From Thermoproteota archaeon (lineage in GTDB: Archaea > Thermoproteota > Methanomethylicia > Culexarchaeales > B10-G16), in the NCBI GenBank assembly GCA_003649185.1, contig QMRB01000004.1, forward strand, positions 1 to 54,957: DNA of 54,957 nucleotides, in the 5' to 3' direction. The notes beneath the pieces are model-generated. The model did not search any database. It was not told the DNA's origin and was given only the letters and a program-made list of their open reading frames with translations. Positions 1-54,957 of this stretch are shown here, piece by piece (the stretch's first letter is position 1; every line of letters starts with the position of its first letter). The position numbers were made by a program, and so were the translations under genes.

Positions 1-83
1 GCTTCACCTCTATGTCTGTATGCATTTAGAAGAGCATGCTTCCTAATAGCAGTGGCAACTTCAGGGGGAAAAGTTTTATTCAA
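1..83 (-). CDS. gltX: glutamyl-tRNA synthetase, N-terminal end only
   Basis: Only the first 27 codons lie in the window. They read NKTFPPEVATAIRKHALLNA followed by YRHRGEA, which matches the N-terminal helix of archaeal GluRS (the AIRKxALxNAxxxxG pattern). The likely start is TTG at 81-83, preceded by a GAGGTG ribosome site inside the end of the upstream gene, so the two ORFs overlap by 8 bases and are probably translationally coupled. The enzyme charges tRNA-Glu in the cytoplasm. The identification rests on this short stretch and on the conserved neighbourhood (GGPP synthase, DUF2118, GluRS). Confidence 0.6.
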   Translation of the reverse strand, partial: MNKTFPPEVATAIRKHALLNAYRHRGE

Positions 84-585
84 TGTGGATCACCTCTACA
101 TGTGGAGATAAAGCAAAGAGATATTTTTCAGGTTTATTATCAATCTGAGAATAATAGAAAACTATTCCAGACATGTCTGAACGATAATATCTAACTTCTC
201 TTTTACCTGTAAAGATCATGGCTAGCTTGGAACCTGAAGAAATCTTCTCACCCAGCTTCACCAAGGGAACCACCTTTCTACCTGAAACTTCAACCAATAG
301 GATTTTCTCCCCTTTATATAGAAAGATCGCTATATTATCTGAAATTATGCAGGCATCCTCCCTTATAGATCCTGCTTCAAGATCTATTAGGCGGAGATAA
401 TCATCATAAACTCCTTGAACATATATTATGCCACCTGAAAATTTAAATTCGTCCCCTGGATGATGAATGGAGATGGAGTTATTCCTTCTAACTAGAAGTC
501 TAACAGTAACTTTGCCGTTTACGATGAGATCATCGATGAAATTGGTTGAAGTTCTATAGAAAAGCCTGGAAATCTTCAACAGCAT
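76..585 (-). CDS. DUF2118 family protein (biotinyl/lipoyl-like fold)
   Basis: An archaeal conserved protein of unknown function. The C-terminal half carries a pattern typical of biotinyl/lipoyl-type beta-barrels: VVPLVKLGEKISSGSKLAMI, then TGKREVRYYRS and a GIVFYY strand. This resembles DUF2118, which is usually found beside GGPP synthase and GluRS in archaea. The open frame extends up to 657, which would overlap the GGPP synthase gene by 68 bases. I prefer the internal ATG at 583-585, just after that gene's stop, because the family starts near the first conserved strand (LIVNGKVTVRLLV). No lysine in an attachment-type motif is evident, so a true carrier role is not shown. Confidence 0.6.
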   Translation of the reverse strand: MLLKISRLFYRTSTNFIDDLIVNGKVTVRLLVRRNNSISIHHPGDEFKFSGGIIYVQGVYDDYLRLIDLEAGSIREDACIISDNIAIFLYKGEKILLVEVSGRKVVPLVKLGEKISSGSKLAMIFTGKREVRYYRSDMSGIVFYYSQIDNKPEKYLFALSPHVEVIHIE

Positions 586-589
586 CAAC

Positions 590-1597
590 TCAAAAAGTTC
601 TAACAACGATGTAATCAGCCAGTTCCAACAGATTATTTTTAGCTTCACATTCATCAAATTTTAAAAGAGCTTCTTTAGCTATGGAAACGTATCTTCTAGC
701 GAGAGAAGCAACATAATCTATTGATCCGATTTCCCTTAAAACCTTCACTACAGATTCGAGATCCATTTTAGAAATAGACTTTCTACCATAATATTTGGAT
801 AATAAGCGTTTTTGAGAGCTGCTAGCATTGTTAAATGCATGAATGAAGATTAAAGTGCATTTACCCTCCCTTAAATCACTTCCCACGGGTTTACCTAATT
901 CCTCTTCTTTGCCTATCACTCCTAAAAGGTCGTCGCGCATCTGGAAGGCCATTCCAATATTTTCGCCATATCTTGCCAGAGCATTCACAGCTTCTTTGCA
1001 TCCACCTCCAATTAGAGCGCCAACTTCACATGAAGCCCTCATGAGAACGGCGGTCTTCCTATAGATCATGTTCAAATACTCCTCTTCACTTACACCAGAC
1101 TTCAACAATCTACCTTCAAAATCTACATCCATTGCTTGTCCTTCAGCGAGAAGACTTACTGAAGAAGCTATTCTCGCAGCAGCTTCAAGAACTCTTTCCG
1201 GAGAGACTGAAGGAGTCTTGCAGCATTCGAATAGAACTTCAAAAGCTTTGGAGAAAAGAAGGTCTCCAGCCAGAATGGCTAAAGGAATATTCCACAGAAT
1301 GTGGACTGTGGGAACCCCGCGGCGAAGTTCATCCTTATCCATTATATCGTCATGGACAAGTGTGAAGTTATGTATGAGCTCGACGGCTACAGCGGCAGGT
1401 AAAACTGAATATTCATCTCCATTAACCAATTTACAGGACTCTATGACGAGAAATGGTCTAAGCCTCTTTCCACCTGCTTTAATTAAATGTCTTGCAGCGT
1501 CGTAGAGGCTATAAGGCTTTAAATTTTCATCAAGAACATTATCAATATATGAGTTTACGAGAATTTTACACCTTTCCAAAGAATCTTTAAACCCCAT
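590..1597 (-). CDS. gds: geranylgeranyl diphosphate synthase (short-chain trans-prenyltransferase)
   Basis: Condenses DMAPP/IPP to C15-C20 allylic diphosphates for archaeal ether lipids. The first Asp-rich motif DDIMD is at residues 83-87 and the second region FQMRDDLLG at 218-226. GGKRLRPFL (42-50) binds IPP. A Phe five residues before the first motif (F78) is the position that limits chain length near C20 in archaeal enzymes. The start is ATG 1597, directly behind a GGAGGTG site. An in-frame extension to 1657 would add 20 residues that do not look conserved. The gene lies just downstream of IPP isomerase in the same isoprenoid operon. Confidence 0.93.
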   Translation of the reverse strand: MGFKDSLERCKILVNSYIDNVLDENLKPYSLYDAARHLIKAGGKRLRPFLVIESCKLVNGDEYSVLPAAVAVELIHNFTLVHDDIMDKDELRRGVPTVHILWNIPLAILAGDLLFSKAFEVLFECCKTPSVSPERVLEAAARIASSVSLLAEGQAMDVDFEGRLLKSGVSEEEYLNMIYRKTAVLMRASCEVGALIGGGCKEAVNALARYGENIGMAFQMRDDLLGVIGKEEELGKPVGSDLREGKCTLIFIHAFNNASSSQKRLLSKYYGRKSISKMDLESVVKVLREIGSIDYVASLARRYVSIAKEALLKFDECEAKNNLLELADYIVVRTF

Positions 1598-1631
1598 TAA
1601 AGCACCTCCACAAAAACTGCAAACCTTAAAT

Positions 1632-2732
1632 TTAAAGTTTTCCACCTCTCCTAGCATATTCTTCTAAACTGATACCTCTAAGCTTCAACCAGTTTCCAGT
1701 GAAGCCGCCTATAATCAACGGAATTCTCTTCAAATCCGCTATTCTCCTAGCACCTACAAGGAACATTGCAACTTTCAACTCGTTGATCAACCTTTCCAGA
1801 TAAGATAAAACTCCCTTCACACCATTTTCAACTGCAGGTTTAAGTAGAGGCAGAGCTATACCTGCAAGGGAAGCTCCAAGAGCCAAAGCTTTAGCTATAT
1901 CGATTCCAGATCTAACACCACCAGTAGCGATGATGGGCAGATTAGTGTGAAATGAAACTTCACATATGCTGATGGCTGTTGGAATACCCCAATCCCAGAA
2001 GAGTTCAGCTAGACTTGCATGGGATAAATCTCCAGCCTCCAAGGAGCGATAATATTCAACGGCGGCCCAACTTGTTCCACCTGCACCTCCAACATCCACT
2101 CCTGAAACGCCTACCTTTTCAAGTTTAGCTGCAACCTCGCCGGAGATTCCGGAGCCAGTCTCCTTTGCAATTATGGGAACCTTCAATGAAGAGGAAAGAA
2201 GCTTTAACTTTTCTAGAACGCCATCATAGAACGGTTCACCTTCAGGTTGAACAGCCTCCTGAAGGGGGTTGAGGTGGACTGCCAATGCGTCAGCATCCAC
2301 CATTTCAACAGCCTTAAAAGCTTCATCTAAGCCATATTTCAAAGAGAACTGGGCAGCTCCAATATTACCCATAACAAATATGTTTGGAGCAGACTCCCTT
2401 ACAATGGAGAATGTATAGGAGAGCTCAGGCCTCTCCAAGGCAATTCTCTGACTTCCAACACCCATCCCTATACCTAAACGTTCAGCTGCAAGTGCTAAAG
2501 CACGGTTAACCTTATAGGATAATTCGCTTCCACCAGTCATGGCTGAAATGATTATGGGAGCATTAAATTTATGTCCGAAGAATTCAACCTGTAGATCTAT
2601 ATCTTCCAAGTCGAATTCGGGGAGAGAATTGTGAATTAGAAATATGTCGTCGAAACCGGTTGAAATATTTCTAAACGAGACAGGCTTCTTCAAGCATATT
2701 TCAAGGTGGCTTAGCTTTCTTTCACGTATCAA
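1632..2732 (-). CDS. fni: type 2 isopentenyl-diphosphate delta-isomerase
   Basis: FMN/NADPH-dependent interconversion of IPP and DMAPP. Visible family blocks are RKLSHLEICL at the N terminus, APIIISAMTGG (FMN-barrel strand), GVGSQRIAL, HLNPLQEAVQPEGE, KETGSGISGEVA, DVGGAGGTSWAAVE and ATGGVRSGIDIAKALALGA (phosphate-binding loop). The frame is open to 2744, but TTG 2732 has a GGTGAT site about 6 bases upstream and gives the usual N terminus. Length about 366 aa is normal. It completes the alternative mevalonate route with the kinase genes just upstream. Confidence 0.95.
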   Translation of the reverse strand: MIRERKLSHLEICLKKPVSFRNISTGFDDIFLIHNSLPEFDLEDIDLQVEFFGHKFNAPIIISAMTGGSELSYKVNRALALAAERLGIGMGVGSQRIALERPELSYTFSIVRESAPNIFVMGNIGAAQFSLKYGLDEAFKAVEMVDADALAVHLNPLQEAVQPEGEPFYDGVLEKLKLLSSSLKVPIIAKETGSGISGEVAAKLEKVGVSGVDVGGAGGTSWAAVEYYRSLEAGDLSHASLAELFWDWGIPTAISICEVSFHTNLPIIATGGVRSGIDIAKALALGASLAGIALPLLKPAVENGVKGVLSYLERLINELKVAMFLVGARRIADLKRIPLIIGGFTGNWLKLRGISLEEYARRGGKL

Positions 2733-2770
2733 ACTGATCACCAATCAACATAATTAAGGGGGTAGAAGAG

Positions 2771-3574
2771 CTATTTAACTGAAATCCTTGTTCCAATAAA
2801 GTCTACACCTCTAATTGCAGCTGAAACTCTTCCAGGAAATAAACCGTTGACTATTAGAACGTTCACCCCTTTCTCCACTGCTTTAGAGGCTTCGACCAAT
2901 TTGCTGTAGAAGCCTCCCGTTACATCTAAACTGCTGGAGAAAGATTTAAACTTTCTAAGTAAAAGTTTTAATTCATCTAGAGATAATTTCTCATAGAATT
3001 TTGAGGGAGATTTAAGTTTAGGATTCGAATCATATACGCCGTCAACATCGCAGATGAAGATGAGCTTTGAAGCTTTAAGGAAGACTGCCAGAAAGGAGCA
3101 TATTTTGTCCCCTGAAAGAATGCAGAAACCAAGCTGTCTATCGAACACTACATCCCCATAGAGAATAGGTATAATTCCAAGTTCAATCATCCTTCTCAAT
3201 GGATTTAACGGGAAGAGAACGATCTCCCCATTAGATGTTAAAGTTGAAGATGAAACCTGAAACGGAAAAGTCGGAAGCCCTTGAGATGAAAACTCTTCGA
3301 CAACTATTTTGTTCAACTTTTCCATGGCCATATGGGTTTCAAGTACTCCTGGCAGTTGGCTTGAAGCTCTAAATCCCAAGTGAAGCTTATATTTATATGC
3401 GTGTGGATGGCCGAAGGAGCCTCCACCATGAACTATTATTAAACGTTTATCTCCAATTGCTTCCTTCACCTCACCTGCAATTCTGCGGAGAACTTTTAAA
3501 TTAGCCTTCTCAAAAGAATTTTTAAAAGTGATGACGCTTCCACCAAGCTTTAAAATTATTAATTCACCTTTCAA
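2771..3574 (-). CDS. ipk: isopentenyl phosphate kinase
   Basis: Amino-acid-kinase-fold enzyme phosphorylating isopentenyl phosphate to IPP in the archaeal mevalonate pathway. Evidence: KLGGSVIT at the N terminus, IVHGGGSFGHPHAYKY containing the family-specific catalytic His of HGGGSFGH, and ILYGDVVFD, CILSGDKI, FICDVDGVYDSNP and DVTGGFYSKL downstream. It starts at TTG 3574 and overlaps the mevalonate kinase stop by 11 bases. Length 267 aa is typical. Confidence 0.95.
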   Translation of the reverse strand: MKGELIILKLGGSVITFKNSFEKANLKVLRRIAGEVKEAIGDKRLIIVHGGGSFGHPHAYKYKLHLGFRASSQLPGVLETHMAMEKLNKIVVEEFSSQGLPTFPFQVSSSTLTSNGEIVLFPLNPLRRMIELGIIPILYGDVVFDRQLGFCILSGDKICSFLAVFLKASKLIFICDVDGVYDSNPKLKSPSKFYEKLSLDELKLLLRKFKSFSSSLDVTGGFYSKLVEASKAVEKGVNVLIVNGLFPGRVSAAIRGVDFIGTRISVK

Positions 3575-4532
3575 TCACTGAAACACCTCTATCCGAAACC
3601 TTTGAGATTAAGGGAAAACCTCCTGAACGTTTAATGGCAGATGCAACAGTCTCTAATAGATTTTGGGGGCATATTGAGATTATTGCTCCACCTCCACCAG
3701 CCCCTGTAATTTTTGCACCTAAGGCTCCAGCATCTCTAGCAGCATGGACGAGACGTTCAAGATTCATAGTGGAAACTCCCAATGAAGAGAGAAGACCATG
3801 ATTAATATTCATAAGCATTCCAATTGAAGTTAGATCTCCGCGTTCAATGGCTTTTGCAGCTTCAATGGCAAGATGTCCAGCAGCATGATATAATGGTTCA
3901 AATATTTCTGGAAATCGTTTCTTTAATGAGAGAACTTTTTCAACCATAGTTGCCGTCGATCTAACTTCTCCACTAACCCCTATAACCAAGTGTAGGGGAA
4001 TTGCCGCCTTGAGGGGGATGAAACCTTCAGATTTACGGTAGACGATTACGCCTCCATTAGCTGAAATCGTTGGATCTATCCCGCTGGGTCTTCCATGAGC
4101 TAGAATCTCACCTTCAGATGCCAATTTAACCACCTTCTCCAAGTCGTATTCACCAGCTACAGCTTTAAGTAAACCGGCTGAAAAAGCTACAAAGACCGCT
4201 GCACTTGAACCTAAACCAACACCCATTGGAATAGGACTTTTAATGATAAATTTTAAACCGCCTTCAAACCCATACTTCTCAATGACTTTGCGGAGAATTA
4301 TATATAACGGTTTGAAATGTTGATTTACGGAGTAGTGATTGGAGAGTAAATCGTCGAGGCGGACGAAGCTGAATAAGTTTCCAGATCTTATTTCGAAACG
4401 CTTCTCATCCAATAGGTTAACTGACACTTCAACTCTCAGATCCAGTGCAGCTGCAATTGCAGGTTCATTTTCAACGACAAAGTGCTCTCCGAAAAGTATA
4501 ACCTTTGCAGGTGCAGATGCGAGAAATGTCAA
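3564..4532 (-). CDS. mvk: mevalonate kinase (GHMP family)
   Basis: Phosphorylates mevalonate with ATP. GHMP motifs are all present: APAKVILFGEHFVV (motif 1), PIPMGVGLGSSAAVFVAFSA (the ATP loop), GRPSGIDPTIS and GAKITGAGGGGAIIS (motif 3). The start is TTG 4532 behind an AGGTGA site. It is overlapped downstream by isopentenyl phosphate kinase and preceded 6 bases away by the MEMO gene. Length 322 aa is typical of archaeal enzymes. Confidence 0.96.
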   Translation of the reverse strand: MTFLASAPAKVILFGEHFVVENEPAIAAALDLRVEVSVNLLDEKRFEIRSGNLFSFVRLDDLLSNHYSVNQHFKPLYIILRKVIEKYGFEGGLKFIIKSPIPMGVGLGSSAAVFVAFSAGLLKAVAGEYDLEKVVKLASEGEILAHGRPSGIDPTISANGGVIVYRKSEGFIPLKAAIPLHLVIGVSGEVRSTATMVEKVLSLKKRFPEIFEPLYHAAGHLAIEAAKAIERGDLTSIGMLMNINHGLLSSLGVSTMNLERLVHAARDAGALGAKITGAGGGGAIISICPQNLLETVASAIKRSGGFPLISKVSDRGVSVIER

Positions 4533-4538
4533 GAAAAT

Positions 4539-5384
4539 TCACCTGTAAATGGCTATGGCAGCATATCCAACTACTGAGGAAACATCACCTGTCACATCGC
4601 CTGAAGTAGCATACTTCAATTTTACACCTCTACTGGCACCGAGCATTTTACATGTAACCAACATGGCGGCAACCACACCTGGACCGCACATGGAAACCCT
4701 TCTCGAATAGAATACGTCGAACATTCCCTTAGCATCCAAAGTGAGAATTTTCTCGATTATAGCGGAATCATCTTCAACAGCCTGCTTTAAAGGCACATAA
4801 TGGGAGAAATCCGTTGACGCTATAATGGTAACCCTTCTATTCTTAATGGTCTCAGCCAATCCTTCACCTATGGCACGTGAAACCTCAAAATTCTGAAGCA
4901 TCATGGAGATGGGAACGAATTTAACATTTCCAAATAAATATTGTAGAAAGGGAAGTTGAACTTCAATTGAATGCTCAGATAGATGGGCAGTCCAATCCAC
5001 TTCGAGAAGATCACAGTGGCTGAGAATTTCATCGGCAAGTTCAGAATCTATTGAAGCAACTCCTAAAGGAGTTCTCCAGCATCCTTCACGGAGAATTGAG
5101 AGAGGAGCGCCGACACCTGAATGGTTTGGACCGATAATTATGAAAGAATCTGGTTTTCCATTTTCAGCCAAGGCTTTGAAACTCCAAGAGGCAACTGGAC
5201 CTGAATACATGTAGCCTGCATGGGGTGAAACCACTCCAAGCAGGGAACCCTTAAACTCTCCGTGAACTTTAGGAATGAATCCGGGTCCAAGTCTATGTTT
5301 AAAGCATCGCTCAATCTGAAGCTTTAAAGAATCAGGAGAATATTCATAGAACATTCCTGCAACTACGGGATCTCTAATCCTCAA
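4539..5384 (-). CDS. MEMO1 family protein
   Basis: Member of the MEMO/AmmeMemoRadiSam-B family, related to extradiol dioxygenase-like nonheme-iron folds; its cellular role in archaea is unresolved. Family blocks are RDPVVAGMFYE, GVVSPHAGYMYSGPVASWSF, IGPNHSGVGAPLSI, HSIEVQLPFLQ, ASTDFSHYVP and a C-terminal ATSGDVTGD. The conserved His residues of these blocks are present. The frame extends to GTG 5396, but TTG 5384 has a GGTGA site at good spacing and gives the usual N terminus. It lies between uS2 and mevalonate kinase, a common archaeal arrangement. Confidence 0.9.
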   Translation of the reverse strand: MRIRDPVVAGMFYEYSPDSLKLQIERCFKHRLGPGFIPKVHGEFKGSLLGVVSPHAGYMYSGPVASWSFKALAENGKPDSFIIIGPNHSGVGAPLSILREGCWRTPLGVASIDSELADEILSHCDLLEVDWTAHLSEHSIEVQLPFLQYLFGNVKFVPISMMLQNFEVSRAIGEGLAETIKNRRVTIIASTDFSHYVPLKQAVEDDSAIIEKILTLDAKGMFDVFYSRRVSMCGPGVVAAMLVTCKMLGASRGVKLKYATSGDVTGDVSSVVGYAAIAIYR

Positions 5385-5443
5385 ATAAGTCACCACTAAA
5401 TAGAGAGTAAAGATGAAATAATAATTTAACTAATTTCAGACTT

Positions 5444-6064
5444 CTAGTAAACTTCGGGTTTAGCTTCAAACTCTTCAACGGAGACTGGAATGTCACCGTC
5501 CGGTGGAATGTCACCTCTCTCCCTCAAAACCTGTCTAGCCAAAAGCCAATAGGTTAAGGCTAAGGCCTTTCTACCCTTATTGTTAACTGGAATAATAAGT
5601 TCAACATAGCTTGTCCTATTATCAGTGTCACATAAAGCTATAACTGGAACCCCCACCTTTGCAGCTTCATCTACAGCTTGCTCATCAGCCCTCGGATCAG
5701 AAACCAATATGATGCCCGGTTCAATGTAATGTGGAAGTCTAGGATTGGTGAATGTGCCCGGAATAAATCTGCCTGTAACTGCCCGTCCACCAATTATGGA
5801 GCAAAATTTCTCAACTGGTTGCCATCCATACTGTCTAGAAGAAACGGCGACAACTTTGGTGGGAGGATAACGTGAGATGAATTTTGCGGCAAGTCTAATC
5901 CGCTCATCGATCTTCTTTACATCTAAAACATAGAGGCCGTCAGGCCTAACACGATATATGAATGGCATCATATCCTTACTTTTAATCCTCGTACCTATAT
6001 GCAGTCCAGCCGCCAAATAAACCTCTAATGGAATTAATAGATCAACGGATTCAAGAGAACTCAA
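5444..6064 (-). CDS. rps2: small ribosomal subunit protein uS2
   Basis: Archaeal uS2. [20 protein letters not shown] is the signature, followed by [51 protein letters not shown] and the IALCDTDN / DLIIP-like block [17 protein letters not shown]. The TTG start overlaps the enolase TGA stop as TTGA, indicating translational coupling. Length 206 aa is usual. Confidence 0.97.
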
Positions 6065-7317
6065 AGCAATACACCCTCCAAACTGTAGAGACCTGCACCA
6101 CCACCCAAATCCTCCTCTATTCTTATAAGTTCATTGATCTTTGCAATTCTCTCGCCACCCATAACTCCACATTTAATTATAGGCGATGAAAGCGCTACAG
6201 CTAAATGTGAAAGGGCGGGATCCACAGTTTCACCTGACCTGTGAGAGAATACTGTTATAAATCCATGAGATCTAGCTGTTTTAACAGCTAGCACTGTATC
6301 TGTAAGGGTTCCAACCTGGTTTGGCTTTATAATGGCAGAGTTGCATGCTCCAAGGGAAGCCCCATAATCTATACGTTCAGCATTGGTGACGAAAAGGTCA
6401 TCTCCACAGATTAGACAATCCTCCACTTCATCCATCAATCTAGCGAAAGATTCAAAGTCATCCTCATGGAAGGGATCCTCAACATAGACTAAATTAAAAT
6501 CGCGGATCAAGCTAAGCATATACTTGAACTGTTCCTCAGGCTCCAAGCTTAAACCAGCCCTACTGTAAACATATCGATTCGAATTGGAATTCCAAAATGA
6601 GGAGGCTGCAACATCTAAACCTATACCTAAACGTATACCAAGCTTGTCTGAAACCTCTTCGCAAGCCATTTTAACAAGTTTAAGAGAAGCATTTATATCT
6701 AGGGTGGTTATCCATGCACCTTCATCATTTCTACCGTAAACTGTATCTTTTGGTGCAAGCTTCAAAATTCTCTTATAAACCTGAATATTGGCTAAAGCAG
6801 CATCATAGAAGCTTTCAGCATTCAAGGGGAGAACCAGAATTTCCTGAATGTCCAATCCACCTGAAGCGGAATGTTTACCGCCGCCGATAACATTTCCAAG
6901 TGGAAGTGGAAGCGTAGAGGAGAGGGAGCCACCAAGATACTTATATAGGGGAATATCGAGCGAGGAGGCAGCTGCTTTAGCTGAAGCCACAGAAGTGGCT
7001 ATAGCTGTGGATCCTCCTATCTTAGAGAAATTCGAGGTACCGTCCAACCTTTTCAGGGTCTCATCAACCTCAAATTGATCCATAGAATCCACACCTAAAA
7101 GTTCAGGTGCAATGAGTTCATCCACTAGGCGAACGGCCTCATCAACCCCTCCAGGCGGAAAGGCTACAGCCTCATATCTACCCTTACTTGCCCCTGAGGG
7201 AGCTGAAAAGGATCCTAAACCACTCTCAGTATAGACTGTGACATTTATAGTGGGGTCGCCTCGACTGTTAAAAAGCTTTCTTGCAACCACATCGCTTATA
7301 ATAGTTGAAATGTACAT
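6061..7317 (-). CDS. eno: enolase (phosphopyruvate hydratase)
   Basis: Interconverts 2-phosphoglycerate and phosphoenolpyruvate. Visible motifs: [25 protein letters not shown] (loop 1), [19 protein letters not shown] (catalytic Glu), [34 protein letters not shown] (catalytic Lys) and [15 protein letters not shown] 7317 is preferred over TTG 7320. About 418 aa, full length. It lies within the ribosomal/RNAP string, as in many Thermoproteota. Confidence 0.97.
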
Positions 7318-7325
7318 CAATTGGT

Positions 7326-7547
7326 TTAACCCTCCTTAACTTTTCTACCGCCGTAAAGTTCACTCAGCTTTATAACGTCGTCTATCAGCTCCACATGGCT
7401 TAAAAACATTCTTCTACAACAATATCTCTTTATACCTAGATCATCTAAAACTTTTCCTGGATCTTCACCTTTCCTGACACGCTTCAGGAATTCCTCATAT
7501 TTATCGCCTATGGGAGCACCGCAGGTGAAGCATCTAATAGGAACCAT
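7326..7547 (-). CDS. rpoN: DNA-directed RNA polymerase subunit Rpo10 (RpoN)
   Basis: Small zinc-binding RNAP subunit. [20 protein letters not shown] contains the first CxxC, and the atypical second pair appears as [19 protein letters not shown], the invariant family signature. The frame is open to TTG 7559, but ATG 7547 gives the canonical N terminus, with a GAGG site about 12 bases upstream. The gene is packed between uS9 and enolase. Confidence 0.96.
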
Positions 7548-7562
7548 CAATCCAATCAACCT

Positions 7563-7967
7563 CTATCGATAAGATTTTTGAAATCTTCTTCTAGCCGATG
7601 GTCCGCCGAACTTTTTCGGCTCAGTTCTTCTAGGATCCCCTGAAAGCATCGTTCTATCATACTCTAAAAATTTTTTCTCCAATTTTGAATCCTTAAACCA
7701 GGCGACTAAACCTCTAGCAATAGCCATTCTAGCTGCTTCAGCCTGACCCATGAAACCTCCACCTTTAACATTGACTTCAATGTCAACTTTTCCAACTTTA
7801 TCTAGGCCGGCAAGCAGTAATGGTTCCATTATCTTCCATCTTGCAAGTTCGGGTTCAATAAGCTCCACTGGAACACCATTAATGTAAATTCTGCCAGAAC
7901 CATTTTTCAAGGTGGCTCTGGCGATAGCGGTCTTCCTCTTACCGCTTGAAATCAATATTTTCACCAA
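7563..7967 (-). CDS. rps9: small ribosomal subunit protein uS9
   Basis: Archaeal uS9. [20 protein letters not shown] at the N terminus, [19 protein letters not shown] in the middle and the basic C terminus [18 protein letters not shown], which reaches the P-site tRNA. The start is TTG 7967 or the adjacent GTG 7964, behind a GGGGGTG site overlapping the end of uL13. Confidence 0.97.
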
Positions 7968-7971
7968 TTAT

Positions 7972-8409
7972 TTACACCCCCTTCCAACCAAGCTCCTTAG
8001 CAACATCACCCAGATAAATGTAACTTCCACCAAGCCTTGAAGCATCTGCCTCCCTGAAGTGGGTAGCCTTCAAACCTTTAAACTCCTCTGGGCAACCTAT
8101 ATAAACTCGAAGTCTTCTCAAAGCAGCTAACCCCCTAGAATTATGCTTAGGAAGCATTCCTCTAACTGCATTTCTGAAAAGTCTATCCGGGAAGCGATCC
8201 CTCTTGGGACCTCTAACAGGGTTTCTGAGAGTTTTAACCTCGAAGAAACTTTTAAAGTCTTTGAGGACACTGCTCTTCCTCCCCGACAGAACAGCCTTCT
8301 CAACGTTAATTACAACTATACGTTCACCGTTCAGCAGACGTTTAGCAACAATGCTGGCAAGTCTCCCGAAGATCATGTTCTCAGCATCGACAAGTAGAAG
8401 GTTATTCAT
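7972..8409 (-). CDS. rpl13: large ribosomal subunit protein uL13
   Basis: Archaeal uL13. LLVDAENMIFGRLASIVAKR, VINVEKAVLSG, FRNAVRGMLPKHNSRGLAAL and RLRVYIGCPEEF are family blocks. ATG 8409 has a GGGTGA site 6 bases upstream that lies over the eL18 stop. An extension to GTG 8418 is possible but less likely. Confidence 0.96.
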   Translation of the reverse strand: MNNLLLVDAENMIFGRLASIVAKRLLNGERIVVINVEKAVLSGRKSSVLKDFKSFFEVKTLRNPVRGPKRDRFPDRLFRNAVRGMLPKHNSRGLAALRRLRVYIGCPEEFKGLKATHFREADASRLGGSYIYLGDVAKELGWKGV

Positions 8410-8414
8410 CAAGC

Positions 8415-8777
8415 TCACCCCAAAATCTTTATATTGCTTCCTTTAGGATAACGTTTGACAAGCTCATAGATATCTATGCATTCTCCTCCAGCTTCCCGAA
8501 TCTTTTCAGCAGCTTCTTTGGAGAAGGAGAGAGCTGCAACTGTAACTGGATGGTCGAGAAGCCCCCAGCCTAGAACTTTACCTGGAACCACCACTACATC
8601 GCCTTTAACCGTATATCTTTGAATTCTAGCCAAATTAACTTCTATTCTTCTCCTTCTAGGAGCATTCAACCTTTCAGCAATATCCTTCCAAATATCTGCA
8701 TCATTATTGTTCGAGGCTTTTCGAAGAAATCTTATAAGCCTTCTAACTTGAACGTTTATCGGTCCAGTTCTCTTCAC
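8415..8777 (-). CDS. rpl18e: large ribosomal subunit protein eL18
   Basis: Archaeal/eukaryotic-type eL18. [60 protein letters not shown] and the C-terminal GSNIKILG. The GTG start overlaps the Rpo3 TGA as GTGA. Length 120 aa is normal. Confidence 0.96.
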
Positions 8778-9586
8778 TTCAAAACACCTCTAAGTTCTTC
8801 AATCAATCCATCACACTTCTCCGCTAATATTTCAGCCGCCTTCTCAACGATTCTGTAAGCGGGGAGAGAACCTGTAGATTCAACATAGAATATGAAGCTT
8901 CGCTCATCGGCTTGGAGCCCCAATGCTCCCAGCTCACAGGCCTCAACACATGCTTTACAAAGATTACATTTAACAATGTCTTTAAGGTATGGAAGACTGG
9001 AATCATCATCTAGAGCTATAGCCCCTCTAGGACAGGCTTCAACACATTCACCGCAATGTGCACAGGCCTCTGAATTCACAGTTAAAACTGGAAGATATTT
9101 ATATGCACATGCAGAGACAGGTTGCCATTTAGCTCCATCTCTACCTCTACCTAGCCTGGCATAGGCCTCTAGGAGGATGGCTTGACCAGAAGCCAATTTT
9201 GCAATTGGAAATCTATCACTGATAGGTGTAACATAGGGATCGCTGGAGGAAAGATCACCTGAATACACAGTTTTAGAAGTATTTTCAGCTTTAACGTCCA
9301 GTACAAATGTAACCTGACATTTAGGGCAACCTACACCTCCACATGAACACTTTTCAGGAAGATTGAAGCGGTCAAGATCAGTTTTAAGTGGAATTAGAGA
9401 AAGTCTATGAGCTAAAACTTCATCATAAATAGGTGAAGTATTGTTTAAAATGACAACTTCGTTAATAGCCATTATAGGAACCTCGGATATCATAATTCTT
9501 CTAAGAGCATTGGCAAATGCCACATCTACATCTCTCAACATAAATCTGACAGATATATCCGATGATTCAACAATTTCCACTTCCAT
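8774..9586 (-). CDS. rpoD: DNA-directed RNA polymerase subunit Rpo3 (RpoD) with two ferredoxin-type cluster motifs
   Basis: Alpha-like subunit that nucleates RNAP assembly with Rpo11/Rpo10. The dimerisation region reads [20 protein letters not shown] (residues 24-43), followed by a four-Cys patch (C80, C82, C87, C90). A ferredoxin-like insert carries two complete CxxCxxCxxxC motifs: C175/C178/C181/C185 and C207/C210/C213/C217. Many archaea have lost one or both clusters, so full retention suggests two [4Fe-4S] centres, although occupancy is inferred. ATG 9586 follows a GTGAGGG site that lies within a palindrome. Confidence 0.96.
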
Positions 9587-9594
9587 TTAAAACC

Positions 9595-9611
9595 CTCACT
9601 AGACTAGTGAG
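9595..9611. promoter_or_regulatory. perfect 8-bp inverted repeat at the rpoD translation start region
   Basis: The sequence CTCACTAG-A-CTAGTGAG is a perfect palindrome with a single central base. On the minus strand it includes the GTGAGGG ribosome site of rpoD and lies in the only sizeable gap (about 100 bases) of the S13-to-Rpo10 string. A one-base loop is too tight for an RNA hairpin of full length, so a protein-binding site or a shorter hairpin masking the ribosome site are both conceivable. Function is not shown. Confidence 0.3.
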
Positions 9612-9684
9612 TTGATTACAAGGGGACAATTTAAACTTTACGTGGTTAAATAATATGTTAAGTTGAAGTTTGGAACAGTCAATG

Positions 9685-10083
9685 TCACATTCTCCTACCT
9701 CTACGTCCACCAGGCCTCCTAGTGGTATCATGGGGAATAGGTGTAACATCCTCTATTCTGCCAATTATGAATCCTATTCTTGCCAAAGCTCTGATAGCAG
9801 CTTGAGCTCCAGGACCTGGAGTTTTAGGACCATGTCCACCTGGAGCTCTGACTTTTATGTGGAGGGCGTTGATACCTTTATCCTTAGCTGCTTGACCTGC
9901 TCTAAAGGCAGCCTGCATCGCAGCATAGGGTGAAGGTTTCTCCCTATCAGCCTTAACTACGACCCCGCCGGATGAAATCGCTATAGTCTCAGCACCTGAA
10001 AGATCAGTAATATGTACAATAGTGTTGTTGAAGGAGCTATATATATGTGCAACACCCCACTTTAAATCTTTACCAACAAACAT
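9685..10083 (-). CDS. rps11: small ribosomal subunit protein uS11
   Basis: Archaeal uS11. [60 protein letters not shown] and the C-terminal [21 protein letters not shown] 10083. Normal length (132 aa) and normal operon position between uS4 and Rpo3. Confidence 0.97.
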
Positions 10084-10098
10084 TAAACGGCACCTCCA

Positions 10099-10614
10099 CT
10101 ACTCCTTAGAAACTGCAATTAAAGGATGCTCTCTGAATGGACTTCCAAATGAATATTCTATTGAATCCTCTTCCTCTCTCTTGACAATGTAGCCTGGAGA
10201 TGTAACTCTTCTACCATTAATGGAGATATGTCCATGAACTATAAGTTGCCTTGCTTCATGAATGCTTCTCGCCAACCCCTTCCTAAAAACTATGGTTTGA
10301 AGACGCCTATTTAACATGTCTTCAACCTTTAAATCTAAAACATCATCTAATGAGGCTTCTTCTGGAAGAATACCCATAGAAGCCAGTCTACCTATAAGCT
10401 GCCTCTCCCTGAGAGCCAACTCCTCCGGTGGAAGAGCTAACATAAGTCTAGCCTGCTGTCTGAAACGGGCAATCATGGTTCGAGCTATCCAAAGCTCCCT
10501 CTTATTTCTAAGCCCATACTCACCCATTAATTTAAGCTCCTCTTCGAGGACATCCCTCCTCCATGGATGTCTTGGACCCTTCCACTTCTTCTTACTCTTC
10601 CTCGGATCACCCAT
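10099..10614 (-). CDS. rps4: small ribosomal subunit protein uS4
   Basis: Archaeal uS4. GDPRKSKKKWKGPRHPWRRD at the N terminus, YGLRNKRELWIARTMIARFR, and the S4 RNA-binding domain RRLQTIVFRKGLARSIHEAR, then QLIVHGHISINGRRVTSPGY. I chose ATG 10614, which follows a strong GGAGGT site. The longer frame to 10653 overlaps uS13 and lacks family similarity in its extra 13 residues. Confidence 0.96.
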   Translation of the reverse strand: MGDPRKSKKKWKGPRHPWRRDVLEEELKLMGEYGLRNKRELWIARTMIARFRQQARLMLALPPEELALRERQLIGRLASMGILPEEASLDDVLDLKVEDMLNRRLQTIVFRKGLARSIHEARQLIVHGHISINGRRVTSPGYIVKREEEDSIEYSFGSPFREHPLIAVSKE

Positions 10615-10618
10615 AAAA

Positions 10619-11071
10619 CTACCTCCTTCTGGCAGGTTTACGTGAAACTCCAACGGTTTGGCCAGCTCTACCCGTGGTTCGCGTCTTCTGTCCTCTAACC
10701 TTTAAACCAAGAGCATGCCTAACACCCTTCCAACACTTAATCTTCTTCATTAAATCTATATCAGCCTTAACTTTAAGTATTAGATCGGAGCCTACAAGAT
10801 GAATATTCATACCGCTCTCCAAATCCTTTCTTCTATTAAGCATCCAATCAGGAATATTATGCTTGGGGAGAGATGTAATTATCTCCTCGATCCGTTTAAT
10901 ATCCGAATCTGAAAGAAAGCCCATGCGGAGTTCAGGATCGATACCTGCAATTCGAACAATAGCATGGGCAAGATTGATACCAACACCTTTAACACGTGAA
11001 ATAGAGTAGACTACTTTATCGGAGCCTGGAACATCTTGGCCGGCAATTCTCACCATATGTTTAAACGCCAA
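10619..11071 (-). CDS. rps13: small ribosomal subunit protein uS13
   Basis: First gene of the minus-strand ribosomal/RNAP operon. VRIAGQDVPGSDKVVYSISR, VKGVGINLAHAIVRIAGI, then IPDWMLNRRKDLESG and the C-terminal GLKVRGQKTRTTGRAGQTVG. The start is TTG 11071, 7 bases after an AGGTGA site. ATG 11056 (MVRIAGQD) is an alternative. Confidence 0.96.
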   Translation of the reverse strand: MAFKHMVRIAGQDVPGSDKVVYSISRVKGVGINLAHAIVRIAGIDPELRMGFLSDSDIKRIEEIITSLPKHNIPDWMLNRRKDLESGMNIHLVGSDLILKVKADIDLMKKIKCWKGVRHALGLKVRGQKTRTTGRAGQTVGVSRKPARRR

Positions 11072-11106
11072 TGAATGTCACCTGACACCGATAGATGAAA
11101 AACACC

Positions 11107-11122
11107 TTTACTTATTTAAGTT
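11107..11122 (-). promoter_or_regulatory. candidate TATA/BRE promoter of the uS13 operon
   Basis: On the minus strand the sequence reads AAAACTTAAATAAG, a purine-rich BRE-like run followed by a TATA-like CTTAAATA. It lies about 40 bases upstream of the uS13 start codon, which is the right range for an archaeal promoter with a short leader. This is pattern recognition only. Confidence 0.35.
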
Positions 11123-11201
11123 TTGCCAGAAAATATATAGCATTATCATCTTTAGATATTTTGCCAGAACCGTAGAGTGAACAGTTGACACTCTCCCCGC
11201 T

Positions 11202-11477
11202 TTGTCAAAACTGTTGGGATTGCTTGGTCAAGATTTGAGACGGAGACTACTCATATATCTAAACGAGAAGAAGAAGAAGGTTGCCTATCGAAAATTAAAT
11301 ATTTCTCCAAGCTATCTATCTAAAATGAAACGTGGGGAGAGGCGAATAAGCGACAAAACACTTTTAAAATTGCTTAAACTTATCAGCGTTCATGAATTTA
11401 TGTCTTTTGAGTGGTTTAGTAGTGGGCGGGGTGGGATTCGAACCCACGACCACCGCCGTGTAAGGGCGGCATCCTAA
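11202..11477 (+). pseudogene. helix-turn-helix ORF running into tRNA-Val; possible SSV-type integrase N-terminal remnant
   Basis: The first ~65 residues form a basic helix-turn-helix: LLGQDLRRRLLIYL, NISPSYLSKMKRGERRISDK and TLLKLLKLI. The ORF then reads antisense through the 3' half of tRNA-Val, giving the tail GRGGIRTHDHRR, which is tRNA-encoded. In SSV-type archaeal integrases the attachment site lies inside the int gene, so integration leaves an N-terminal fragment running into the tRNA 3' end, exactly this geometry. I therefore read it as a likely int(N) relic, but a free-standing small HTH protein ending near the tRNA is possible. The start is TTG 11202 with no strong ribosome site. Confidence 0.45.
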
Positions 11478-11496
11478 CCAGCTAGACCACCCGCCC
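11423..11496 (-). tRNA. tRNA-Val (TAC anticodon)
   Basis: The minus strand folds as a full cloverleaf. The acceptor is GGGCGGG/CCCGCCC, the anticodon stem CCGCC/GGCGG with loop CTTACAC (anticodon TAC), and the T-arm GTGGG-TTCGAAT-CCCAC, with discriminator A. No intron. CCA is not encoded, unlike the other two tRNA genes in this window. The 3' half overlaps the possible integrase remnant on the other strand. Confidence 0.95.
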
Positions 11497-11690
11497 CATT
11501 GCGAAGAGAAGTTACAGTTTTATATTTTGTTATTGGTTGAATTAAAATTTATCTAGAATTTTCTCTGAGAATTTAAGGATTCTTTCAGCTATTTCTCTAT
11601 CATATTGATTTTAAGTTCAATTCCATTTCTAATATTTGATTGACCTCCAAGTTACGGTTGGGCTTCATGGCCATTCGTATGATACATATA
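11497..11690 (-). other. short gap with possible eroded coding fragment
   Basis: No intact gene. On the minus strand one frame reads YDREIAERILKFSEKILDKF and stops at about 11540. It looks like the end of a small helical protein, but frames upstream are interrupted. This could be a relic of a toxin-antitoxin-type gene; it is too short to assign. Confidence 0.2.
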
Positions 11691-12119
11691 CTAGTTGCTT
11701 TGAGCTTTTATAAGTATGCTACTTGTTTTAGTTTTAACTCCCAGTTTTTTAGCTGTCTTTATAAGTTTAGAGTCATCTGTTATTAAGGTTAATTTTTGAT
11801 TTTGAGCAATTGTTATGTAAGCTGCATTATAATAGGTTATTTTTTGTTGTAATGATATCTTTAACACTTTGGGGAGGAGATCCTCATCAGACAAACTTTT
11901 TGCTATTAATATTTTCCTTAAATTTTCTATGAAACTTATTGTCTTGAGAGCTTCCTCTAGACTTATTCTCTTAAGAAGTATGGCTTCCTTCCATAGGACA
12001 TTACCTATTTCATAGAGGGTGAGGTCTAGAATGTAGTTTTCCTTTACAATTTCAATGGCATTAGAGCCTGCTTTTCTAATTAGATTGAGAAGAGCGCCTG
12101 CATCAAAAATATAGCTCAT
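11691..12119 (-). CDS. vapC: PIN-domain ribonuclease toxin (VapC-like)
   Basis: PIN-domain protein of 142 aa. The N terminus YIFDAGALLNLIRK has the first acidic residue (D6). LDLTLYEIGNVLWKEAIL carries the conserved Glu, and the C-terminal ITDDSKLIKTAKKLGVKTKT has the last acidic pair. YNAAYITIAQ replaces the usual YDAxY, with Asn in place of Asp. It starts with ATG 12119 overlapping the antitoxin stop as ATGA, typical of a coupled toxin-antitoxin pair. It probably cleaves RNA when released from its partner. Confidence 0.85.
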   Translation of the reverse strand: MSYIFDAGALLNLIRKAGSNAIEIVKENYILDLTLYEIGNVLWKEAILLKRISLEEALKTISFIENLRKILIAKSLSDEDLLPKVLKISLQQKITYYNAAYITIAQNQKLTLITDDSKLIKTAKKLGVKTKTSSILIKAQSN

Positions 12120-12346
12120 TTAGTTTCCCTCGTTTCCCTCATTATTTTAACTAACTCGTCCTCTGGAATTTTCTCAAGTACCTTTTTTATTTCCATGGCC
12201 ATTTTCTTTAGTCTTTCAATTTCTCTTTTTTTAACCTCCTCCTCTAATGCTCTTCGTATTAATTGATTTATATTTATTCCAAACTCAACGATTTTCCTTT
12301 TAAGCTCTATGGGGATTTTAGCAGATACAGTGACATGTCTACTCAT
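12116..12346 (-). CDS. vapB: VapB-type antitoxin
   Basis: Small basic N terminus with a ribbon-helix-helix pattern (HVTVSAKIPIELKRKIVEFG, then INQLIRRALEEEVKKREI) and a charged helical tail that would wrap the PIN toxin. ATG 12346 gives MSRHVTV; an upstream TTG 12355 is possible. It is the first gene of the two-gene unit and is expected to repress its own promoter, as is usual for such antitoxins. Confidence 0.8.
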   Translation of the reverse strand: MSRHVTVSAKIPIELKRKIVEFGININQLIRRALEEEVKKREIERLKKMAMEIKKVLEKIPEDELVKIMRETRETK

Positions 12347-12618
12347 AATTATCAATAATTATTACCATTTTAGTAGTATATTATTTTTACTACATTATGG
12401 TAGTCATAGGAAAAAAGCGAAGACCAGTTATTTAAGAATTCTAAATCTCCAATTTTTAAGCTGTTTACAGTTGTCATTAGAATTAGAACTTCACCACCAG
12501 CTCCAATACCCACAATCTTGAGCTTGAAGTCTCTGCCAGGAGATTTACCAATTTTAGTGATTCTCAGAATCCTTCAAGATAACAACATCTACTAAAGTAA
12601 GAAAATATTAGATGTAAT

Positions 12619-12819
12619 TTAGAGAATATAATCAAGCACACTTATTTTTTCTTGCATTATCCATGATATACAACCAGCTAGGGATTTAACACCATCAAAT
12701 GGTTCAAAGTTAATGAAGACATTAGAGAATGGGTTTAATTCACTAAGTTTAAGCTAAAGATCTATTACTCTATCAATATTGTTAGCTTTAACTACAAATT
12801 TGAGAATTAAAGCGTTCAT
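12619..12819 (-). pseudogene. small ORF interrupted by an in-frame TAG
   Basis: ATG 12819 opens a frame MNALILKFVVKANNIDRVID, hits TAG at 12754-12756, then continues with LSELNPFSNVFINFEPFDGV and a further 20 residues to TAA at 12619. The start overlaps the stop of the next small ORF upstream as ATGA. No recognised family. A nonsense-broken gene is the simplest reading. Pyrrolysine readthrough cannot be excluded from sequence alone but has no support. Confidence 0.35.
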
Positions 12820-12989
12820 TCATTGTCTCGATAAATTATTAATGCAATGAACTCATCATTCATCATCCCTTGTAGTGGCGAAGCACCAGCATATTTACCC
12901 GAACTTGTTTTCATGTAACATTCATAAGTCCATTCGTCATCCATACGCACCCTTTTTACATATCCAGCATCATAGGCACCGCCAAGCAT
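12816..12989 (-). pseudogene. 57-codon ORF, probably the tail of a frameshifted gene
   Basis: The frame begins MLGGAYDAGYVKRVRMDDEW and ends IALIIYRDNE. Just upstream, in a different frame, lies YYPQWHDPFFEQPLCPDGIG, which would join it if one base were shifted near 12995. Together they look like the end of a larger protein, rich in Trp and Tyr, that has been broken. No family is recognised. Confidence 0.35.
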
Positions 12990-13148
12990 TTCTGTCCAAT
13001 ACCATCAGGACATAGTGGTTGTTCAAAAAATGGATCATGCCATTGTGGATAATAGGTTTTTCAGAATGAGATATACTTCGATTTATATGAATCATCCATA
13101 ACTTAACTAGAAATAAGGAATATAAATTCTACCATAATTTACCGTACA

Positions 13149-14060
13149 TTACGATATAATCCGATATATAATTATCACTGCTATTAAAAAAGTAAACACT
13201 AATGTAAGTATTTTTGTCATAAAGGTATTTGAATAAATTTTTTCTTTATAAACAAGATTGATGGAATCTACATTTACTTCAAGTTTTGCATTTAATACTT
13301 CAATATAAAAATTAATCCATTTTAACTTTATTTTTTCAGTTTTAGGAAATAGTCCTTTACAGAGATGCCACGCTTTCTTCAGGTATGGTGCAAGATCAAT
13401 TTTGTAATTAACCCATACATTACTACCTATTTGTTTTAAACTAAAAAGATTATGCGTATCATTATCATATTCTGGTGTTCTAAACCTTAAATCGTTACCT
13501 AAATATATAACTTGATTATCATCAGTTAATCGGCATCTTAAAAATGTAACTTCAAATTGAAAATTAGTATCATAAACATTTGTTGGCGCAGAATAATTTT
13601 TATCTTCAACCTCAAAAAATAACGCTAAACCAATTTGAGCATGTGCTTTATGTCCTAAATTTCTAAGCCAATTAGGGATTGAACCATTAAGCCATTCAAT
13701 ATTACTTCTCTTTAATTTTATATTAAGTATGAGAGAAAAATCATCATTTGGATTTATGTAAATTTCATTTATGGGCGGTTCAAATGCATATAAACCCCAA
13801 CTATGCGGTTGTTGTCCTTGATGTATAAAACCCCAACCTAAAAGATCATCATCAGTTTTATCAATTACATTAAAAAGAAAGGAACCATTATCATAAACCC
13901 AATTTGACGAAGAATTAACATTATATAAACCTACCTCCCATGTGTTTACCTCATAGAAATCACCATCTTTTGAAATTTCAAAAGTATCAGGGGACATTAG
14001 AGGATAAACTGATAAAGCAAAAAGAACGATAAAAAAGAAATAATAAATAATTTTCTTCAT
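13149..14060 (-). CDS. predicted cell-surface protein with signal peptide and C-terminal membrane anchor
   Basis: 303 aa with no recognised family. The N terminus KKIIYYFFFIVLFALSVYPL is a signal-type hydrophobic stretch. The middle is a Trp/Tyr/Asn-rich, likely beta-sandwich region with several Asn-x-Ser/Thr sites. The C terminus ILTLVFTFLIAVIIIYRIIS is a single transmembrane anchor. The topology implies an exported protein held on the outer membrane face. Base composition is clearly more AT-rich than neighbours, consistent with recent acquisition. ATG 14060 follows a CGAGGTAG site. Confidence 0.65.
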   Translation of the reverse strand: MKKIIYYFFFIVLFALSVYPLMSPDTFEISKDGDFYEVNTWEVGLYNVNSSSNWVYDNGSFLFNVIDKTDDDLLGWGFIHQGQQPHSWGLYAFEPPINEIYINPNDDFSLILNIKLKRSNIEWLNGSIPNWLRNLGHKAHAQIGLALFFEVEDKNYSAPTNVYDTNFQFEVTFLRCRLTDDNQVIYLGNDLRFRTPEYDNDTHNLFSLKQIGSNVWVNYKIDLAPYLKKAWHLCKGLFPKTEKIKLKWINFYIEVLNAKLEVNVDSINLVYKEKIYSNTFMTKILTLVFTFLIAVIIIYRIIS

Positions 14061-14201
14061 GATTCTACCTCGCCTTTAGCTTAAAAATTTTTGGAACAAA
14101 CCAATGAAAGCGTTTGTATAACAATCCAAGCAAAGATAATTATTTTACTAACATAAATAAAAGCTTCTCCCTTTTTAATTGTTCTTTTACATTTAAAACC
14201 A

Positions 14202-14570
14202 ATGCCACCTAAAAAATTTAAGAATATTACTATTACTGAGGAAATTTACAATAAACTTAAACAATACATGGATAAAGTAAATTCAAAGTATGGCTACAGA
14301 AAGTATAGATCAATAGCATAACTAGTAGAAGATGCAATAATGAGTTATATCCAGAATATGCAAAAAGAACAAAAACATATAATATTTTTAGATAGATTGA
14401 TAGGAAAAAATTGTGTAAACGACCGTAATATTAAGCGTATACAAATTATCATTGCATTTTACAACTTTACAAAAGTAAATAAAAAGAAGCATTCTCCAAG
14501 CTTTTTAGAAGAAATAAGGCACTCTCCTACATTATTAATTGATGTATTACAATACCGTAATTTAAGGTAA
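14202..14570 (+). pseudogene. ribbon-helix-helix-like regulator gene broken by an in-frame TAA
   Basis: From ATG 14202 the frame reads PPKKFKNITITEEIYNKLKQ and then YMDKVNSKYGYRKYRSIA. It stops at TAA 14319-14321 and continues in the same frame with LVEDAIMSYIQNMQKEQK up to 14570. The N-terminal part resembles an archaeal RHH/antitoxin-like DNA-binding domain whose second helix (SIAxLVEDAI) is cut exactly by the stop. The continued frame after the stop suggests a recent inactivation. Confidence 0.5.
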
Positions 14571-14609
14571 TTTTGTAATGATAATTTTTGTAAAAATAAT
14601 ATTACCGCA

Positions 14610-15158
14610 TTATGTTGATGTTTTTGATAGTTCACCCTTCAACTTTTTAATCTTTGATTCTAGAAAGGTTATTATGGCGGTGTTGTCGAACGACTTTAAC
14701 GGTTTCCCGCAGACTGGACATTTAAATGATAGTTCCACTGCATCCTCGAAGGTTACTCTTACTCTATCTTCGGGACAATAAAAGAAGACGTGGCTTTTCT
14801 CATAGTTTAATCGCTGTTCAAGTTTTTCTAGAACGAGTCTCTTCTTCATGTTTACTAGGAATTCCACGTTATCCCTGTTAAGCCTCCAAAGATAGATGAA
14901 CCATCCTGTAGATTTATCTCTTATACGTCTATAGAGAACTAATTGATTATCGAAGAGAATATATAATATTTTGCGGATGTCGTTAATCTTCATGTCAAGC
15001 TCCTTAGCTATCTGCTCATCTGTAAGTTCATAATGGTTTGCCAATAGAAGTGCAACTTTAACGCCTAGTTCTCCCGCCAATTCTTTTATCACTGCTATGA
15101 AGCTTTCATCCACCTCGAATAAGGGATAGTAATGGTACACTGTACGCTTCATCTCCAC
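14610..15158 (-). CDS. tfe: transcription initiation factor E alpha subunit (TFE)
   Basis: Stabilises the open transcription complex with TBP, TFB and RNAP. The N-terminal winged helix reads ELTDEQIAKELDMKINDIRK followed by ILYILFDNQLVLYRRI. A basic middle helix (LVNMKKRLVLEKLEQRL) leads to a C-terminal zinc-ribbon region. In that ribbon the first knuckle reads FYCPEDRVR, so the second Cys of the expected CxxC is Asp, while the distal CPVCG is intact; three-Cys zinc binding or loss of metal is possible. Start GTG 15158 or ATG 15152. Confidence 0.9.
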   Translation of the reverse strand: MEMKRTVYHYYPLFEVDESFIAVIKELAGELGVKVALLLANHYELTDEQIAKELDMKINDIRKILYILFDNQLVLYRRIRDKSTGWFIYLWRLNRDNVEFLVNMKKRLVLEKLEQRLNYEKSHVFFYCPEDRVRVTFEDAVELSFKCPVCGKPLKSFDNTAIITFLESKIKKLKGELSKTST

Positions 15159-15206
15159 AAACTGCTAACATAATCTTTTATTTACCACAAATTTAAATCC
15201 TTTGAC

Positions 15207-15749
15207 TTAATTCAACCTAACTATTTTTTTGCCTTTCCTGCAGGGTATAATCTTCATCATTGCATCTTTGAATATTCCAGTGTAAATCCATTTATCCTTC
15301 AGTTCGTATAGGAGGATTGCTAAAGCTGCAACTTCAGAATGGGGTTGATTTCCAATGGCAATATTCCAATCCGAAATTTTATAATACTTGCTGGGAACCT
15401 TTTCTGAACCAATAATTACCAGTTTATCTTTTGGAGAAGACTTTAAGACTTCAATTACAGATGGAAGATTTAAACCGTACATTGTTAGATGGATGATTTC
15501 ACCCTTGTTAAGCTTCCAATTCTTAGCGAAAGCGTATGGATCTTCGACAAATTCAACTTTAAATTCTCCACCCCAAAGTTTACATACTCTTCTAATGGAT
15601 GAGGCAACAGCATTATCTTTAAAATCTATAAATATGCCTTTAGCTCCAAAAGCCCTTGCAACAAGAGCTACATGGGTTGTAACCCTCTTATCTCTAAATG
15701 GTCTATGCCCAATTCTCAAAACATAAATGTCATAGGAGGAACCATTCAT
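15207..15749 (-). CDS. trm56: tRNA (cytidine(56)-2'-O)-methyltransferase (Trm56, SPOUT)
   Basis: Makes Cm56 in the T-loop of archaeal tRNAs. YVLRIGHRPFRDKRVTTHVA at the N terminus is the family signature. LTMYGLNLP, VIIGSEKVP and IAIGNQPHSEVAALAILLYE form the SAM-binding trefoil knot of SPOUT enzymes. ATG 15749 is preferred over GTG 15758. It diverges from hflX with about 50 bases between start codons. Confidence 0.9.
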   Translation of the reverse strand: MNGSSYDIYVLRIGHRPFRDKRVTTHVALVARAFGAKGIFIDFKDNAVASSIRRVCKLWGGEFKVEFVEDPYAFAKNWKLNKGEIIHLTMYGLNLPSVIEVLKSSPKDKLVIIGSEKVPSKYYKISDWNIAIGNQPHSEVAALAILLYELKDKWIYTGIFKDAMMKIIPCRKGKKIVRLN

Positions 15750-15798
15750 AATTATCACATAACATTTTAATCGAAGAACATATTGAATTTAACTGAAT

Positions 15799-16890
15799 AT
15801 GAAAGCAGTACTTGTTGAATGTCTAGTCAATGGAGAGAAAACTAAAATTAAAGAATTGGAGGCTCTCGCCAAGAGCAGAGGATACCAGGTTGTAGCAAAT
15901 ATTATGCAGAGAAGGAGGAAACCAGATCCAGCATATTATATTGGAAGAGGAAAGTTGATGGAGCTTAAGGAGATAGTTGAGAAGACTGGTGCTGAAAATG
16001 TAATTTTTTCTAACACTTTAAAGGCAAGTCAAGCATTTAGAATTAGGAGGGAGCTTGGATGGAGGGCTAATGTAATAGATAGAAATTTGTTGATCTTAGA
16101 GATCTTCGAGGAGAGGGCGAGAACTGCAGAAGCGAAGCTTCAAATCGAACTTGCAAGATTATATTACATGTTGCCTTGGACAAGAGAATATGTTAGATTT
16201 AGAAATTTATATGGAGAGCAGGTTGGTTGGGGAGCTCTAGGAGAATATCTACATAGAGTTTATGAGCAACATATTAGGAAGAGAATAGCGAGAGTAGAGG
16301 AGAAACTTGAAAAAATCAGGATGAAAAACGTGTCAAGAATAATTAAGAGACATGAGCTGGGACTTCCAGAGGTAACGTTAACGGGATATACTCAAGCAGG
16401 AAAAACAGAGCTCTTCAACAGGCTAGCCATGGAGAATAAGCCGACGGGGCTGGGACCATTCACAACACTCTCCACATATGCTAGAAGAATGAAGTTGAAG
16501 GGGAGAGGAGATATCATATTAACAGATTCTATAGGTTTCATAGAGGATATGCATCCGCTAATATTGGAAGCATTCTACGCCACTCTCCACGAACTTGTCT
16601 TAGCAGATCTAATAATATTGGTGGTTGATGCCAGCGAGGAGAATTCTGAACTTAAAAGGAAGATCGACGCCTCAGAAGAAATTCTTAGAAAAGTTGCACC
16701 AGCAACACCAAAGATAGTGGCATTAAACAAAATAGATCTCATCGATGATTTGAGGATTAAGAAAGCTGAAAAGATAGCTAAAGAATATTTTCCATATGAC
16801 CAGATAATACCTGTAAGTGCAAAGTATGGGTATAACTTGGAGAAGCTGGTTGAAGCTGTAAGAAAAGAAATAAAATATGAATATGTTTGA
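15799..16890 (+). CDS. hflX: GTPase HflX
   Basis: Ribosome-associated GTPase of 363 aa. The N-terminal domain includes the nucleotide-binding-like DPAYYIGRGK and the NVIDRNLLILEIFEERARTA block. The G domain shows G1 GYTQAGKT (196-203), G2 in GLGPFTTLSTYARRM, G3 LTDSIGFIEDMHP, G4 NKID and G5 VSAKYG. The usual glycine-rich linker is shortened to GEQVGWGALGEY. It acts on the 50S or 70S ribosome under stress. Confidence 0.92.
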   Translation: MKAVLVECLVNGEKTKIKELEALAKSRGYQVVANIMQRRRKPDPAYYIGRGKLMELKEIVEKTGAENVIFSNTLKASQAFRIRRELGWRANVIDRNLLILEIFEERARTAEAKLQIELARLYYMLPWTREYVRFRNLYGEQVGWGALGEYLHRVYEQHIRKRIARVEEKLEKIRMKNVSRIIKRHELGLPEVTLTGYTQAGKTELFNRLAMENKPTGLGPFTTLSTYARRMKLKGRGDIILTDSIGFIEDMHPLILEAFYATLHELVLADLIILVVDASEENSELKRKIDASEEILRKVAPATPKIVALNKIDLIDDLRIKKAEKIAKEYFPYDQIIPVSAKYGYNLEKLVEAVRKEIKYEYV

Positions 16891-16898
16891 AGGGAACT

Positions 16899-17396
16899 TC
16901 ATCTAGTTTTTTTAAACTTCACCTCAGCTACATCGCCCAGAGTTAAATCAATCTTTCCAGTAGATTTAGAAGATATATTAATGGAAATTGCAGGTTCTAG
17001 GAGTTTAATACCGAGGGCAGATTCAAGTTTTCTGGCGAGATCTAATGTTGGAATCATGGTACCTGACTCAATTCTTCTAATAACGGAAACTTTTTCCTTA
17101 ACTTTTTCAGCTAGAATTTCCTTAGTCCAACCAAGCGATTCCCTGGCAGCTTTAATTCGATCAGCATAATCCTCAACAATATCGAAATCGTCGAAGATGA
17201 AGCGTCTCCGTCTTCTTCCACTAATCTTTAAACGTCTACTTCGAGGGGGAGGAGATCTACGTTTAGACTCAATTATCGGCTCCCCGAACTTTGCACATTC
17301 ATCGCAAACCAGTAGGACGGCGCCGGAAATCAAAACTTTTCTACCTTTACCGCTGAGAGGCTTGCCGCAGAGCTCACAATACAAGGATAACCCCAT
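16899..17396 (-). CDS. mbf1: multiprotein bridging factor 1 (MBF1-type transcription factor)
   Basis: N-terminal zinc ribbon YCELCGKP...LLVCDECAKFG (two CxxC knuckles), a basic linker (KRRSPPPRSRRLKISGRRRR), then an XRE-type helix-turn-helix with ADRIKAARESLGWTKEILAE, KEKVSVIRRIESGTMIPTLD and LARKLESALGIKLLE. This order is the archaeal MBF1 layout. It converges with hflX and is divergent from PAN. Confidence 0.9.
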   Translation of the reverse strand: MGLSLYCELCGKPLSGKGRKVLISGAVLLVCDECAKFGEPIIESKRRSPPPRSRRLKISGRRRRRFIFDDFDIVEDYADRIKAARESLGWTKEILAEKVKEKVSVIRRIESGTMIPTLDLARKLESALGIKLLEPAISINISSKSTGKIDLTLGDVAEVKFKKTR

Positions 17397-17501
17397 AGAT
17401 AATAGTTGAAGAGAAACTTATACGATTTGCGGGTGAAGGTAGAAATTTTAATTTCTATGAAATTCAAGTATAGATATTAGAGTGTGAGAGGAGGAATTGA
17501 A

Positions 17502-18695
17502 TTGCCATCGAAAATAGAGAGCGATGACACTGCCTTCTATAAGGAACCGTCAAACTATATGAAATATTTGGAGGAGAAATTGAAGAGAATAGAAATTGAA
17601 TATCAACTTTTAAATGAGGAGAAGGAGAGGTTGATGCAGGAAATAGCATATTTAAGAGAAGAGTTAATGAAGCTGAAAACTCCACCGCTAATAGAAGCCT
17701 ACGTAGTGGAAGTATTAGATAATAGTAGGGCTGTAGTTAAAAGTTCAACGGGTCCAAACTTAATAGTACAGATATCAAGTTTAATAGATAGGGGTAAGTT
17801 GAAGCCATATACAAGGGTGGCATTAAATCAGAGAACTTTTGCAATAGTGGAGATATTGCCACAAATTGAAGATCCATATGTTAGAACCATGGAGGTAATA
17901 GAGAAACCCAAAGTAACCTATAGAGATATAGGCGGATTGAAGGAGCAGATAATGCTGATAAAGGAGACTGTTGAGATTCCGCTGAAGAATCCAACCCTAT
18001 TCGATGAAGTTGGAATAGAACCACCTAAAGGAGTACTTCTATATGGACCGCCTGGTTGTGGAAAGACCTTGCTGGCAAAGGCTGTGGCAAGAGAGACAAA
18101 TGCCACTTTCATAAGGGTTGTCGGATCTGAGCTTGTGAAGAAATATATAGGTGAAGGAGCTAGAATGGTAAGAGAATTATTTTCGCTTGCAAAAAGAAAG
18201 GCGCCAAGCATAGTTTTCATAGATGAAATAGATGCCATAGGGGCAAGAAGATTTGGAGAAACAACAAGTGGGGAGAGGGAAGTTCAGAGAACGATGTCAC
18301 AGTTGCTAAGCGAGCTAGACGGATTTAATCCTAGAGGAAATGTGAAGATAATAGCTGCAACGAATAGAATAGATATCCTTGATCCAGCCCTACTTAGACC
18401 GGGAAGATTCGACAGGATAATAGAGGTTCCCCTACCAAACAGAGAGGCGAGATTAGAGATCTTCAAAATCCATACGAGAAGAATGAGGCTGGCTGAAAAT
18501 ATCTCCATAGAAATTCTTGCAGATAAAACAGAAAATATGAGTGGAGCAGACATTAAAGCAATATGTACAGAGGCAGGAATGAATGCTATAAGGGAGGGGA
18601 GGAGAAGAGTAACCATGAGGGACTTTGAGGAAGCATTGGAGAAGATAATGTTAAAAAAGAAGACTGGAAGACTACCTGTAACATCATATTTGTAG
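17502..18695 (+). CDS. pan: proteasome-activating nucleotidase PAN
   Basis: Hexameric AAA+ unfoldase feeding the 20S proteasome. An N-terminal coiled coil (about residues 14-58) is followed by an OB domain ([20 protein letters not shown]). The ATPase has Walker A GPPGCGKT (182-189), Walker [13 protein letters not shown], sensor [20 protein letters not shown] and the second region of homology. The C terminus ends TSYL: the penultimate Tyr is conserved but the expected hydrophobic residue before it is Ser, a weak HbYX docking motif. TTG 17502 follows GGAGG. Confidence 0.94.
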
Positions 18696-18703
18696 GTGGA
18701 AAT

Positions 18704-19165
18704 TTGAATAATATTTACAGGCTTAGAAGAATAGCCGAATACCAGTTTGGAGAGGGGATAGGAGACATAATTTTCCCAGACGATGTGGAGATAGAAATCT
18801 CTAAAAGAACTGGAAAAATTAAAAGGATAACTTTAAAAGGTAAGGTTCTGGCAACTTTAAGGCCGAGAGACGGAATGATAGCGTTAACTGTAGAGGGTGC
18901 CAAGAAAATTAAGGAGAAAATTAAGCCTCCGAAGTTGAGGGTGACAGTAATGAATGAAGTGGCAAAATATATTAGAAAAGGGAGAAATGTCTTTGCAAAA
19001 CATGTTAAAGATGCAGATCCAGAGATAAGACCTGGAAGTGAAGTGATAATTGTAGATGAAGAAGACAATTTACTTGCAGTTGGAAAAGCAATTCTAAATG
19101 GAAAAGAGATGATTGCATTTAAAAGTGGAATAGCAGTAAAAGTTAGAAGGGGAGTTGGAGAGTGA
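18704..19165 (+). CDS. PUA-domain RNA-binding protein
   Basis: 153 aa. An N-terminal alpha/beta pre-PUA region (RLRRIAEYQFGEGIGDIIFP) is followed by a PUA domain: LRVTVMNEVAKYIRKGRNVF, AKHVKDADPEIRPGSEVIIV, NLLAVGKAILNGKEM and FKSGIAVKVRRG. It is similar to archaeal stand-alone PUA proteins and to the C-terminal part of archaeosine transglycosylase. The substrate is unknown. TTG 18704 sits behind GGTGGA, 9 bases after the PAN stop, and the gene is followed by NAC. Confidence 0.8.
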   Translation: MNNIYRLRRIAEYQFGEGIGDIIFPDDVEIEISKRTGKIKRITLKGKVLATLRPRDGMIALTVEGAKKIKEKIKPPKLRVTVMNEVAKYIRKGRNVFAKHVKDADPEIRPGSEVIIVDEEDNLLAVGKAILNGKEMIAFKSGIAVKVRRGVGE

Positions 19166-19169
19166 AACT

Positions 19170-19517
19170 ATGAGGAGAATGTCGCCGAGAGAGATGAGAA
19201 GATTGATGAGGAAACTTGGAATGCAGTTAAATGAAATTGAAGATGTGGAAGAAGTAACCATAACTAGGAGAGATGAAATAATAAAAGTGTTGTCACCCAA
19301 AGTTTCCATGATGAAGATTGGAGAAGAAACAATATTTCAAATAGTAGGGGAACCTGAGATAGTTAAGAGGGAGGAAGTTCTCGAAATTCCAGAAGAAGAT
19401 GTACAGTTAGTGGCTGCCCAGACAGGGGTAACCTTGGATGAAGCTAGAAGAGCTTTAATTGAGAATGGCGGAGACTTGGCAAAAGCCATTCTAACTTTAA
19501 CGATGAAGAAGAAGTGA
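19170..19517 (+). CDS. nac: nascent polypeptide-associated complex protein
   Basis: Archaeal alpha-NAC homodimer subunit that binds emerging nascent chains at the ribosome. A basic N terminus (RRMSPREMRRLMRKLGMQLN) is followed by a NAC beta-barrel strand pattern (EVTITRRDEIIKVLSPKVSM, then GEETIFQIVGE) and a C-terminal UBA domain (EDVQLVAAQTGVTLDEARRA, LIENGGDLAKAILTL). ATG 19170 is chosen over TTG 19155, which overlaps the PUA gene. Confidence 0.92.
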   Translation: MRRMSPREMRRLMRKLGMQLNEIEDVEEVTITRRDEIIKVLSPKVSMMKIGEETIFQIVGEPEIVKREEVLEIPEEDVQLVAAQTGVTLDEARRALIENGGDLAKAILTLTMKKK

Positions 19518-19573
19518 ACTTAAAAGTAAATTCTCTAAAAACAATTAGAAATAACAAATAATTTGAGGGAAAT

Positions 19574-20605
19574 TTAATGTTTCAAGTATTCTCTAACATC
19601 ACTTAAAACACAATGTGGAACTGTTATATCCTTCATAGTGAGCAGTCCAGGCGGCGATTCAATAGCCTTCGGCGCCATATTGATCAACATGGAGATCGTT
19701 CCCCAATCTCCATGAACACATGGGGAGATTCTTTGATGTATTTCAGGAATACCGTCTATGTCGATGGCATCATATTCTTCGGGAGCCCCAACATATGCCG
19801 TGAAAATCAAAGTTATAAAGTCCCTGTCAGATACAATTCCTCTAGCAGTCTGATTTAAACCAGCAACCATTCCAGGATTAACCTCGACGAAATCGGTTTT
19901 AACATATTTATCTGAGATTACTGGTTTAACCGGTTCAACTACTATTTTATCCAATTTAACTTTCAAAGCATCTGCGATCAGAGAGATGCTCTGCTCCAAG
20001 CCTACATGTCCACTTATAATTCCACTTTTAATTTTATTTTCAAATTCCTCCACGGATAGTCCAGCTCCAATCTTCTTCTGGAAAGGCCCCCTCCTTGTGG
20101 ATGCATTCATTTGCCGCGTAACCTTTATACTGTTAATTTTTAGGCATGGAGAAGTTAAAGTTATAACCAGAGTGTCCATTAGGAAGCCTGGATTTATACC
20201 TGTTCCAAGAATTGTCGCTCCATGCTTCTTAGCGGCTTTATCTAGCTCCAAAGCCAACTTGAAATTGGATATATATGGATAACTCAACTCTTCACAGGAA
20301 GAAACAACATTAACTCCATGCTTTACTATTCCCATCAATTGATCAAACACTTTGCTTAGAAATGATGATGTCATGTGAAATACTACATTCGGTTTAGTCT
20401 CCTCCAAAACTTTATCAGCATCTTTTGAAATCACTACACCCAGCTTCCTATTTAAACCTAGAACTTCACCAAGATCTTTTCCCACCTTATTCGGATCAAC
20501 GTCCACTGCGCCGACAATTTCGAAACCATCCTTTTCTAGAAGGGCTTTCGACAGCATTCTTCCTATGGCTCCAACCCCATAAATTACACATTTAACTTTT
20601 TCCAT
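19574..20605 (-). CDS. NAD(P)-dependent dehydrogenase, 2,4-diaminopentanoate dehydrogenase-like
   Basis: 343 aa. An N-terminal Rossmann fold (CVIYGVGAIGRMLSKALLEK, then FEIVGAVDVDPNKVGKDLGE) resembles dihydrodipicolinate reductase. The remainder (GVNVVSSCEELSYP, GATILGTGINPGFLMDTLV, VHGDWGTISMLINMAPKA) matches proteins usually annotated as diaminopentanoate/amino acid dehydrogenases. The true substrate is unclear. No ornithine fermentation genes are nearby, so the name should be taken as a family label. It converges with NAC. Confidence 0.7.
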   Translation of the reverse strand: MEKVKCVIYGVGAIGRMLSKALLEKDGFEIVGAVDVDPNKVGKDLGEVLGLNRKLGVVISKDADKVLEETKPNVVFHMTSSFLSKVFDQLMGIVKHGVNVVSSCEELSYPYISNFKLALELDKAAKKHGATILGTGINPGFLMDTLVITLTSPCLKINSIKVTRQMNASTRRGPFQKKIGAGLSVEEFENKIKSGIISGHVGLEQSISLIADALKVKLDKIVVEPVKPVISDKYVKTDFVEVNPGMVAGLNQTARGIVSDRDFITLIFTAYVGAPEEYDAIDIDGIPEIHQRISPCVHGDWGTISMLINMAPKAIESPPGLLTMKDITVPHCVLSDVREYLKH

Positions 20606-20700
20606 TCTTAAACACCACTTAAACAGTCAACCTAAACTGGAGATAAACAGTATAAAAGTGTAACGATTTAAATATGAGGGATTATCGATTTTGGACAGTA

Positions 20701-20778
<78 letters not shown>

Positions 20779-20824
20779 AAAATAAAATGATATCATCATC
20801 CTAATAAGCTTCTCTTCCATTAGG

Positions 20825-21130
20825 CTAACTTGAACTTTGAGTAAGCCACTTCAAAAACTCTTCAATGGAATTGAAGATTAGGGGATTCAATTCACCTTTC
20901 AGTTCAACTTCCACCTTTTCAACATTTAGAGAGTTCAAAACTTCGTGAGGAGCCTTCGAGCCGAAGACTATAGACCAGCTTACCACATCGAAGTTTTTAT
21001 CTCTAGCTCTAACCAATCCATCAATGGTTAAAAGATACTTGAAATCTTTAAAATAGAAGTAGACTCTAGCCTTCAATCCTCTAATTTTTGTTAAGATTCT
21101 CCTGAAATCCTCAGCTGAAAATCTAACCAT
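20825..21130 (-). CDS. hypothetical protein, 101 aa
   Basis: No family recognised. Predicted mixed alpha/beta, with a basic N terminus (RFSAEDFRRILTKIRGLKAR), a YFYFKDFKYLLTID strand pair and an amphipathic C-terminal helix. It ends 3 bases before the hisS stop on the same strand, so it is transcribed downstream... in reading order it follows hisS by 3 bases and is very likely co-transcribed with it. ATG 21130. The tight packing argues that it is a real gene. Confidence 0.6.
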   Translation of the reverse strand: MVRFSAEDFRRILTKIRGLKARVYFYFKDFKYLLTIDGLVRARDKNFDVVSWSIVFGSKAPHEVLNSLNVEKVEVELKGELNPLIFNSIEEFLKWLTQSSS

Positions 21131-21133
21131 ACA

Positions 21134-22441
21134 TCATCCCAAATTATATTTATTTCTTAACAGTCTAATAGCCTCTTCCACACTTAACATGTACTGTTCT
21201 CCTTTGTCCAAATCTTTAAGGATAATGATGTTCTTCTCATATTCTCTTCCACCTATAATTACAGCATAAGGAGCTCTCTGCGAACTTGCATGAGAGAGAG
21301 CTCTCCTCAAACCTCTCCTTAAAACCTCGAGAACTACAGGTATACCTGCATCTCTAAACTTTTTTGCAACTTTTAAAGAGTATGGTAAAACGCTTCTATC
21401 GATGGATATCAGGTGAACTCCTCTGAGAAAATCATATTTGAAGGATATGTTCTCCGCCTCCATTGCTAGAATTATCCTATCCAAGCCGGGGGAGAAACCG
21501 ACAGCAGGGGTTGGAGGACCGCCGAACAATTCGATTAACCGGTCATATCTACCTCCCCCTCCCAATGCCAATCTGAAATTTGGAACATAAAATTCGAATA
21601 TAATTCCAGTATAATATTCTAAGCCTCTGGCAAAACTGAAATCTATGATAAACTTATCTAGAAGATTTATGGAGCTGCAGAGTTTAAGAATCTCCCTGAA
21701 ATCCTGGAGGGAAGAGAGGGAGGAGGGAGATTTCAAAAGCAATTTATAAGCCTTATCAAAGAGTGTATTCGAAAATCTACCTTTCAGTGAACATAGCTTT
21801 CTAACAGTTTTGATGGCTTCTTCAGACAATCCGAGAGAGGAGAGATAGTTGAAGGCTTCATCAAATCTTGATCTATCGAGAAGGTTCATGAAATGGTTCT
21901 GATCTTTTTCATCGACTTCAAAATCGCTTAGAAAACCCTTGAGAACACCTATATGGCTGATCTTGAAATAGTGGTTTTTAAAGCCTAAACGAGACATAAG
22001 TTCATCAGCTATCTCTAAAATTTCCACATCGGCTTCAGGATTGGAGGAACCTAGAAGTTCGAAGCCACCCTGCCAGAACTCTCTATATCTTCCAAACTGT
22101 GGCTCATCATATCTAAAACAGTTGGCAACATATCCTAGTCTAACCGGCTTAGGATAGGATAAAAGATTGTTAATGAAGAATCTCGCTACAGAAGCCGTCA
22201 TTTCAGGTCTCAGGGCAACTCTCCTTCCACCTAAATCTTCAAAAACATACATTCTATGTCTAATCTCCTCACCTGACTTGGCAGCTAAAAGTTCGAAGGA
22301 TTCTATTGTGGGAGTTATGATTTCCTCATAGCCATACAGTTTAAAGAGAAGTCGGACTATGCTGACAACATGATTCAATTTACACGTATCCTCTGGAAGC
22401 AGATCCCTTAAACCTCGAAGCCTCCTAAAATTTCCAACCAT
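21134..22441 (-). CDS. hisS: histidyl-tRNA synthetase
   Basis: Class II synthetase for tRNA-His. GLRDLLPEDTCKLNHV at the N terminus, motif 1 YGYEEIITPTIESFELL, motif 2 ALRPEMTASVARF...GYVANCFRYDEPQFGRYREF, the HisRS-specific DFSFARGLEYYTGIIFEFY, motif 3 GGGGRYDRLIELFG...AVGFSPGLDRI, and a C-terminal anticodon-binding domain. ATG 22441 follows GGTGGTTATC and overlaps the UbiA gene end by 17 bases. Length 435 aa is normal. Confidence 0.96.
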   Translation of the reverse strand: MVGNFRRLRGLRDLLPEDTCKLNHVVSIVRLLFKLYGYEEIITPTIESFELLAAKSGEEIRHRMYVFEDLGGRRVALRPEMTASVARFFINNLLSYPKPVRLGYVANCFRYDEPQFGRYREFWQGGFELLGSSNPEADVEILEIADELMSRLGFKNHYFKISHIGVLKGFLSDFEVDEKDQNHFMNLLDRSRFDEAFNYLSSLGLSEEAIKTVRKLCSLKGRFSNTLFDKAYKLLLKSPSSLSSLQDFREILKLCSSINLLDKFIIDFSFARGLEYYTGIIFEFYVPNFRLALGGGGRYDRLIELFGGPPTPAVGFSPGLDRIILAMEAENISFKYDFLRGVHLISIDRSVLPYSLKVAKKFRDAGIPVVLEVLRRGLRRALSHASSQRAPYAVIIGGREYEKNIIILKDLDKGEQYMLSVEEAIRLLRNKYNLG

Positions 22442-23285
22442 GATAACCACCAATAAAAACACCTAACATGACAATAAACATATAGATTAAAATTCGTTTT
22501 TTAACGTTTAAAGCAGTGTTCGGAGTGGGAGATTTAACGAGAAGAATTGAATCATAAATGAAACCGAAGGCTGAGAGAAGGATGAATGGAAAATATAATG
22601 GAGACACTAGGCCCAGAAATATTGGAACAACACCTACAGCCACAGCGGCAATATAGAATATGGAGGCTAAACGTCCAGCCGAATCTAAACCGTATTTTCT
22701 AGCAACACTCATGACATTTCTCACAATATCTCCCTCCACATCTATAATTCCCTTCGTCACCTCCCTACCGGTATTAGCTAGAAAAGCTGCAAACGAGAAT
22801 ATATATAGGAGAAGGGAATTTGGAGAGTTAACTGAGAAGCCTCCGAAAATGAAGGGAACGGCCACACAGAAGCTGACCATGAAATTTCCCATTAAACCGT
22901 AAACTTTAAACTTGGCATTATATAGGAATGAAACTGCAAATGAGATCAATGCTATGAGGAAACATGTAAAATTTATTTGGAGAGAGGAGAAGAGGCCGAG
23001 AAGGGAGAGGAGGAAACCGTAGACAGCTGCTCCAGATCGACTGATAAGTCCCTTGGGAAGGGGGCGGTGAGGAGCATTAATAAGATCAACCTTTACATCA
23101 TATAGATCATTTATAACCATGGAGGAAGCCGTTAAAAGAAAACCGGAGAGAAATCCATAAACTATTAAATTTAAAGGAGGAAAGCCGTTAAATGCGAGAC
23201 ACATGCTTAAAATGACAGCGAAACCCATCATAAAACAGTTGACAGGCCTAATGATGGATATGAATGCTTTGAAATGCAAATTCAA
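22425..23285 (-). CDS. UbiA-family prenyltransferase, probable geranylgeranylglycerol-phosphate geranylgeranyltransferase
   Basis: Integral membrane enzyme attaching the second geranylgeranyl chain to make the archaeal diether core (DGGGP synthase). Asp-rich motif 1 is INDLYDVKVDLINAPHRPLP and motif 2 is GREVTKGIIDVEGDIVRN, with about eight hydrophobic segments in 286 aa. The TTG start overlaps the EndA-like gene stop as TTGA. Function by family; a menaquinone-type UbiA is a less likely alternative given the RPLPKG context. It links to the GGPP synthase at 0.6-1.6 kb. Confidence 0.85.
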   Translation of the reverse strand: MNLHFKAFISIIRPVNCFMMGFAVILSMCLAFNGFPPLNLIVYGFLSGFLLTASSMVINDLYDVKVDLINAPHRPLPKGLISRSGAAVYGFLLSLLGLFSSLQINFTCFLIALISFAVSFLYNAKFKVYGLMGNFMVSFCVAVPFIFGGFSVNSPNSLLLYIFSFAAFLANTGREVTKGIIDVEGDIVRNVMSVARKYGLDSAGRLASIFYIAAVAVGVVPIFLGLVSPLYFPFILLSAFGFIYDSILLVKSPTPNTALNVKKRILIYMFIVMLGVFIGGYHGWKF

Positions 23286-23809
23286 AGAACAACCTCCGTC
23301 ACATCATAATATGTAACATCATCATGCCTATCCACAATGGCTAAGATGAGATTCTTCCTAGAATTTCTAGCGGAACGAACCATCTCATAGAGCTCTGAGA
23401 GGCTCAGACTTTTCCCCTCCAATGCACCGAAGACGAGATATTTTGCAGCCTCCCTTCCAACTGAAGCACCCCTCTCATAAACCCTGAAGGATAAACCTCC
23501 GAATCCAGATTTAACCACATATCCTCTACGTCTAAGATCAGAGTAGATTATATATTTAACCCAGAGATCTCTATCAAACTTCGAAAAATATTTGACAGCA
23601 TCCTCAAAGGAAAGTTCAGTTGAATTTATGACCAGTCTAATTTTACCGCGATCAAGGAGGTAGAGGGCCTCAACTGTAGATAGAACTAGAATTCCATTTT
23701 CAAATTCACCATAGAAACCTTTATTATGCAGCCTAGTTGCATCTGCTCCTGAAACTGTTATACGATCGCCGAGAACTTTGCCGATGGAAGTCTCCATATG
23801 AAACCCCAT
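23282..23809 (-). CDS. endA: tRNA-splicing endonuclease-like subunit lacking the catalytic histidine
   Basis: tRNA-intron endonuclease fold. The C-terminal domain reads YSDLRRRGYVVKSGFGGLSF, RVYERG, then AKYLVFGALEGKSLSLSELY and RKNLILAIVDRHDDVTYYDV. Relative to archaeal EndA (Tyr-His-Lys triad), Y111 and K152 are in place, but the His expected ten residues after the Tyr is Ala (A121 in GREAAKYLV). This fits a structural beta subunit of an alpha2-beta2 crenarchaeal-type enzyme, which would need a catalytic paralogue elsewhere. ATG 23809 or 23797. Confidence 0.82.
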   Translation of the reverse strand: MGFHMETSIGKVLGDRITVSGADATRLHNKGFYGEFENGILVLSTVEALYLLDRGKIRLVINSTELSFEDAVKYFSKFDRDLWVKYIIYSDLRRRGYVVKSGFGGLSFRVYERGASVGREAAKYLVFGALEGKSLSLSELYEMVRSARNSRKNLILAIVDRHDDVTYYDVTEVVL

Positions 23810-23863
23810 ATAAAATAGTCCAACTAAATATTAAATTAAAACTTAGATAAATAAGTAGATGAA

Positions 23864-24364
23864 ATGATGGAGAGGATTAGCAACTTCATAAACGAAGCGG
23901 AAAGAATAATAATTATGGGTATTGGAAATGTTTTGAGAAGTGATGATGCAGCTGGAGCTAAAGTGGCTGAGTTATTAGAGAAGAAGGTGAACTGCAAAGA
24001 TGTAACCGTTATAAATTGCATGGAAACTCCGGAAAACTTCCTTGGAAAAATAGAGGAAATTTCTCCAACACATATAGTTATAATCGATGCTGTTGAAATG
24101 AATGCTGAACCTGGAGGGGTAGGGGTATTTGGAGAAGAGGAGATAGATGACTATCCCCCTATCTCAACTCACAGAATTCCCCTATCTATAATGGCAACCT
24201 ACATAAAGAAAACTGTCGGAGCGAAACTCATGATTATTGGAATACAGCCGAAACGTATAGAATTCGGCGAGGAAATATCGCCAGAAGTAAAGGAAACAAT
24301 AAAATTATTAGCAGAAATGTTAGCAGTTATGTTGAAGGGATCAAAATGCTGCCGAAAACCATAG
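23864..24364 (+). CDS. hycI: [NiFe]-hydrogenase maturation endopeptidase (HycI/HyaD family)
   Basis: Cleaves the C-terminal tail of a hydrogenase large subunit after nickel insertion. IIIMGIGNVLRSDDAAGAKV at the N terminus contains the nickel-sensing acidic residue (D28 region), and VIIDAVEMNAEPG plus STHRIPLS supply the other conserved acidic and His ligands. Its target is probably the large subunit encoded at 30.9 kb, which keeps a cleavable tail. 166 aa. It overlaps mtnA by 19 bases. Confidence 0.9.
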   Translation: MMERISNFINEAERIIIMGIGNVLRSDDAAGAKVAELLEKKVNCKDVTVINCMETPENFLGKIEEISPTHIVIIDAVEMNAEPGGVGVFGEEEIDDYPPISTHRIPLSIMATYIKKTVGAKLMIIGIQPKRIEFGEEISPEVKETIKLLAEMLAVMLKGSKCCRKP

Positions 24365-25377
24365 AATGGGCCGATGGAAAAGTGAAGATAATAGATCAGT
24401 CGAAACTGCCACAAAAACTGGAGATCATAGAATGCGAAGATGCAGATAGAATAGTGAAAGCGATAGTTAAAATGGAGATTAGAGGAGCTCCAGCCATAGG
24501 TGCAGCAGCTGCAATGGCACTTGCACTTACAGCATATAAAAGTAGAGGGGAAACAAGGGAGGTAATTATGAGAAGAATATGGGAAACAGCTGAAAAATTG
24601 AGGAGAACGAGACCTACAGCGAGAAATCTATTCTGGGCGATAGAAAGAATAATAAGCAGAATAGAGGGAGAGAAGGATGGTAAGAGAATCGCTGAAAAAG
24701 TAATTCAAGAAGCTTTAAGAATCATGAGAGAAGATATAGAGATAAATATGAGAATAGGAGAGAATGGAGCAAAGCTGATAGAAGATGGAGATACAATATT
24801 AACATATTGCAATGCAGGATCATTGGCAACAGTATATTATGGAACTGCACTCGGAGTAATAAGGACAGCTTGGAAGCAGGGAAAGAAGATCAAAGTGGTG
24901 GCAGCAGAAACAAGGCCGAAACTGCAGGGAGCAAGACTGACCACGTATGAGTTAATGATGGATAAAATTCCTGTAACATTGGTAACGGACAATACAATAG
25001 GATTGCTGATGCAGAGAGGAGTTATAGATAAAGTGATTGTCGGTGCAGATAGAATATTGAAGGATGGAACAACATATAATAAGATAGGAACATATATGGT
25101 TGCCGTTTTAGCTGAAAAACATGGCAAACCATTCTATGTGGCTGCGCCTACCACAACTTTCGACTTGAAATCCACGAGAAGAGAAGTTGAAATAGAAGAG
25201 AGAAGCCCTGAAGAAGTCAAAGAGATATGCGGATGCAAAATAGCGCCTGAAGAAGTTCCGGCTCTAAACTACGCTTTCGACATGACTCCTCCAGAATATA
25301 TTTCAGCTATAATAACGGAGAAAGGAAACATTTACCCACCATACCGTGAGAACATTATGAAAATTCTATGCTTATAG
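24346..25377 (+). CDS. mtnA: S-methyl-5-thioribose-1-phosphate isomerase
   Basis: Aldose-ketose isomerase of methionine salvage, eIF2B-like fold. MEIRGAPAIGAAAAMALAL, LTYCNAGSLATVYYGTALGV (catalytic Cys), AAETRPKLQGARLTTYEL, VDKVIVGADRIL-type VIVGADRILKDGTTYNKIGT (catalytic Asp) and YVAAPTTTFD are diagnostic. 343 aa, full length. It may act with the MTA/SAH deaminase at 35.3 kb in recycling 5'-methylthioadenosine. A ribose-1,5-bisphosphate isomerase role is less likely given the motif set. Confidence 0.93.
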   Translation: MLPKTIEWADGKVKIIDQSKLPQKLEIIECEDADRIVKAIVKMEIRGAPAIGAAAAMALALTAYKSRGETREVIMRRIWETAEKLRRTRPTARNLFWAIERIISRIEGEKDGKRIAEKVIQEALRIMREDIEINMRIGENGAKLIEDGDTILTYCNAGSLATVYYGTALGVIRTAWKQGKKIKVVAAETRPKLQGARLTTYELMMDKIPVTLVTDNTIGLLMQRGVIDKVIVGADRILKDGTTYNKIGTYMVAVLAEKHGKPFYVAAPTTTFDLKSTRREVEIEERSPEEVKEICGCKIAPEEVPALNYAFDMTPPEYISAIITEKGNIYPPYRENIMKILCL

Positions 25378-26139
25378 AGAACGTTCTAAAAGCTTTTTAA
25401 ACCTTAAAGCATCATCAGCCATAAATACATTGTTAAATAGAATGTAAATCTCTTTGAAACCAGCTTCCACGAAGCCTTTAACTTTACCTAGAAGAAATTT
25501 AAGATCATCATCAGTATACTTATATTTATAATTCACCTCACCAGCTCCAATACCGTGAAGCCGAATATAAATTACTGGAGAGTCTGAGACTGGATCTCTT
25601 CTAAAAACATCAACCACATGGATTATGTCAAAGCTGCGGCAGATCTCTCGAACCACATCTAAATGTTTATTCCAATTTCCTCTGGGCTCCCAGCCCAATA
25701 AAACATCATCCTGCACAATATGATTGAAGAAACGGTAAACCCATTTAACATGTTCATCAGAAAATTTAAAGGAGGCAGGAGTTTGGAAAACGCAAATTCT
25801 CGCGTCGAGAACTTTACATATGCTTAGAGTTTTCATCCAAGCTTCAAAATTCTCGGAGGTCGGTTTAAGAAAACCGTAATGTTTAGCCTTAGAGGAATCC
25901 ATTTTAATTCCAGCCTTCCTCCAAGTGGGACTTGTATATGGATGGGTAATAACCTGCCAAGCCTTCAAGGTATAAACAAAATTTCTAGGAGCAATCATCC
26001 GCCAACGAGAAGCTGTTTCAATTCTCGGCAACTTATAAAAAGTACTCTGAAGCTCTATCAAATCAAAAGTGTGAAAATAGGCATCCTTACCACCTTTAAC
26101 AGCCCATCCACAACAACCCACCCTAATCAAAACAAACAC
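25372..26139 (-). CDS. DUF72 family protein (YecE-like)
   Basis: TIM-barrel-like family of unknown function. IRVGCCGWAVKGGKDAYFHT, LIELQSTFYKLPRIETASRW, NFVYTLKAWQVITHP, FQTPASFKFSDEHV, LGWEPRGNW, and YIRLHGIG are family blocks. The ORF is open to 26331, but its first residues are antisense translation of tRNA-Leu and cannot be real. The likely start is GTG 26139 (or TTG 26130) next to the conserved beginning. It converges with mtnA, overlapping by 6 bases. Confidence 0.85.
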   Translation of the reverse strand: MFVLIRVGCCGWAVKGGKDAYFHTFDLIELQSTFYKLPRIETASRWRMIAPRNFVYTLKAWQVITHPYTSPTWRKAGIKMDSSKAKHYGFLKPTSENFEAWMKTLSICKVLDARICVFQTPASFKFSDEHVKWVYRFFNHIVQDDVLLGWEPRGNWNKHLDVVREICRSFDIIHVVDVFRRDPVSDSPVIYIRLHGIGAGEVNYKYKYTDDDLKFLLGKVKGFVEAGFKEIYILFNNVFMADDALRFKKLLERSL

Positions 26140-26238
26140 CAAGACATCTTCCAAAAATAAATACTTCAACTTTACGTAGAATAGAAAACAAAGGTTATGA
26201 GAAAAATTTATTGGAATAAATATGGAAACTAACAGGTG

Positions 26239-26326
26239 GCGGGGGTTGCCGAGCCAGGTAAAAGGCGGCGGACTCAAGATCCGCTGGCGTAGGCCTGCGT
26301 GGGTTCGAATCCCACCCCCCGCACCA
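26239..26326 (+). tRNA. tRNA-Leu (CAA anticodon), CCA encoded
   Basis: Class II cloverleaf with a long variable arm. The acceptor is GCGGGGG/CCCCCGC, the anticodon loop CTCAAGA (anticodon CAA), the T-arm GTGGG-TTCGAAT-CCCAC and the discriminator A, followed by encoded CCA at 26324-26326. No intron. Two AT-rich TATA-like stretches lie 27-37 bases upstream. Confidence 0.96.
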
Positions 26327-26534
26327 AGCATTTTCCAGGAATATATGATAAGTTAAGTAGAAATTGATGATGTCTTCTAGTTTGTCGATGTATTTTGTTT
26401 TAATTTTGTTTCCTTCTCTCCACTATTTATAAATATAGTAATTAGGAAATATTTGATCCGTCAACTCTCTTATAATTTATTCTTTTAACTATAATTTTCA
26501 CGTTACCATGCCTCAAAATAACTGTAAAAAATAT

Positions 26535-26750
26535 TTAAAAATTAACAACCGTTGGGAAGCTTCCACCTATATTAACGGTTTTAATTGTAATGTTTCCGTT
26601 AAGATCTAGGTTTCCACTTCCAACTCTAATTTAATGTGTAGTAATAGTGTGTTCACCTATGTGGCGGACATTAATGTTGAGTATCCGCTCTGCCAGTTTA
26701 GAGCTGAATATGGAATTAGTTTCAAATGCCAATTGAACAATATATTCTAA
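26535..26750 (-). pseudogene. degenerate coding fragment in the 26.33-26.98 kb gap
   Basis: The gap 26327-26983 has no intact gene. On the minus strand one 72-codon frame reads LEYIVQLAFETNSIFSSKLA, then ERILNINVRHIGEHTITTH, a TAA at 26631-26633, and on in frame with RVGSGNLDLNGNITIKTVNI and GGSFPTVVNF. The second half looks like a beta-rich exported protein. It is probably a decayed gene. The rest of the gap presumably holds the korA promoter; several TATA-like AT stretches are present and I cannot single one out. Confidence 0.3.
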
Positions 26751-26992
26751 CTAATCGCATAGTTTTATGTGTCTACAGGGGGATAAAGTAGGAGAGATTT
26801 AGAGGAATATTAGATTGTCAAAATTGTTTATTTCAATGGTATAATTTCATATTTACCTAGTTTTAAATATTTATTTTTCACCTATCTTTCACAAAAAGAC
26901 AAATAATTCAATGTAAAATGGTAAACTTTATAGTCAATCCCATTCTTATAGTTTTTAGTCTGAAAATATTTCATTAAATTCAGGTGGTATTG

Positions 26993-28147
26993 TTGAAGAA
27001 ATTTTTGAAAGGCACATTCTTTATGCAGGGTGATGAAGCTTGTGCTGAAGGTGCAATAGTGGCTGGATGCAGACTCTTCGCCGGCTACCCTATAACTCCT
27101 TCAACGGAGATAGCTGAACGTATGGCTAGAAGATTACCTGAGGTTGGAGGAGCATTCATCCAAATGGAAGATGAACTTTCATCTATCGCTCTAATAATAG
27201 GTGCATCATATACTGGAGTTAAAGCGATGACCGCTACAAGTGGGCCGGGATTCAGTCTTATGCAGGAAAATTTGGGGTTAGCTGTTATGACTGAGACTCC
27301 CATAGTTATAGTCAATGTTATGCGGGGAGATCCAAGCACAGGTCAACCTACAAGAGCCGGTCAAGGCGATGTAATTCAAGCTAGAAGGGGAAGCCATGGA
27401 GATTATGAGATAATAGCTCTTGCCCCTTATTCCGTCCAAGAAATGTTCGATCTAACCATTGAAGCATTCAATCTTTCAGAACAGTTTAGAGTGCCAGTTA
27501 TAATGCTCTCAGACGCCATTATAGGACATATGAGGGAGAAGGTTATTTTAAAAACTCCAGATGAAGTTAAAATAGTTAATCGGAAGAAACCTAAAGAGCC
27601 TCCTGGAAAATATCTTCCATTTAAACCTGAAGAGGATCTGATTCCTCCAATGGCCTGCTTCGGTGAGGGATACGGCATTCACGTTACAGGTTTAACCCAT
27701 GATATTCGGGGATATCCTGCCTCCACGGATCCCAAAGTCCATGAGAAACTGGTTAGAAGACTCTGCGACAAAATTAGACTGAACGCTGACAAAATAATTA
27801 GAATAGACAGTAGATATGTGGAGAATGCTGAGATAGTCTTAGTTGCCTATGGCACTCCAGCTCGATCAGCTATTCGAGCCGTCAATTTGGCTAGGAAAAA
27901 GGGGTTGAAGGTTGGATTAGTCAGATTAATTACAGTATGGCCATTTCCATATGAATATTTTAGAAAACTTTCAAGAAAAGTTAAAGGATTCATAGTTGCA
28001 GAGATGAATTATGGTCAGATTGTCGGCGAAGTTGAGAGAAGCGTTGGAGATAGAAAAGTCGTCTTGGCATCAAAGCTCGGCGGAGATCCCCATACACCTG
28101 AAGAACTGTTGGAAATAATAGGGGAGGTGTATAAACATGTTGAGTGA
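26993..28147 (+). CDS. korA: 2-oxoacid:ferredoxin oxidoreductase, alpha subunit (KorA-like)
   Basis: Catalyses oxidative decarboxylation of a 2-oxoacid to an acyl-CoA with KorB and KorC. GDEACAEGAIVAGCRLFAGY-PITPSTEIAE near the N terminus is the KorA signature. MEDELSSIALIIGASYTGVK, TSGPGFSLMQENLGLA and STGQPTRAGQGD form the pyrimidine-binding domain. EIVLVAYGTPARSAIRAV and VRLITVWPFP belong to the C-terminal domain. GTG 26984 is possible, but TTG 26993 has AGGTGG at better spacing. The specific oxoacid (2-oxoglutarate or other) cannot be told. Confidence 0.9.
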   Translation: MKKFLKGTFFMQGDEACAEGAIVAGCRLFAGYPITPSTEIAERMARRLPEVGGAFIQMEDELSSIALIIGASYTGVKAMTATSGPGFSLMQENLGLAVMTETPIVIVNVMRGDPSTGQPTRAGQGDVIQARRGSHGDYEIIALAPYSVQEMFDLTIEAFNLSEQFRVPVIMLSDAIIGHMREKVILKTPDEVKIVNRKKPKEPPGKYLPFKPEEDLIPPMACFGEGYGIHVTGLTHDIRGYPASTDPKVHEKLVRRLCDKIRLNADKIIRIDSRYVENAEIVLVAYGTPARSAIRAVNLARKKGLKVGLVRLITVWPFPYEYFRKLSRKVKGFIVAEMNYGQIVGEVERSVGDRKVVLASKLGGDPHTPEELLEIIGEVYKHVE

Positions 28148-29000
28148 AAATCTTCCACCTAAAGCTCACCCTTTAGAAAAACTTTTGAGAACGGATCGTC
28201 TACCCCACATATGGTGTCCAGGATGCGGAATCGGAATAGCACTTAACAGTTTTCTCAGAGCTGTGAAAAAACTTAACTTGGATCCGAAAAGCATAGTTTT
28301 AATCTCAGGTATAGGTTGTAGTGGAAGGGCTTCAGGCTATGTGGCCTTCGACTCTTTCCACACCACCCATGGAAGGGCTATTCCACTGGCCATGGGAGTG
28401 AAAATTGCACGTCCAGATCTCAAGGTGGTGGTGTTCAGTGGAGATGGAGATTTATTTGCGATAGGTGGAAACCACATAATTCATGCTGCAAGAAGAAATT
28501 TAGATCTCCTCGTCATATGCATCAACAACTTTAACTATGGTATGACTGGAGGACAGTTGGGGCCTACAACTCCTTTCAGCTCATATACAACGACGACACC
28601 TTACGGTAACATTGAGCATCCATTTAACCTTGTACATTTAACTGCAGCTGCTGGAGCAAGCTTCGTAGCCAGATGGACGGTTGCCCATCCAATCCAATTG
28701 GCGAGATCGATTGAGAAAGCATTGAATAAGCGTGGTTTCTCATTTATAGAGGTTATAGCTCCATGCGTAACTCTATATGCAAGATATAATAAACTTGGCA
28801 GACCACCCCAAATAATAAAATACTTGAAAGAGATAAGTGTCATAGAGAAATCTATGGATTCCTCCAAGGCGGATATAAAAATTGGAAACAAAATATTTGT
28901 AGGTGAATTTGTGGATGTTGAGAGACCTGAATATGTAAGCGAACTATACCGCGTCATAAGGGAGAAGAGCGGTAGAAAAATAGATTCACTTGTCAGGTAG
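28137..29000 (+). CDS. korB: 2-oxoacid:ferredoxin oxidoreductase, beta subunit (KorB-like)
   Basis: Thiamine-diphosphate-binding subunit. HIWCPGCGIGIALNSFLRAV (Fe-S-ligand-type CxxC), GIGCSGRASGYVAFDSFHTT, HGRAIPLAMGVKIARPDLKV, and the TPP motif SGDGDLFAIGGNHIIHAARR with NNFNYGMTGGQLGPTTP. ATG 28137 follows GGAGGTG and overlaps korA by 11 bases. 287 aa, normal for KorB. Confidence 0.94.
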   Translation: MLSENLPPKAHPLEKLLRTDRLPHIWCPGCGIGIALNSFLRAVKKLNLDPKSIVLISGIGCSGRASGYVAFDSFHTTHGRAIPLAMGVKIARPDLKVVVFSGDGDLFAIGGNHIIHAARRNLDLLVICINNFNYGMTGGQLGPTTPFSSYTTTTPYGNIEHPFNLVHLTAAAGASFVARWTVAHPIQLARSIEKALNKRGFSFIEVIAPCVTLYARYNKLGRPPQIIKYLKEISVIEKSMDSSKADIKIGNKIFVGEFVDVERPEYVSELYRVIREKSGRKIDSLVR

Positions 29001-29010
29001 GTGGTGGAAT

Positions 29011-29556
29011 ATGAGATGGGAGATTAGGATTTCAGGTTTAGGTGGACAGGGAATTTTATTGTCAGGTTATATTCTGGGCAAGGCTGCAACCCTCTTTGAC
29101 AATAGAAATGCCGTCCAAATAGAATCCTATGGCCCTGAAGCTAGGGGGAGTCGAGCGAGAACTGATCTAATAATATCTGATGAGGATATAGATTATCCAT
29201 ATATATCTTCAGCCGACATTTTAGTTGCACTTTCACAGGATGCATACAACTATTATAATGAATCCGTAAAGGATGGGGGAATCATTCTAGTAGATGGAGA
29301 TCTCGTCAAAATTGAAAAGACATCGAGAAAGGTGAAGATATACGAGATTCCGGCGACGAGAATAGCTGAAGAATTGGGAAGAAAGATCGTTGCAAATGTG
29401 GTTATGCTTGGAGCCCTATCAGCCATAAGTGAAGCAGTATCCTATGAAGCTTTAAAAAAGGCCGTTTTAGATAGTGTTCCAAAGGGAACTGAAGAATTGA
29501 ATATGAAAGCATTGGAGGAAGGATGGAACTATGCGAGAAGACTCACCGAGAAATAG
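29011..29556 (+). CDS. korC: 2-oxoacid:ferredoxin oxidoreductase, gamma subunit (KorC-like)
   Basis: Gamma domain that contributes to the CoA site. EIRISGLGGQGILLSGYILG, QIESYGPEARGSRARTDLII and ALSQDAYNYY are family blocks, and VVMLGALSAISEAVSYEALK is the C-terminal block. ATG 29011 follows GGTGGTGG. No KorD-type ferredoxin subunit follows; the next gene, 4 bases on, is the MvhD-like iron-sulfur protein. Confidence 0.93.
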   Translation: MRWEIRISGLGGQGILLSGYILGKAATLFDNRNAVQIESYGPEARGSRARTDLIISDEDIDYPYISSADILVALSQDAYNYYNESVKDGGIILVDGDLVKIEKTSRKVKIYEIPATRIAEELGRKIVANVVMLGALSAISEAVSYEALKKAVLDSVPKGTEELNMKALEEGWNYARRLTEK

Positions 29557-29560
29557 GGGT

Positions 29561-29977
29561 ATGTTTAATCCGAAAATCATAGGATTCCTATGCAATTGGT
29601 GTGGATATGCAGCGGCAGATCTAGCCGGAAATCTCCGTCTAAATTATCCATCAAACCTTAGAATTATAAAGGTCATGTGTAGTGGAAGAATAGATCCTTC
29701 ACATATACTTGAAGCCTTCAAGAAGGGAGCTGATGGAGTTTTAATTGTAGGTTGCCATCCGGGAGACTGCCATTACATTAATGGAAATTATAGGGCGAAG
29801 ATGCGTATAGCTCTCTTAAAGAAGCTTCTCCAAGAAATCGGGCTGGAACCTGAAAGGCTGAGAATTGATTGGGCTTCAGCAGGAGAAGGTGAACGCTTCG
29901 CAAATATAGTGAGAGAATTTTTTGAGGAGATTAGAAATCTCGGCCCAAATCCCGTGAAGGAGGAATGCGATGAATAA
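29561..29977 (+). CDS. mvhD: MvhD-like [2Fe-2S] electron-transfer subunit
   Basis: Links a hydrogenase to heterodisulfide reductase in methanogens. All typical cysteine blocks are present: LCNWCGYAAADLAGN, IKVMCSGRIDPSHI and VGCHPGDCHYINGNYRAKMR. RLRIDWASAGEGERFANIV is the conserved C-terminal block. ATG 29561 follows GGGGT; the longer frame to 29531 overlaps korC. Its position between KorC and the hydrogenase small subunit suggests that here it may pass electrons between the oxidoreductase and the hydrogenase; that is inference. Confidence 0.9.
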   Translation: MFNPKIIGFLCNWCGYAAADLAGNLRLNYPSNLRIIKVMCSGRIDPSHILEAFKKGADGVLIVGCHPGDCHYINGNYRAKMRIALLKKLLQEIGLEPERLRIDWASAGEGERFANIVREFFEEIRNLGPNPVKEECDE

Positions 29978-30878
29978 TGGAAAGATAACCTTAGCGATAA
30001 TACCTTTATCTACATGTGCTGGATGTGAGAACACTATACTTGATCTAGAGGAGAAGTTGTTCTTCCTTGCAGATTTCATAGACATTGTTTACGCTCCAAT
30101 AATAATGGATTCTAAGCCGCCGTCATCAGTGGACATTGCAATTTTCACTGGAGCTATAAGAACGGATGAAGATGAGAGAAAAGTTAAAGTTTGGAGGAAA
30201 AAATGTAAAATTCTAGTTGCTCTAGGTTCCTGTGCCACATTGGGAGGAATACCTGGACTTGCAAATTTAACCACAGTTGAAGATCTCTTAAAGCAGATCT
30301 ACGTTAATCATCCAAATGTGCAGAATCCTAGGGGAACAGAACCTAATTTAGATATTCCGAAACTCGTTAATCAGGTTAAGATATTGAAGGATCTTGTAAA
30401 GGTGGATTATAGCATTCCAGGATGTCCTCCTCCTAAAAAACTGGTTGAAAAATTCTTCCAAGCAATGATTAATGGCGGTGAATTTAAACTTCCAGATAAA
30501 AGTGTATGTGATGAATGCCCATTGAATACTGGTAAAAAGAAAGTTATGGAGAAGATTAAACGTTGGGGGATCGATCCAGTGGATCCCAATAAATGTCTTC
30601 TCGAACAAGGCTTTTTATGTTTAGGTCCAGTTACACGTTCAGGATGTGAAGCTAGATGTATAAGGGCTGGTTATCCATGTAGAGGATGTATGGGGCCGCC
30701 GAAGGGAATTACAGATCAAGCTGCCGACATGATAAGTGTAATAGGATCCATAGTTTCCCTAGATAAAATTGAAGTTGAAGACTTAATGAAAATTAAAGAT
30801 CTTTCAGGTTCACTCTATAGATTTACACTTCCATCATCTACATTTAAGGGGAAGATTAGGAGGAAGCTCAATGGATAG
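29970..30878 (+). CDS. mvhG: group 3 [NiFe]-hydrogenase small subunit (MvhG-like)
   Basis: Fe-S-cluster-carrying electron relay of the hydrogenase. PLSTCAGCENTILDLEE gives the proximal cluster CxxC, ALGSCATLGGIPGL and DYSIPGCPPPKKLVEKFF give its other Cys. CDECPLNTGKKK, CLLEQGFLCLGPVTRSGCEA and CIRAGYPCRGCMGPP supply the medial/distal ligands. 302 aa. ATG 29970 follows AAGGAGGAAT and overlaps mvhD by 8 bases. Confidence 0.93.
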   Translation: MNNGKITLAIIPLSTCAGCENTILDLEEKLFFLADFIDIVYAPIIMDSKPPSSVDIAIFTGAIRTDEDERKVKVWRKKCKILVALGSCATLGGIPGLANLTTVEDLLKQIYVNHPNVQNPRGTEPNLDIPKLVNQVKILKDLVKVDYSIPGCPPPKKLVEKFFQAMINGGEFKLPDKSVCDECPLNTGKKKVMEKIKRWGIDPVDPNKCLLEQGFLCLGPVTRSGCEARCIRAGYPCRGCMGPPKGITDQAADMISVIGSIVSLDKIEVEDLMKIKDLSGSLYRFTLPSSTFKGKIRRKLNG

Positions 30879-32304
30879 GAAGATAACGTTCCATCCGATA
30901 ACGAGGATTGAAGGACATGCCAAAGTAACCATTATGCTCGGCGAAGGAGAAGTAAAGGATGCATACTTCCAAGTTTTAGAATATAGAGGATTTGAACGTT
31001 TCCTGAGGAGGAGGCCTATAGAGGAGATTCCGATGATAACTCCAAGAATCTGCGGTTTATGTTCCACTTCACATCACATAGCTTCAGTTAAAGCTGTCGA
31101 CAGGATATTTGGAGTAGAGCCTCCAATACAAGCAGAGAAGTTGAGAAAACTGCTTCACTATGCGGGACTCCTTCACAGCCATATACTTCATTTCTTCATT
31201 TTATATATGCCGGATATCTTATTGAAGGATCTGCCTCCGGAGAGAAGGGGATTTCCAGAACTCTTGAAAAGGTATTCAAACCTTGTGAAGGAAATTCTCA
31301 AGGTGAGAAGATTCTCCCGTAAAGTTTTAGAGGAGCTGGGCTCCTCATCCATCCATGCAACTCCTGCCATTCCAGGAGGATTCTCCAAACCCATAAGCCA
31401 TGAAAAAAGGGTTGAACTCCTCAGGGAGGGTAGAGAGAATCTCGGAAGATTCATTGAAATAATATCTGAGAAAGCAATATTTATCGACGGAATTTTAGAT
31501 GTAGACATAAATATTCCATCAAACTTTATCTCCCTATATTCTAAGGGAGAAACTCCATTTTACAATTCAAAAATTATAAGGGCTGTATCTTCCAGCGGAG
31601 AGTTAATTGAAGATTTCCACCCGGAAAAGTACATGGAGATTATAGGTGAACATGTAGTTCCATACAGCTATGCTAAGGCACCATATATAAAGAAGCTTGG
31701 ATATCCCAAGGGGGCATATAGAGTGGGGCCCTTGGCTAGAAATAATATAAATGGCAGGCTGAGCACAGATATGGCTGCAGAATTCCAAGAGAAGATGGGA
31801 CTTATAACTGGAAAACCGTTAACCAATCCAAGATATTATAATCTTGCTAGAATAGCTGAATGTATCTACGCATTGGAAAGGATTATTCAAATCTTGGAAG
31901 ATGAGGGGATAGAGAACTTCAAGAATAATATACCGGAAGGGAAAATAGTGAATCGTGAAGCTGTAGGAGTCGTCGAAGCTCCAAGAGGAACATTAATCCA
32001 CCACTTCAAAGTAGACGGGGAGGGATCTGTTGAGGAAGCAGATCTGATAGTTGCCACAGTTCAAAATACACCGATCATAGGAGTGGAGATTAAAGAGATA
32101 GCGGAAAAAATTATGGGAAAAGATGATGAAAACTTTGAAGTCAAATTGTTTCAAGAAATCTCAAGGCTTATCAGGGATTATGATCCCTGCCTTTCATGTG
32201 CAACGCATATTCCAGGATTCCCATTGAAGGTTGAGATTCGCTCAGAAAGAGGAGAGATAATAAGTGAGATTCCAAGGGGATTGGGGGAAACTGGAAAGTT
32301 ATAG
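30871..32304 (+). CDS. mvhA: group 3 [NiFe]-hydrogenase large subunit (MvhA-like)
   Basis: Carries the NiFe(CN)2CO active site. The L1 signature is RICGLCS with C61 and C64 and the L2 signature DPCLSCATH with C440 and C443. ITRIEGHAKVTI is the N-terminal conserved block. The chain continues 31 residues past His446 (IPGFPLKVEI...), so a maturation peptidase is needed; one is encoded at 23.9 kb. No membrane anchor, so probably cytoplasmic. The most similar known systems are F420-non-reducing (Mvh) hydrogenases. Confidence 0.94.
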   Translation: MDRKITFHPITRIEGHAKVTIMLGEGEVKDAYFQVLEYRGFERFLRRRPIEEIPMITPRICGLCSTSHHIASVKAVDRIFGVEPPIQAEKLRKLLHYAGLLHSHILHFFILYMPDILLKDLPPERRGFPELLKRYSNLVKEILKVRRFSRKVLEELGSSSIHATPAIPGGFSKPISHEKRVELLREGRENLGRFIEIISEKAIFIDGILDVDINIPSNFISLYSKGETPFYNSKIIRAVSSSGELIEDFHPEKYMEIIGEHVVPYSYAKAPYIKKLGYPKGAYRVGPLARNNINGRLSTDMAAEFQEKMGLITGKPLTNPRYYNLARIAECIYALERIIQILEDEGIENFKNNIPEGKIVNREAVGVVEAPRGTLIHHFKVDGEGSVEEADLIVATVQNTPIIGVEIKEIAEKIMGKDDENFEVKLFQEISRLIRDYDPCLSCATHIPGFPLKVEIRSERGEIISEIPRGLGETGKL

Positions 32305-33481
32305 GATAAATCCAGATGGAAGGCTGGTACAAGATTATCCAATAGACATTAAAAATCAACTGCTAAAATTTTTTGATTATGAGAAGTTAATCTCAATTCT
32401 TAGAGCATTAGAGAAACCATCTAAACAATATACTTTTAGAACGAACACTTTGAAAATTTCAACGGAAAAATTGTATAGTAAGCTTTTAGAAAAAAATCTC
32501 AATGTAAAGTTACATTCAAAACTGGATGAAGCATTAACCATTCCCATTGAAGGACCCTTCGAAATCGAAGTTGAAGGGGGAATAGTAGTAGCAAACAAGT
32601 ATGCTGCTGAAAGTGTATATCAGGGGTCACATCTATATGCTCCTGGAGTAATCTCAGCGGAGGGGGTTGAGAAAGGGAGGAAGGTGACCGTAATTGATGA
32701 GCAAGGTCTACCTATAGCTGTAGGCATTGCAGTTATGGATGGAAAAGAAATGGTGAAGCTTAAACGTGGATTGGCCGTGAAGATCGAGAGATCGATATAT
32801 AAATCTATCTCTTTAAGGGAATTGGAGGAATATGAGCAGGGATTAATATATGAGCAGAGTGTTCCAGCAATATTGACGAGCCTCATCCTCAACCCATCTC
32901 CTGGAGATATAATACTGGATATGTGTGCAGCTCCCGGTGGAAAAACATCGCACATGGCTCAGCTTATGGGAAATATGGGGAGGATATATGCGTTTGAAAA
33001 ATCGAAGTTGAGATATTTAAAGTTGAAGGAGAATCTGATGCGAATGGGAGTTAAATGTGCATTTCCACTGCTCGAAGACTCAAGATATGTGGATTTAAAG
33101 TACCCGCAGCTTAAAGTTGATAAGATCTTAATAGATCCTCCATGCTCTGCTCTCGGTGTAAGGCCGAAACTCTTCGAACGTAGAACTCTAAGAGACGTTT
33201 TATCATTGATGCAGTATCAAATCCAATTTTTTAAGGCAGCAGTCAAAGTTATAGGTGAAGGGGGAATAATAGTCTACTCCACATGTACGATAACTCCACA
33301 TGAAAACGAACTCATAGTGGAAAAGGTTTTGGAGAAGTTTCCATTAGAATTAGATTGGCAGTCAATATATATTGGCAGTACAGGATTAAACATTATTGAT
33401 GGAAATAGACTTTTACAGCGCTTCTACCCAGATGAACATGACACTCCAGGATATTTCATTGCACGATTTGTGAAGGTTTAG
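32264..33481 (+). CDS. PUA/RsmB-NOP2 family RNA (cytosine-5)-methyltransferase
   Basis: An N-terminal NOP2-type region (YTFRTNTLKISTEKLYSKLL), a PUA domain in the middle (LYAPGVISAEGVEKGRKVTV, MVKLKRGLAVKIERS), and a SAM-binding methyltransferase: DMCAAPGGKTSHMAQLMG (motif I), KILIDPPCSALGVRPKLFE (motif IV with the release Cys) and YSTCTITPHENE (motif VI with the nucleophile Cys). The rRNA or tRNA target is unknown. GTG 32264 is the only good in-frame start and overlaps the hydrogenase gene by 41 bases. Confidence 0.88.
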   Translation: MRFQGDWGKLESYRINPDGRLVQDYPIDIKNQLLKFFDYEKLISILRALEKPSKQYTFRTNTLKISTEKLYSKLLEKNLNVKLHSKLDEALTIPIEGPFEIEVEGGIVVANKYAAESVYQGSHLYAPGVISAEGVEKGRKVTVIDEQGLPIAVGIAVMDGKEMVKLKRGLAVKIERSIYKSISLRELEEYEQGLIYEQSVPAILTSLILNPSPGDIILDMCAAPGGKTSHMAQLMGNMGRIYAFEKSKLRYLKLKENLMRMGVKCAFPLLEDSRYVDLKYPQLKVDKILIDPPCSALGVRPKLFERRTLRDVLSLMQYQIQFFKAAVKVIGEGGIIVYSTCTITPHENELIVEKVLEKFPLELDWQSIYIGSTGLNIIDGNRLLQRFYPDEHDTPGYFIARFVKV

Positions 33482-33980
33482 GCTTCCTCTTCAATTCCGT
33501 TCCACAGATCAAACATCTATCTAAACGTTCATTGTCATATCTCCTTCCACAGGCTGGACAATAGACAATCCACTCGATAACCCTTCTAATACCAATGGTT
33601 GAAACGGAGATATATCTAATCCCCAAATGTGCAGCTAAATTTTGAATTGTAAAATCATCGCTAACTATGATGGGTTTAAGGCCTCTATCCTTCATTTCTA
33701 AAGCTAAGGCTAAAACTTCCATATCTGCTTTGGAAAGATAATTTGCATCACCAGTCTTGGAAGCAGCATCATCCACATATTTCAAATATTTGATGCTTGG
33801 ATTTATTATTCTAAGCTTTCCAACGTCAAGAGCCCGTTCAAACATCATTCTCGATTTAGAATCTTTTATTTCATCTACAACTCCTCCGCTGATAAAGTGG
33901 TTCTTTGTAGATGCAGATGAGGGATCATAACCATTTATTATAGCAGAAGAATCTAAAATTACAACTTCAATGTTAGACAT
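33456..33980 (-). CDS. nob1: Nob1-type PIN-domain endoribonuclease
   Basis: Probable 3'-end processing nuclease of 16S pre-rRNA. The PIN core is VVILDSSAIINGY (first Asp), SKADMEVLALALEMK (middle acidic residue) and IVSDDFTIQNLAAHLGI (acidic pair). The C-terminal zinc ribbon is YCPACGRRY...RCLICGTELK. Archaeal Nob1 has exactly this PIN-plus-ribbon layout. It overlaps the end of the convergent RNA methyltransferase gene by 26 bases and the NAD kinase gene by 8 bases. Confidence 0.9.
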   Translation of the reverse strand: MSNIEVVILDSSAIINGYDPSSASTKNHFISGGVVDEIKDSKSRMMFERALDVGKLRIINPSIKYLKYVDDAASKTGDANYLSKADMEVLALALEMKDRGLKPIIVSDDFTIQNLAAHLGIRYISVSTIGIRRVIEWIVYCPACGRRYDNERLDRCLICGTELKRKPKPSQIVQ

Positions 33981-34806
33981 CTTTAACCAACCTCTTCCTC
34001 AACCTTTCATAGAAATTGTACTTAAACCTTATGAACTTGGTCTTCCTCTTACTTTTCTCCAATAAAATCCTCGTTCCTACAGGTGCTGGAAGATGTTCTT
34101 GGCCATCCAAAATTACAATGGCATTTGAACCATCCCTATTAACTTCAACTTCAACCTTAGCGGAAGAGGGAAAGACTACTGGCCGCTGATAAATCTTTAA
34201 AGGAGCAAGTGGAACTGTGATGAAAACATCGAGTTCAGGGTCTATTATTGGACCTCCAGCGGAAAGTGCATATGCAGTGGAACCTGTCCGAGTGGATACT
34301 ATGACACCGTCACATCTACCATTAAAGATTTCAACTCCATTCCGCTTCACCGTTAAATTCACAACCTTTAAAGGTATCCCGGTAACTATAGCCACTTCAT
34401 TCAGCACATCTCTCTCACCGTTTCCAGGAATAGAAGCCTTTATTCTAGTGCATTCTTCAAGATAGAAGCGATCTTCAAGGATTAAATCTAAAGCTTTATC
34501 AAAATTCTCCCAGTCCACTTCTGATAGAAATCCTACAGTTCCAGCATTAACTGTTAGAATAGGAATCTCTCTTTTATTAAGATAGGTGGTTCTAAGTACA
34601 GTTCCATCTCCACCTATAATTATCAGTATATCTGAATCTAAATCTTCCAATTCTCTATATGATCTACTCTTCAATCTTAGGGCGAGACTTCTTTCAAGAA
34701 TTACTTTTATATCCCGTCTCTCCAAGCATTCAACTATATTTCCAGCTATTTTAATAGCCTTCAAGGAATCTATCCTTGAGATCACCGCTACCTTTTCAAG
34801 TTTCAT
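33973..34806 (-). CDS. nadK: NAD(P) kinase
   Basis: Makes NADP from NAD with ATP or polyphosphate. IIIGGDGTVLRTTYL (GGDG catalytic motif), NAGTVGFLSEV, DVLNEVAIVTG (NE/D motif) and GRCDGVIVSTRTGSTAYALS-AGGPIIDPE are diagnostic. The frame is open to ATG 34821, but ATG 34806 has GGTG upstream and gives the usual N terminus. It overlaps nob1 by 8 bases, an archaeal-type pair. Confidence 0.94.
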   Translation of the reverse strand: MKLEKVAVISRIDSLKAIKIAGNIVECLERRDIKVILERSLALRLKSRSYRELEDLDSDILIIIGGDGTVLRTTYLNKREIPILTVNAGTVGFLSEVDWENFDKALDLILEDRFYLEECTRIKASIPGNGERDVLNEVAIVTGIPLKVVNLTVKRNGVEIFNGRCDGVIVSTRTGSTAYALSAGGPIIDPELDVFITVPLAPLKIYQRPVVFPSSAKVEVEVNRDGSNAIVILDGQEHLPAPVGTRILLEKSKRKTKFIRFKYNFYERLRKRLVKDV

Positions 34807-34891
34807 CTCTACACCTTCCATAAAAATAATATTCGAACTGAACTAAATACTTTTAAGAGAATATTAAGTTTAGTGATAATAGGTGTATGTG

Positions 34892-35284
34892 ATGAAGCGG
34901 CCTGCCGAAGCTGGAAGCGTTAAGCCAGGTTCATTTATAATTTTGGATGGTGAGCCATGCAGAGTTGTGAGCACCGAGAAATCCAAGCCAGGGAAACATG
35001 GTTCAGCAAAGGTGAGAATAGTGGCTATTGGAATCTTCGACGGATCGAAAAGAACTTTTGTAGGACCTGCAGGCGCTCAGATTGAGATTCCCATGGTTGA
35101 GAAGAAAACGGGACAGGTGATATCTGTAACTCCTGATGGAATTCAAATTATGGATTTATCCACATATGAAACATTTGAGGTTTCCCCTCCGAAGGAGGAT
35201 GATTTAAGGGAGAAGCTTGCTCCAGGAGTTGAAGTCGAATATTGGGTGATCCTTGGACGGAAGAAGATAATGAGAGTTAAATGA
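34892..35284 (+). CDS. translation initiation factor aIF5A
   Basis: Hypusinated elongation/initiation factor. VKPGSFIILDGEPCRVVS, then KSKPGKHGSAKVRIVAIG carries the modified Lys (K35 in PGKHG). The C-terminal OB fold is GQVISVTPDGIQIMDLSTYE. ATG 34892 lies 6 bases after AGGTG. It diverges from nadK. 130 aa, normal length. Confidence 0.96.
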   Translation: MKRPAEAGSVKPGSFIILDGEPCRVVSTEKSKPGKHGSAKVRIVAIGIFDGSKRTFVGPAGAQIEIPMVEKKTGQVISVTPDGIQIMDLSTYETFEVSPPKEDDLREKLAPGVEVEYWVILGRKKIMRVK

Positions 35285-35335
35285 ACATTAAATCTTTAAT
35301 TTTTTACATATGAAATTTTAGTGGAGGCATCTATT

Positions 35336-36640
35336 TTGACTTCTAACACCATTTTAATTGAGAAATGCAAATGGATAGTTACTCAGAATAGAGATCGAAA
35401 AATTCTACGGAACAAGTCAATATACATTGAAGATGGAAGAATAGTGGAGATCTCGGATAAGATTCCAGTAGAAGCGGAATACATTTTAAATGGTGAAGGA
35501 AAAATCTGTATGCCCGGCTTGATAAATGCTCATACCCATACTCCTATGTCGCTTCTCAGAGGATATGCTGATGATATGGCCTTGAAGGAATGGTTGGAGA
35601 AGAAGATATGGCCTGTAGAGCGAAAGTTGAAGCCTTATCACTGCTATATAGGATCACTCTTATCATGCATGGAGATGGTTAGAACTGGAACAACAACCTT
35701 CATGGATATGTATTGGAATCCTGAGATGATAGCGAAAGCAGCTTCAAAGATTGGAATGAGAGGGGTGATTGCTATTGGACTTCTCGATTTCGAAGATCCA
35801 AGTCTAAGAGAAAAAATGTTAAGTGAAGCTGAGAAATATTTGGTTGAAGTTAAATCTTTAAGTTCGAAGATTAGAGGAGCGTTAGGACCACATTCACCTT
35901 ACACATGTTCTGAAGAACTCCTATACAAATGTAGAGAGATTGCGGAAAGGGAGAAGACTCCCCTAACTATGCATTTGGCTGAAACCATGGAGGAACAGGT
36001 TGAATTTAAAGAAAAACATGGAGTAAGGGAGGTCGAATACTTAGATAAAATAGAGCTTCTAACAGGAAATCTTGTAGCAGTGCACTGTGTATGGTTAACT
36101 AAGAATGAGATCAACTTGATGGCCGACAGGAAGGTGAAAGTTGTTCATTGTCCAACATCCAATTTGAAATTGGCTGTTGGAGGAGTATTTCCACTCCCAG
36201 AATTTCTAGAGAGAAATGTGACGATAGGGTTGGGAACGGACGGTCCGGCCAGCAATAATTCTCTAAGCATGTTTGAAACCATGAAGATATGCGCTCTAAT
36301 CCATAAGCATCATAGATGGGATCCTTCAATAGCTCCAGCTCCACTCATTCTAGATCTTGCAACTCTTGGAGGAGCTGCTGTCCTCAACTTAAAAATTGGA
36401 TGTATAGTTCCAGGCTGGGAGGCAGATATAATATTATTGGATGAGAAGAAGCCTAATCTTATTCCTATATGTTCAAAGAGCACTTTAATCTCAAATTTAG
36501 TATATTCGACGAGCGGATTCAACGTAACAGATGTGATAATTGGAGGAGAAATGATACTTCATGAAGGCCGATTCCTCAAAGTCGATGAGGAGAAAGTATA
36601 TGGAGAAGTCTTGAAAACAGCATGTGAACTTTTAAAGTGA
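35336..36640 (+). CDS. mtaD: amidohydrolase, 5'-methylthioadenosine/S-adenosylhomocysteine deaminase-like
   Basis: Metal-dependent adenosine-type deaminase. GLINAHTHTPMSLLRGYADD (HxH metal ligands and the family LLRG), GTTTFMDMYW, PHSPYTCSEELL, MHLAETMEEQVEF, AVHCVWLTKNE, VVHCPTSNLKLA and LGTDGPASNNSLSMFETMK (metal Asp). It is likely to deaminate MTA, SAH and 5'-deoxyadenosine, as in archaea lacking SAH hydrolase, linking to MtnA at 24.3 kb. TTG 35336 follows GGAGG at 8 bases. Substrate is by family. Confidence 0.88.
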   Translation: MTSNTILIEKCKWIVTQNRDRKILRNKSIYIEDGRIVEISDKIPVEAEYILNGEGKICMPGLINAHTHTPMSLLRGYADDMALKEWLEKKIWPVERKLKPYHCYIGSLLSCMEMVRTGTTTFMDMYWNPEMIAKAASKIGMRGVIAIGLLDFEDPSLREKMLSEAEKYLVEVKSLSSKIRGALGPHSPYTCSEELLYKCREIAEREKTPLTMHLAETMEEQVEFKEKHGVREVEYLDKIELLTGNLVAVHCVWLTKNEINLMADRKVKVVHCPTSNLKLAVGGVFPLPEFLERNVTIGLGTDGPASNNSLSMFETMKICALIHKHHRWDPSIAPAPLILDLATLGGAAVLNLKIGCIVPGWEADIILLDEKKPNLIPICSKSTLISNLVYSTSGFNVTDVIIGGEMILHEGRFLKVDEEKVYGEVLKTACELLK

Positions 36641-37312
36641 TTTTGGAGTTATCTCAGCATCTTCTATCCTCATAAAACCTGAATACCGCTCCCAGAAAAC
36701 ACTATGCCTATTTATTTTTATCCTCCCCTTAAAGTGGGGAGCATCACATACGAAGGTTTCGAATTCGCCTCCCTCACCGCAGACATCTATTCCAAGCTTC
36801 TTCCATTTCATCTTAAGCTTAAAAAGCAGATCCTCATTGAGGGTTCTTCCAATCCAAGATCTATCAAGACCGTAGGCAGCCACCCCGACGATGACTATAT
36901 CGAAGCCGATCTTCAACATTTTCTCAACTATTTTTATAGGCTTCTTCTGCCAGAGCGGCGTCACCAATTTTAAACCCACCCTATGACATAATTCGAGAAG
37001 CTTATCCCTCTGATAATCTGAAGATATGACACCTGACAATAACCCATTAACTCCAATCCTCTTTAATTGGATAAGGGTCTCCTCCAACTTTCCAATCTCA
37101 TTCCTCCCAGATACATTTAGAACAATCTGAGGAATACCCATGGCTTCGGATTGGAGCTTAGACCATTCAACGGCGGGATAATGCCAATAGAGAGATTCAA
37201 CGCTTCCAGGATTCAAAGTTATAAGATAATTTACACTCCAGCCTTGATTTAAAGCCAAGTAAACTGCGAAATTTGAGTCTTTTCCACCGCTGAAGAGAGC
37301 TGCCAGCCGCAT
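36632..37312 (-). CDS. dph6: diphthine-ammonia ligase (Dph6-like ATP pyrophosphatase)
   Basis: Amidation of diphthine on elongation factor 2. The PP-loop is RLAALFSGGKDSNFAVYLAL, followed by GVNGLLSGVISSDYQRDKLL, TPLWQKKPIKIVEKM and VCGEGGEFETFVCDAPHFKG, the Dph6-specific block. 226 aa. It converges with the amidohydrolase gene, overlapping by 9 bases. Confidence 0.9.
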   Translation of the reverse strand: MRLAALFSGGKDSNFAVYLALNQGWSVNYLITLNPGSVESLYWHYPAVEWSKLQSEAMGIPQIVLNVSGRNEIGKLEETLIQLKRIGVNGLLSGVISSDYQRDKLLELCHRVGLKLVTPLWQKKPIKIVEKMLKIGFDIVIVGVAAYGLDRSWIGRTLNEDLLFKLKMKWKKLGIDVCGEGGEFETFVCDAPHFKGRIKINRHSVFWERYSGFMRIEDAEITPKSL

Positions 37313-37421
37313 TTCAACTTCAATATGAAATAGGGAGATGACAAATAATAATTTAATTACCAGTTTACCATATTAGTTAATTAGCATCATTGAAAAGAAA
37401 GAAATTAAAAGAGGGGGAAGG

Positions 37422-38762
37422 ATGGTTCTAGAAAATTTAACTAAGAGCTTGGGTGACGCCATAAGGAAGGTTATTAGAGCACCATTAGTGGATAGAAAAG
37501 TCGTTAAGGAACTTATAAGAGATATACAGAGAGCTCTACTACAGGCCGATGTAAATGTTCAATTAGTTCTCCAACTCTCACAGAGAATAGAGAGAAGAGT
37601 CTTCGAAGAGGAGCTTCCTCCAGGAATAACTAGGAGAGAACTTCTTCTAAAAATAGTGTATGATGAACTTGTAAACCTGCTTGGAGGAGAGGGAAAACCC
37701 CAAGTCATTCCATCTTCACGTAAATCCTACGTGATAATGTTGGTGGGGATTCAAGGTTCAGGGAAAACTACCACTGCAGCGAAACTAGCATTATTTTATA
37801 AGAAAAACGGTTTGAAGACAGCCTTAATCTGCGCCGACAATTATAGGCCTGGAGCATATGCCCAGTTAAAGCAGCTCGGAGAATCTATAGGTGTACCAGT
37901 ATATGGGGTTCAAGAAAAATTGGATGCTTCAGAGATAGCTAGAAGAGGAGTTGATAAATTTAGAAGGGAAGGATACAATATTATAATAGTAGATACTGCT
38001 GGAAGACATAAAGAGGAAAAGACGCTTATAGAAGAGATGAAAAGGATAGCTGAAAAAGTATCGCCAGATGAGATAATGCTGGTTATAGATGGAACTATAG
38101 GTCAGCAAGCTATGATCCAAGCCAAAGCATTCAACGAAGCTACAAAGATAGGATCCATATTCATCACGAAATTAGATGGATCTGCCAGAGGGGGAGGAGC
38201 ACTCTCAGCAGTAGCAGCAACAGGAGCACCTATAAAATTCATTGGAGTAGGAGAAAAAGTCGATGAAATTGAAGTTTTCATACCTTCAAGATTCGTCAGC
38301 AGACTGCTAGGTATGGGAGATTTAGAAACCTTGGTGGAAAAGGTGAAAGCAGCGGAGATCGCTCCCAGCGAAAAAGCTGCTGAACGATTAATGTCAGGCA
38401 AATTTACACTTAACGATCTGCTGGAACAGTTTAAAAGTTTAAGTAAAATGGGCCCGCTCGGAAAACTATTGAAACTTATACCAGGATTCGGCATATCCCT
38501 GCCCGAAGGATTTGAAGAAACATCTAAAGACAAGCTTAAAAAATATATGGCGATAATTCAGTCGATGACGCCTGAAGAAAGGGAGAACCCGGAGATCATA
38601 AATAGGTCGAGGATTAGGAGGATAGCTATAGGATCAGGCACCACGGTAAGGGATGTAAGGGAACTTTTAAAGCAGTATAGATCGATGAAGAAGCTCATCC
38701 GCCAATTTAAGAGGAAATCTAGGGTTTTCCGACAAGTGAAAGGCTTCCGTTGGGGGACTTAA
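37422..38762 (+). CDS. srp54: signal recognition particle protein SRP54
   Basis: GTPase targeting ribosome-nascent chain complexes to the membrane. N domain about 1-95. The G domain has VGIQGSGKTTTAAKLALFYK (G1), ICADNYRPGAYAQL (G2), VDTAGRHKEE (G3), TKLDGSARGGGALSAVAATG (G4) and GVGEKVDEIEVF. The Met-rich M domain (GPLGKLLKLIPGF, SMTPEERENPEIINRSRIRR, IAIGSGT) binds SRP RNA, which is also encoded here at 48.5-48.8 kb. ATG 37422 is behind a GGGGGAAGG site. Confidence 0.97.
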   Translation: MVLENLTKSLGDAIRKVIRAPLVDRKVVKELIRDIQRALLQADVNVQLVLQLSQRIERRVFEEELPPGITRRELLLKIVYDELVNLLGGEGKPQVIPSSRKSYVIMLVGIQGSGKTTTAAKLALFYKKNGLKTALICADNYRPGAYAQLKQLGESIGVPVYGVQEKLDASEIARRGVDKFRREGYNIIIVDTAGRHKEEKTLIEEMKRIAEKVSPDEIMLVIDGTIGQQAMIQAKAFNEATKIGSIFITKLDGSARGGGALSAVAATGAPIKFIGVGEKVDEIEVFIPSRFVSRLLGMGDLETLVEKVKAAEIAPSEKAAERLMSGKFTLNDLLEQFKSLSKMGPLGKLLKLIPGFGISLPEGFEETSKDKLKKYMAIIQSMTPEERENPEIINRSRIRRIAIGSGTTVRDVRELLKQYRSMKKLIRQFKRKSRVFRQVKGFRWGT

Positions 38763-38770
38763 CGATAAGA

Positions 38771-39310
38771 GTGTTCATAGTTAAATTTCAATGTAAAATT
38801 GGAGAAATTATAAAAAAATATGTTAATGTAGCCTGTTCCACAATCTCGTCAGCCCTACTGATATCCCATGGAATGAGAAGAGACACCAAACTAATACTTG
38901 CATTTAACGACGACACATATATTAAATTTCTAGGGGAAAGATTGAAGTATGTAAGGCCTGACTGCCAATCTACAGCTGGAATTCTAAGAAAAATTTTAAG
39001 GGAGAATGAGAGGAGAAGATTGGAATCTAAACATATATTTCCAGGTATAATGGTTGGAAGGGGAAAATTCATCGATCTCCTTAAAGGTCCAAATCAAACA
39101 TATTATTCAACGGATAGAGGAAGAGATCTATATTCAACTATCCTCCAATCAGATTTCAAATTTATTATAGGATATCCCCAATTATCTGAAGAGGAATTGG
39201 CAGCCGTTAAGCGGAAAAACGGAATACCTATAAGAATCAGCTTAAAATATAAATCTCCCGGACCACTAATAACTTTAATTCATCATAGATGCGACGAACT
39301 TGGAGTTTGA
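38771..39310 (+). CDS. trmY: tRNA (pseudouridine(54)-N1)-methyltransferase TrmY
   Basis: SPOUT enzyme that converts pseudouridine-54 to N1-methylpseudouridine. The match to the family is VACSTISSALLISHGMRRDT (substrate loop), FLGERLKYVRPDCQSTAGIL and LSEEELAAVKRKNGIPIRIS-like C-terminal knot residues with LITLIHHRCDELGV ending in the conserved Cys-containing tail. The frame opens at TTG 38750 inside srp54; GTG 38771 fits the family N terminus better. The downstream neighbour is Pus10, which makes its substrate. Confidence 0.85.
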   Translation: MFIVKFQCKIGEIIKKYVNVACSTISSALLISHGMRRDTKLILAFNDDTYIKFLGERLKYVRPDCQSTAGILRKILRENERRRLESKHIFPGIMVGRGKFIDLLKGPNQTYYSTDRGRDLYSTILQSDFKFIIGYPQLSEEELAAVKRKNGIPIRISLKYKSPGPLITLIHHRCDELGV

Positions 39311-39318
39311 GGCAAAAA

Positions 39319-40656
39319 ATGAACCTGTTAGAGCATGCTCTTAAAATTCTGGTAAAATATCCCCTCTGCGATCATTGTTTGGGAAGACAATTCGCCATGT
39401 TAGCTAGGGGAACCACAAATGAGCTCAGAGGATATTCCATAAAATTGCTTTTAACCATGAAAGCACACCTCCACATAAAGGAGGGAAGAAGAGAGGAGGG
39501 ATTGAAAATTCTTAAGATTTTGGCTTCCAATGGAGGATTTCAGCCTGCAGAAAACATTCTCAACAAATATGGATGCAGAAATGTCCATGGAAAGATTAAA
39601 TGTTACATATGCGGCAACATCTTCGAAGAAACAGAAGAAATAGTGGATGAAATTGTAAAAAAACTTTCAGAATATGAGTATTCAACATTTCTAGTCGGAT
39701 CAAAGATTCCTGGAGAAATAGCGGAAAGAGAAGATAAGCTTAGATCAGAATACGAGTTAAATCTCGGAGAATCATTTAAATCAGAATTTAATAGATTTCT
39801 AGGAAAGATAGTTCAGAAGAAGACTGGCAGAGAAGTTTCATTTAAAAAACCAGACATTGTAGTGCTAGTCGACCTGACAAGGAAAAAAGTGGAAGTGGAA
39901 TCCAAACCACTCTACATATATGGAAGATATAGGAAGCTTATCAGAGGAATTCCCCAGTCAACTTGGATATGTAGTTCATGTGGAGGTTTAGGTTGCCCAG
40001 AATGCAATTATACGGGAAGAAAGTATCCGACATCGATAGAGGAGATAATATCTAAGCCTGTTCTAGAATTGACGATGGGTGAGAGCGCAGTATTCCATGG
40101 AGCTGGAAGGGAAGATGTTGATGCAAGAATGCTTGGTAGAGGAAGGCCGTTTGTCATTGAAGTTAAAAAGCCTAAACGCAGATTCATAGATCTAAAATTG
40201 TTGGAGGAGAAGATAAATGAGAATGGTAAGGGAACTGTAGAGGTTCAATCGCTGAGATTTTCAAGTAGAATGGAGGTTAGGAAGCTTAAGAATTTGGCAC
40301 CCTATACTAGGAAGAAATATAGGCTAACTGTAAGGGTGGATGGAGATTTAAATGAAGAGATGCTGAAGAGACTTGAAGAATATTTTAATGGTAGAGAGAT
40401 TAAGCAGAGAACTCCGCTAAGAGTATTACATAGAAGAGCTGACAAAGTTAGAATTAAAAAGGTGTACTCCGTAAAGTGTAGAAGGATTTCTCAAAGCATT
40501 TTTGAAGTAATAATTGAATGTCAAGGGGGACTATACGTCAAAGAATTGGTCAGCGGCGATGAGGGAAGAACAAAACCCAGCTTCTCGGAGATTCTGAATA
40601 TGTCTGCAACATGTCTGGAACTTGATGTTCTTGACGTTGAAGGCCTAGTAAGTTGA
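39319..40656 (+). CDS. pus10: tRNA pseudouridine synthase Pus10
   Basis: Makes pseudouridine-54 (and -55) in archaeal tRNAs. The N-terminal THUMP-type region has CDHCLGRQFAMLARGTTNELRG-like Cys pair (split here as CDHCLGRQFAML) and CYICGNIFEET forming a zinc site. The catalytic domain has RKLIRGIPQSTW, CSSCGGLGCPECNYTGRKYP, FHGAGREDVDARMLGRGRPF (catalytic Asp), and VKELVSGDEGRTKPSFSEIL. ATG 39319 is preferred over the upstream in-frame extension. Confidence 0.94.
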   Translation: MNLLEHALKILVKYPLCDHCLGRQFAMLARGTTNELRGYSIKLLLTMKAHLHIKEGRREEGLKILKILASNGGFQPAENILNKYGCRNVHGKIKCYICGNIFEETEEIVDEIVKKLSEYEYSTFLVGSKIPGEIAEREDKLRSEYELNLGESFKSEFNRFLGKIVQKKTGREVSFKKPDIVVLVDLTRKKVEVESKPLYIYGRYRKLIRGIPQSTWICSSCGGLGCPECNYTGRKYPTSIEEIISKPVLELTMGESAVFHGAGREDVDARMLGRGRPFVIEVKKPKRRFIDLKLLEEKINENGKGTVEVQSLRFSSRMEVRKLKNLAPYTRKKYRLTVRVDGDLNEEMLKRLEEYFNGREIKQRTPLRVLHRRADKVRIKKVYSVKCRRISQSIFEVIIECQGGLYVKELVSGDEGRTKPSFSEILNMSATCLELDVLDVEGLVS

Positions 40657-40724
40657 GAAGTATTTATTAGTTTCTCCTTTTATAGCCTATATGGTAAATT
40701 TGAACATTTAAATCGGTGATAAAG

Positions 40725-41027
40725 ATGGTTAAACGCTCAAAGGGATATCGAAGTAAGACGAGAAAACTTTTAAGAAAGAAACCTAGAGAACGTGGACTAT
40801 ACTCTCTAAGCAGAATACTATATGAATATAGGAAGGGAGAAAAAGTTTCAATTATAATAGATCCAAGCGTCCATAAAGGTATGCCTCATAAAAGATATCA
40901 TGGAAAGATCGGCATAATTTTGGGAAGAAGGGGAAGAGCCTACATCATAGAAACATATCTAGGAGAGAAGAAAAAGACTCTAATAGTTCCCCCGCAACAT
41001 TTACGCCCCCTCACCGCAACCGATTGA
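40725..41027 (+). CDS. rpl21e: large ribosomal subunit protein eL21
   Basis: Archaeal eL21. KRSKGYRSKTRKLLRKKPRE at the N terminus, IDPSVHKGMPHKRYHGKIGI and the C-terminal GEKKKTLIVPPQHLRPL. ATG 40725 follows GGTGAT. It starts the conserved archaeal block eL21-Rpo4-DUF655-KsgA-HemK2. Confidence 0.96.
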   Translation: MVKRSKGYRSKTRKLLRKKPRERGLYSLSRILYEYRKGEKVSIIIDPSVHKGMPHKRYHGKIGIILGRRGRAYIIETYLGEKKKTLIVPPQHLRPLTATD

Positions 41028-41038
41028 GGTGAGATTTT

Positions 41039-41374
41039 ATGCCTAAAAGGATAATTAAAAAGAAGGAGATACCCCTACCTGAAGTTAAAAACTTCCTTGA
41101 AAAGAGAAAGAAGGAAGGGGAACTTTCAACCTTGCAGAATGTGACATTAGATTATGTTTCGAAACTTGTAAAGATCGAAGAGGAAAAAGCTGAAAGGTTG
41201 AGGGAGAAGTTGATCAAAGAATATAGGTTATCATCCTTTACAGCCACCCAGATAGTTAACATACTTCCTAGAAATGTTGATGAACTTCGCCCCCTACTCA
41301 CATTAGAGAGAAGAATCTTCCTCACATCGGAGCTTCAGAAAATTTTGGATACAATACATGAATATACAGGTTGA
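41039..41374 (+). CDS. rpoF: DNA-directed RNA polymerase subunit Rpo4 (RpoF)
   Basis: Rpb4-like subunit that pairs with Rpo7 to form the RNAP stalk. LPEVKNFLEKRKKEGELSTL, QNVTLDYVSKLVKI and TATQIVNILPRNVDELRPLL are typical HRDC-like helices. It starts at ATG 41039, 11 bases after eL21, with a GAGGTGA site. 111 aa, normal. Confidence 0.92.
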   Translation: MPKRIIKKKEIPLPEVKNFLEKRKKEGELSTLQNVTLDYVSKLVKIEEEKAERLREKLIKEYRLSSFTATQIVNILPRNVDELRPLLTLERRIFLTSELQKILDTIHEYTG

Positions 41375-41398
41375 AATGTCCATATGGGATGATATTAA

Positions 41399-41973
41399 AT
41401 GTTTTCTCGTCCACCTAGAGGGGGGAGTGGAAAATATGAGGAGTATGCATATGTCCTCGACTTTCTTCCCCAAGGACACCCACTTGAAACCACTCCGATA
41501 TTTAGAAGGGAGCCCATAGCCCAAGTGATAGGGGAAAATTATTTCACCCTACTAGAAGTTGTTCCGAAACCGGGAATATTCTTGGCTCCAAGGGAAAGAG
41601 TATTCATAGGGAAGGGATTGAGAGATAAAATTGCAAGAGTTAAACGTAGAATTTCATACAATGATTTGACGATCCAAGCGAAAGATGAACTGCCAGCAAT
41701 ACTGGAAAAGATAGTTACACAACAGGAGAAAAGATTTGTGGAGTTCTTCAATACTCTGGATCGATAACTACTCGTCTCCACTCACTTCAACTTCTCCCCG
41801 GAATAGGGAGAAAATATTTATGGGTTATATTGGAGAATAGGAGAAAGAAGCCATTTGAAAGCTTTGAGGATATAAAGGAGAGAATTAAAATATCAGATCC
41901 TAAAAAGCTGATAATTAAGAGAATAATTTCAGAATTGAAGGGTGAAGATAAATATAAATTATTTGTCAAATGA
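41399..41973 (+). pseudogene. DUF655 protein gene with a frameshift near 41760
   Basis: DUF655 has an RNA-binding-like N-terminal part and a helix-hairpin-helix C terminus. Frame one (41399-41767) gives YEEYAYVLDFLPQGHPLETT, AQVIGENYFTLLEVVPKPGI and FVEFFNTLDR, then stops. The expected continuation is intact in the -1 frame from 41761: ITTRLHSLQLLPGIGRKYLW, FESFEDIKERI and DKYKLFVK, ending at TGA 41973. One missing base near 41756-41761 explains this. It may be a real inactivation, programmed slippage or a sequence error; the good conservation on both sides favours error or very recent change. Confidence 0.85.
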
Positions 41974-41977
41974 TTTT

Positions 41978-42838
41978 ATGGTTTCAAAGTTGAGGAAACT
42001 TCTCGAAGAAACAAGAAAAATCCTTAAAATGTATGGTTTAAAGCCGAGAAAGAAGCTGGGACAAAACTTCACCATATGTCCAAAGCTTATAGATAAATTG
42101 ATTCAATATGCTTCAATATCTAGAGATGACATCGTCCTTGAAATTGGAGCGGGAATAGGAACCTTAACCATTGAACTTGCTAGAAGAGCCTCAAAGATTA
42201 TAGCTGTTGAAATCGATGCAAGACTCGTGGAGATCCTAAAATTTAGGCTTAAAGATTATGGAAACGTGGAAATCTTACATGGAGATATCATTAAAATGGA
42301 GCTTCCAAAATTCGATAAGACAGTTTCAAATCTACCTTTCAACCTCTCCTCCCCTATAACATTTAAATTGGCTGAGAAACCCATTTTCCAGTGTGCCGTT
42401 CTCACCTATCAGAAAGAGTTTGCAGAAAGGATGGTGGCGAAGCCTGGAACAGAGGAATATGGAAGATTAACCGTAACGGCCAACTTCTTCTTCGAAGTGG
42501 AAATGCTGGATGTAATATCTAGAAGATGTTTCTATCCGCCTCCAGAGGTGGATGCAGCCATAGTGAGATTGAAACCTAAGAGAATGAAAAATATAACTGA
42601 GCTGGATAAATTCTTCTTAGAATTGGTGAAATATCTGTTTTCTCAACGTAACAGAAAAGTTGAAAGAGCAGTTGCAACATATCTCTTCAAAATTAAAAGG
42701 GCTAATCCGGATGAATACGGCCACTTATTAAAGAAAATACCATATAGAGATTTAAGGGTAAGAGATCTTTCACCCAGTGATCTATACTGTTTAGCTGAAA
42801 ACTTATATGGTGATCTAATTGGAGATCGAGAAATTTAA
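41978..42838 (+). CDS. ksgA: rRNA adenine dimethyltransferase KsgA/Dim1
   Basis: Dimethylates two adjacent adenines near the 3' end of 16S rRNA. KPRKKLGQNFTICPKLIDKL, VLEIGAGIGTLTIELARRAS (motif I), VEIDARLVEIL, HGDIIKMELPKFDKTVSNLP-FNLSSP (motif IV NLPF) and the C-terminal domain with RRCFYPPPEVDAAIVRLKP. ATG 41978 gives the usual start; the frame is open to 41942, inside DUF655. 286 aa. Confidence 0.95.
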   Translation: MVSKLRKLLEETRKILKMYGLKPRKKLGQNFTICPKLIDKLIQYASISRDDIVLEIGAGIGTLTIELARRASKIIAVEIDARLVEILKFRLKDYGNVEILHGDIIKMELPKFDKTVSNLPFNLSSPITFKLAEKPIFQCAVLTYQKEFAERMVAKPGTEEYGRLTVTANFFFEVEMLDVISRRCFYPPPEVDAAIVRLKPKRMKNITELDKFFLELVKYLFSQRNRKVERAVATYLFKIKRANPDEYGHLLKKIPYRDLRVRDLSPSDLYCLAENLYGDLIGDREI

Positions 42839-43442
42839 ACTGAGAGATAAAATATTATGGGTTTTCAGGGGAGTATATAGACCGGCCCAGGACAGTTTAA
42901 TGCTTCTAGACGCTGTTATAAAATTGGATAAAAACTTTGAATTTGGATTAGATTTGGGATGTGGATGTGGAATAAACACCATATTTTTAGCGGAGAAATG
43001 CAGTGAAGTATTGGCGGTGGACATTAATCCTAAAGCTACAAGAAATACTTGGATTAATGTTAAATTGAACTGCCTCTCAGATAAAGTTCATGTAGTCGTC
43101 GGAGACCTATTAAACTTTGTGGGGAGAGAAAGAATATTTGACATTGTTCTTCTAAATCCCCCCTACCTTCCAGAAGATGAATATGACAAATATATTTCGA
43201 CGTTTGAAAAATTGTCTTGGAACGGCGGAGTTAAGGGAAGAAATATTATAGATCGATTCATTCACACTATTCCACAATTTCTCAGCGGAAAAGGCATAAT
43301 TTTGATGGTTCAATCATCACTCTCCAATCTAAAAGAAACCATAAAAATGTTTAGGGAGGAGGGATTCAAAGTGGAAATCCTTGAAACTTCAAGCTTCTTC
43401 TATGAAAAATTACATCTCATAAAGGCTTTTAGAGAAGGGTGA
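42819..43442 (+). CDS. HemK2/MTQ2-type protein methyltransferase
   Basis: N5-glutamine (release factor aRF1) or related methyltransferase. VYRPAQDSLMLLDAVI at the N terminus, GLDLGCGCGINTIFLAEKCS (motif I), VLAVDINPKATRNTW, and the catalytic NPPY in DIVLLNPPYLPEDEYD. 207 aa, typical for the short archaeal/eukaryal HemK2 group. TTG 42819 overlaps ksgA by 20 bases, with a GGTGAT site. Partner Trm112 is not in the window. Confidence 0.88.
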   Translation: MEIEKFKLRDKILWVFRGVYRPAQDSLMLLDAVIKLDKNFEFGLDLGCGCGINTIFLAEKCSEVLAVDINPKATRNTWINVKLNCLSDKVHVVVGDLLNFVGRERIFDIVLLNPPYLPEDEYDKYISTFEKLSWNGGVKGRNIIDRFIHTIPQFLSGKGIILMVQSSLSNLKETIKMFREEGFKVEILETSSFFYEKLHLIKAFREG

Positions 43443-43445
43443 TGA

Positions 43446-44162
43446 ATGTTGGATTCAACCTACTCAGTTATACTTGTAGAACCTGAATATGCTGGAAATT
43501 TAGGGTTCATTGCAAGAGTTCTAAAGAATTTTGATGGAAGAAGATTGATAATGGTGTCCCCTAAATGTAATATAGAAGAAGCCTATATTTATGCAGCTCA
43601 TGCAAGAGATGTTATAGAATCTGCTATAATTCTAGACTCCTATATTGAAGCTTTGTCGATGGTGGATTTCACTGTTGGAACCACAAGCAAAGTTGGCGGA
43701 GACTATAATGTTTTAAGGATACCGATAACTCCGAGAATGCTTGCAGGCGCTGTTAAAAACTTTACCGGTGAAGTTGGAATAATTTTTGGAAGAGAAAGCA
43801 GAGGGTTAACTAATATGGAACTGGAACTATGCGATCTAATAGTATCCATACCTTCAAGTCGCCGCTACAGGGCATTAAACATAAGCCATGCAGTTGCAAT
43901 AATACTTTATGAACTATATTTGGCCGCTAAGCATAGAGGATATATGGAGTTTAGAGAGGCTTCGAAAATCGAGAAAAGAATGCTGATCGAATATTTCGAT
44001 AAACTTTTAGAGAGAATAGAATATCATCCATTTAAAAAGAGAATAGCCTCCATAATCTTTAAACATATTATTGGAAGAGCCTTTATTTCAGGACGAGAAG
44101 CACATACACTTATGGGAGTCTTTAGGAAGACCTTGATGAAACTGAGGGAAAATGAATCATAA
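43446..44162 (+). CDS. trmJ: tRNA 2'-O-methyltransferase TrmJ (SPOUT)
   Basis: Methylates ribose at position 32 of tRNAs. SVILVEPEYAGNLGFIARVL is the N-terminal signature, followed by AYIYAAHARDVIESA, VDFTVGTTSKVGGDYNVLRI, and the knot IIFGRESRGLTNMELELCDL and ALNISHAVAIILYELYLA. A C-terminal helical extension. ATG 43446. It overlaps the end of the convergent radical SAM gene by 6 bases. Confidence 0.92.
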   Translation: MLDSTYSVILVEPEYAGNLGFIARVLKNFDGRRLIMVSPKCNIEEAYIYAAHARDVIESAIILDSYIEALSMVDFTVGTTSKVGGDYNVLRIPITPRMLAGAVKNFTGEVGIIFGRESRGLTNMELELCDLIVSIPSSRRYRALNISHAVAIILYELYLAAKHRGYMEFREASKIEKRMLIEYFDKLLERIEYHPFKKRIASIIFKHIIGRAFISGREAHTLMGVFRKTLMKLRENES

Positions 44163-45233
44163 GGGAATCTTGCTAACCTTTAACCTATTACTAGTTGGAT
44201 ATTCCTCCACGATAAATATTTTTGCTTCGACTGGCAGTTTTAGGGAAGCCAGCCTTTCAGCATTTTCAACAGTTGTTTCGATTCTTTTTAACCTTTCATC
44301 TACATGAAAATCGCTTTCACATATATTTAAATTGTGACGCATAAAGTTAATTAACCGTTTCAAATCGCCTTTAACCTCCACCACCCCCTTCAATAACAAC
44401 CCTTCAGGTGAAATGGACTCATATTTTTTTGCAACATTTCTGCATTGTCTTATCAATCTATTCTTGAATTGCACGTCAATCTTTAATCTTGCAGGACAAT
44501 AATGAATGTTAACCTTAAAAGTGTTTTTAGAAGCCCATTTAAGTATTTTAAGAGCCTCCTCTTCACTGCCTGAGACAGCTACATCTTCAGGTGATTTAAC
44601 ATTCATGCCTCTCAACTTTAAGCTTAACGCATTGGTTGGAGAGAATTCTAACTCATTTAAATTTATAAATGATGCGCCAACTCTATCTAAAAAGAGTATT
44701 ATTCTTCTTATCCATTCACCTCTTCCAGGAATTACAGGTATTTCAACACCGGCATCCAATCCCTCCTCGATAGCTATTTTAATTTTAGCCAAATCCTCAT
44801 TTCTAGTGGGATGAATTCTAATCTCGTCTAATCCAGCTTCCTTTAAACTTCTAGCTCTCCTCCTATTCAAAAGAATTGCATTAGTGTATAAATGTATGTG
44901 ATGAGATTTTCCGAAGGCTTCTTTAAGAAGTTTAATAGCATTTAAAGTTCTCCTCATAACTGTTAATGGTTCACCTCCAGTTATCCCCGTTCCTTTAGCA
45001 TTCATGGATTCTGCTTCGATCAGAATCTCACTTAACCTTTTCACAACTCTCTCATTCGCATAGATAACATCCTTTCCCATTCTCTCCTCGCTTATGGGAC
45101 AATAATAACATTTCGTGTTGCATCTTCCAGTAATAAATAACACCATTTTCGCTCCTTCCATGCATAGGCTGCAGCCTCGAGGCAGATCGCCTATTATAAG
45201 TGAACTGCCCCCTGTTTTCTCTATTCTCCTCAT
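44157..45233 (-). CDS. radical SAM protein of unknown function (COG2108-like)
   Basis: The [4Fe-4S] radical SAM motif is LFITGRCNTKCYYCPISEER (CxxxCxxC). GITGGEPLTVMRRTLNAIKL is the SAM-binding GGEP motif, followed by IHLYTNAILL and DEIRIHPT. An N-terminal CSLCMEGAKM adds a further Cys pair. The C-terminal half has KVNIHYCPARLKIDVQFKNR, seen in the archaeal COG2108 group. The substrate is unknown. ATG 45233 follows AGGAGAA. 358 aa. Confidence 0.85.
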   Translation of the reverse strand: MRRIEKTGGSSLIIGDLPRGCSLCMEGAKMVLFITGRCNTKCYYCPISEERMGKDVIYANERVVKRLSEILIEAESMNAKGTGITGGEPLTVMRRTLNAIKLLKEAFGKSHHIHLYTNAILLNRRRARSLKEAGLDEIRIHPTRNEDLAKIKIAIEEGLDAGVEIPVIPGRGEWIRRIILFLDRVGASFINLNELEFSPTNALSLKLRGMNVKSPEDVAVSGSEEEALKILKWASKNTFKVNIHYCPARLKIDVQFKNRLIRQCRNVAKKYESISPEGLLLKGVVEVKGDLKRLINFMRHNLNICESDFHVDERLKRIETTVENAERLASLKLPVEAKIFIVEEYPTSNRLKVSKIPL

Positions 45234-45349
45234 TTCTCCTCCTCTTTCATGTTTAGAAGCTTCAACATTAAAGGCTATTATGAAAACAGTTAATATTAAT
45301 TTTTATGACATTAACATTGAAAGGCTTCCTGCTTTAACAAGAGAAATGG

Positions 45350-45487
45350 ATGGATATGGTTGGTGGTTTGAATGTGGCTATCCTCCATGGTGGAGGAGAA
45401 GTCATTGAGCTGATGGCAAACATTTTGCGTCTAAGGTGTAAGCCTAGAAGGACAATGAAAAACCTGGAAGCAAGAAGCCCCACCTAA
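45350..45487 (+). other. possible relic ORF in the 45.23-45.57 kb gap
   Basis: The gap 45234-45571 has no clear gene. One frame, ATG 45350 to TAA 45487, gives MDMVGGLNVAILHGGGEVIE, LMANILRLRCKPRR and TMKNLEARSPT. The last block reminds me of C-terminal tails left by IS605-type TnpB genes, but no zinc-finger or RuvC motif precedes it. An overlapping 42-codon frame at 45280-45408 ends FECGYPPWWRRSH. Neither is supported well enough to call a gene. Confidence 0.2.
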
Positions 45488-45571
45488 GTAGAAAAGTTTC
45501 AAATCGTTTAATCTTGAATTTATCAGTATAGCTTCACAGTTGACTTTTCACCGAAAAAGCTCAATAAATGT

Positions 45572-46276
45572 TTAGAGTTTTAGCCTTCTCCTTACAGCGG
45601 GATCTCTCTCCACGATTTTTTTGAAGGCTTCCTCAAAGCTCTCTTCGGGAGATAGAGGATATTTCAAGTAGATTCCAGTTCTACCGATCTCATCTCTTCT
45701 CATCAAAACTCTCACCCTCTCCTTCACTATGTCCACGGAGACTCCGACGATTTTAGCAGCTTCAGCTTCTCTTCCCACAATTGGAACCTCTAAATGCCCT
45801 TTAGAAGTGGGAATTATCAGGAGAAGTTTCTTTGAAATTCCGGGCGTTCTAATATCGCTCCTCAACTCTTCCAGGGTGACTTCTCCTCCAAACCTGTAGA
45901 ATTCTCTCTCCAGTTTCCTCAACTTGACGAGTGGAAATGTTACAGTGATTTTTTCATCAACCTCTATGTGAGCCTTTATCGCGTGGCTTGGAGTTGCTTG
46001 AACTATGAATCTTGCGAAAGGTTTCACTTTAAGTCTATCCAAAGCAATCTCCACTTTATATGATGGAACTGGATATGGTATCAGAATATCTATGTCGCTT
46101 TGGGCGTGAACGTCTCCTCTAGCTAGACTTCCATGAAGAACCGTTTTTAAACCGCTTCTCTCCAAAACTTCCATTACTCTAATAGCGATACATCTAAGAT
46201 CATGGAGAAGCCTCCAATGCTCCTCATCATAGAATATTTCTCTTAAATCTCCAGACCTAACTGGTTTTATTCTCAT
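45572..46276 (-). CDS. predicted nucleotidyltransferase
   Basis: Pol-beta-type nucleotidyltransferase core: TVLHGSLARGDVHAQSDIDI carries GS and the two catalytic Asp residues of DxD, and the third acidic residue probably lies in AHIEVDEKITV. A C-terminal part with VGVSVDIVKERVRVLMRRDE looks helix-rich and basic. Similar to an archaea-specific uncharacterised nucleotidyltransferase family. ATG 46276 (MRIKPVRSGD) is chosen; the open frame to 46351 overlaps the divergent protease gene region. Confidence 0.75.
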   Translation of the reverse strand: MRIKPVRSGDLREIFYDEEHWRLLHDLRCIAIRVMEVLERSGLKTVLHGSLARGDVHAQSDIDILIPYPVPSYKVEIALDRLKVKPFARFIVQATPSHAIKAHIEVDEKITVTFPLVKLRKLEREFYRFGGEVTLEELRSDIRTPGISKKLLLIIPTSKGHLEVPIVGREAEAAKIVGVSVDIVKERVRVLMRRDEIGRTGIYLKYPLSPEESFEEAFKKIVERDPAVRRRLKL

Positions 46277-46333
46277 TCTAAGAAAATTTATTTTACAGTG
46301 ATTGTTAAGTGTTTGGTTGATGTTGAGGTGTCC

Positions 46334-47524
46334 ATGCTGAATGAGCTTCAACTTTTAGGTTTCTCACTTCTAATCCTCTGGACTACACTATACTTACTTT
46401 ATAGGATAATGCGATTAAACAGGTTTGGAGTTGAATTTAAACCATACTTAACCATTCTCTGGAGAACGAAAAAACTTAACAGGATGGTTTCAAGGCTGGC
46501 TGCCAAATTTTCAAATTTTTGGCATAAACTGTTCACATTGGGTTGTTTTCTAGCAGTAGGGGAACTTCTATTCACATTGAACTTTTTCACTCAGAATATT
46601 CTCTCCTTCTATAGGGGTGGAGCCGTCCAACCAGTAATTCCCCTGATACCTGGAATAACGATTTCCCTAAGCTCTCTCCACTACTTCATTCTTGCAGCTC
46701 TGCTCGTCTTCATATTTCATGAAATGTCACATGCCATAGCAGCTAGAATAGAGGGTATAAAAGTTAAAGATATAGGTTTAATGTTTATGGTTCTCATAAT
46801 TGGAGGATTCGTTGAACTTGATGATGAAGATATGGATAGAGTGCCATTATCATCTAAACTTAAAATTCTATCTTCAGGATCCACTATGAATCTGCTAACA
46901 GGTATAATTGCAACGCTCCTATTGATCAACCTATATCTAGTTTTATCTCCACTGTATCTTCCATCGTCAGGAGTTGTGATAGTGGATGTTCTAGACAATT
47001 CTCCAGCGGATTCAGCTGGAATAGTTTACGGCGACATAATATTGGGGATAAACGGGATAAGAATATACAACACTGTAGAGTTCACGAAGATTTTAAGCGG
47101 GATCCCTGCGAACACTACGGTGATCCTCAATCTGTTAAGGGGAAATCTAGCCGTGAAGGGGGGAGCACATCCCTACAATCCTAAAATAGTTTATCTTGGA
47201 GTTAGAGTCTTCAACTATTATCCACTCCGCATTCCACTTCCACGGCAATTCCAAATGTTTCCATGGCATCTATACAATTTTCTAAACTGGTTTGAAGTAA
47301 TCTCTATTAGTGCAGCTTTAATCAATATGCTTCCAATCCCATTCTTCGACGGAGATAGATTTTTCGAAAACCTATTTAAACATCCAATCTTCAATAGGAG
47401 AACCATATTTTTTATGAATCGAAAAATGGCTCTGGGAAAAGCGTTAACAGATACTTTGAGAATAGCCTCAATACTGCTTTTATTATTAAATATTTCTCAA
47501 TCAATGGGCTTCATTTATCCATAG
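46334..47524 (+). CDS. site-2 protease family zinc metalloprotease with PDZ domain (M50)
   Basis: Intramembrane protease. Hydrophobic segments flank the zinc motif FIFHEMSHAIAARIEG (HEMSH at 129-133). A PDZ domain follows (VVIVDVLDNSPADSAGIVYG, DIILGINGIRIYNTVEF), and the third ligand motif is INMLPIPFFDGDRFFENLF (NxxPxxxxDG). The order TM-HExxH-PDZ-TM-NxxPxxxxDG matches archaeal S2P. Substrates are unknown. ATG 46334 follows GAGGTG; it ends 12 bases before ttuA. Confidence 0.9.
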   Translation: MLNELQLLGFSLLILWTTLYLLYRIMRLNRFGVEFKPYLTILWRTKKLNRMVSRLAAKFSNFWHKLFTLGCFLAVGELLFTLNFFTQNILSFYRGGAVQPVIPLIPGITISLSSLHYFILAALLVFIFHEMSHAIAARIEGIKVKDIGLMFMVLIIGGFVELDDEDMDRVPLSSKLKILSSGSTMNLLTGIIATLLLINLYLVLSPLYLPSSGVVIVDVLDNSPADSAGIVYGDIILGINGIRIYNTVEFTKILSGIPANTTVILNLLRGNLAVKGGAHPYNPKIVYLGVRVFNYYPLRIPLPRQFQMFPWHLYNFLNWFEVISISAALINMLPIPFFDGDRFFENLFKHPIFNRRTIFFMNRKMALGKALTDTLRIASILLLLLNISQSMGFIYP

Positions 47525-47536
47525 GGGGAAATATAA

Positions 47537-48466
47537 TTGCAATGCAATAAATGTGGAAATATAGCAGTATATTTCAATAAAATTTCAGGTGTAGCTCTTT
47601 GCAAAAAATGCTTCATGAAATCTATCGAGGAAAAGGTTAGATGGACCATTGGGAAGTATGGGCTCTTCGAATGGAACGACCATATATTGCTTGCAGTTTC
47701 AGGTGGAAAGGACAGCCTCGTCATGATGAAGATTATAGCTGAAATAGAAAGGGAATTTCCCCAATCTACACTGATCGCGGTGACCATAGATGAAGGAATA
47801 AAGAATTACAGGGAGATAGGTTTAAAATTGGCTAAAAAATACGCTGAGAAGTTTGGAGTTGAGCATGAAATTTATTCATTTAAGAAATTCTATGGATATT
47901 CTTTGTCGGAGATCGTTGAAAAAGCTTATGAGAAAAAGCTTCCCCATCATCCATGCACCTATTGTGGAGTGTTGAGGAGAAAGCTGCTCAACGTCAAGGG
48001 AAAAGAACTTGGAGCAACAAAGATAGCTACAGCACATAATTTAGATGATGAGGCGCAAACAATTCTAATGAATATTCTTAGAGGCGATGTGGAAAGGTTG
48101 ATAAGACTGTTAAGAGCAGAGAACACTAAGATTCCAGGTTTCATTCCAAGGGTAAAGCCAATGCAACTTATACCTGAAAGTGAACTGGCATTATATGCAT
48201 ACTACTCGAATATCGAACTCTACTCTGTGGATTGCCCATATTCGCATACATCTCTGAGAGATGAAATTAGAAGATTTCTCAACATCTTCGAGAAGAAACA
48301 TCCAGGAGCAAAATACTCAATTTATTCATCATTTAGAAAAATCTCTCAGAAACTTGCGAAAAACATGGTTGAAATAGAATTTAAAAGATGCAAATATTGT
48401 GGTGAACCGACGACGAGGGAGCTTTGCAGAGCATGTGAACTACTAGAACAGCTTGGTTTAATTTAA
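47537..48466 (+). CDS. ttuA: tRNA 2-thiolation enzyme TtuA/Ncs6-like
   Basis: ATP-dependent sulfur transfer to tRNA (2-thiouridine or s2T54). N-terminal zinc finger CNKCGNIAVYF...CKKC, PP-loop LLAVSGGKDSLVMMKIIAEI (55-60), catalytic/Fe-S Cys in HHPCTYCGVLRRKLL (C140, C143) with a third in SVDCPYSHTSLRD, KIATAHNLDDEAQTILMNIL, and a C-terminal zinc finger CKYCGEPTTRELCRAC. The target position (54 or 34) cannot be told. TTG 47537 follows GGGGG. Confidence 0.92.
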   Translation: MQCNKCGNIAVYFNKISGVALCKKCFMKSIEEKVRWTIGKYGLFEWNDHILLAVSGGKDSLVMMKIIAEIEREFPQSTLIAVTIDEGIKNYREIGLKLAKKYAEKFGVEHEIYSFKKFYGYSLSEIVEKAYEKKLPHHPCTYCGVLRRKLLNVKGKELGATKIATAHNLDDEAQTILMNILRGDVERLIRLLRAENTKIPGFIPRVKPMQLIPESELALYAYYSNIELYSVDCPYSHTSLRDEIRRFLNIFEKKHPGAKYSIYSSFRKISQKLAKNMVEIEFKRCKYCGEPTTRELCRACELLEQLGLI

Positions 48467-48801
48467 GTGGGCGGCGGCGTGCCGATGCTGGACGCCTCTC
48501 CAGATCGTAGAACACCCAACGTCGAACTCAGCCCCGCACCCCCGTGAACGCCGCCGTCCAGGCTTAGGGCTGCTCCATTCCTGGCCTAACCCGTTTCGCC
48601 TGGTAATGATGGTTCACCTCTCCCTCCAGAGAGGCTACCATCTCCGACGACCCCACGGGACGAGGATTCATAGCCGAACCGTTGGGGTCTACGATCCTTC
48701 AAGACGCCTCACATCGGCTTTCAGCCCGCCATTTCGACCATTTGCGGTGTAGGGTATATACCCTACAAGGGGAGGCCGAGCCCCCCACCTAGCCGCCGCC
48801 C
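48467..48801 (-). ncRNA. ffs: signal recognition particle 7S RNA
   Basis: A GC-rich block of about 335 bases against an AT-rich background. Its ends pair perfectly over ten bases (GGGCGGCGGC at the 5' end with GCCGCCGCCC at the 3' end), closing a long rod. The minus strand contains the SRP54-binding helix 8: a GGAA tetraloop closed by CCA/TGG and followed by AGCAG, within GGCCAGGAATGGAGCAGCC. Alu-type GGTGGGGGGCTCGG lies near the 5' end. The protein partner SRP54 is encoded at 37.4 kb. Exact ends are inferred from the pairing. Confidence 0.93.
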
Positions 48802-48820
48802 AAGAATATACTTGAAAGAT

Positions 48821-48830
48821 TAAAATTAAA
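48821..48830 (-). promoter_or_regulatory. TATA box for the SRP RNA
   Basis: On the minus strand TTTAATTTTA lies 20-29 bases upstream of the predicted SRP RNA 5' end, the standard archaeal TATA position. AT-rich sequence flanks it, so the exact box is uncertain. Confidence 0.4.
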
Positions 48831-48845
48831 TGTTATGTATATTCG

Positions 48846-49139
48846 CTAATTCGTCATTACTCTCACAGAGATAGGCTTCATGTTAAACTGGAAATATGTA
48901 TTTCTGCTTCTCTCATCAGTATCTCTAAGAAAGTAGAGTGTGAATTTATCTTCTCCCCACTTTCTCCAAAACCTTTTCCGTTAAATCCATTCTCCCCTAA
49001 TATTCCATTATAGAAATCTTCAGTTCGAAAATGTGGCGCCGGGGAATAGGTTTACATCCTTGTTCGAATCCTCGGCTTGAATTCCATAAGTAAGCATCTT
49101 AGTAATCACAAGTGCTAAATCATAAATATGCTTAAAGAC
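48846..49139 (-). pseudogene. decayed protein-coding relic between SRP RNA and the HerA-NurA locus
   Basis: The gap 48802-49150 holds three minus-strand coding stretches in successive different frames that read as one protein: HIYDLALVITKMLTYGIQAE (+DSNKDVNLFPGATFSN), then TEDFYNGILGENGFNGKGFG, then DKFTLYFLRDTDERSRNTYF (+QFNMKPISVRVMTN) with a TAG at 48846. At least two frameshifts are needed. The first stretch resembles the YDxALxIxKAL helix of periplasmic-binding-type receptors, but this is a guess. It looks like the C-terminal end of a gene truncated by arrival of the neighbouring locus. Confidence 0.4.
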
Positions 49140-49150
49140 TCTTATATAGG

Positions 49151-49411
49151 ATGGGGATGCACATCGTGCCGAAAAGTTACGATAATTTAGCAGTAAAGGT
49201 CTTTCAGCTCTTGGATGATAATCCCGGGCAAACGATCAAGGATCTGGCCAAACAGCTGAAAATTAATAGAAGTTTCCTTGCAGGCTACTTAAAGGCTCTG
49301 GAGGACCAAGGTCTAGTTAGATCGAAAAGGATAGGCCCGCAAAAGTATACTTCAATAAAAGGAGGAAGGAGGAGAGCAAGACATGAAATATCAAGATTTA
49401 TTAGAACTTAA
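49151..49411 (+). CDS. small winged-helix DNA-binding protein
   Basis: 86 aa. A single winged helix: LAVKVFQLLDDNPGQTIKDL, AKQLKINRSFLAGYLKALED (recognition helix), then QGLVRSKRIGPQKYTSIKGG (wing) and a basic tail. It is the first gene of the NurA-HerA-ATPase unit and overlaps nurA by 29 bases, so it is a likely operon regulator or a DNA-binding accessory factor. ATG 49151 lacks a clear ribosome site; a TATA-like CTTATATAGG is immediately upstream, consistent with a leaderless or very short leader message. ATG 49157 is an alternative. Confidence 0.75.
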   Translation: MGMHIVPKSYDNLAVKVFQLLDDNPGQTIKDLAKQLKINRSFLAGYLKALEDQGLVRSKRIGPQKYTSIKGGRRRARHEISRFIRT

Positions 49412-50498
49412 GAAGCGCATGGACTTTAACTTGACAGAACCAGAAGTTTTAGTTAAACTCGTAGAGGAGGCTCGCTCTAAGGGAGAGAAGGCACAAAAAG
49501 ACATGAGAAGATTACAACAAATATCATCTAAGATCGCTGATATTTTTGAAAAGGAGGGATTAATCTTAAAGGAAGAAACTTTAGAGCAAGTTAAATTACG
49601 ATATAAACGGGCCGTTGGGATTGACGGTAGTTTCCAGTTAGCAGGAGGGGCTGGAGGTAAATGGTACGCCCCCATTAGTGTTGCAAGGATCATTTTTAAG
49701 AACGGATTTGGTAGTCAACCACATGTTGACATCTTTTGGGCGGGAATTCAAGAGATTGATGAAACAGACCACCCCGAGCCTAAGAATGTCGCATCGTTGA
49801 TGATGCTAACTGCGGAATCAAAAGCCATTTTAAATTGGGGCACGTTAAATAAACCATCCTTTGTTTTCATCGATGGTCCAGTTGTGGATCCTCCTGTAAT
49901 GAGCCTTGGAGGAGAGGATTATATCAAAGATAGATGTGAAGGAATAAAGAAATGCTTAGAAAAGTCAATTGTAATAGGGTGCGTAAAAAGATCGCGAGAC
50001 AGATTTTATATCAAATATTTAGAAAAACTTCTCTCTAATACTTCGGCAAAGGATTATTTAAGTCAATTTTTAACAGATCAACATCTTATGGCATACATCT
50101 TTGCCCATGCTAGATCTAGAAAATATTTCGGACCAATTTTTACGAATTGGATTGACATAAGTTCGGTTAACAAAATTTACGAGTTATATAAAAAACATGG
50201 AATATATGTAACATGTTTATTCTTCCAGAAAAGCATGACTTCTCCTGTTTTAAGATTAGATATTCCCTTCTTAAACCCACCCGAGAACGATTCCAAAACT
50301 GACGAAATAGTACTTCAAGCTGTAAAGGCAACAGATATGTGGACTTATCCAGGGCAAGATTATCCGCTTCCCGTCATCCTTGCCCATGAAAAATGTAATA
50401 TCCGAGAGGGGTGTGCTCAAGTTCTTTATGAAGAAATAATAACGAAGAGTCGAACTGTGGATCCATATAACCAACTTATTTTAACGCAATTGAGGTGA
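49383..50498 (+). CDS. nurA: NurA-domain nuclease
   Basis: 371 aa. NurA nucleases degrade DNA 5'-3' with Mn2+ and form a complex with HerA. The catalytic strand RAVGIDGSFQLAGGAGGKWY has D81 and the second acidic motif is SFVFIDGPVVDP with D164. C-terminal conserved-type blocks include RLDIPF and the QDYPLPVILAHEKCNI region. A N-terminal helical extension of about 70 residues precedes the nuclease fold. A very strong GGAGGAAGGAGGAG site precedes ATG 49383. Sequence around it does not look like the housekeeping NurA of Mre11-Rad50 operons, though that needs a search. Confidence 0.85.
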   Translation: MKYQDLLELKKRMDFNLTEPEVLVKLVEEARSKGEKAQKDMRRLQQISSKIADIFEKEGLILKEETLEQVKLRYKRAVGIDGSFQLAGGAGGKWYAPISVARIIFKNGFGSQPHVDIFWAGIQEIDETDHPEPKNVASLMMLTAESKAILNWGTLNKPSFVFIDGPVVDPPVMSLGGEDYIKDRCEGIKKCLEKSIVIGCVKRSRDRFYIKYLEKLLSNTSAKDYLSQFLTDQHLMAYIFAHARSRKYFGPIFTNWIDISSVNKIYELYKKHGIYVTCLFFQKSMTSPVLRLDIPFLNPPENDSKTDEIVLQAVKATDMWTYPGQDYPLPVILAHEKCNIREGCAQVLYEEIITKSRTVDPYNQLILTQLR

Positions 50499-50502
50499 TG
50501 AC

Positions 50503-52203
50503 ATGGCAAGTACGCGTGATGTTGTTGGTATAATTTTAAGTGGAAGTACTACTACCGAAGCAACTTGTCAACTTCTAGAATCTGCAGAGAGAGGCGGTAT
50601 AAAGGAAGGAATGCTCCTCTTAGTCGAAAGTCAAGGAAGAAAGCTCTTGGCAAGGGTTGCTCAAATAGTGCCTTACAATGCATTTTACACAGAAGGAGAT
50701 CCGTGGAGTGAGGCTAGGAGAAAGGGATTGCCAATACCTGAAGATGTGGCCCGAAAGTACGAGGTTTGCAAACTTGATTTACTCATAGAAATCCCAAGAT
50801 CGGAGATTAGAAGCCCTCCACAACCAGGAGATGAGGTTCTAAGAATAGATCCAACATCTCATCAAAAAGACATTTTTGGGGTCTCAGTCGGAGACCCGAA
50901 GCACGTTTGGATAGGAACTCTTTCTGGTTATGAGAGAAGCTCTGTTCCAATTCCATTAAACGTTGAAAATATTCCAATGCACATGGCAATATTTGGAGTA
51001 ACTGGAAGTGGAAAATCATTCACCGCAGGAGCCCTTATTGAGAAACTAGCTGAAGTTCCTGTAAAAAAGAATACTAGCGTATCATACCCCATGATTGTTG
51101 TTGATGCTCACGGTGATTATACTGATTACGTGACTTATGTAGCTAAAGGAAAGAAGCTCGGACATATAGGATGGATAAAGAGATACGTTTTCCCTAACGC
51201 GTTTGTACGGACGGATATTAGAGAATTAGGAAAATTAGTTCAGCCTATCGGTATTAACTTAGATTTAATTTCTCAAAGAGAACTCGCTGAGATCATCATT
51301 CTATTCTACAAAGGAACTTTAGAGGGTGCGGAGTTGCAGGTTGATGGTTTAGATGCCCTTTTTAACCATATGAGAGCAAAGGGTTATTCAAGTGTACAAG
51401 ATCTGTTTATACATTACTTTGATGATCTTGTGGAGGACGGATTAGAGAAACTTGCTAAAGAAATAAATATGCATTCCTCAACAAAAGGTGCAGTAAGTCG
51501 TGCTTTAAGAAGTTTTAAAGCGATTGAAGACGAGCACAAATTACTCTCAACGAAATCGGACCTAAAAGACGCTAAAATTTCTTCTAGGGGCGATATCGAA
51601 GAAGTTAATTTTGTTGAGCAAATTACACGTGAAGGAGGTCTAGCTATCTTTGATTTCTCAGCTGACGGAGCTCCGGGAGTGGATTTAAAAACAAAACAGT
51701 TTGTAATGACATATTTAGCAACCTTGTTGTTTGAGCAATTCACTCGATACAAGATGAAAAAAGAAGACAGGTACCTTCTTTTCATCATAGAAGAAGCCCA
51801 GAACTTCTGTCCAGATAAATCGTATCCAGTAGGTTCTAGTCTTGCGCACACGAAGCTTTCAGCAATTGCAACTCAAGGGAGGAAGTTCGGCCTTTCTCTA
51901 TGTCTCATTTCCCAACGTCCTTCCTTCGTTGACAGAATTGTCTTATCGATGTGCAATACTTTCCTTATCCATAGAGTCTCGCCAGAGGACGTGGGCTTTG
52001 TTCGTAGTATCAGTGGAGGTTTGCCGCCATCTCTCGTTCCAAGACTGACAACAATGAGTACTGGCGATGTTATAGTAACAGGTCAAATGGTTACTGTACC
52101 TTTCCCACTGGTAATACACATCCTCGAAAGCGATCGCAAGGTGAAGCCAACTGTTGGGAAAACGAATGTCTGTGAGACATTAGCTAAATTGCGAGGGGTC
52201 TAA
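50503..52203 (+). CDS. herA: HerA-family hexameric DNA translocase
   Basis: 566 aa. An N-terminal HAS-barrel (about 1-140) docks on NurA. The RecA-like core has Walker A IFGVTGSGKSFTAGALIEKL (165-172), VVDAHGDYTDYV (201-206), an all-helical insert of about 240-350, Walker B LLFIIEEAQNFCPDKSYPVG (429-434), the arginine-finger region ATQGRKFGLSLCLISQRPSF and sensor-type STGDVIVTGQM. ATG 50503 follows GAGGTGATG, 4 bases after nurA. It is likely to pump DNA through the ring into the NurA nuclease. Confidence 0.92.
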   Translation: MASTRDVVGIILSGSTTTEATCQLLESAERGGIKEGMLLLVESQGRKLLARVAQIVPYNAFYTEGDPWSEARRKGLPIPEDVARKYEVCKLDLLIEIPRSEIRSPPQPGDEVLRIDPTSHQKDIFGVSVGDPKHVWIGTLSGYERSSVPIPLNVENIPMHMAIFGVTGSGKSFTAGALIEKLAEVPVKKNTSVSYPMIVVDAHGDYTDYVTYVAKGKKLGHIGWIKRYVFPNAFVRTDIRELGKLVQPIGINLDLISQRELAEIIILFYKGTLEGAELQVDGLDALFNHMRAKGYSSVQDLFIHYFDDLVEDGLEKLAKEINMHSSTKGAVSRALRSFKAIEDEHKLLSTKSDLKDAKISSRGDIEEVNFVEQITREGGLAIFDFSADGAPGVDLKTKQFVMTYLATLLFEQFTRYKMKKEDRYLLFIIEEAQNFCPDKSYPVGSSLAHTKLSAIATQGRKFGLSLCLISQRPSFVDRIVLSMCNTFLIHRVSPEDVGFVRSISGGLPPSLVPRLTTMSTGDVIVTGQMVTVPFPLVIHILESDRKVKPTVGKTNVCETLAKLRGV

Positions 52204-52204
52204 T

Positions 52205-54957
52205 TTGGTTACGACTAGGATTTATGATAGACTGCCGAGTGACGCTGGCGTAACGTTTGAAGGATTTGAGGATATAACGCTGAGAAGCAGAGAAAGCGTT
52301 AAGAAAAAGCTAGAAGATTTCATGGATTATTGTAAAAATGCTCGAAAACCAGCTATTAGGGTAATTTTAGGAGAATGGGGAGAGGGAAAAACAGATGCTT
52401 ATAGAAGATACATAGAGCCAAAAGCAAAAGCTGATGGCAATTATGCATTTTTTGTATCCGCATCGACTCTGTCTAATGGATATGAAGCACCTGCTGTATC
52501 AAAGCTTTTGAAAACTACCTCGCTTTCAGCAGTAAGATTTTTGGTTGTATTGTTTAGCTGTATTAGGGAGGAATCTAGAGAGACAAAGATACCTGAACCA
52601 CAGAAATATCAGGACGCTTTTAGTTATCTTAGCGCTACTTTAAGCAATCTTATTGGCACAGAAAAAACACGTAGAATTTTTATTTTCGTAGATGAATTTG
52701 AGGAATTATTACTCGCTCCAGCCAAGCTGAGGGATATAATTTCTGGGATAAAAGAAACAATAAACGGAAGGTACACCGTGATAGATGAGGGGGGAGAATA
52801 TGAAGGCTGTGTGCATCTTATAATTGCAGCGACTCCCGATGCTTACTATAGATTACAGGTTGATGAAGAGACATCTCTCATTTTTGGAGGATTAGGAAGA
52901 AGGGCTGGTGTTATTGATTTACCACAAATACGGAAGGAGGAAGGGATAACTTTCCTTTTTGAGCTTTTAAAATACGCTTACAGGAATAAACTTCCACAGC
53001 CTCTTCCGTTTAACAATCTTGGGATTTTTAATGCTATATTTCGTATCGCTCAAGGTAACCCCGGAAACATAGTCAGTCTTTTTACCAGACTTATGAACAG
53101 TGCCCGGGTAAATGACAAATTCATTAGGGTTATAGATAGTGAACATTTCCTTAAGTTCTTAGAAAAGGAGTACGTCTTTGTATATGGAGGTTCAACAGCC
53201 TGTTTAGAGACTGAAACCTTTCATAGGTTTCTCAAAATTGTAGGGGATCAAAGAACAAGAGATCTTGGTGAAAAATGCTCACTATTATTGAAGATAATCG
53301 TCGGAGAACTCAAACCTTTTTCAGTAGAGGAATTAGAGAGCCGTGTTAAGCACAGAAATATCAAAAATCTAATAGCTATAATAAACAACGATTTGAAGAG
53401 AAGAGAAGGACTAGAAAAGGCTATTCTTAAAGTCAGTCCTTTACGTCAAGATAAAACATTCCACGATGTTGAAATAGCGTTTAAAGACTTCATTACCGCA
53501 GAAAGAGGTGAGAGATACCTCAAGATAGATAATTACTCAGAACGGCTAGAGGTATTTGAAGATAGGATATCCTACTTCACATATGAAGAGGGTAACATTA
53601 TCCGAAGAATTTATCTTCCTTCTGATCGACGCAGTATAATGTCCTTTTTTGAGGGAATCACCTTCGATAGGGCCGTTGAAATAGAGCACATAGTCAATAG
53701 GAGGTTATGTGAAGATAAGGATTACTACATTGCAAGCGATGAATTGCTTTCTCAAATATTTCCAACACCAATACCAAGAGAGCTCGATTTCATTAGGAAT
53801 AGAGAAAAGCGATTAAAGCTCTGGAGAGACGTCACTAAAAATCTGGCAGAAGAGTATGAAAGCTACATGCCAACAGCTTTCATACATATCCTCAAGAGAT
53901 CTAAGATATTTTCTATTACTGAAACAACAAGTTACACGCCAAGAATTCCTGTTCGTTTTGCTGAATTGACAACAGAGGGAAAGAAAATCAATACCGCCTT
54001 TTTCTCAGTAAATGGAGATGTAAAAGGCGAGGATATTGAAGAACTCTGGCGCTTAATAAGAGGAAGAAGACCCCCCATTCATTGTATATTTTTAGTTTTT
54101 ACTGGAGAGCTTACACAAGAAGCAGAAGATAAAATCGAAAATAAAGAGATGGGAAAAGATGGAGAGAACCTCATCTTAGAGATCCGTGTACATCCAACTT
54201 TAGCGAAAAGGATCATCTGCATATACAAGGCAAGTTTTATGCCAGAAGATGTTGACGAAAATCTACTTTCCTCTGTGATCGATAAGTTAGTAATACAGGA
54301 GTTAGATATTCCAAATAAGATAAAGAATTGGCTAAAAGAGCAAGAGGAAAGAGGAATTGTTATCAGTGAATTGGCGATTGAAGCGACCTCGAATCTTAGA
54401 GAATTTGCTGATACTCTCAAGTTTTTCATAAATTTCATGGAATATGAGGGTACAGTCGAGGAAATATTTAATAAAAACTTGGAATTACTCGAATATACGC
54501 GATATGCTGCGAAAAAAGTTGGGTTAATTCCAGACATACAGCTTCCAAAGTTTAACAGAATAGTGGAAGATCTCCTAAACAATGGTTTTCTGATACGCTC
54601 TAGAGGCAGATATAGAATACAACGTCATCAAGTTGAGAATAGGATCTTAAAAATACTTGAAAAAGAAAAGAAACTCTCGCAAAAAGAGCTTGAAAAATTC
54701 TTTGTTCTAAAAAGAAGTAGATATCTTAGTGACGTATTTCTTTCAATCCTTGAATATAAAGGCCTCATAAAGAGAGAAAGCAATAATTACTTGCTTACCG
54801 ATAAGAATGAATTACTTTCGGATGTAGAGGACTATTACAGAAGATTTAAGAGGCTAACAGAAGTCAAGCAATACCAAAATTATGGCTATATTTATATGAC
54901 CAAAGAAAGGGGCGAACGGTTCATTTCTTTAATCGAGTTTGAATCATTCATAGATAA
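52205..54957 (+). CDS. large AAA-type P-loop ATPase, partial at window end
   Basis: The frame runs open from TTG 52205 to the last base: 917 codons without a stop, C terminus missing. Residues 56-63 are a Walker A GEWGEGKT. Walker B is RRIFIFVDEFEELLL (DE at 163-164) and a sensor-1-like HLIIAATPDAYYRL follows at about 204-216. After the ATPase domain come about 600 residues of unassigned, charged, helix-rich sequence. Near the visible end, VENRILKILEKEKKLSQKEL and YLSDVFLSILEYKGLIKRES form winged-helix-like repeats. GEWGxGKT-type loops occur in large defence-associated ATPases such as BREX BrxC-like proteins, but I cannot assign a family. It begins 1 base after herA, with GAGGGGT upstream. 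Confidence 0.8.
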   Translation, partial: MVTTRIYDRLPSDAGVTFEGFEDITLRSRESVKKKLEDFMDYCKNARKPAIRVILGEWGEGKTDAYRRYIEPKAKADGNYAFFVSASTLSNGYEAPAVSKLLKTTSLSAVRFLVVLFSCIREESRETKIPEPQKYQDAFSYLSATLSNLIGTEKTRRIFIFVDEFEELLLAPAKLRDIISGIKETINGRYTVIDEGGEYEGCVHLIIAATPDAYYRLQVDEETSLIFGGLGRRAGVIDLPQIRKEEGITFLFELLKYAYRNKLPQPLPFNNLGIFNAIFRIAQGNPGNIVSLFTRLMNSARVNDKFIRVIDSEHFLKFLEKEYVFVYGGSTACLETETFHRFLKIVGDQRTRDLGEKCSLLLKIIVGELKPFSVEELESRVKHRNIKNLIAIINNDLKRREGLEKAILKVSPLRQDKTFHDVEIAFKDFITAERGERYLKIDNYSERLEVFEDRISYFTYEEGNIIRRIYLPSDRRSIMSFFEGITFDRAVEIEHIVNRRLCEDKDYYIASDELLSQIFPTPIPRELDFIRNREKRLKLWRDVTKNLAEEYESYMPTAFIHILKRSKIFSITETTSYTPRIPVRFAELTTEGKKINTAFFSVNGDVKGEDIEELWRLIRGRRPPIHCIFLVFTGELTQEAEDKIENKEMGKDGENLILEIRVHPTLAKRIICIYKASFMPEDVDENLLSSVIDKLVIQELDIPNKIKNWLKEQEERGIVISELAIEATSNLREFADTLKFFINFMEYEGTVEEIFNKNLELLEYTRYAAKKVGLIPDIQLPKFNRIVEDLLNNGFLIRSRGRYRIQRHQVENRILKILEKEKKLSQKELEKFFVLKRSRYLSDVFLSILEYKGLIKRESNNYLLTDKNELLSDVEDYYRRFKRLTEVKQYQNYGYIYMTKERGERFISLIEFESFID

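What the first reader, a model, noticed from the sequence alone, without database searches (positions are those of the whole stretch)
49151..54957. Compact operon: winged helix + NurA + HerA + giant ATPase, a candidate undescribed DNA-processing or defence system
Seen: four same-strand genes with overlaps or gaps of 1-4 bases (49151-49411, 49383-50498, 50503-52203, 52205 to the edge). Known: chromosomal HerA-NurA in archaea normally sits with Mre11-Rad50 for end resection, while HerA with other nucleases (Sir2, DUF4297) forms bacterial anti-phage systems. Here Mre11/Rad50 are absent and the fourth member is a very large GEWGEGKT ATPase with winged-helix repeats. Inference: the ATPase may recognise or load foreign or damaged DNA for HerA-NurA degradation, with the small wHTH protein as regulator or clamp. 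The locus directly follows a decayed gene, consistent with an inserted accessory module.
Basis: partly seen in the sequence, partly recalled or inferred. Interest (0 to 1): 0.82.

Follow-up and report, generated by a model that had tools for sequence, protein, structure and literature searches.

The report
Archaeal DNA-shredding module linked to base marking
At the end of this archaeal contig lies a nuclease-plus-motor gene set, separate from the cell's DNA-repair copy, whose relatives in other archaea sit beside enzymes that swap a guanine for a chemically altered one, so it is probably the cutting half of an undescribed immune system that tells marked self DNA from unmarked invading DNA.

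Summary
The four genes are real: winged helix, NurA, HerA and a truncated giant ATPase, at the stated coordinates. The contig ends inside the ATPase. The same genome carries a separate Mre11-HerA-NurA repair cluster, so this is a second, distinct set (HerA2-NurA2). It sits just past the SRP RNA gene, where four relatives carry other genes. HerA2 and the ATPase co-occur: all 8 HerA2 genomes outside one Sulfolobales-like family have the ATPase, against 2 of 390 others; that family has its own related ATPase next to HerA2. The ATPase models as an ORC/Cdc6-like AAA+ protein. In relatives, HerA2-ATPase-NurA2 follows a DpdA-like transglycosylase, a PCNA-like clamp and an ArcS-like protein. In other archaea the same transglycosylase-clamp pair precedes DpdJ and DpdK, known 7-deazaguanine restriction genes. 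Sulfolobus viruses STSV1/2 carry only the transglycosylase and ArcS-like genes; rudiviruses carry the transglycosylase. Best reading: an archaeal Dpd-type restriction-modification system whose cutting half is HerA-NurA plus a BrxC-like ATPase. No DpdA-like gene was found in the 76%-complete window genome, and no modified base has been measured, so the mechanism is inferred.

The parts
48471..48799 (-). Archaeal SRP RNA gene; fixed left neighbour of the variable site
   Evidence: Rfam RF01857, 165 bits; same gene in the same synteny in four relatives
49151..49411 (+). Winged-helix DNA-binding protein, 86 aa; probable regulator
   Evidence: ORF; Pfam MarR 4.5e-8, HTH_24 1.9e-7, HTH_5 3.7e-7
49383..50498 (+). 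NurA2 nuclease, 371 aa
   Evidence: Pfam NurA 5.2e-11; D81, E145, D164, H335 conserved in the clade; only copy of its kind in the genome
49623..49625 (+). NurA2 catalytic Asp81 codon (DGS motif)
   Evidence: alignment of 12 NurA proteins, invariant Asp
50503..52203 (+). HerA2 hexameric translocase/helicase, 566 aa
   Evidence: Pfam DUF87 1.9e-24; clade 100/100 distinct from the other HerA-family proteins of the genome
50995..51018 (+). HerA2 Walker A, GVTGSGKS
   Evidence: invariant columns of alignment A6
51790..51795 (+). HerA2 Walker B glutamates (EE of IIEEAQN)
   Evidence: invariant columns of alignment A6
52205..54957 (+). Giant ATPase, 917 aa, cut by the contig end (relatives about 1390-1580 aa with a C-terminal coiled coil); ORC/Cdc6-like AAA+ then winged helices
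   Evidence: ORF; family; model pLDDT 76.7, best PDB fold Cdc6 1fnn E 4.1e-7
52370..52393 (+). ATPase Walker A, GEWGEGKT
   Evidence: W58, G59, G61, K62 invariant in 12 members
52691..52702 (+). ATPase Walker B, DEFE
   Evidence: D163, E164, E166 invariant in 12 members

Best explanation
The operon is the restriction half of an archaeal self/non-self system based on 7-deazaguanine in DNA. Inferred working: a DpdA-like transglycosylase, guided to new DNA by a PCNA-like clamp, swaps some guanines for preQ0, and an ArcS-like enzyme elaborates the base (possibly a lysine adduct), marking self DNA. The giant ORC/Cdc6-like (BrxC-like) ATPase inspects DNA and loads or licenses the HerA2 ring on unmarked DNA; HerA2 pumps the duplex into NurA2, which degrades it. 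The small winged-helix protein probably regulates the operon. Shown here: the gene content, its separateness from the repair set, HerA2-ATPase co-occurrence, and the operon linkage and swapping of modules in relatives. Inferred: every biochemical step, and the presence of a modification half in the window organism.
For: Second, separate HerA-NurA set. HerA2 (outside one family) x giant ATPase 8/8 against 2/390, p=3e-15; HerA2 x DpdA-like 17/19 against 52/379, p=2.5e-12, and at genus level 9/11 against 15/152, p=3e-7; related genomes are not independent. Operon TGT - PCNA-like - ArcS-like - HerA2 - ATPase in two genomes (L019, L110), with NurA2 next in L019; TGT - ArcS-like - HerA2 - ATPase - NurA2 block in three Sulfolobales-like genomes; TGT - PCNA-like - ATPase - NurA - HerA in a third lineage. 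Module swap: the same TGT-PCNA pair (TGTs 46-59% identical) is followed by DpdJ (4.6e-43) and DpdK (2.4e-10) in a Thaumarchaeote, with a homologous set in another genome. The TGT is a paralogue, since the tRNA TgtA is present apart in all 17 genomes tested (15 over the family cut-off). Viruses STSV1/2/4 carry TGT+ArcS-like and rudiviruses TGT (SIRV2 near AcrID1), with no HerA2 found in viruses; Hutinet 2019 counts such archaeal viruses among carriers of DpdA / 7-deazaguanine genes (PMC6884629). A Synechococcus phage has queE-queC-queD-folE-TGT-sliding clamp.
Against: No DpdA-like gene in the assembled part of the window genome, and only housekeeping ArcS and TgtA hits for DUF5591; one HerA2 genome, G324, also lacks it although 99% complete. 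In several genomes the TGT-like gene is far from HerA2. Many genomes have a TGT-like gene without HerA2, so HerA2 is not its obligate partner. The Sulfolobales and Pyrodictium-like TGT-like proteins lack the zinc-site cysteines. Nobody has measured modified bases or restriction here.
Confidence: 0.6

Rival explanations
1. A modification-independent anti-invader system: HerA2-NurA2 with the ATPase senses foreign DNA (ends, entry, replication) and degrades it, like HerA-Sir2 or HerA-DUF4297; the TGT-like gene is a frequent but separate neighbour, such as an unrelated base modification.
For: The window genome shows no DpdA-like gene; the TGT-like gene is unlinked in several genomes; HerA2 is closest in PDB to HerA of S. 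solfataricus and several anti-phage HerAs; the module sits at a variable site.
Against: Co-occurrence and operon linkage with TGT-like, ArcS-like and PCNA-like genes in independent lineages, and the swap with DpdJ/DpdK.
Confidence: 0.2
2. An accessory DNA repair or replication-fork processing set: a second end-resection complex specialised by the ORC/Cdc6-like ATPase, with no immune role.
For: NurA and HerA in archaea resect DNA ends (abstracts of PMC4351679, PMC9960219); the ATPase fold is ORC/Cdc6-like; PCNA-like and TGT genes could belong to replication-linked processes.
Against: A standard Mre11-HerA-NurA cluster exists in the same genome; patchy distribution, e.g. present in G003 but absent from its congeners G002 and G004; viruses carry the modification genes.
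Confidence: 0.12
3. Part of a DNA import system of the Ced/Ted type, with HerA2 as a pump and NurA2 making single strands.
For: Weak similarity of HerA2 to the CedD family, 79 bits against a cut-off of 600; Ced uses HerA/VirB4-like ATPases (PMC11868833).
Against: Far below the CedD cut-off; no Ced partners recognised in the operons; operon partners are nuclease, ATPase and base-modifying enzymes.
Confidence: 0.04

Closest known systems
Dpd system (7-deazaguanine DNA modification and restriction, bacteria)
   Same: A DpdA-like transglycosylase marks DNA; in other archaea the same TGT-clamp pair precedes DpdJ and DpdK
   Different: Cutting half is HerA2-NurA2 plus a giant ATPase instead of DpdD-K; an ArcS-like protein and PCNA-like clamp appear; in the window itself no Dpd protein was found
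BREX-Related Capture (BRC) systems (PMC12839542)
   Same: HerA/FtsK translocase, a BrxC-type ORC/Cdc6 AAA+ protein and, in a subset, a TGT
   Different: BRC has PglZ, DUF6079, STAND NTPase, DUF4007 and GNAT; here the nuclease is NurA and ArcS-like and PCNA-like proteins are present
Housekeeping archaeal Mre11-Rad50-HerA-NurA end-resection cluster
   Same: HerA and NurA protein families
   Different: No Mre11/Rad50, different HerA clade, an extra ATPase; the housekeeping set is elsewhere in the genome
Pyrobaculum CRISPR-linked nurA-csm6-herA clusters (PMC3396285)
   Same: An additional HerA-NurA paralogue pair outside the repair cluster, in Thermoproteota
   Different: Linked to csm6 and CRISPR arrays; no giant ATPase or TGT reported in the passages read
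HerA-Sir2 and HerA-DUF4297 anti-phage systems
   Same: HerA ring coupled to an effector enzyme
   Different: NurA nuclease and a giant ATPase; HerA2 scores 82 and 64 bits against NCBIfam anti-phage HerA cut-offs of 850 and 800

Membership tests
Housekeeping HerA-NurA repair set | Gene cluster with Mre11/Rad50 | tested here: not met
   Mre11 with HerA and NurA is on contig C94; no Mre11/Rad50 seen beside HerA2 in relatives
Housekeeping HerA-NurA repair set | HerA belongs to the repair orthologue group | tested here: not met
   92.9 bits against cut-off 800 for HerA_Thermprot; separate 100/100 clade
Dpd system | DpdA-like transglycosylase, distinct from tRNA TGT | tested here: inconclusive
   Met in 17 of 19 HerA2 genomes; not found in the incomplete window genome
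Dpd system | Known Dpd restriction proteins (DpdD-K) in the locus | tested here: not met
   No PADLOC Dpd hit for the window proteins; DpdJ and DpdK occur beside the same TGT-clamp pair in L111
Dpd system | 7-deazaguanine in cellular DNA | not testable with these tools
   Needs mass spectrometry
Dpd system | DpdB and DpdC | tested here: not met
   No DpdB or DpdC hit among the operon proteins scanned; whole genomes not searched
BRC system | PglZ, DUF6079 and DUF4007 present | tested here: not met
   No such Pfam hits in the window or in the operon proteins scanned
BRC system | HerA translocase with ORC/Cdc6-type AAA+ ATPase | tested here: met
   HerA2; ATPase model matches Cdc6/ORC
BREX BrxC ATPase | Significant match to BrxC/BrxD or DUF6079 profiles | tested here: not met
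   Window protein no hit; Sulfolobales-like homologue BrxC_BrxD 4.3e-4, below cut-off
Anti-phage HerA (Sir2/DUF4297 type) | HerA over NCBIfam anti-phage cut-off and Sir2 or DUF4297 partner | tested here: not met
   82 and 64 bits against 850 and 800; partner is NurA
CedD DNA import ATPase | CedD family score over cut-off | tested here: not met
   79.3 bits against 600

The most novel reading that the evidence does not exclude
Thermoproteota use a clamp-guided DpdA-like/ArcS-like pair to mark their own DNA with a 7-deazaguanine derivative not yet seen in cellular DNA (for example a preQ0-lysine or archaeosine form), and destroy unmarked DNA with a HerA-NurA machine licensed by a BrxC-like ATPase. 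Sulfolobus viruses such as STSV1 and SIRV answer by carrying the marking enzymes, which would also explain the unusual modification of STSV1 DNA that I recall being reported in 2005.
Probability: 0.42. Interest if true: 0.9.

Novelty: new variant of a known kind. Interest (0 to 1): 0.82.

Why it matters
It would extend base-swapping restriction-modification to hyperthermophilic archaea with a new cutting half built from a repair nuclease and motor, and give a function to extra HerA-NurA pairs and TGT-like genes of these genomes. It would explain why STSV and rudiviruses carry a 'queuine tRNA-ribosyltransferase' gene. The proposal is directly testable by mass spectrometry of DNA and by gene deletion in genetically tractable Sulfolobales.

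Tried and rejected
Finding DpdA-like, ArcS-like or a second NurA2 in the window genome: only housekeeping TgtA and ArcS hits. PADLOC, NCBIfam and Pfam do not name the giant ATPase; sequence search of PDB gave only AAA+ and coiled-coil matches. The genome-contig scan with the TGT alignment returned only 3 loci because short peptide patterns were used, so the distribution beyond the phylum is undersampled. A link to CedD import was considered and dropped on score. 'Decayed gene' rejected in favour of SRP RNA. The STSV1 paper reporting unusual DNA modification is not in the library, so that point rests on memory. HerA tree: long branches make the position outside the HerA2 clade unsure.
Full report
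1. What is in the window. Active-site residues are kept: NurA D81, E145, D164 and H335, HerA Walker A and B, and ATPase GEWGEGKT and DEFE. The window is a complete contig (G000:C4) of a 1.38 Mb, 118-contig, 76%-complete genome, and the ATPase is cut by the contig end. Relatives of the ATPase are about 1390-1580 aa with a coiled-coil tail. The stretch before the operon contains an SRP RNA gene, not a decayed gene.

2. Not the repair copy. Contig C94 of the same genome carries NurA, HerA and the start of Mre11 in one cluster (its NurA scores Pfam 7.7e-13; Mre11 was recognised from its N-terminal sequence). The window HerA and that HerA share only about 25% identity. In a tree, the window HerA groups with 17 HerA2 proteins at 100/100 on a long stem. 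Other HerA-family proteins of the genome are also outside this clade.

3. An inserted accessory module. Three genes upstream of the operon plus the SRP RNA keep their order in relatives of the same order, but what follows the SRP RNA differs: archease-like and RtcB-like genes in G002-G004, and a different large gene followed by an apparent DNA cytosine methyltransferase in G001 (these neighbour genes were named from their sequence only). Within genus g3, G003 has HerA2, the ATPase and the TGT-like gene while G002 and G004 have none. This supports an accessory element.

4. HerA2 and the ATPase belong together. In 398 genomes of the phylum, 19 have HerA2. All 8 of these outside family f27 have the giant ATPase; only 2 other genomes have it clearly, the two Ignicoccus-sized ones (p=3e-15; genome names are inferred from size, the handles bear none). 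Family f27 (genome sizes and viral hosts point to Sulfolobaceae; inference) has a four-gene block HerA2 - about 1000-aa ATPase - 230-aa coiled-coil protein - NurA2. That ATPase is homologous to the giant one by profile comparison (99.3%, E 1.9e-20). ATPase and HerA2 are adjacent in G003, L110, G380 and all f27 loci read; in G057, G104, G216 and G231 they are apart.

5. The ATPase. AlphaFold2 model of the window protein, pLDDT 76.7, pTM 0.66. Foldseek best match is Cdc6 of Pyrobaculum (1fnn, E 4.1e-7), followed mostly by ORC/Cdc6, clamp-loader and TnsC/MuB-type AAA+ proteins. The Sulfolobales-like homologue modelled at pLDDT 80.1 also matches AAA+ proteins. AAA+ followed by winged helices, an alpha+beta region and a coiled coil resembles the BrxC layout described in PMC12839542, but BrxC profile scores are below cut-off.

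6. The modification link. In G003 (L019) the order is TGT-like, PCNA-like, ArcS-like (DUF5591 with the PCxxxKPY motif), HerA2, ATPase, NurA2. A contig labelled Desulfurococcales archaeon AUK150 (L110) repeats TGT-like, PCNA-like, ArcS-like, HerA2, ATPase. Three f27 genomes have TGT-like and ArcS-like directly before HerA2. G280 (L095) has TGT-like, PCNA-like, a 292-aa protein, a AAA ATPase, NurA and HerA, with a different HerA subfamily. The TGT-like protein is not the tRNA enzyme: TgtA is present separately in all 17 genomes tested, 15 of them over the family cut-off. Type-A TGT-like proteins keep the zinc-site CxCxxC and His and the Asp motifs; the other types keep the Asp motifs only. HerA2 and TGT-like co-occur (17/19 against 52/379). 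ArcS is reported absent from most Crenarchaea as a tRNA enzyme (PMC11298593), which makes these short ArcS-core proteins unlikely to serve tRNA there (inference).

7. The decisive comparison. Downstream of the same TGT-PCNA pair, a Thaumarchaeota contig (L111) carries a AAA protein, DpdJ (PADLOC 4.6e-43), an MZB-domain protein and DpdK (2.4e-10); G235 (L096) has the homologous set as far as its contig goes. The TGTs of these loci and of the HerA loci are 46-54% identical to each other across kinds, up to 59%. So one modification module is paired either with known Dpd restriction genes or with HerA-NurA plus ATPase. This is the strongest reason to read the window operon as a restriction module.

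8. Viruses. STSV1, STSV2 and STSV4 encode TGT-like and ArcS-like genes side by side; about 30 further records, mostly rudiviruses, encode the TGT-like gene, which in SIRV2 (gp13) lies near the AcrID1 gene gp10. No HerA2 relative was found in viral contigs, and only weak HerA-like matches in phage records. Hutinet et al. list 12 Ligamenvirales and 2 Bicaudaviridae among the archaeal viruses found in their DpdA / 7-deazaguanine search (PMC6884629). Synechococcus phage Ssp-JY38 has queE, queC, queD, folE, TGT-like and a sliding clamp in a row, and an ArcS-core relative further on, an independent case of TGT next to a clamp with the full preQ0 pathway. From memory only: the 2005 description of STSV1 reported unusual modification of its DNA; that paper could not be read.

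9. Mechanism and confidence. Best reading (0.6): restriction half of an archaeal Dpd-type system. Self DNA is marked by the DpdA-like/ArcS-like pair at the clamp; the ATPase licenses HerA2-NurA2 to translocate and degrade unmarked DNA. Steps shown are gene content, co-occurrence, operon linkage and module exchange; the chemistry and the DNA discrimination are inferred. Main weakness: no DpdA-like gene in the assembled part of the window genome, nor in G324, and no experiment. A modification-independent HerA-NurA immunity is the main rival (0.2).

10. Novelty. Dpd (PMC6884629, and references within PMC12839542), BRC with HerA and TGT (PMC12839542) and BRIGADE in haloarchaea (PMC12458937) are the nearest published kinds. 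A full-text search for NurA with deazaguanine returned one unrelated paper. I therefore call it a new variant of a known kind: HerA-NurA as the cutting half, with ArcS-like and PCNA-like partners, appears undescribed in the papers held.

Noticed in passing
L111:9998-20954 and L096:8999-19001: Thaumarchaeota-type Dpd loci with TGT, PCNA-like protein, AAA ATPase, DpdJ, MZB-domain protein and (L111) DpdK, i.e. Dpd with a PCNA-like clamp in archaea.
   Followed up: partly
L152 (Synechococcus phage Ssp-JY38, PP438428) 1-9558: preQ0 pathway genes, TGT-like, DNA polymerase III beta clamp, DNA polymerase A and an ArcS-core relative in one phage region; the last is annotated acid phosphatase.
   Followed up: partly
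L138 (STSV1 NC_006268) 3064-4405: ORF18 annotated queuine tRNA-ribosyltransferase overlaps ORF19, an ArcS-core (DUF5591) protein annotated as hypothetical; likely a DNA-modification pair.
   Followed up: yes
L007:6008-8995 (G000:C1): 995-aa HerA-like protein fused to a coiled coil and a long cysteine-rich zinc-finger-like tail; a HerA-family match in a similar-sized open frame is present in G002, G003 and G004.
   Followed up: no
L162 (G001:C3), just past the SRP RNA: The same site that holds the window operon carries a 947-aa protein gene and then a DNA cytosine methyltransferase-like gene in G001; possibly a hotspot for defence genes beside SRP RNA and tRNA.
   Followed up: partly
L112:9992-11719 (Ca. 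Nitrosothermus koennekii): TGT-like and ArcS-like genes convergent in a region of many small membrane and unknown proteins that looks like a virus or mobile element.
   Followed up: no
L093:6286-10214 and L094:9314-13199: TGT-like genes close to AIR-synthase-like and radical SAM genes in one family (f43) instead of HerA.
   Followed up: no
L100:9264-11982 and L101:7699-10242: TGT-like gene directly beside a HerA of a different subfamily (closest to the G280 HerA) in family f30; a second HerA-TGT pairing.
   Followed up: partly
L024:6496-9294 (G104): Short paralogue (932 aa) of the giant ATPase in a genome that also has the full-length one.
   Followed up: no
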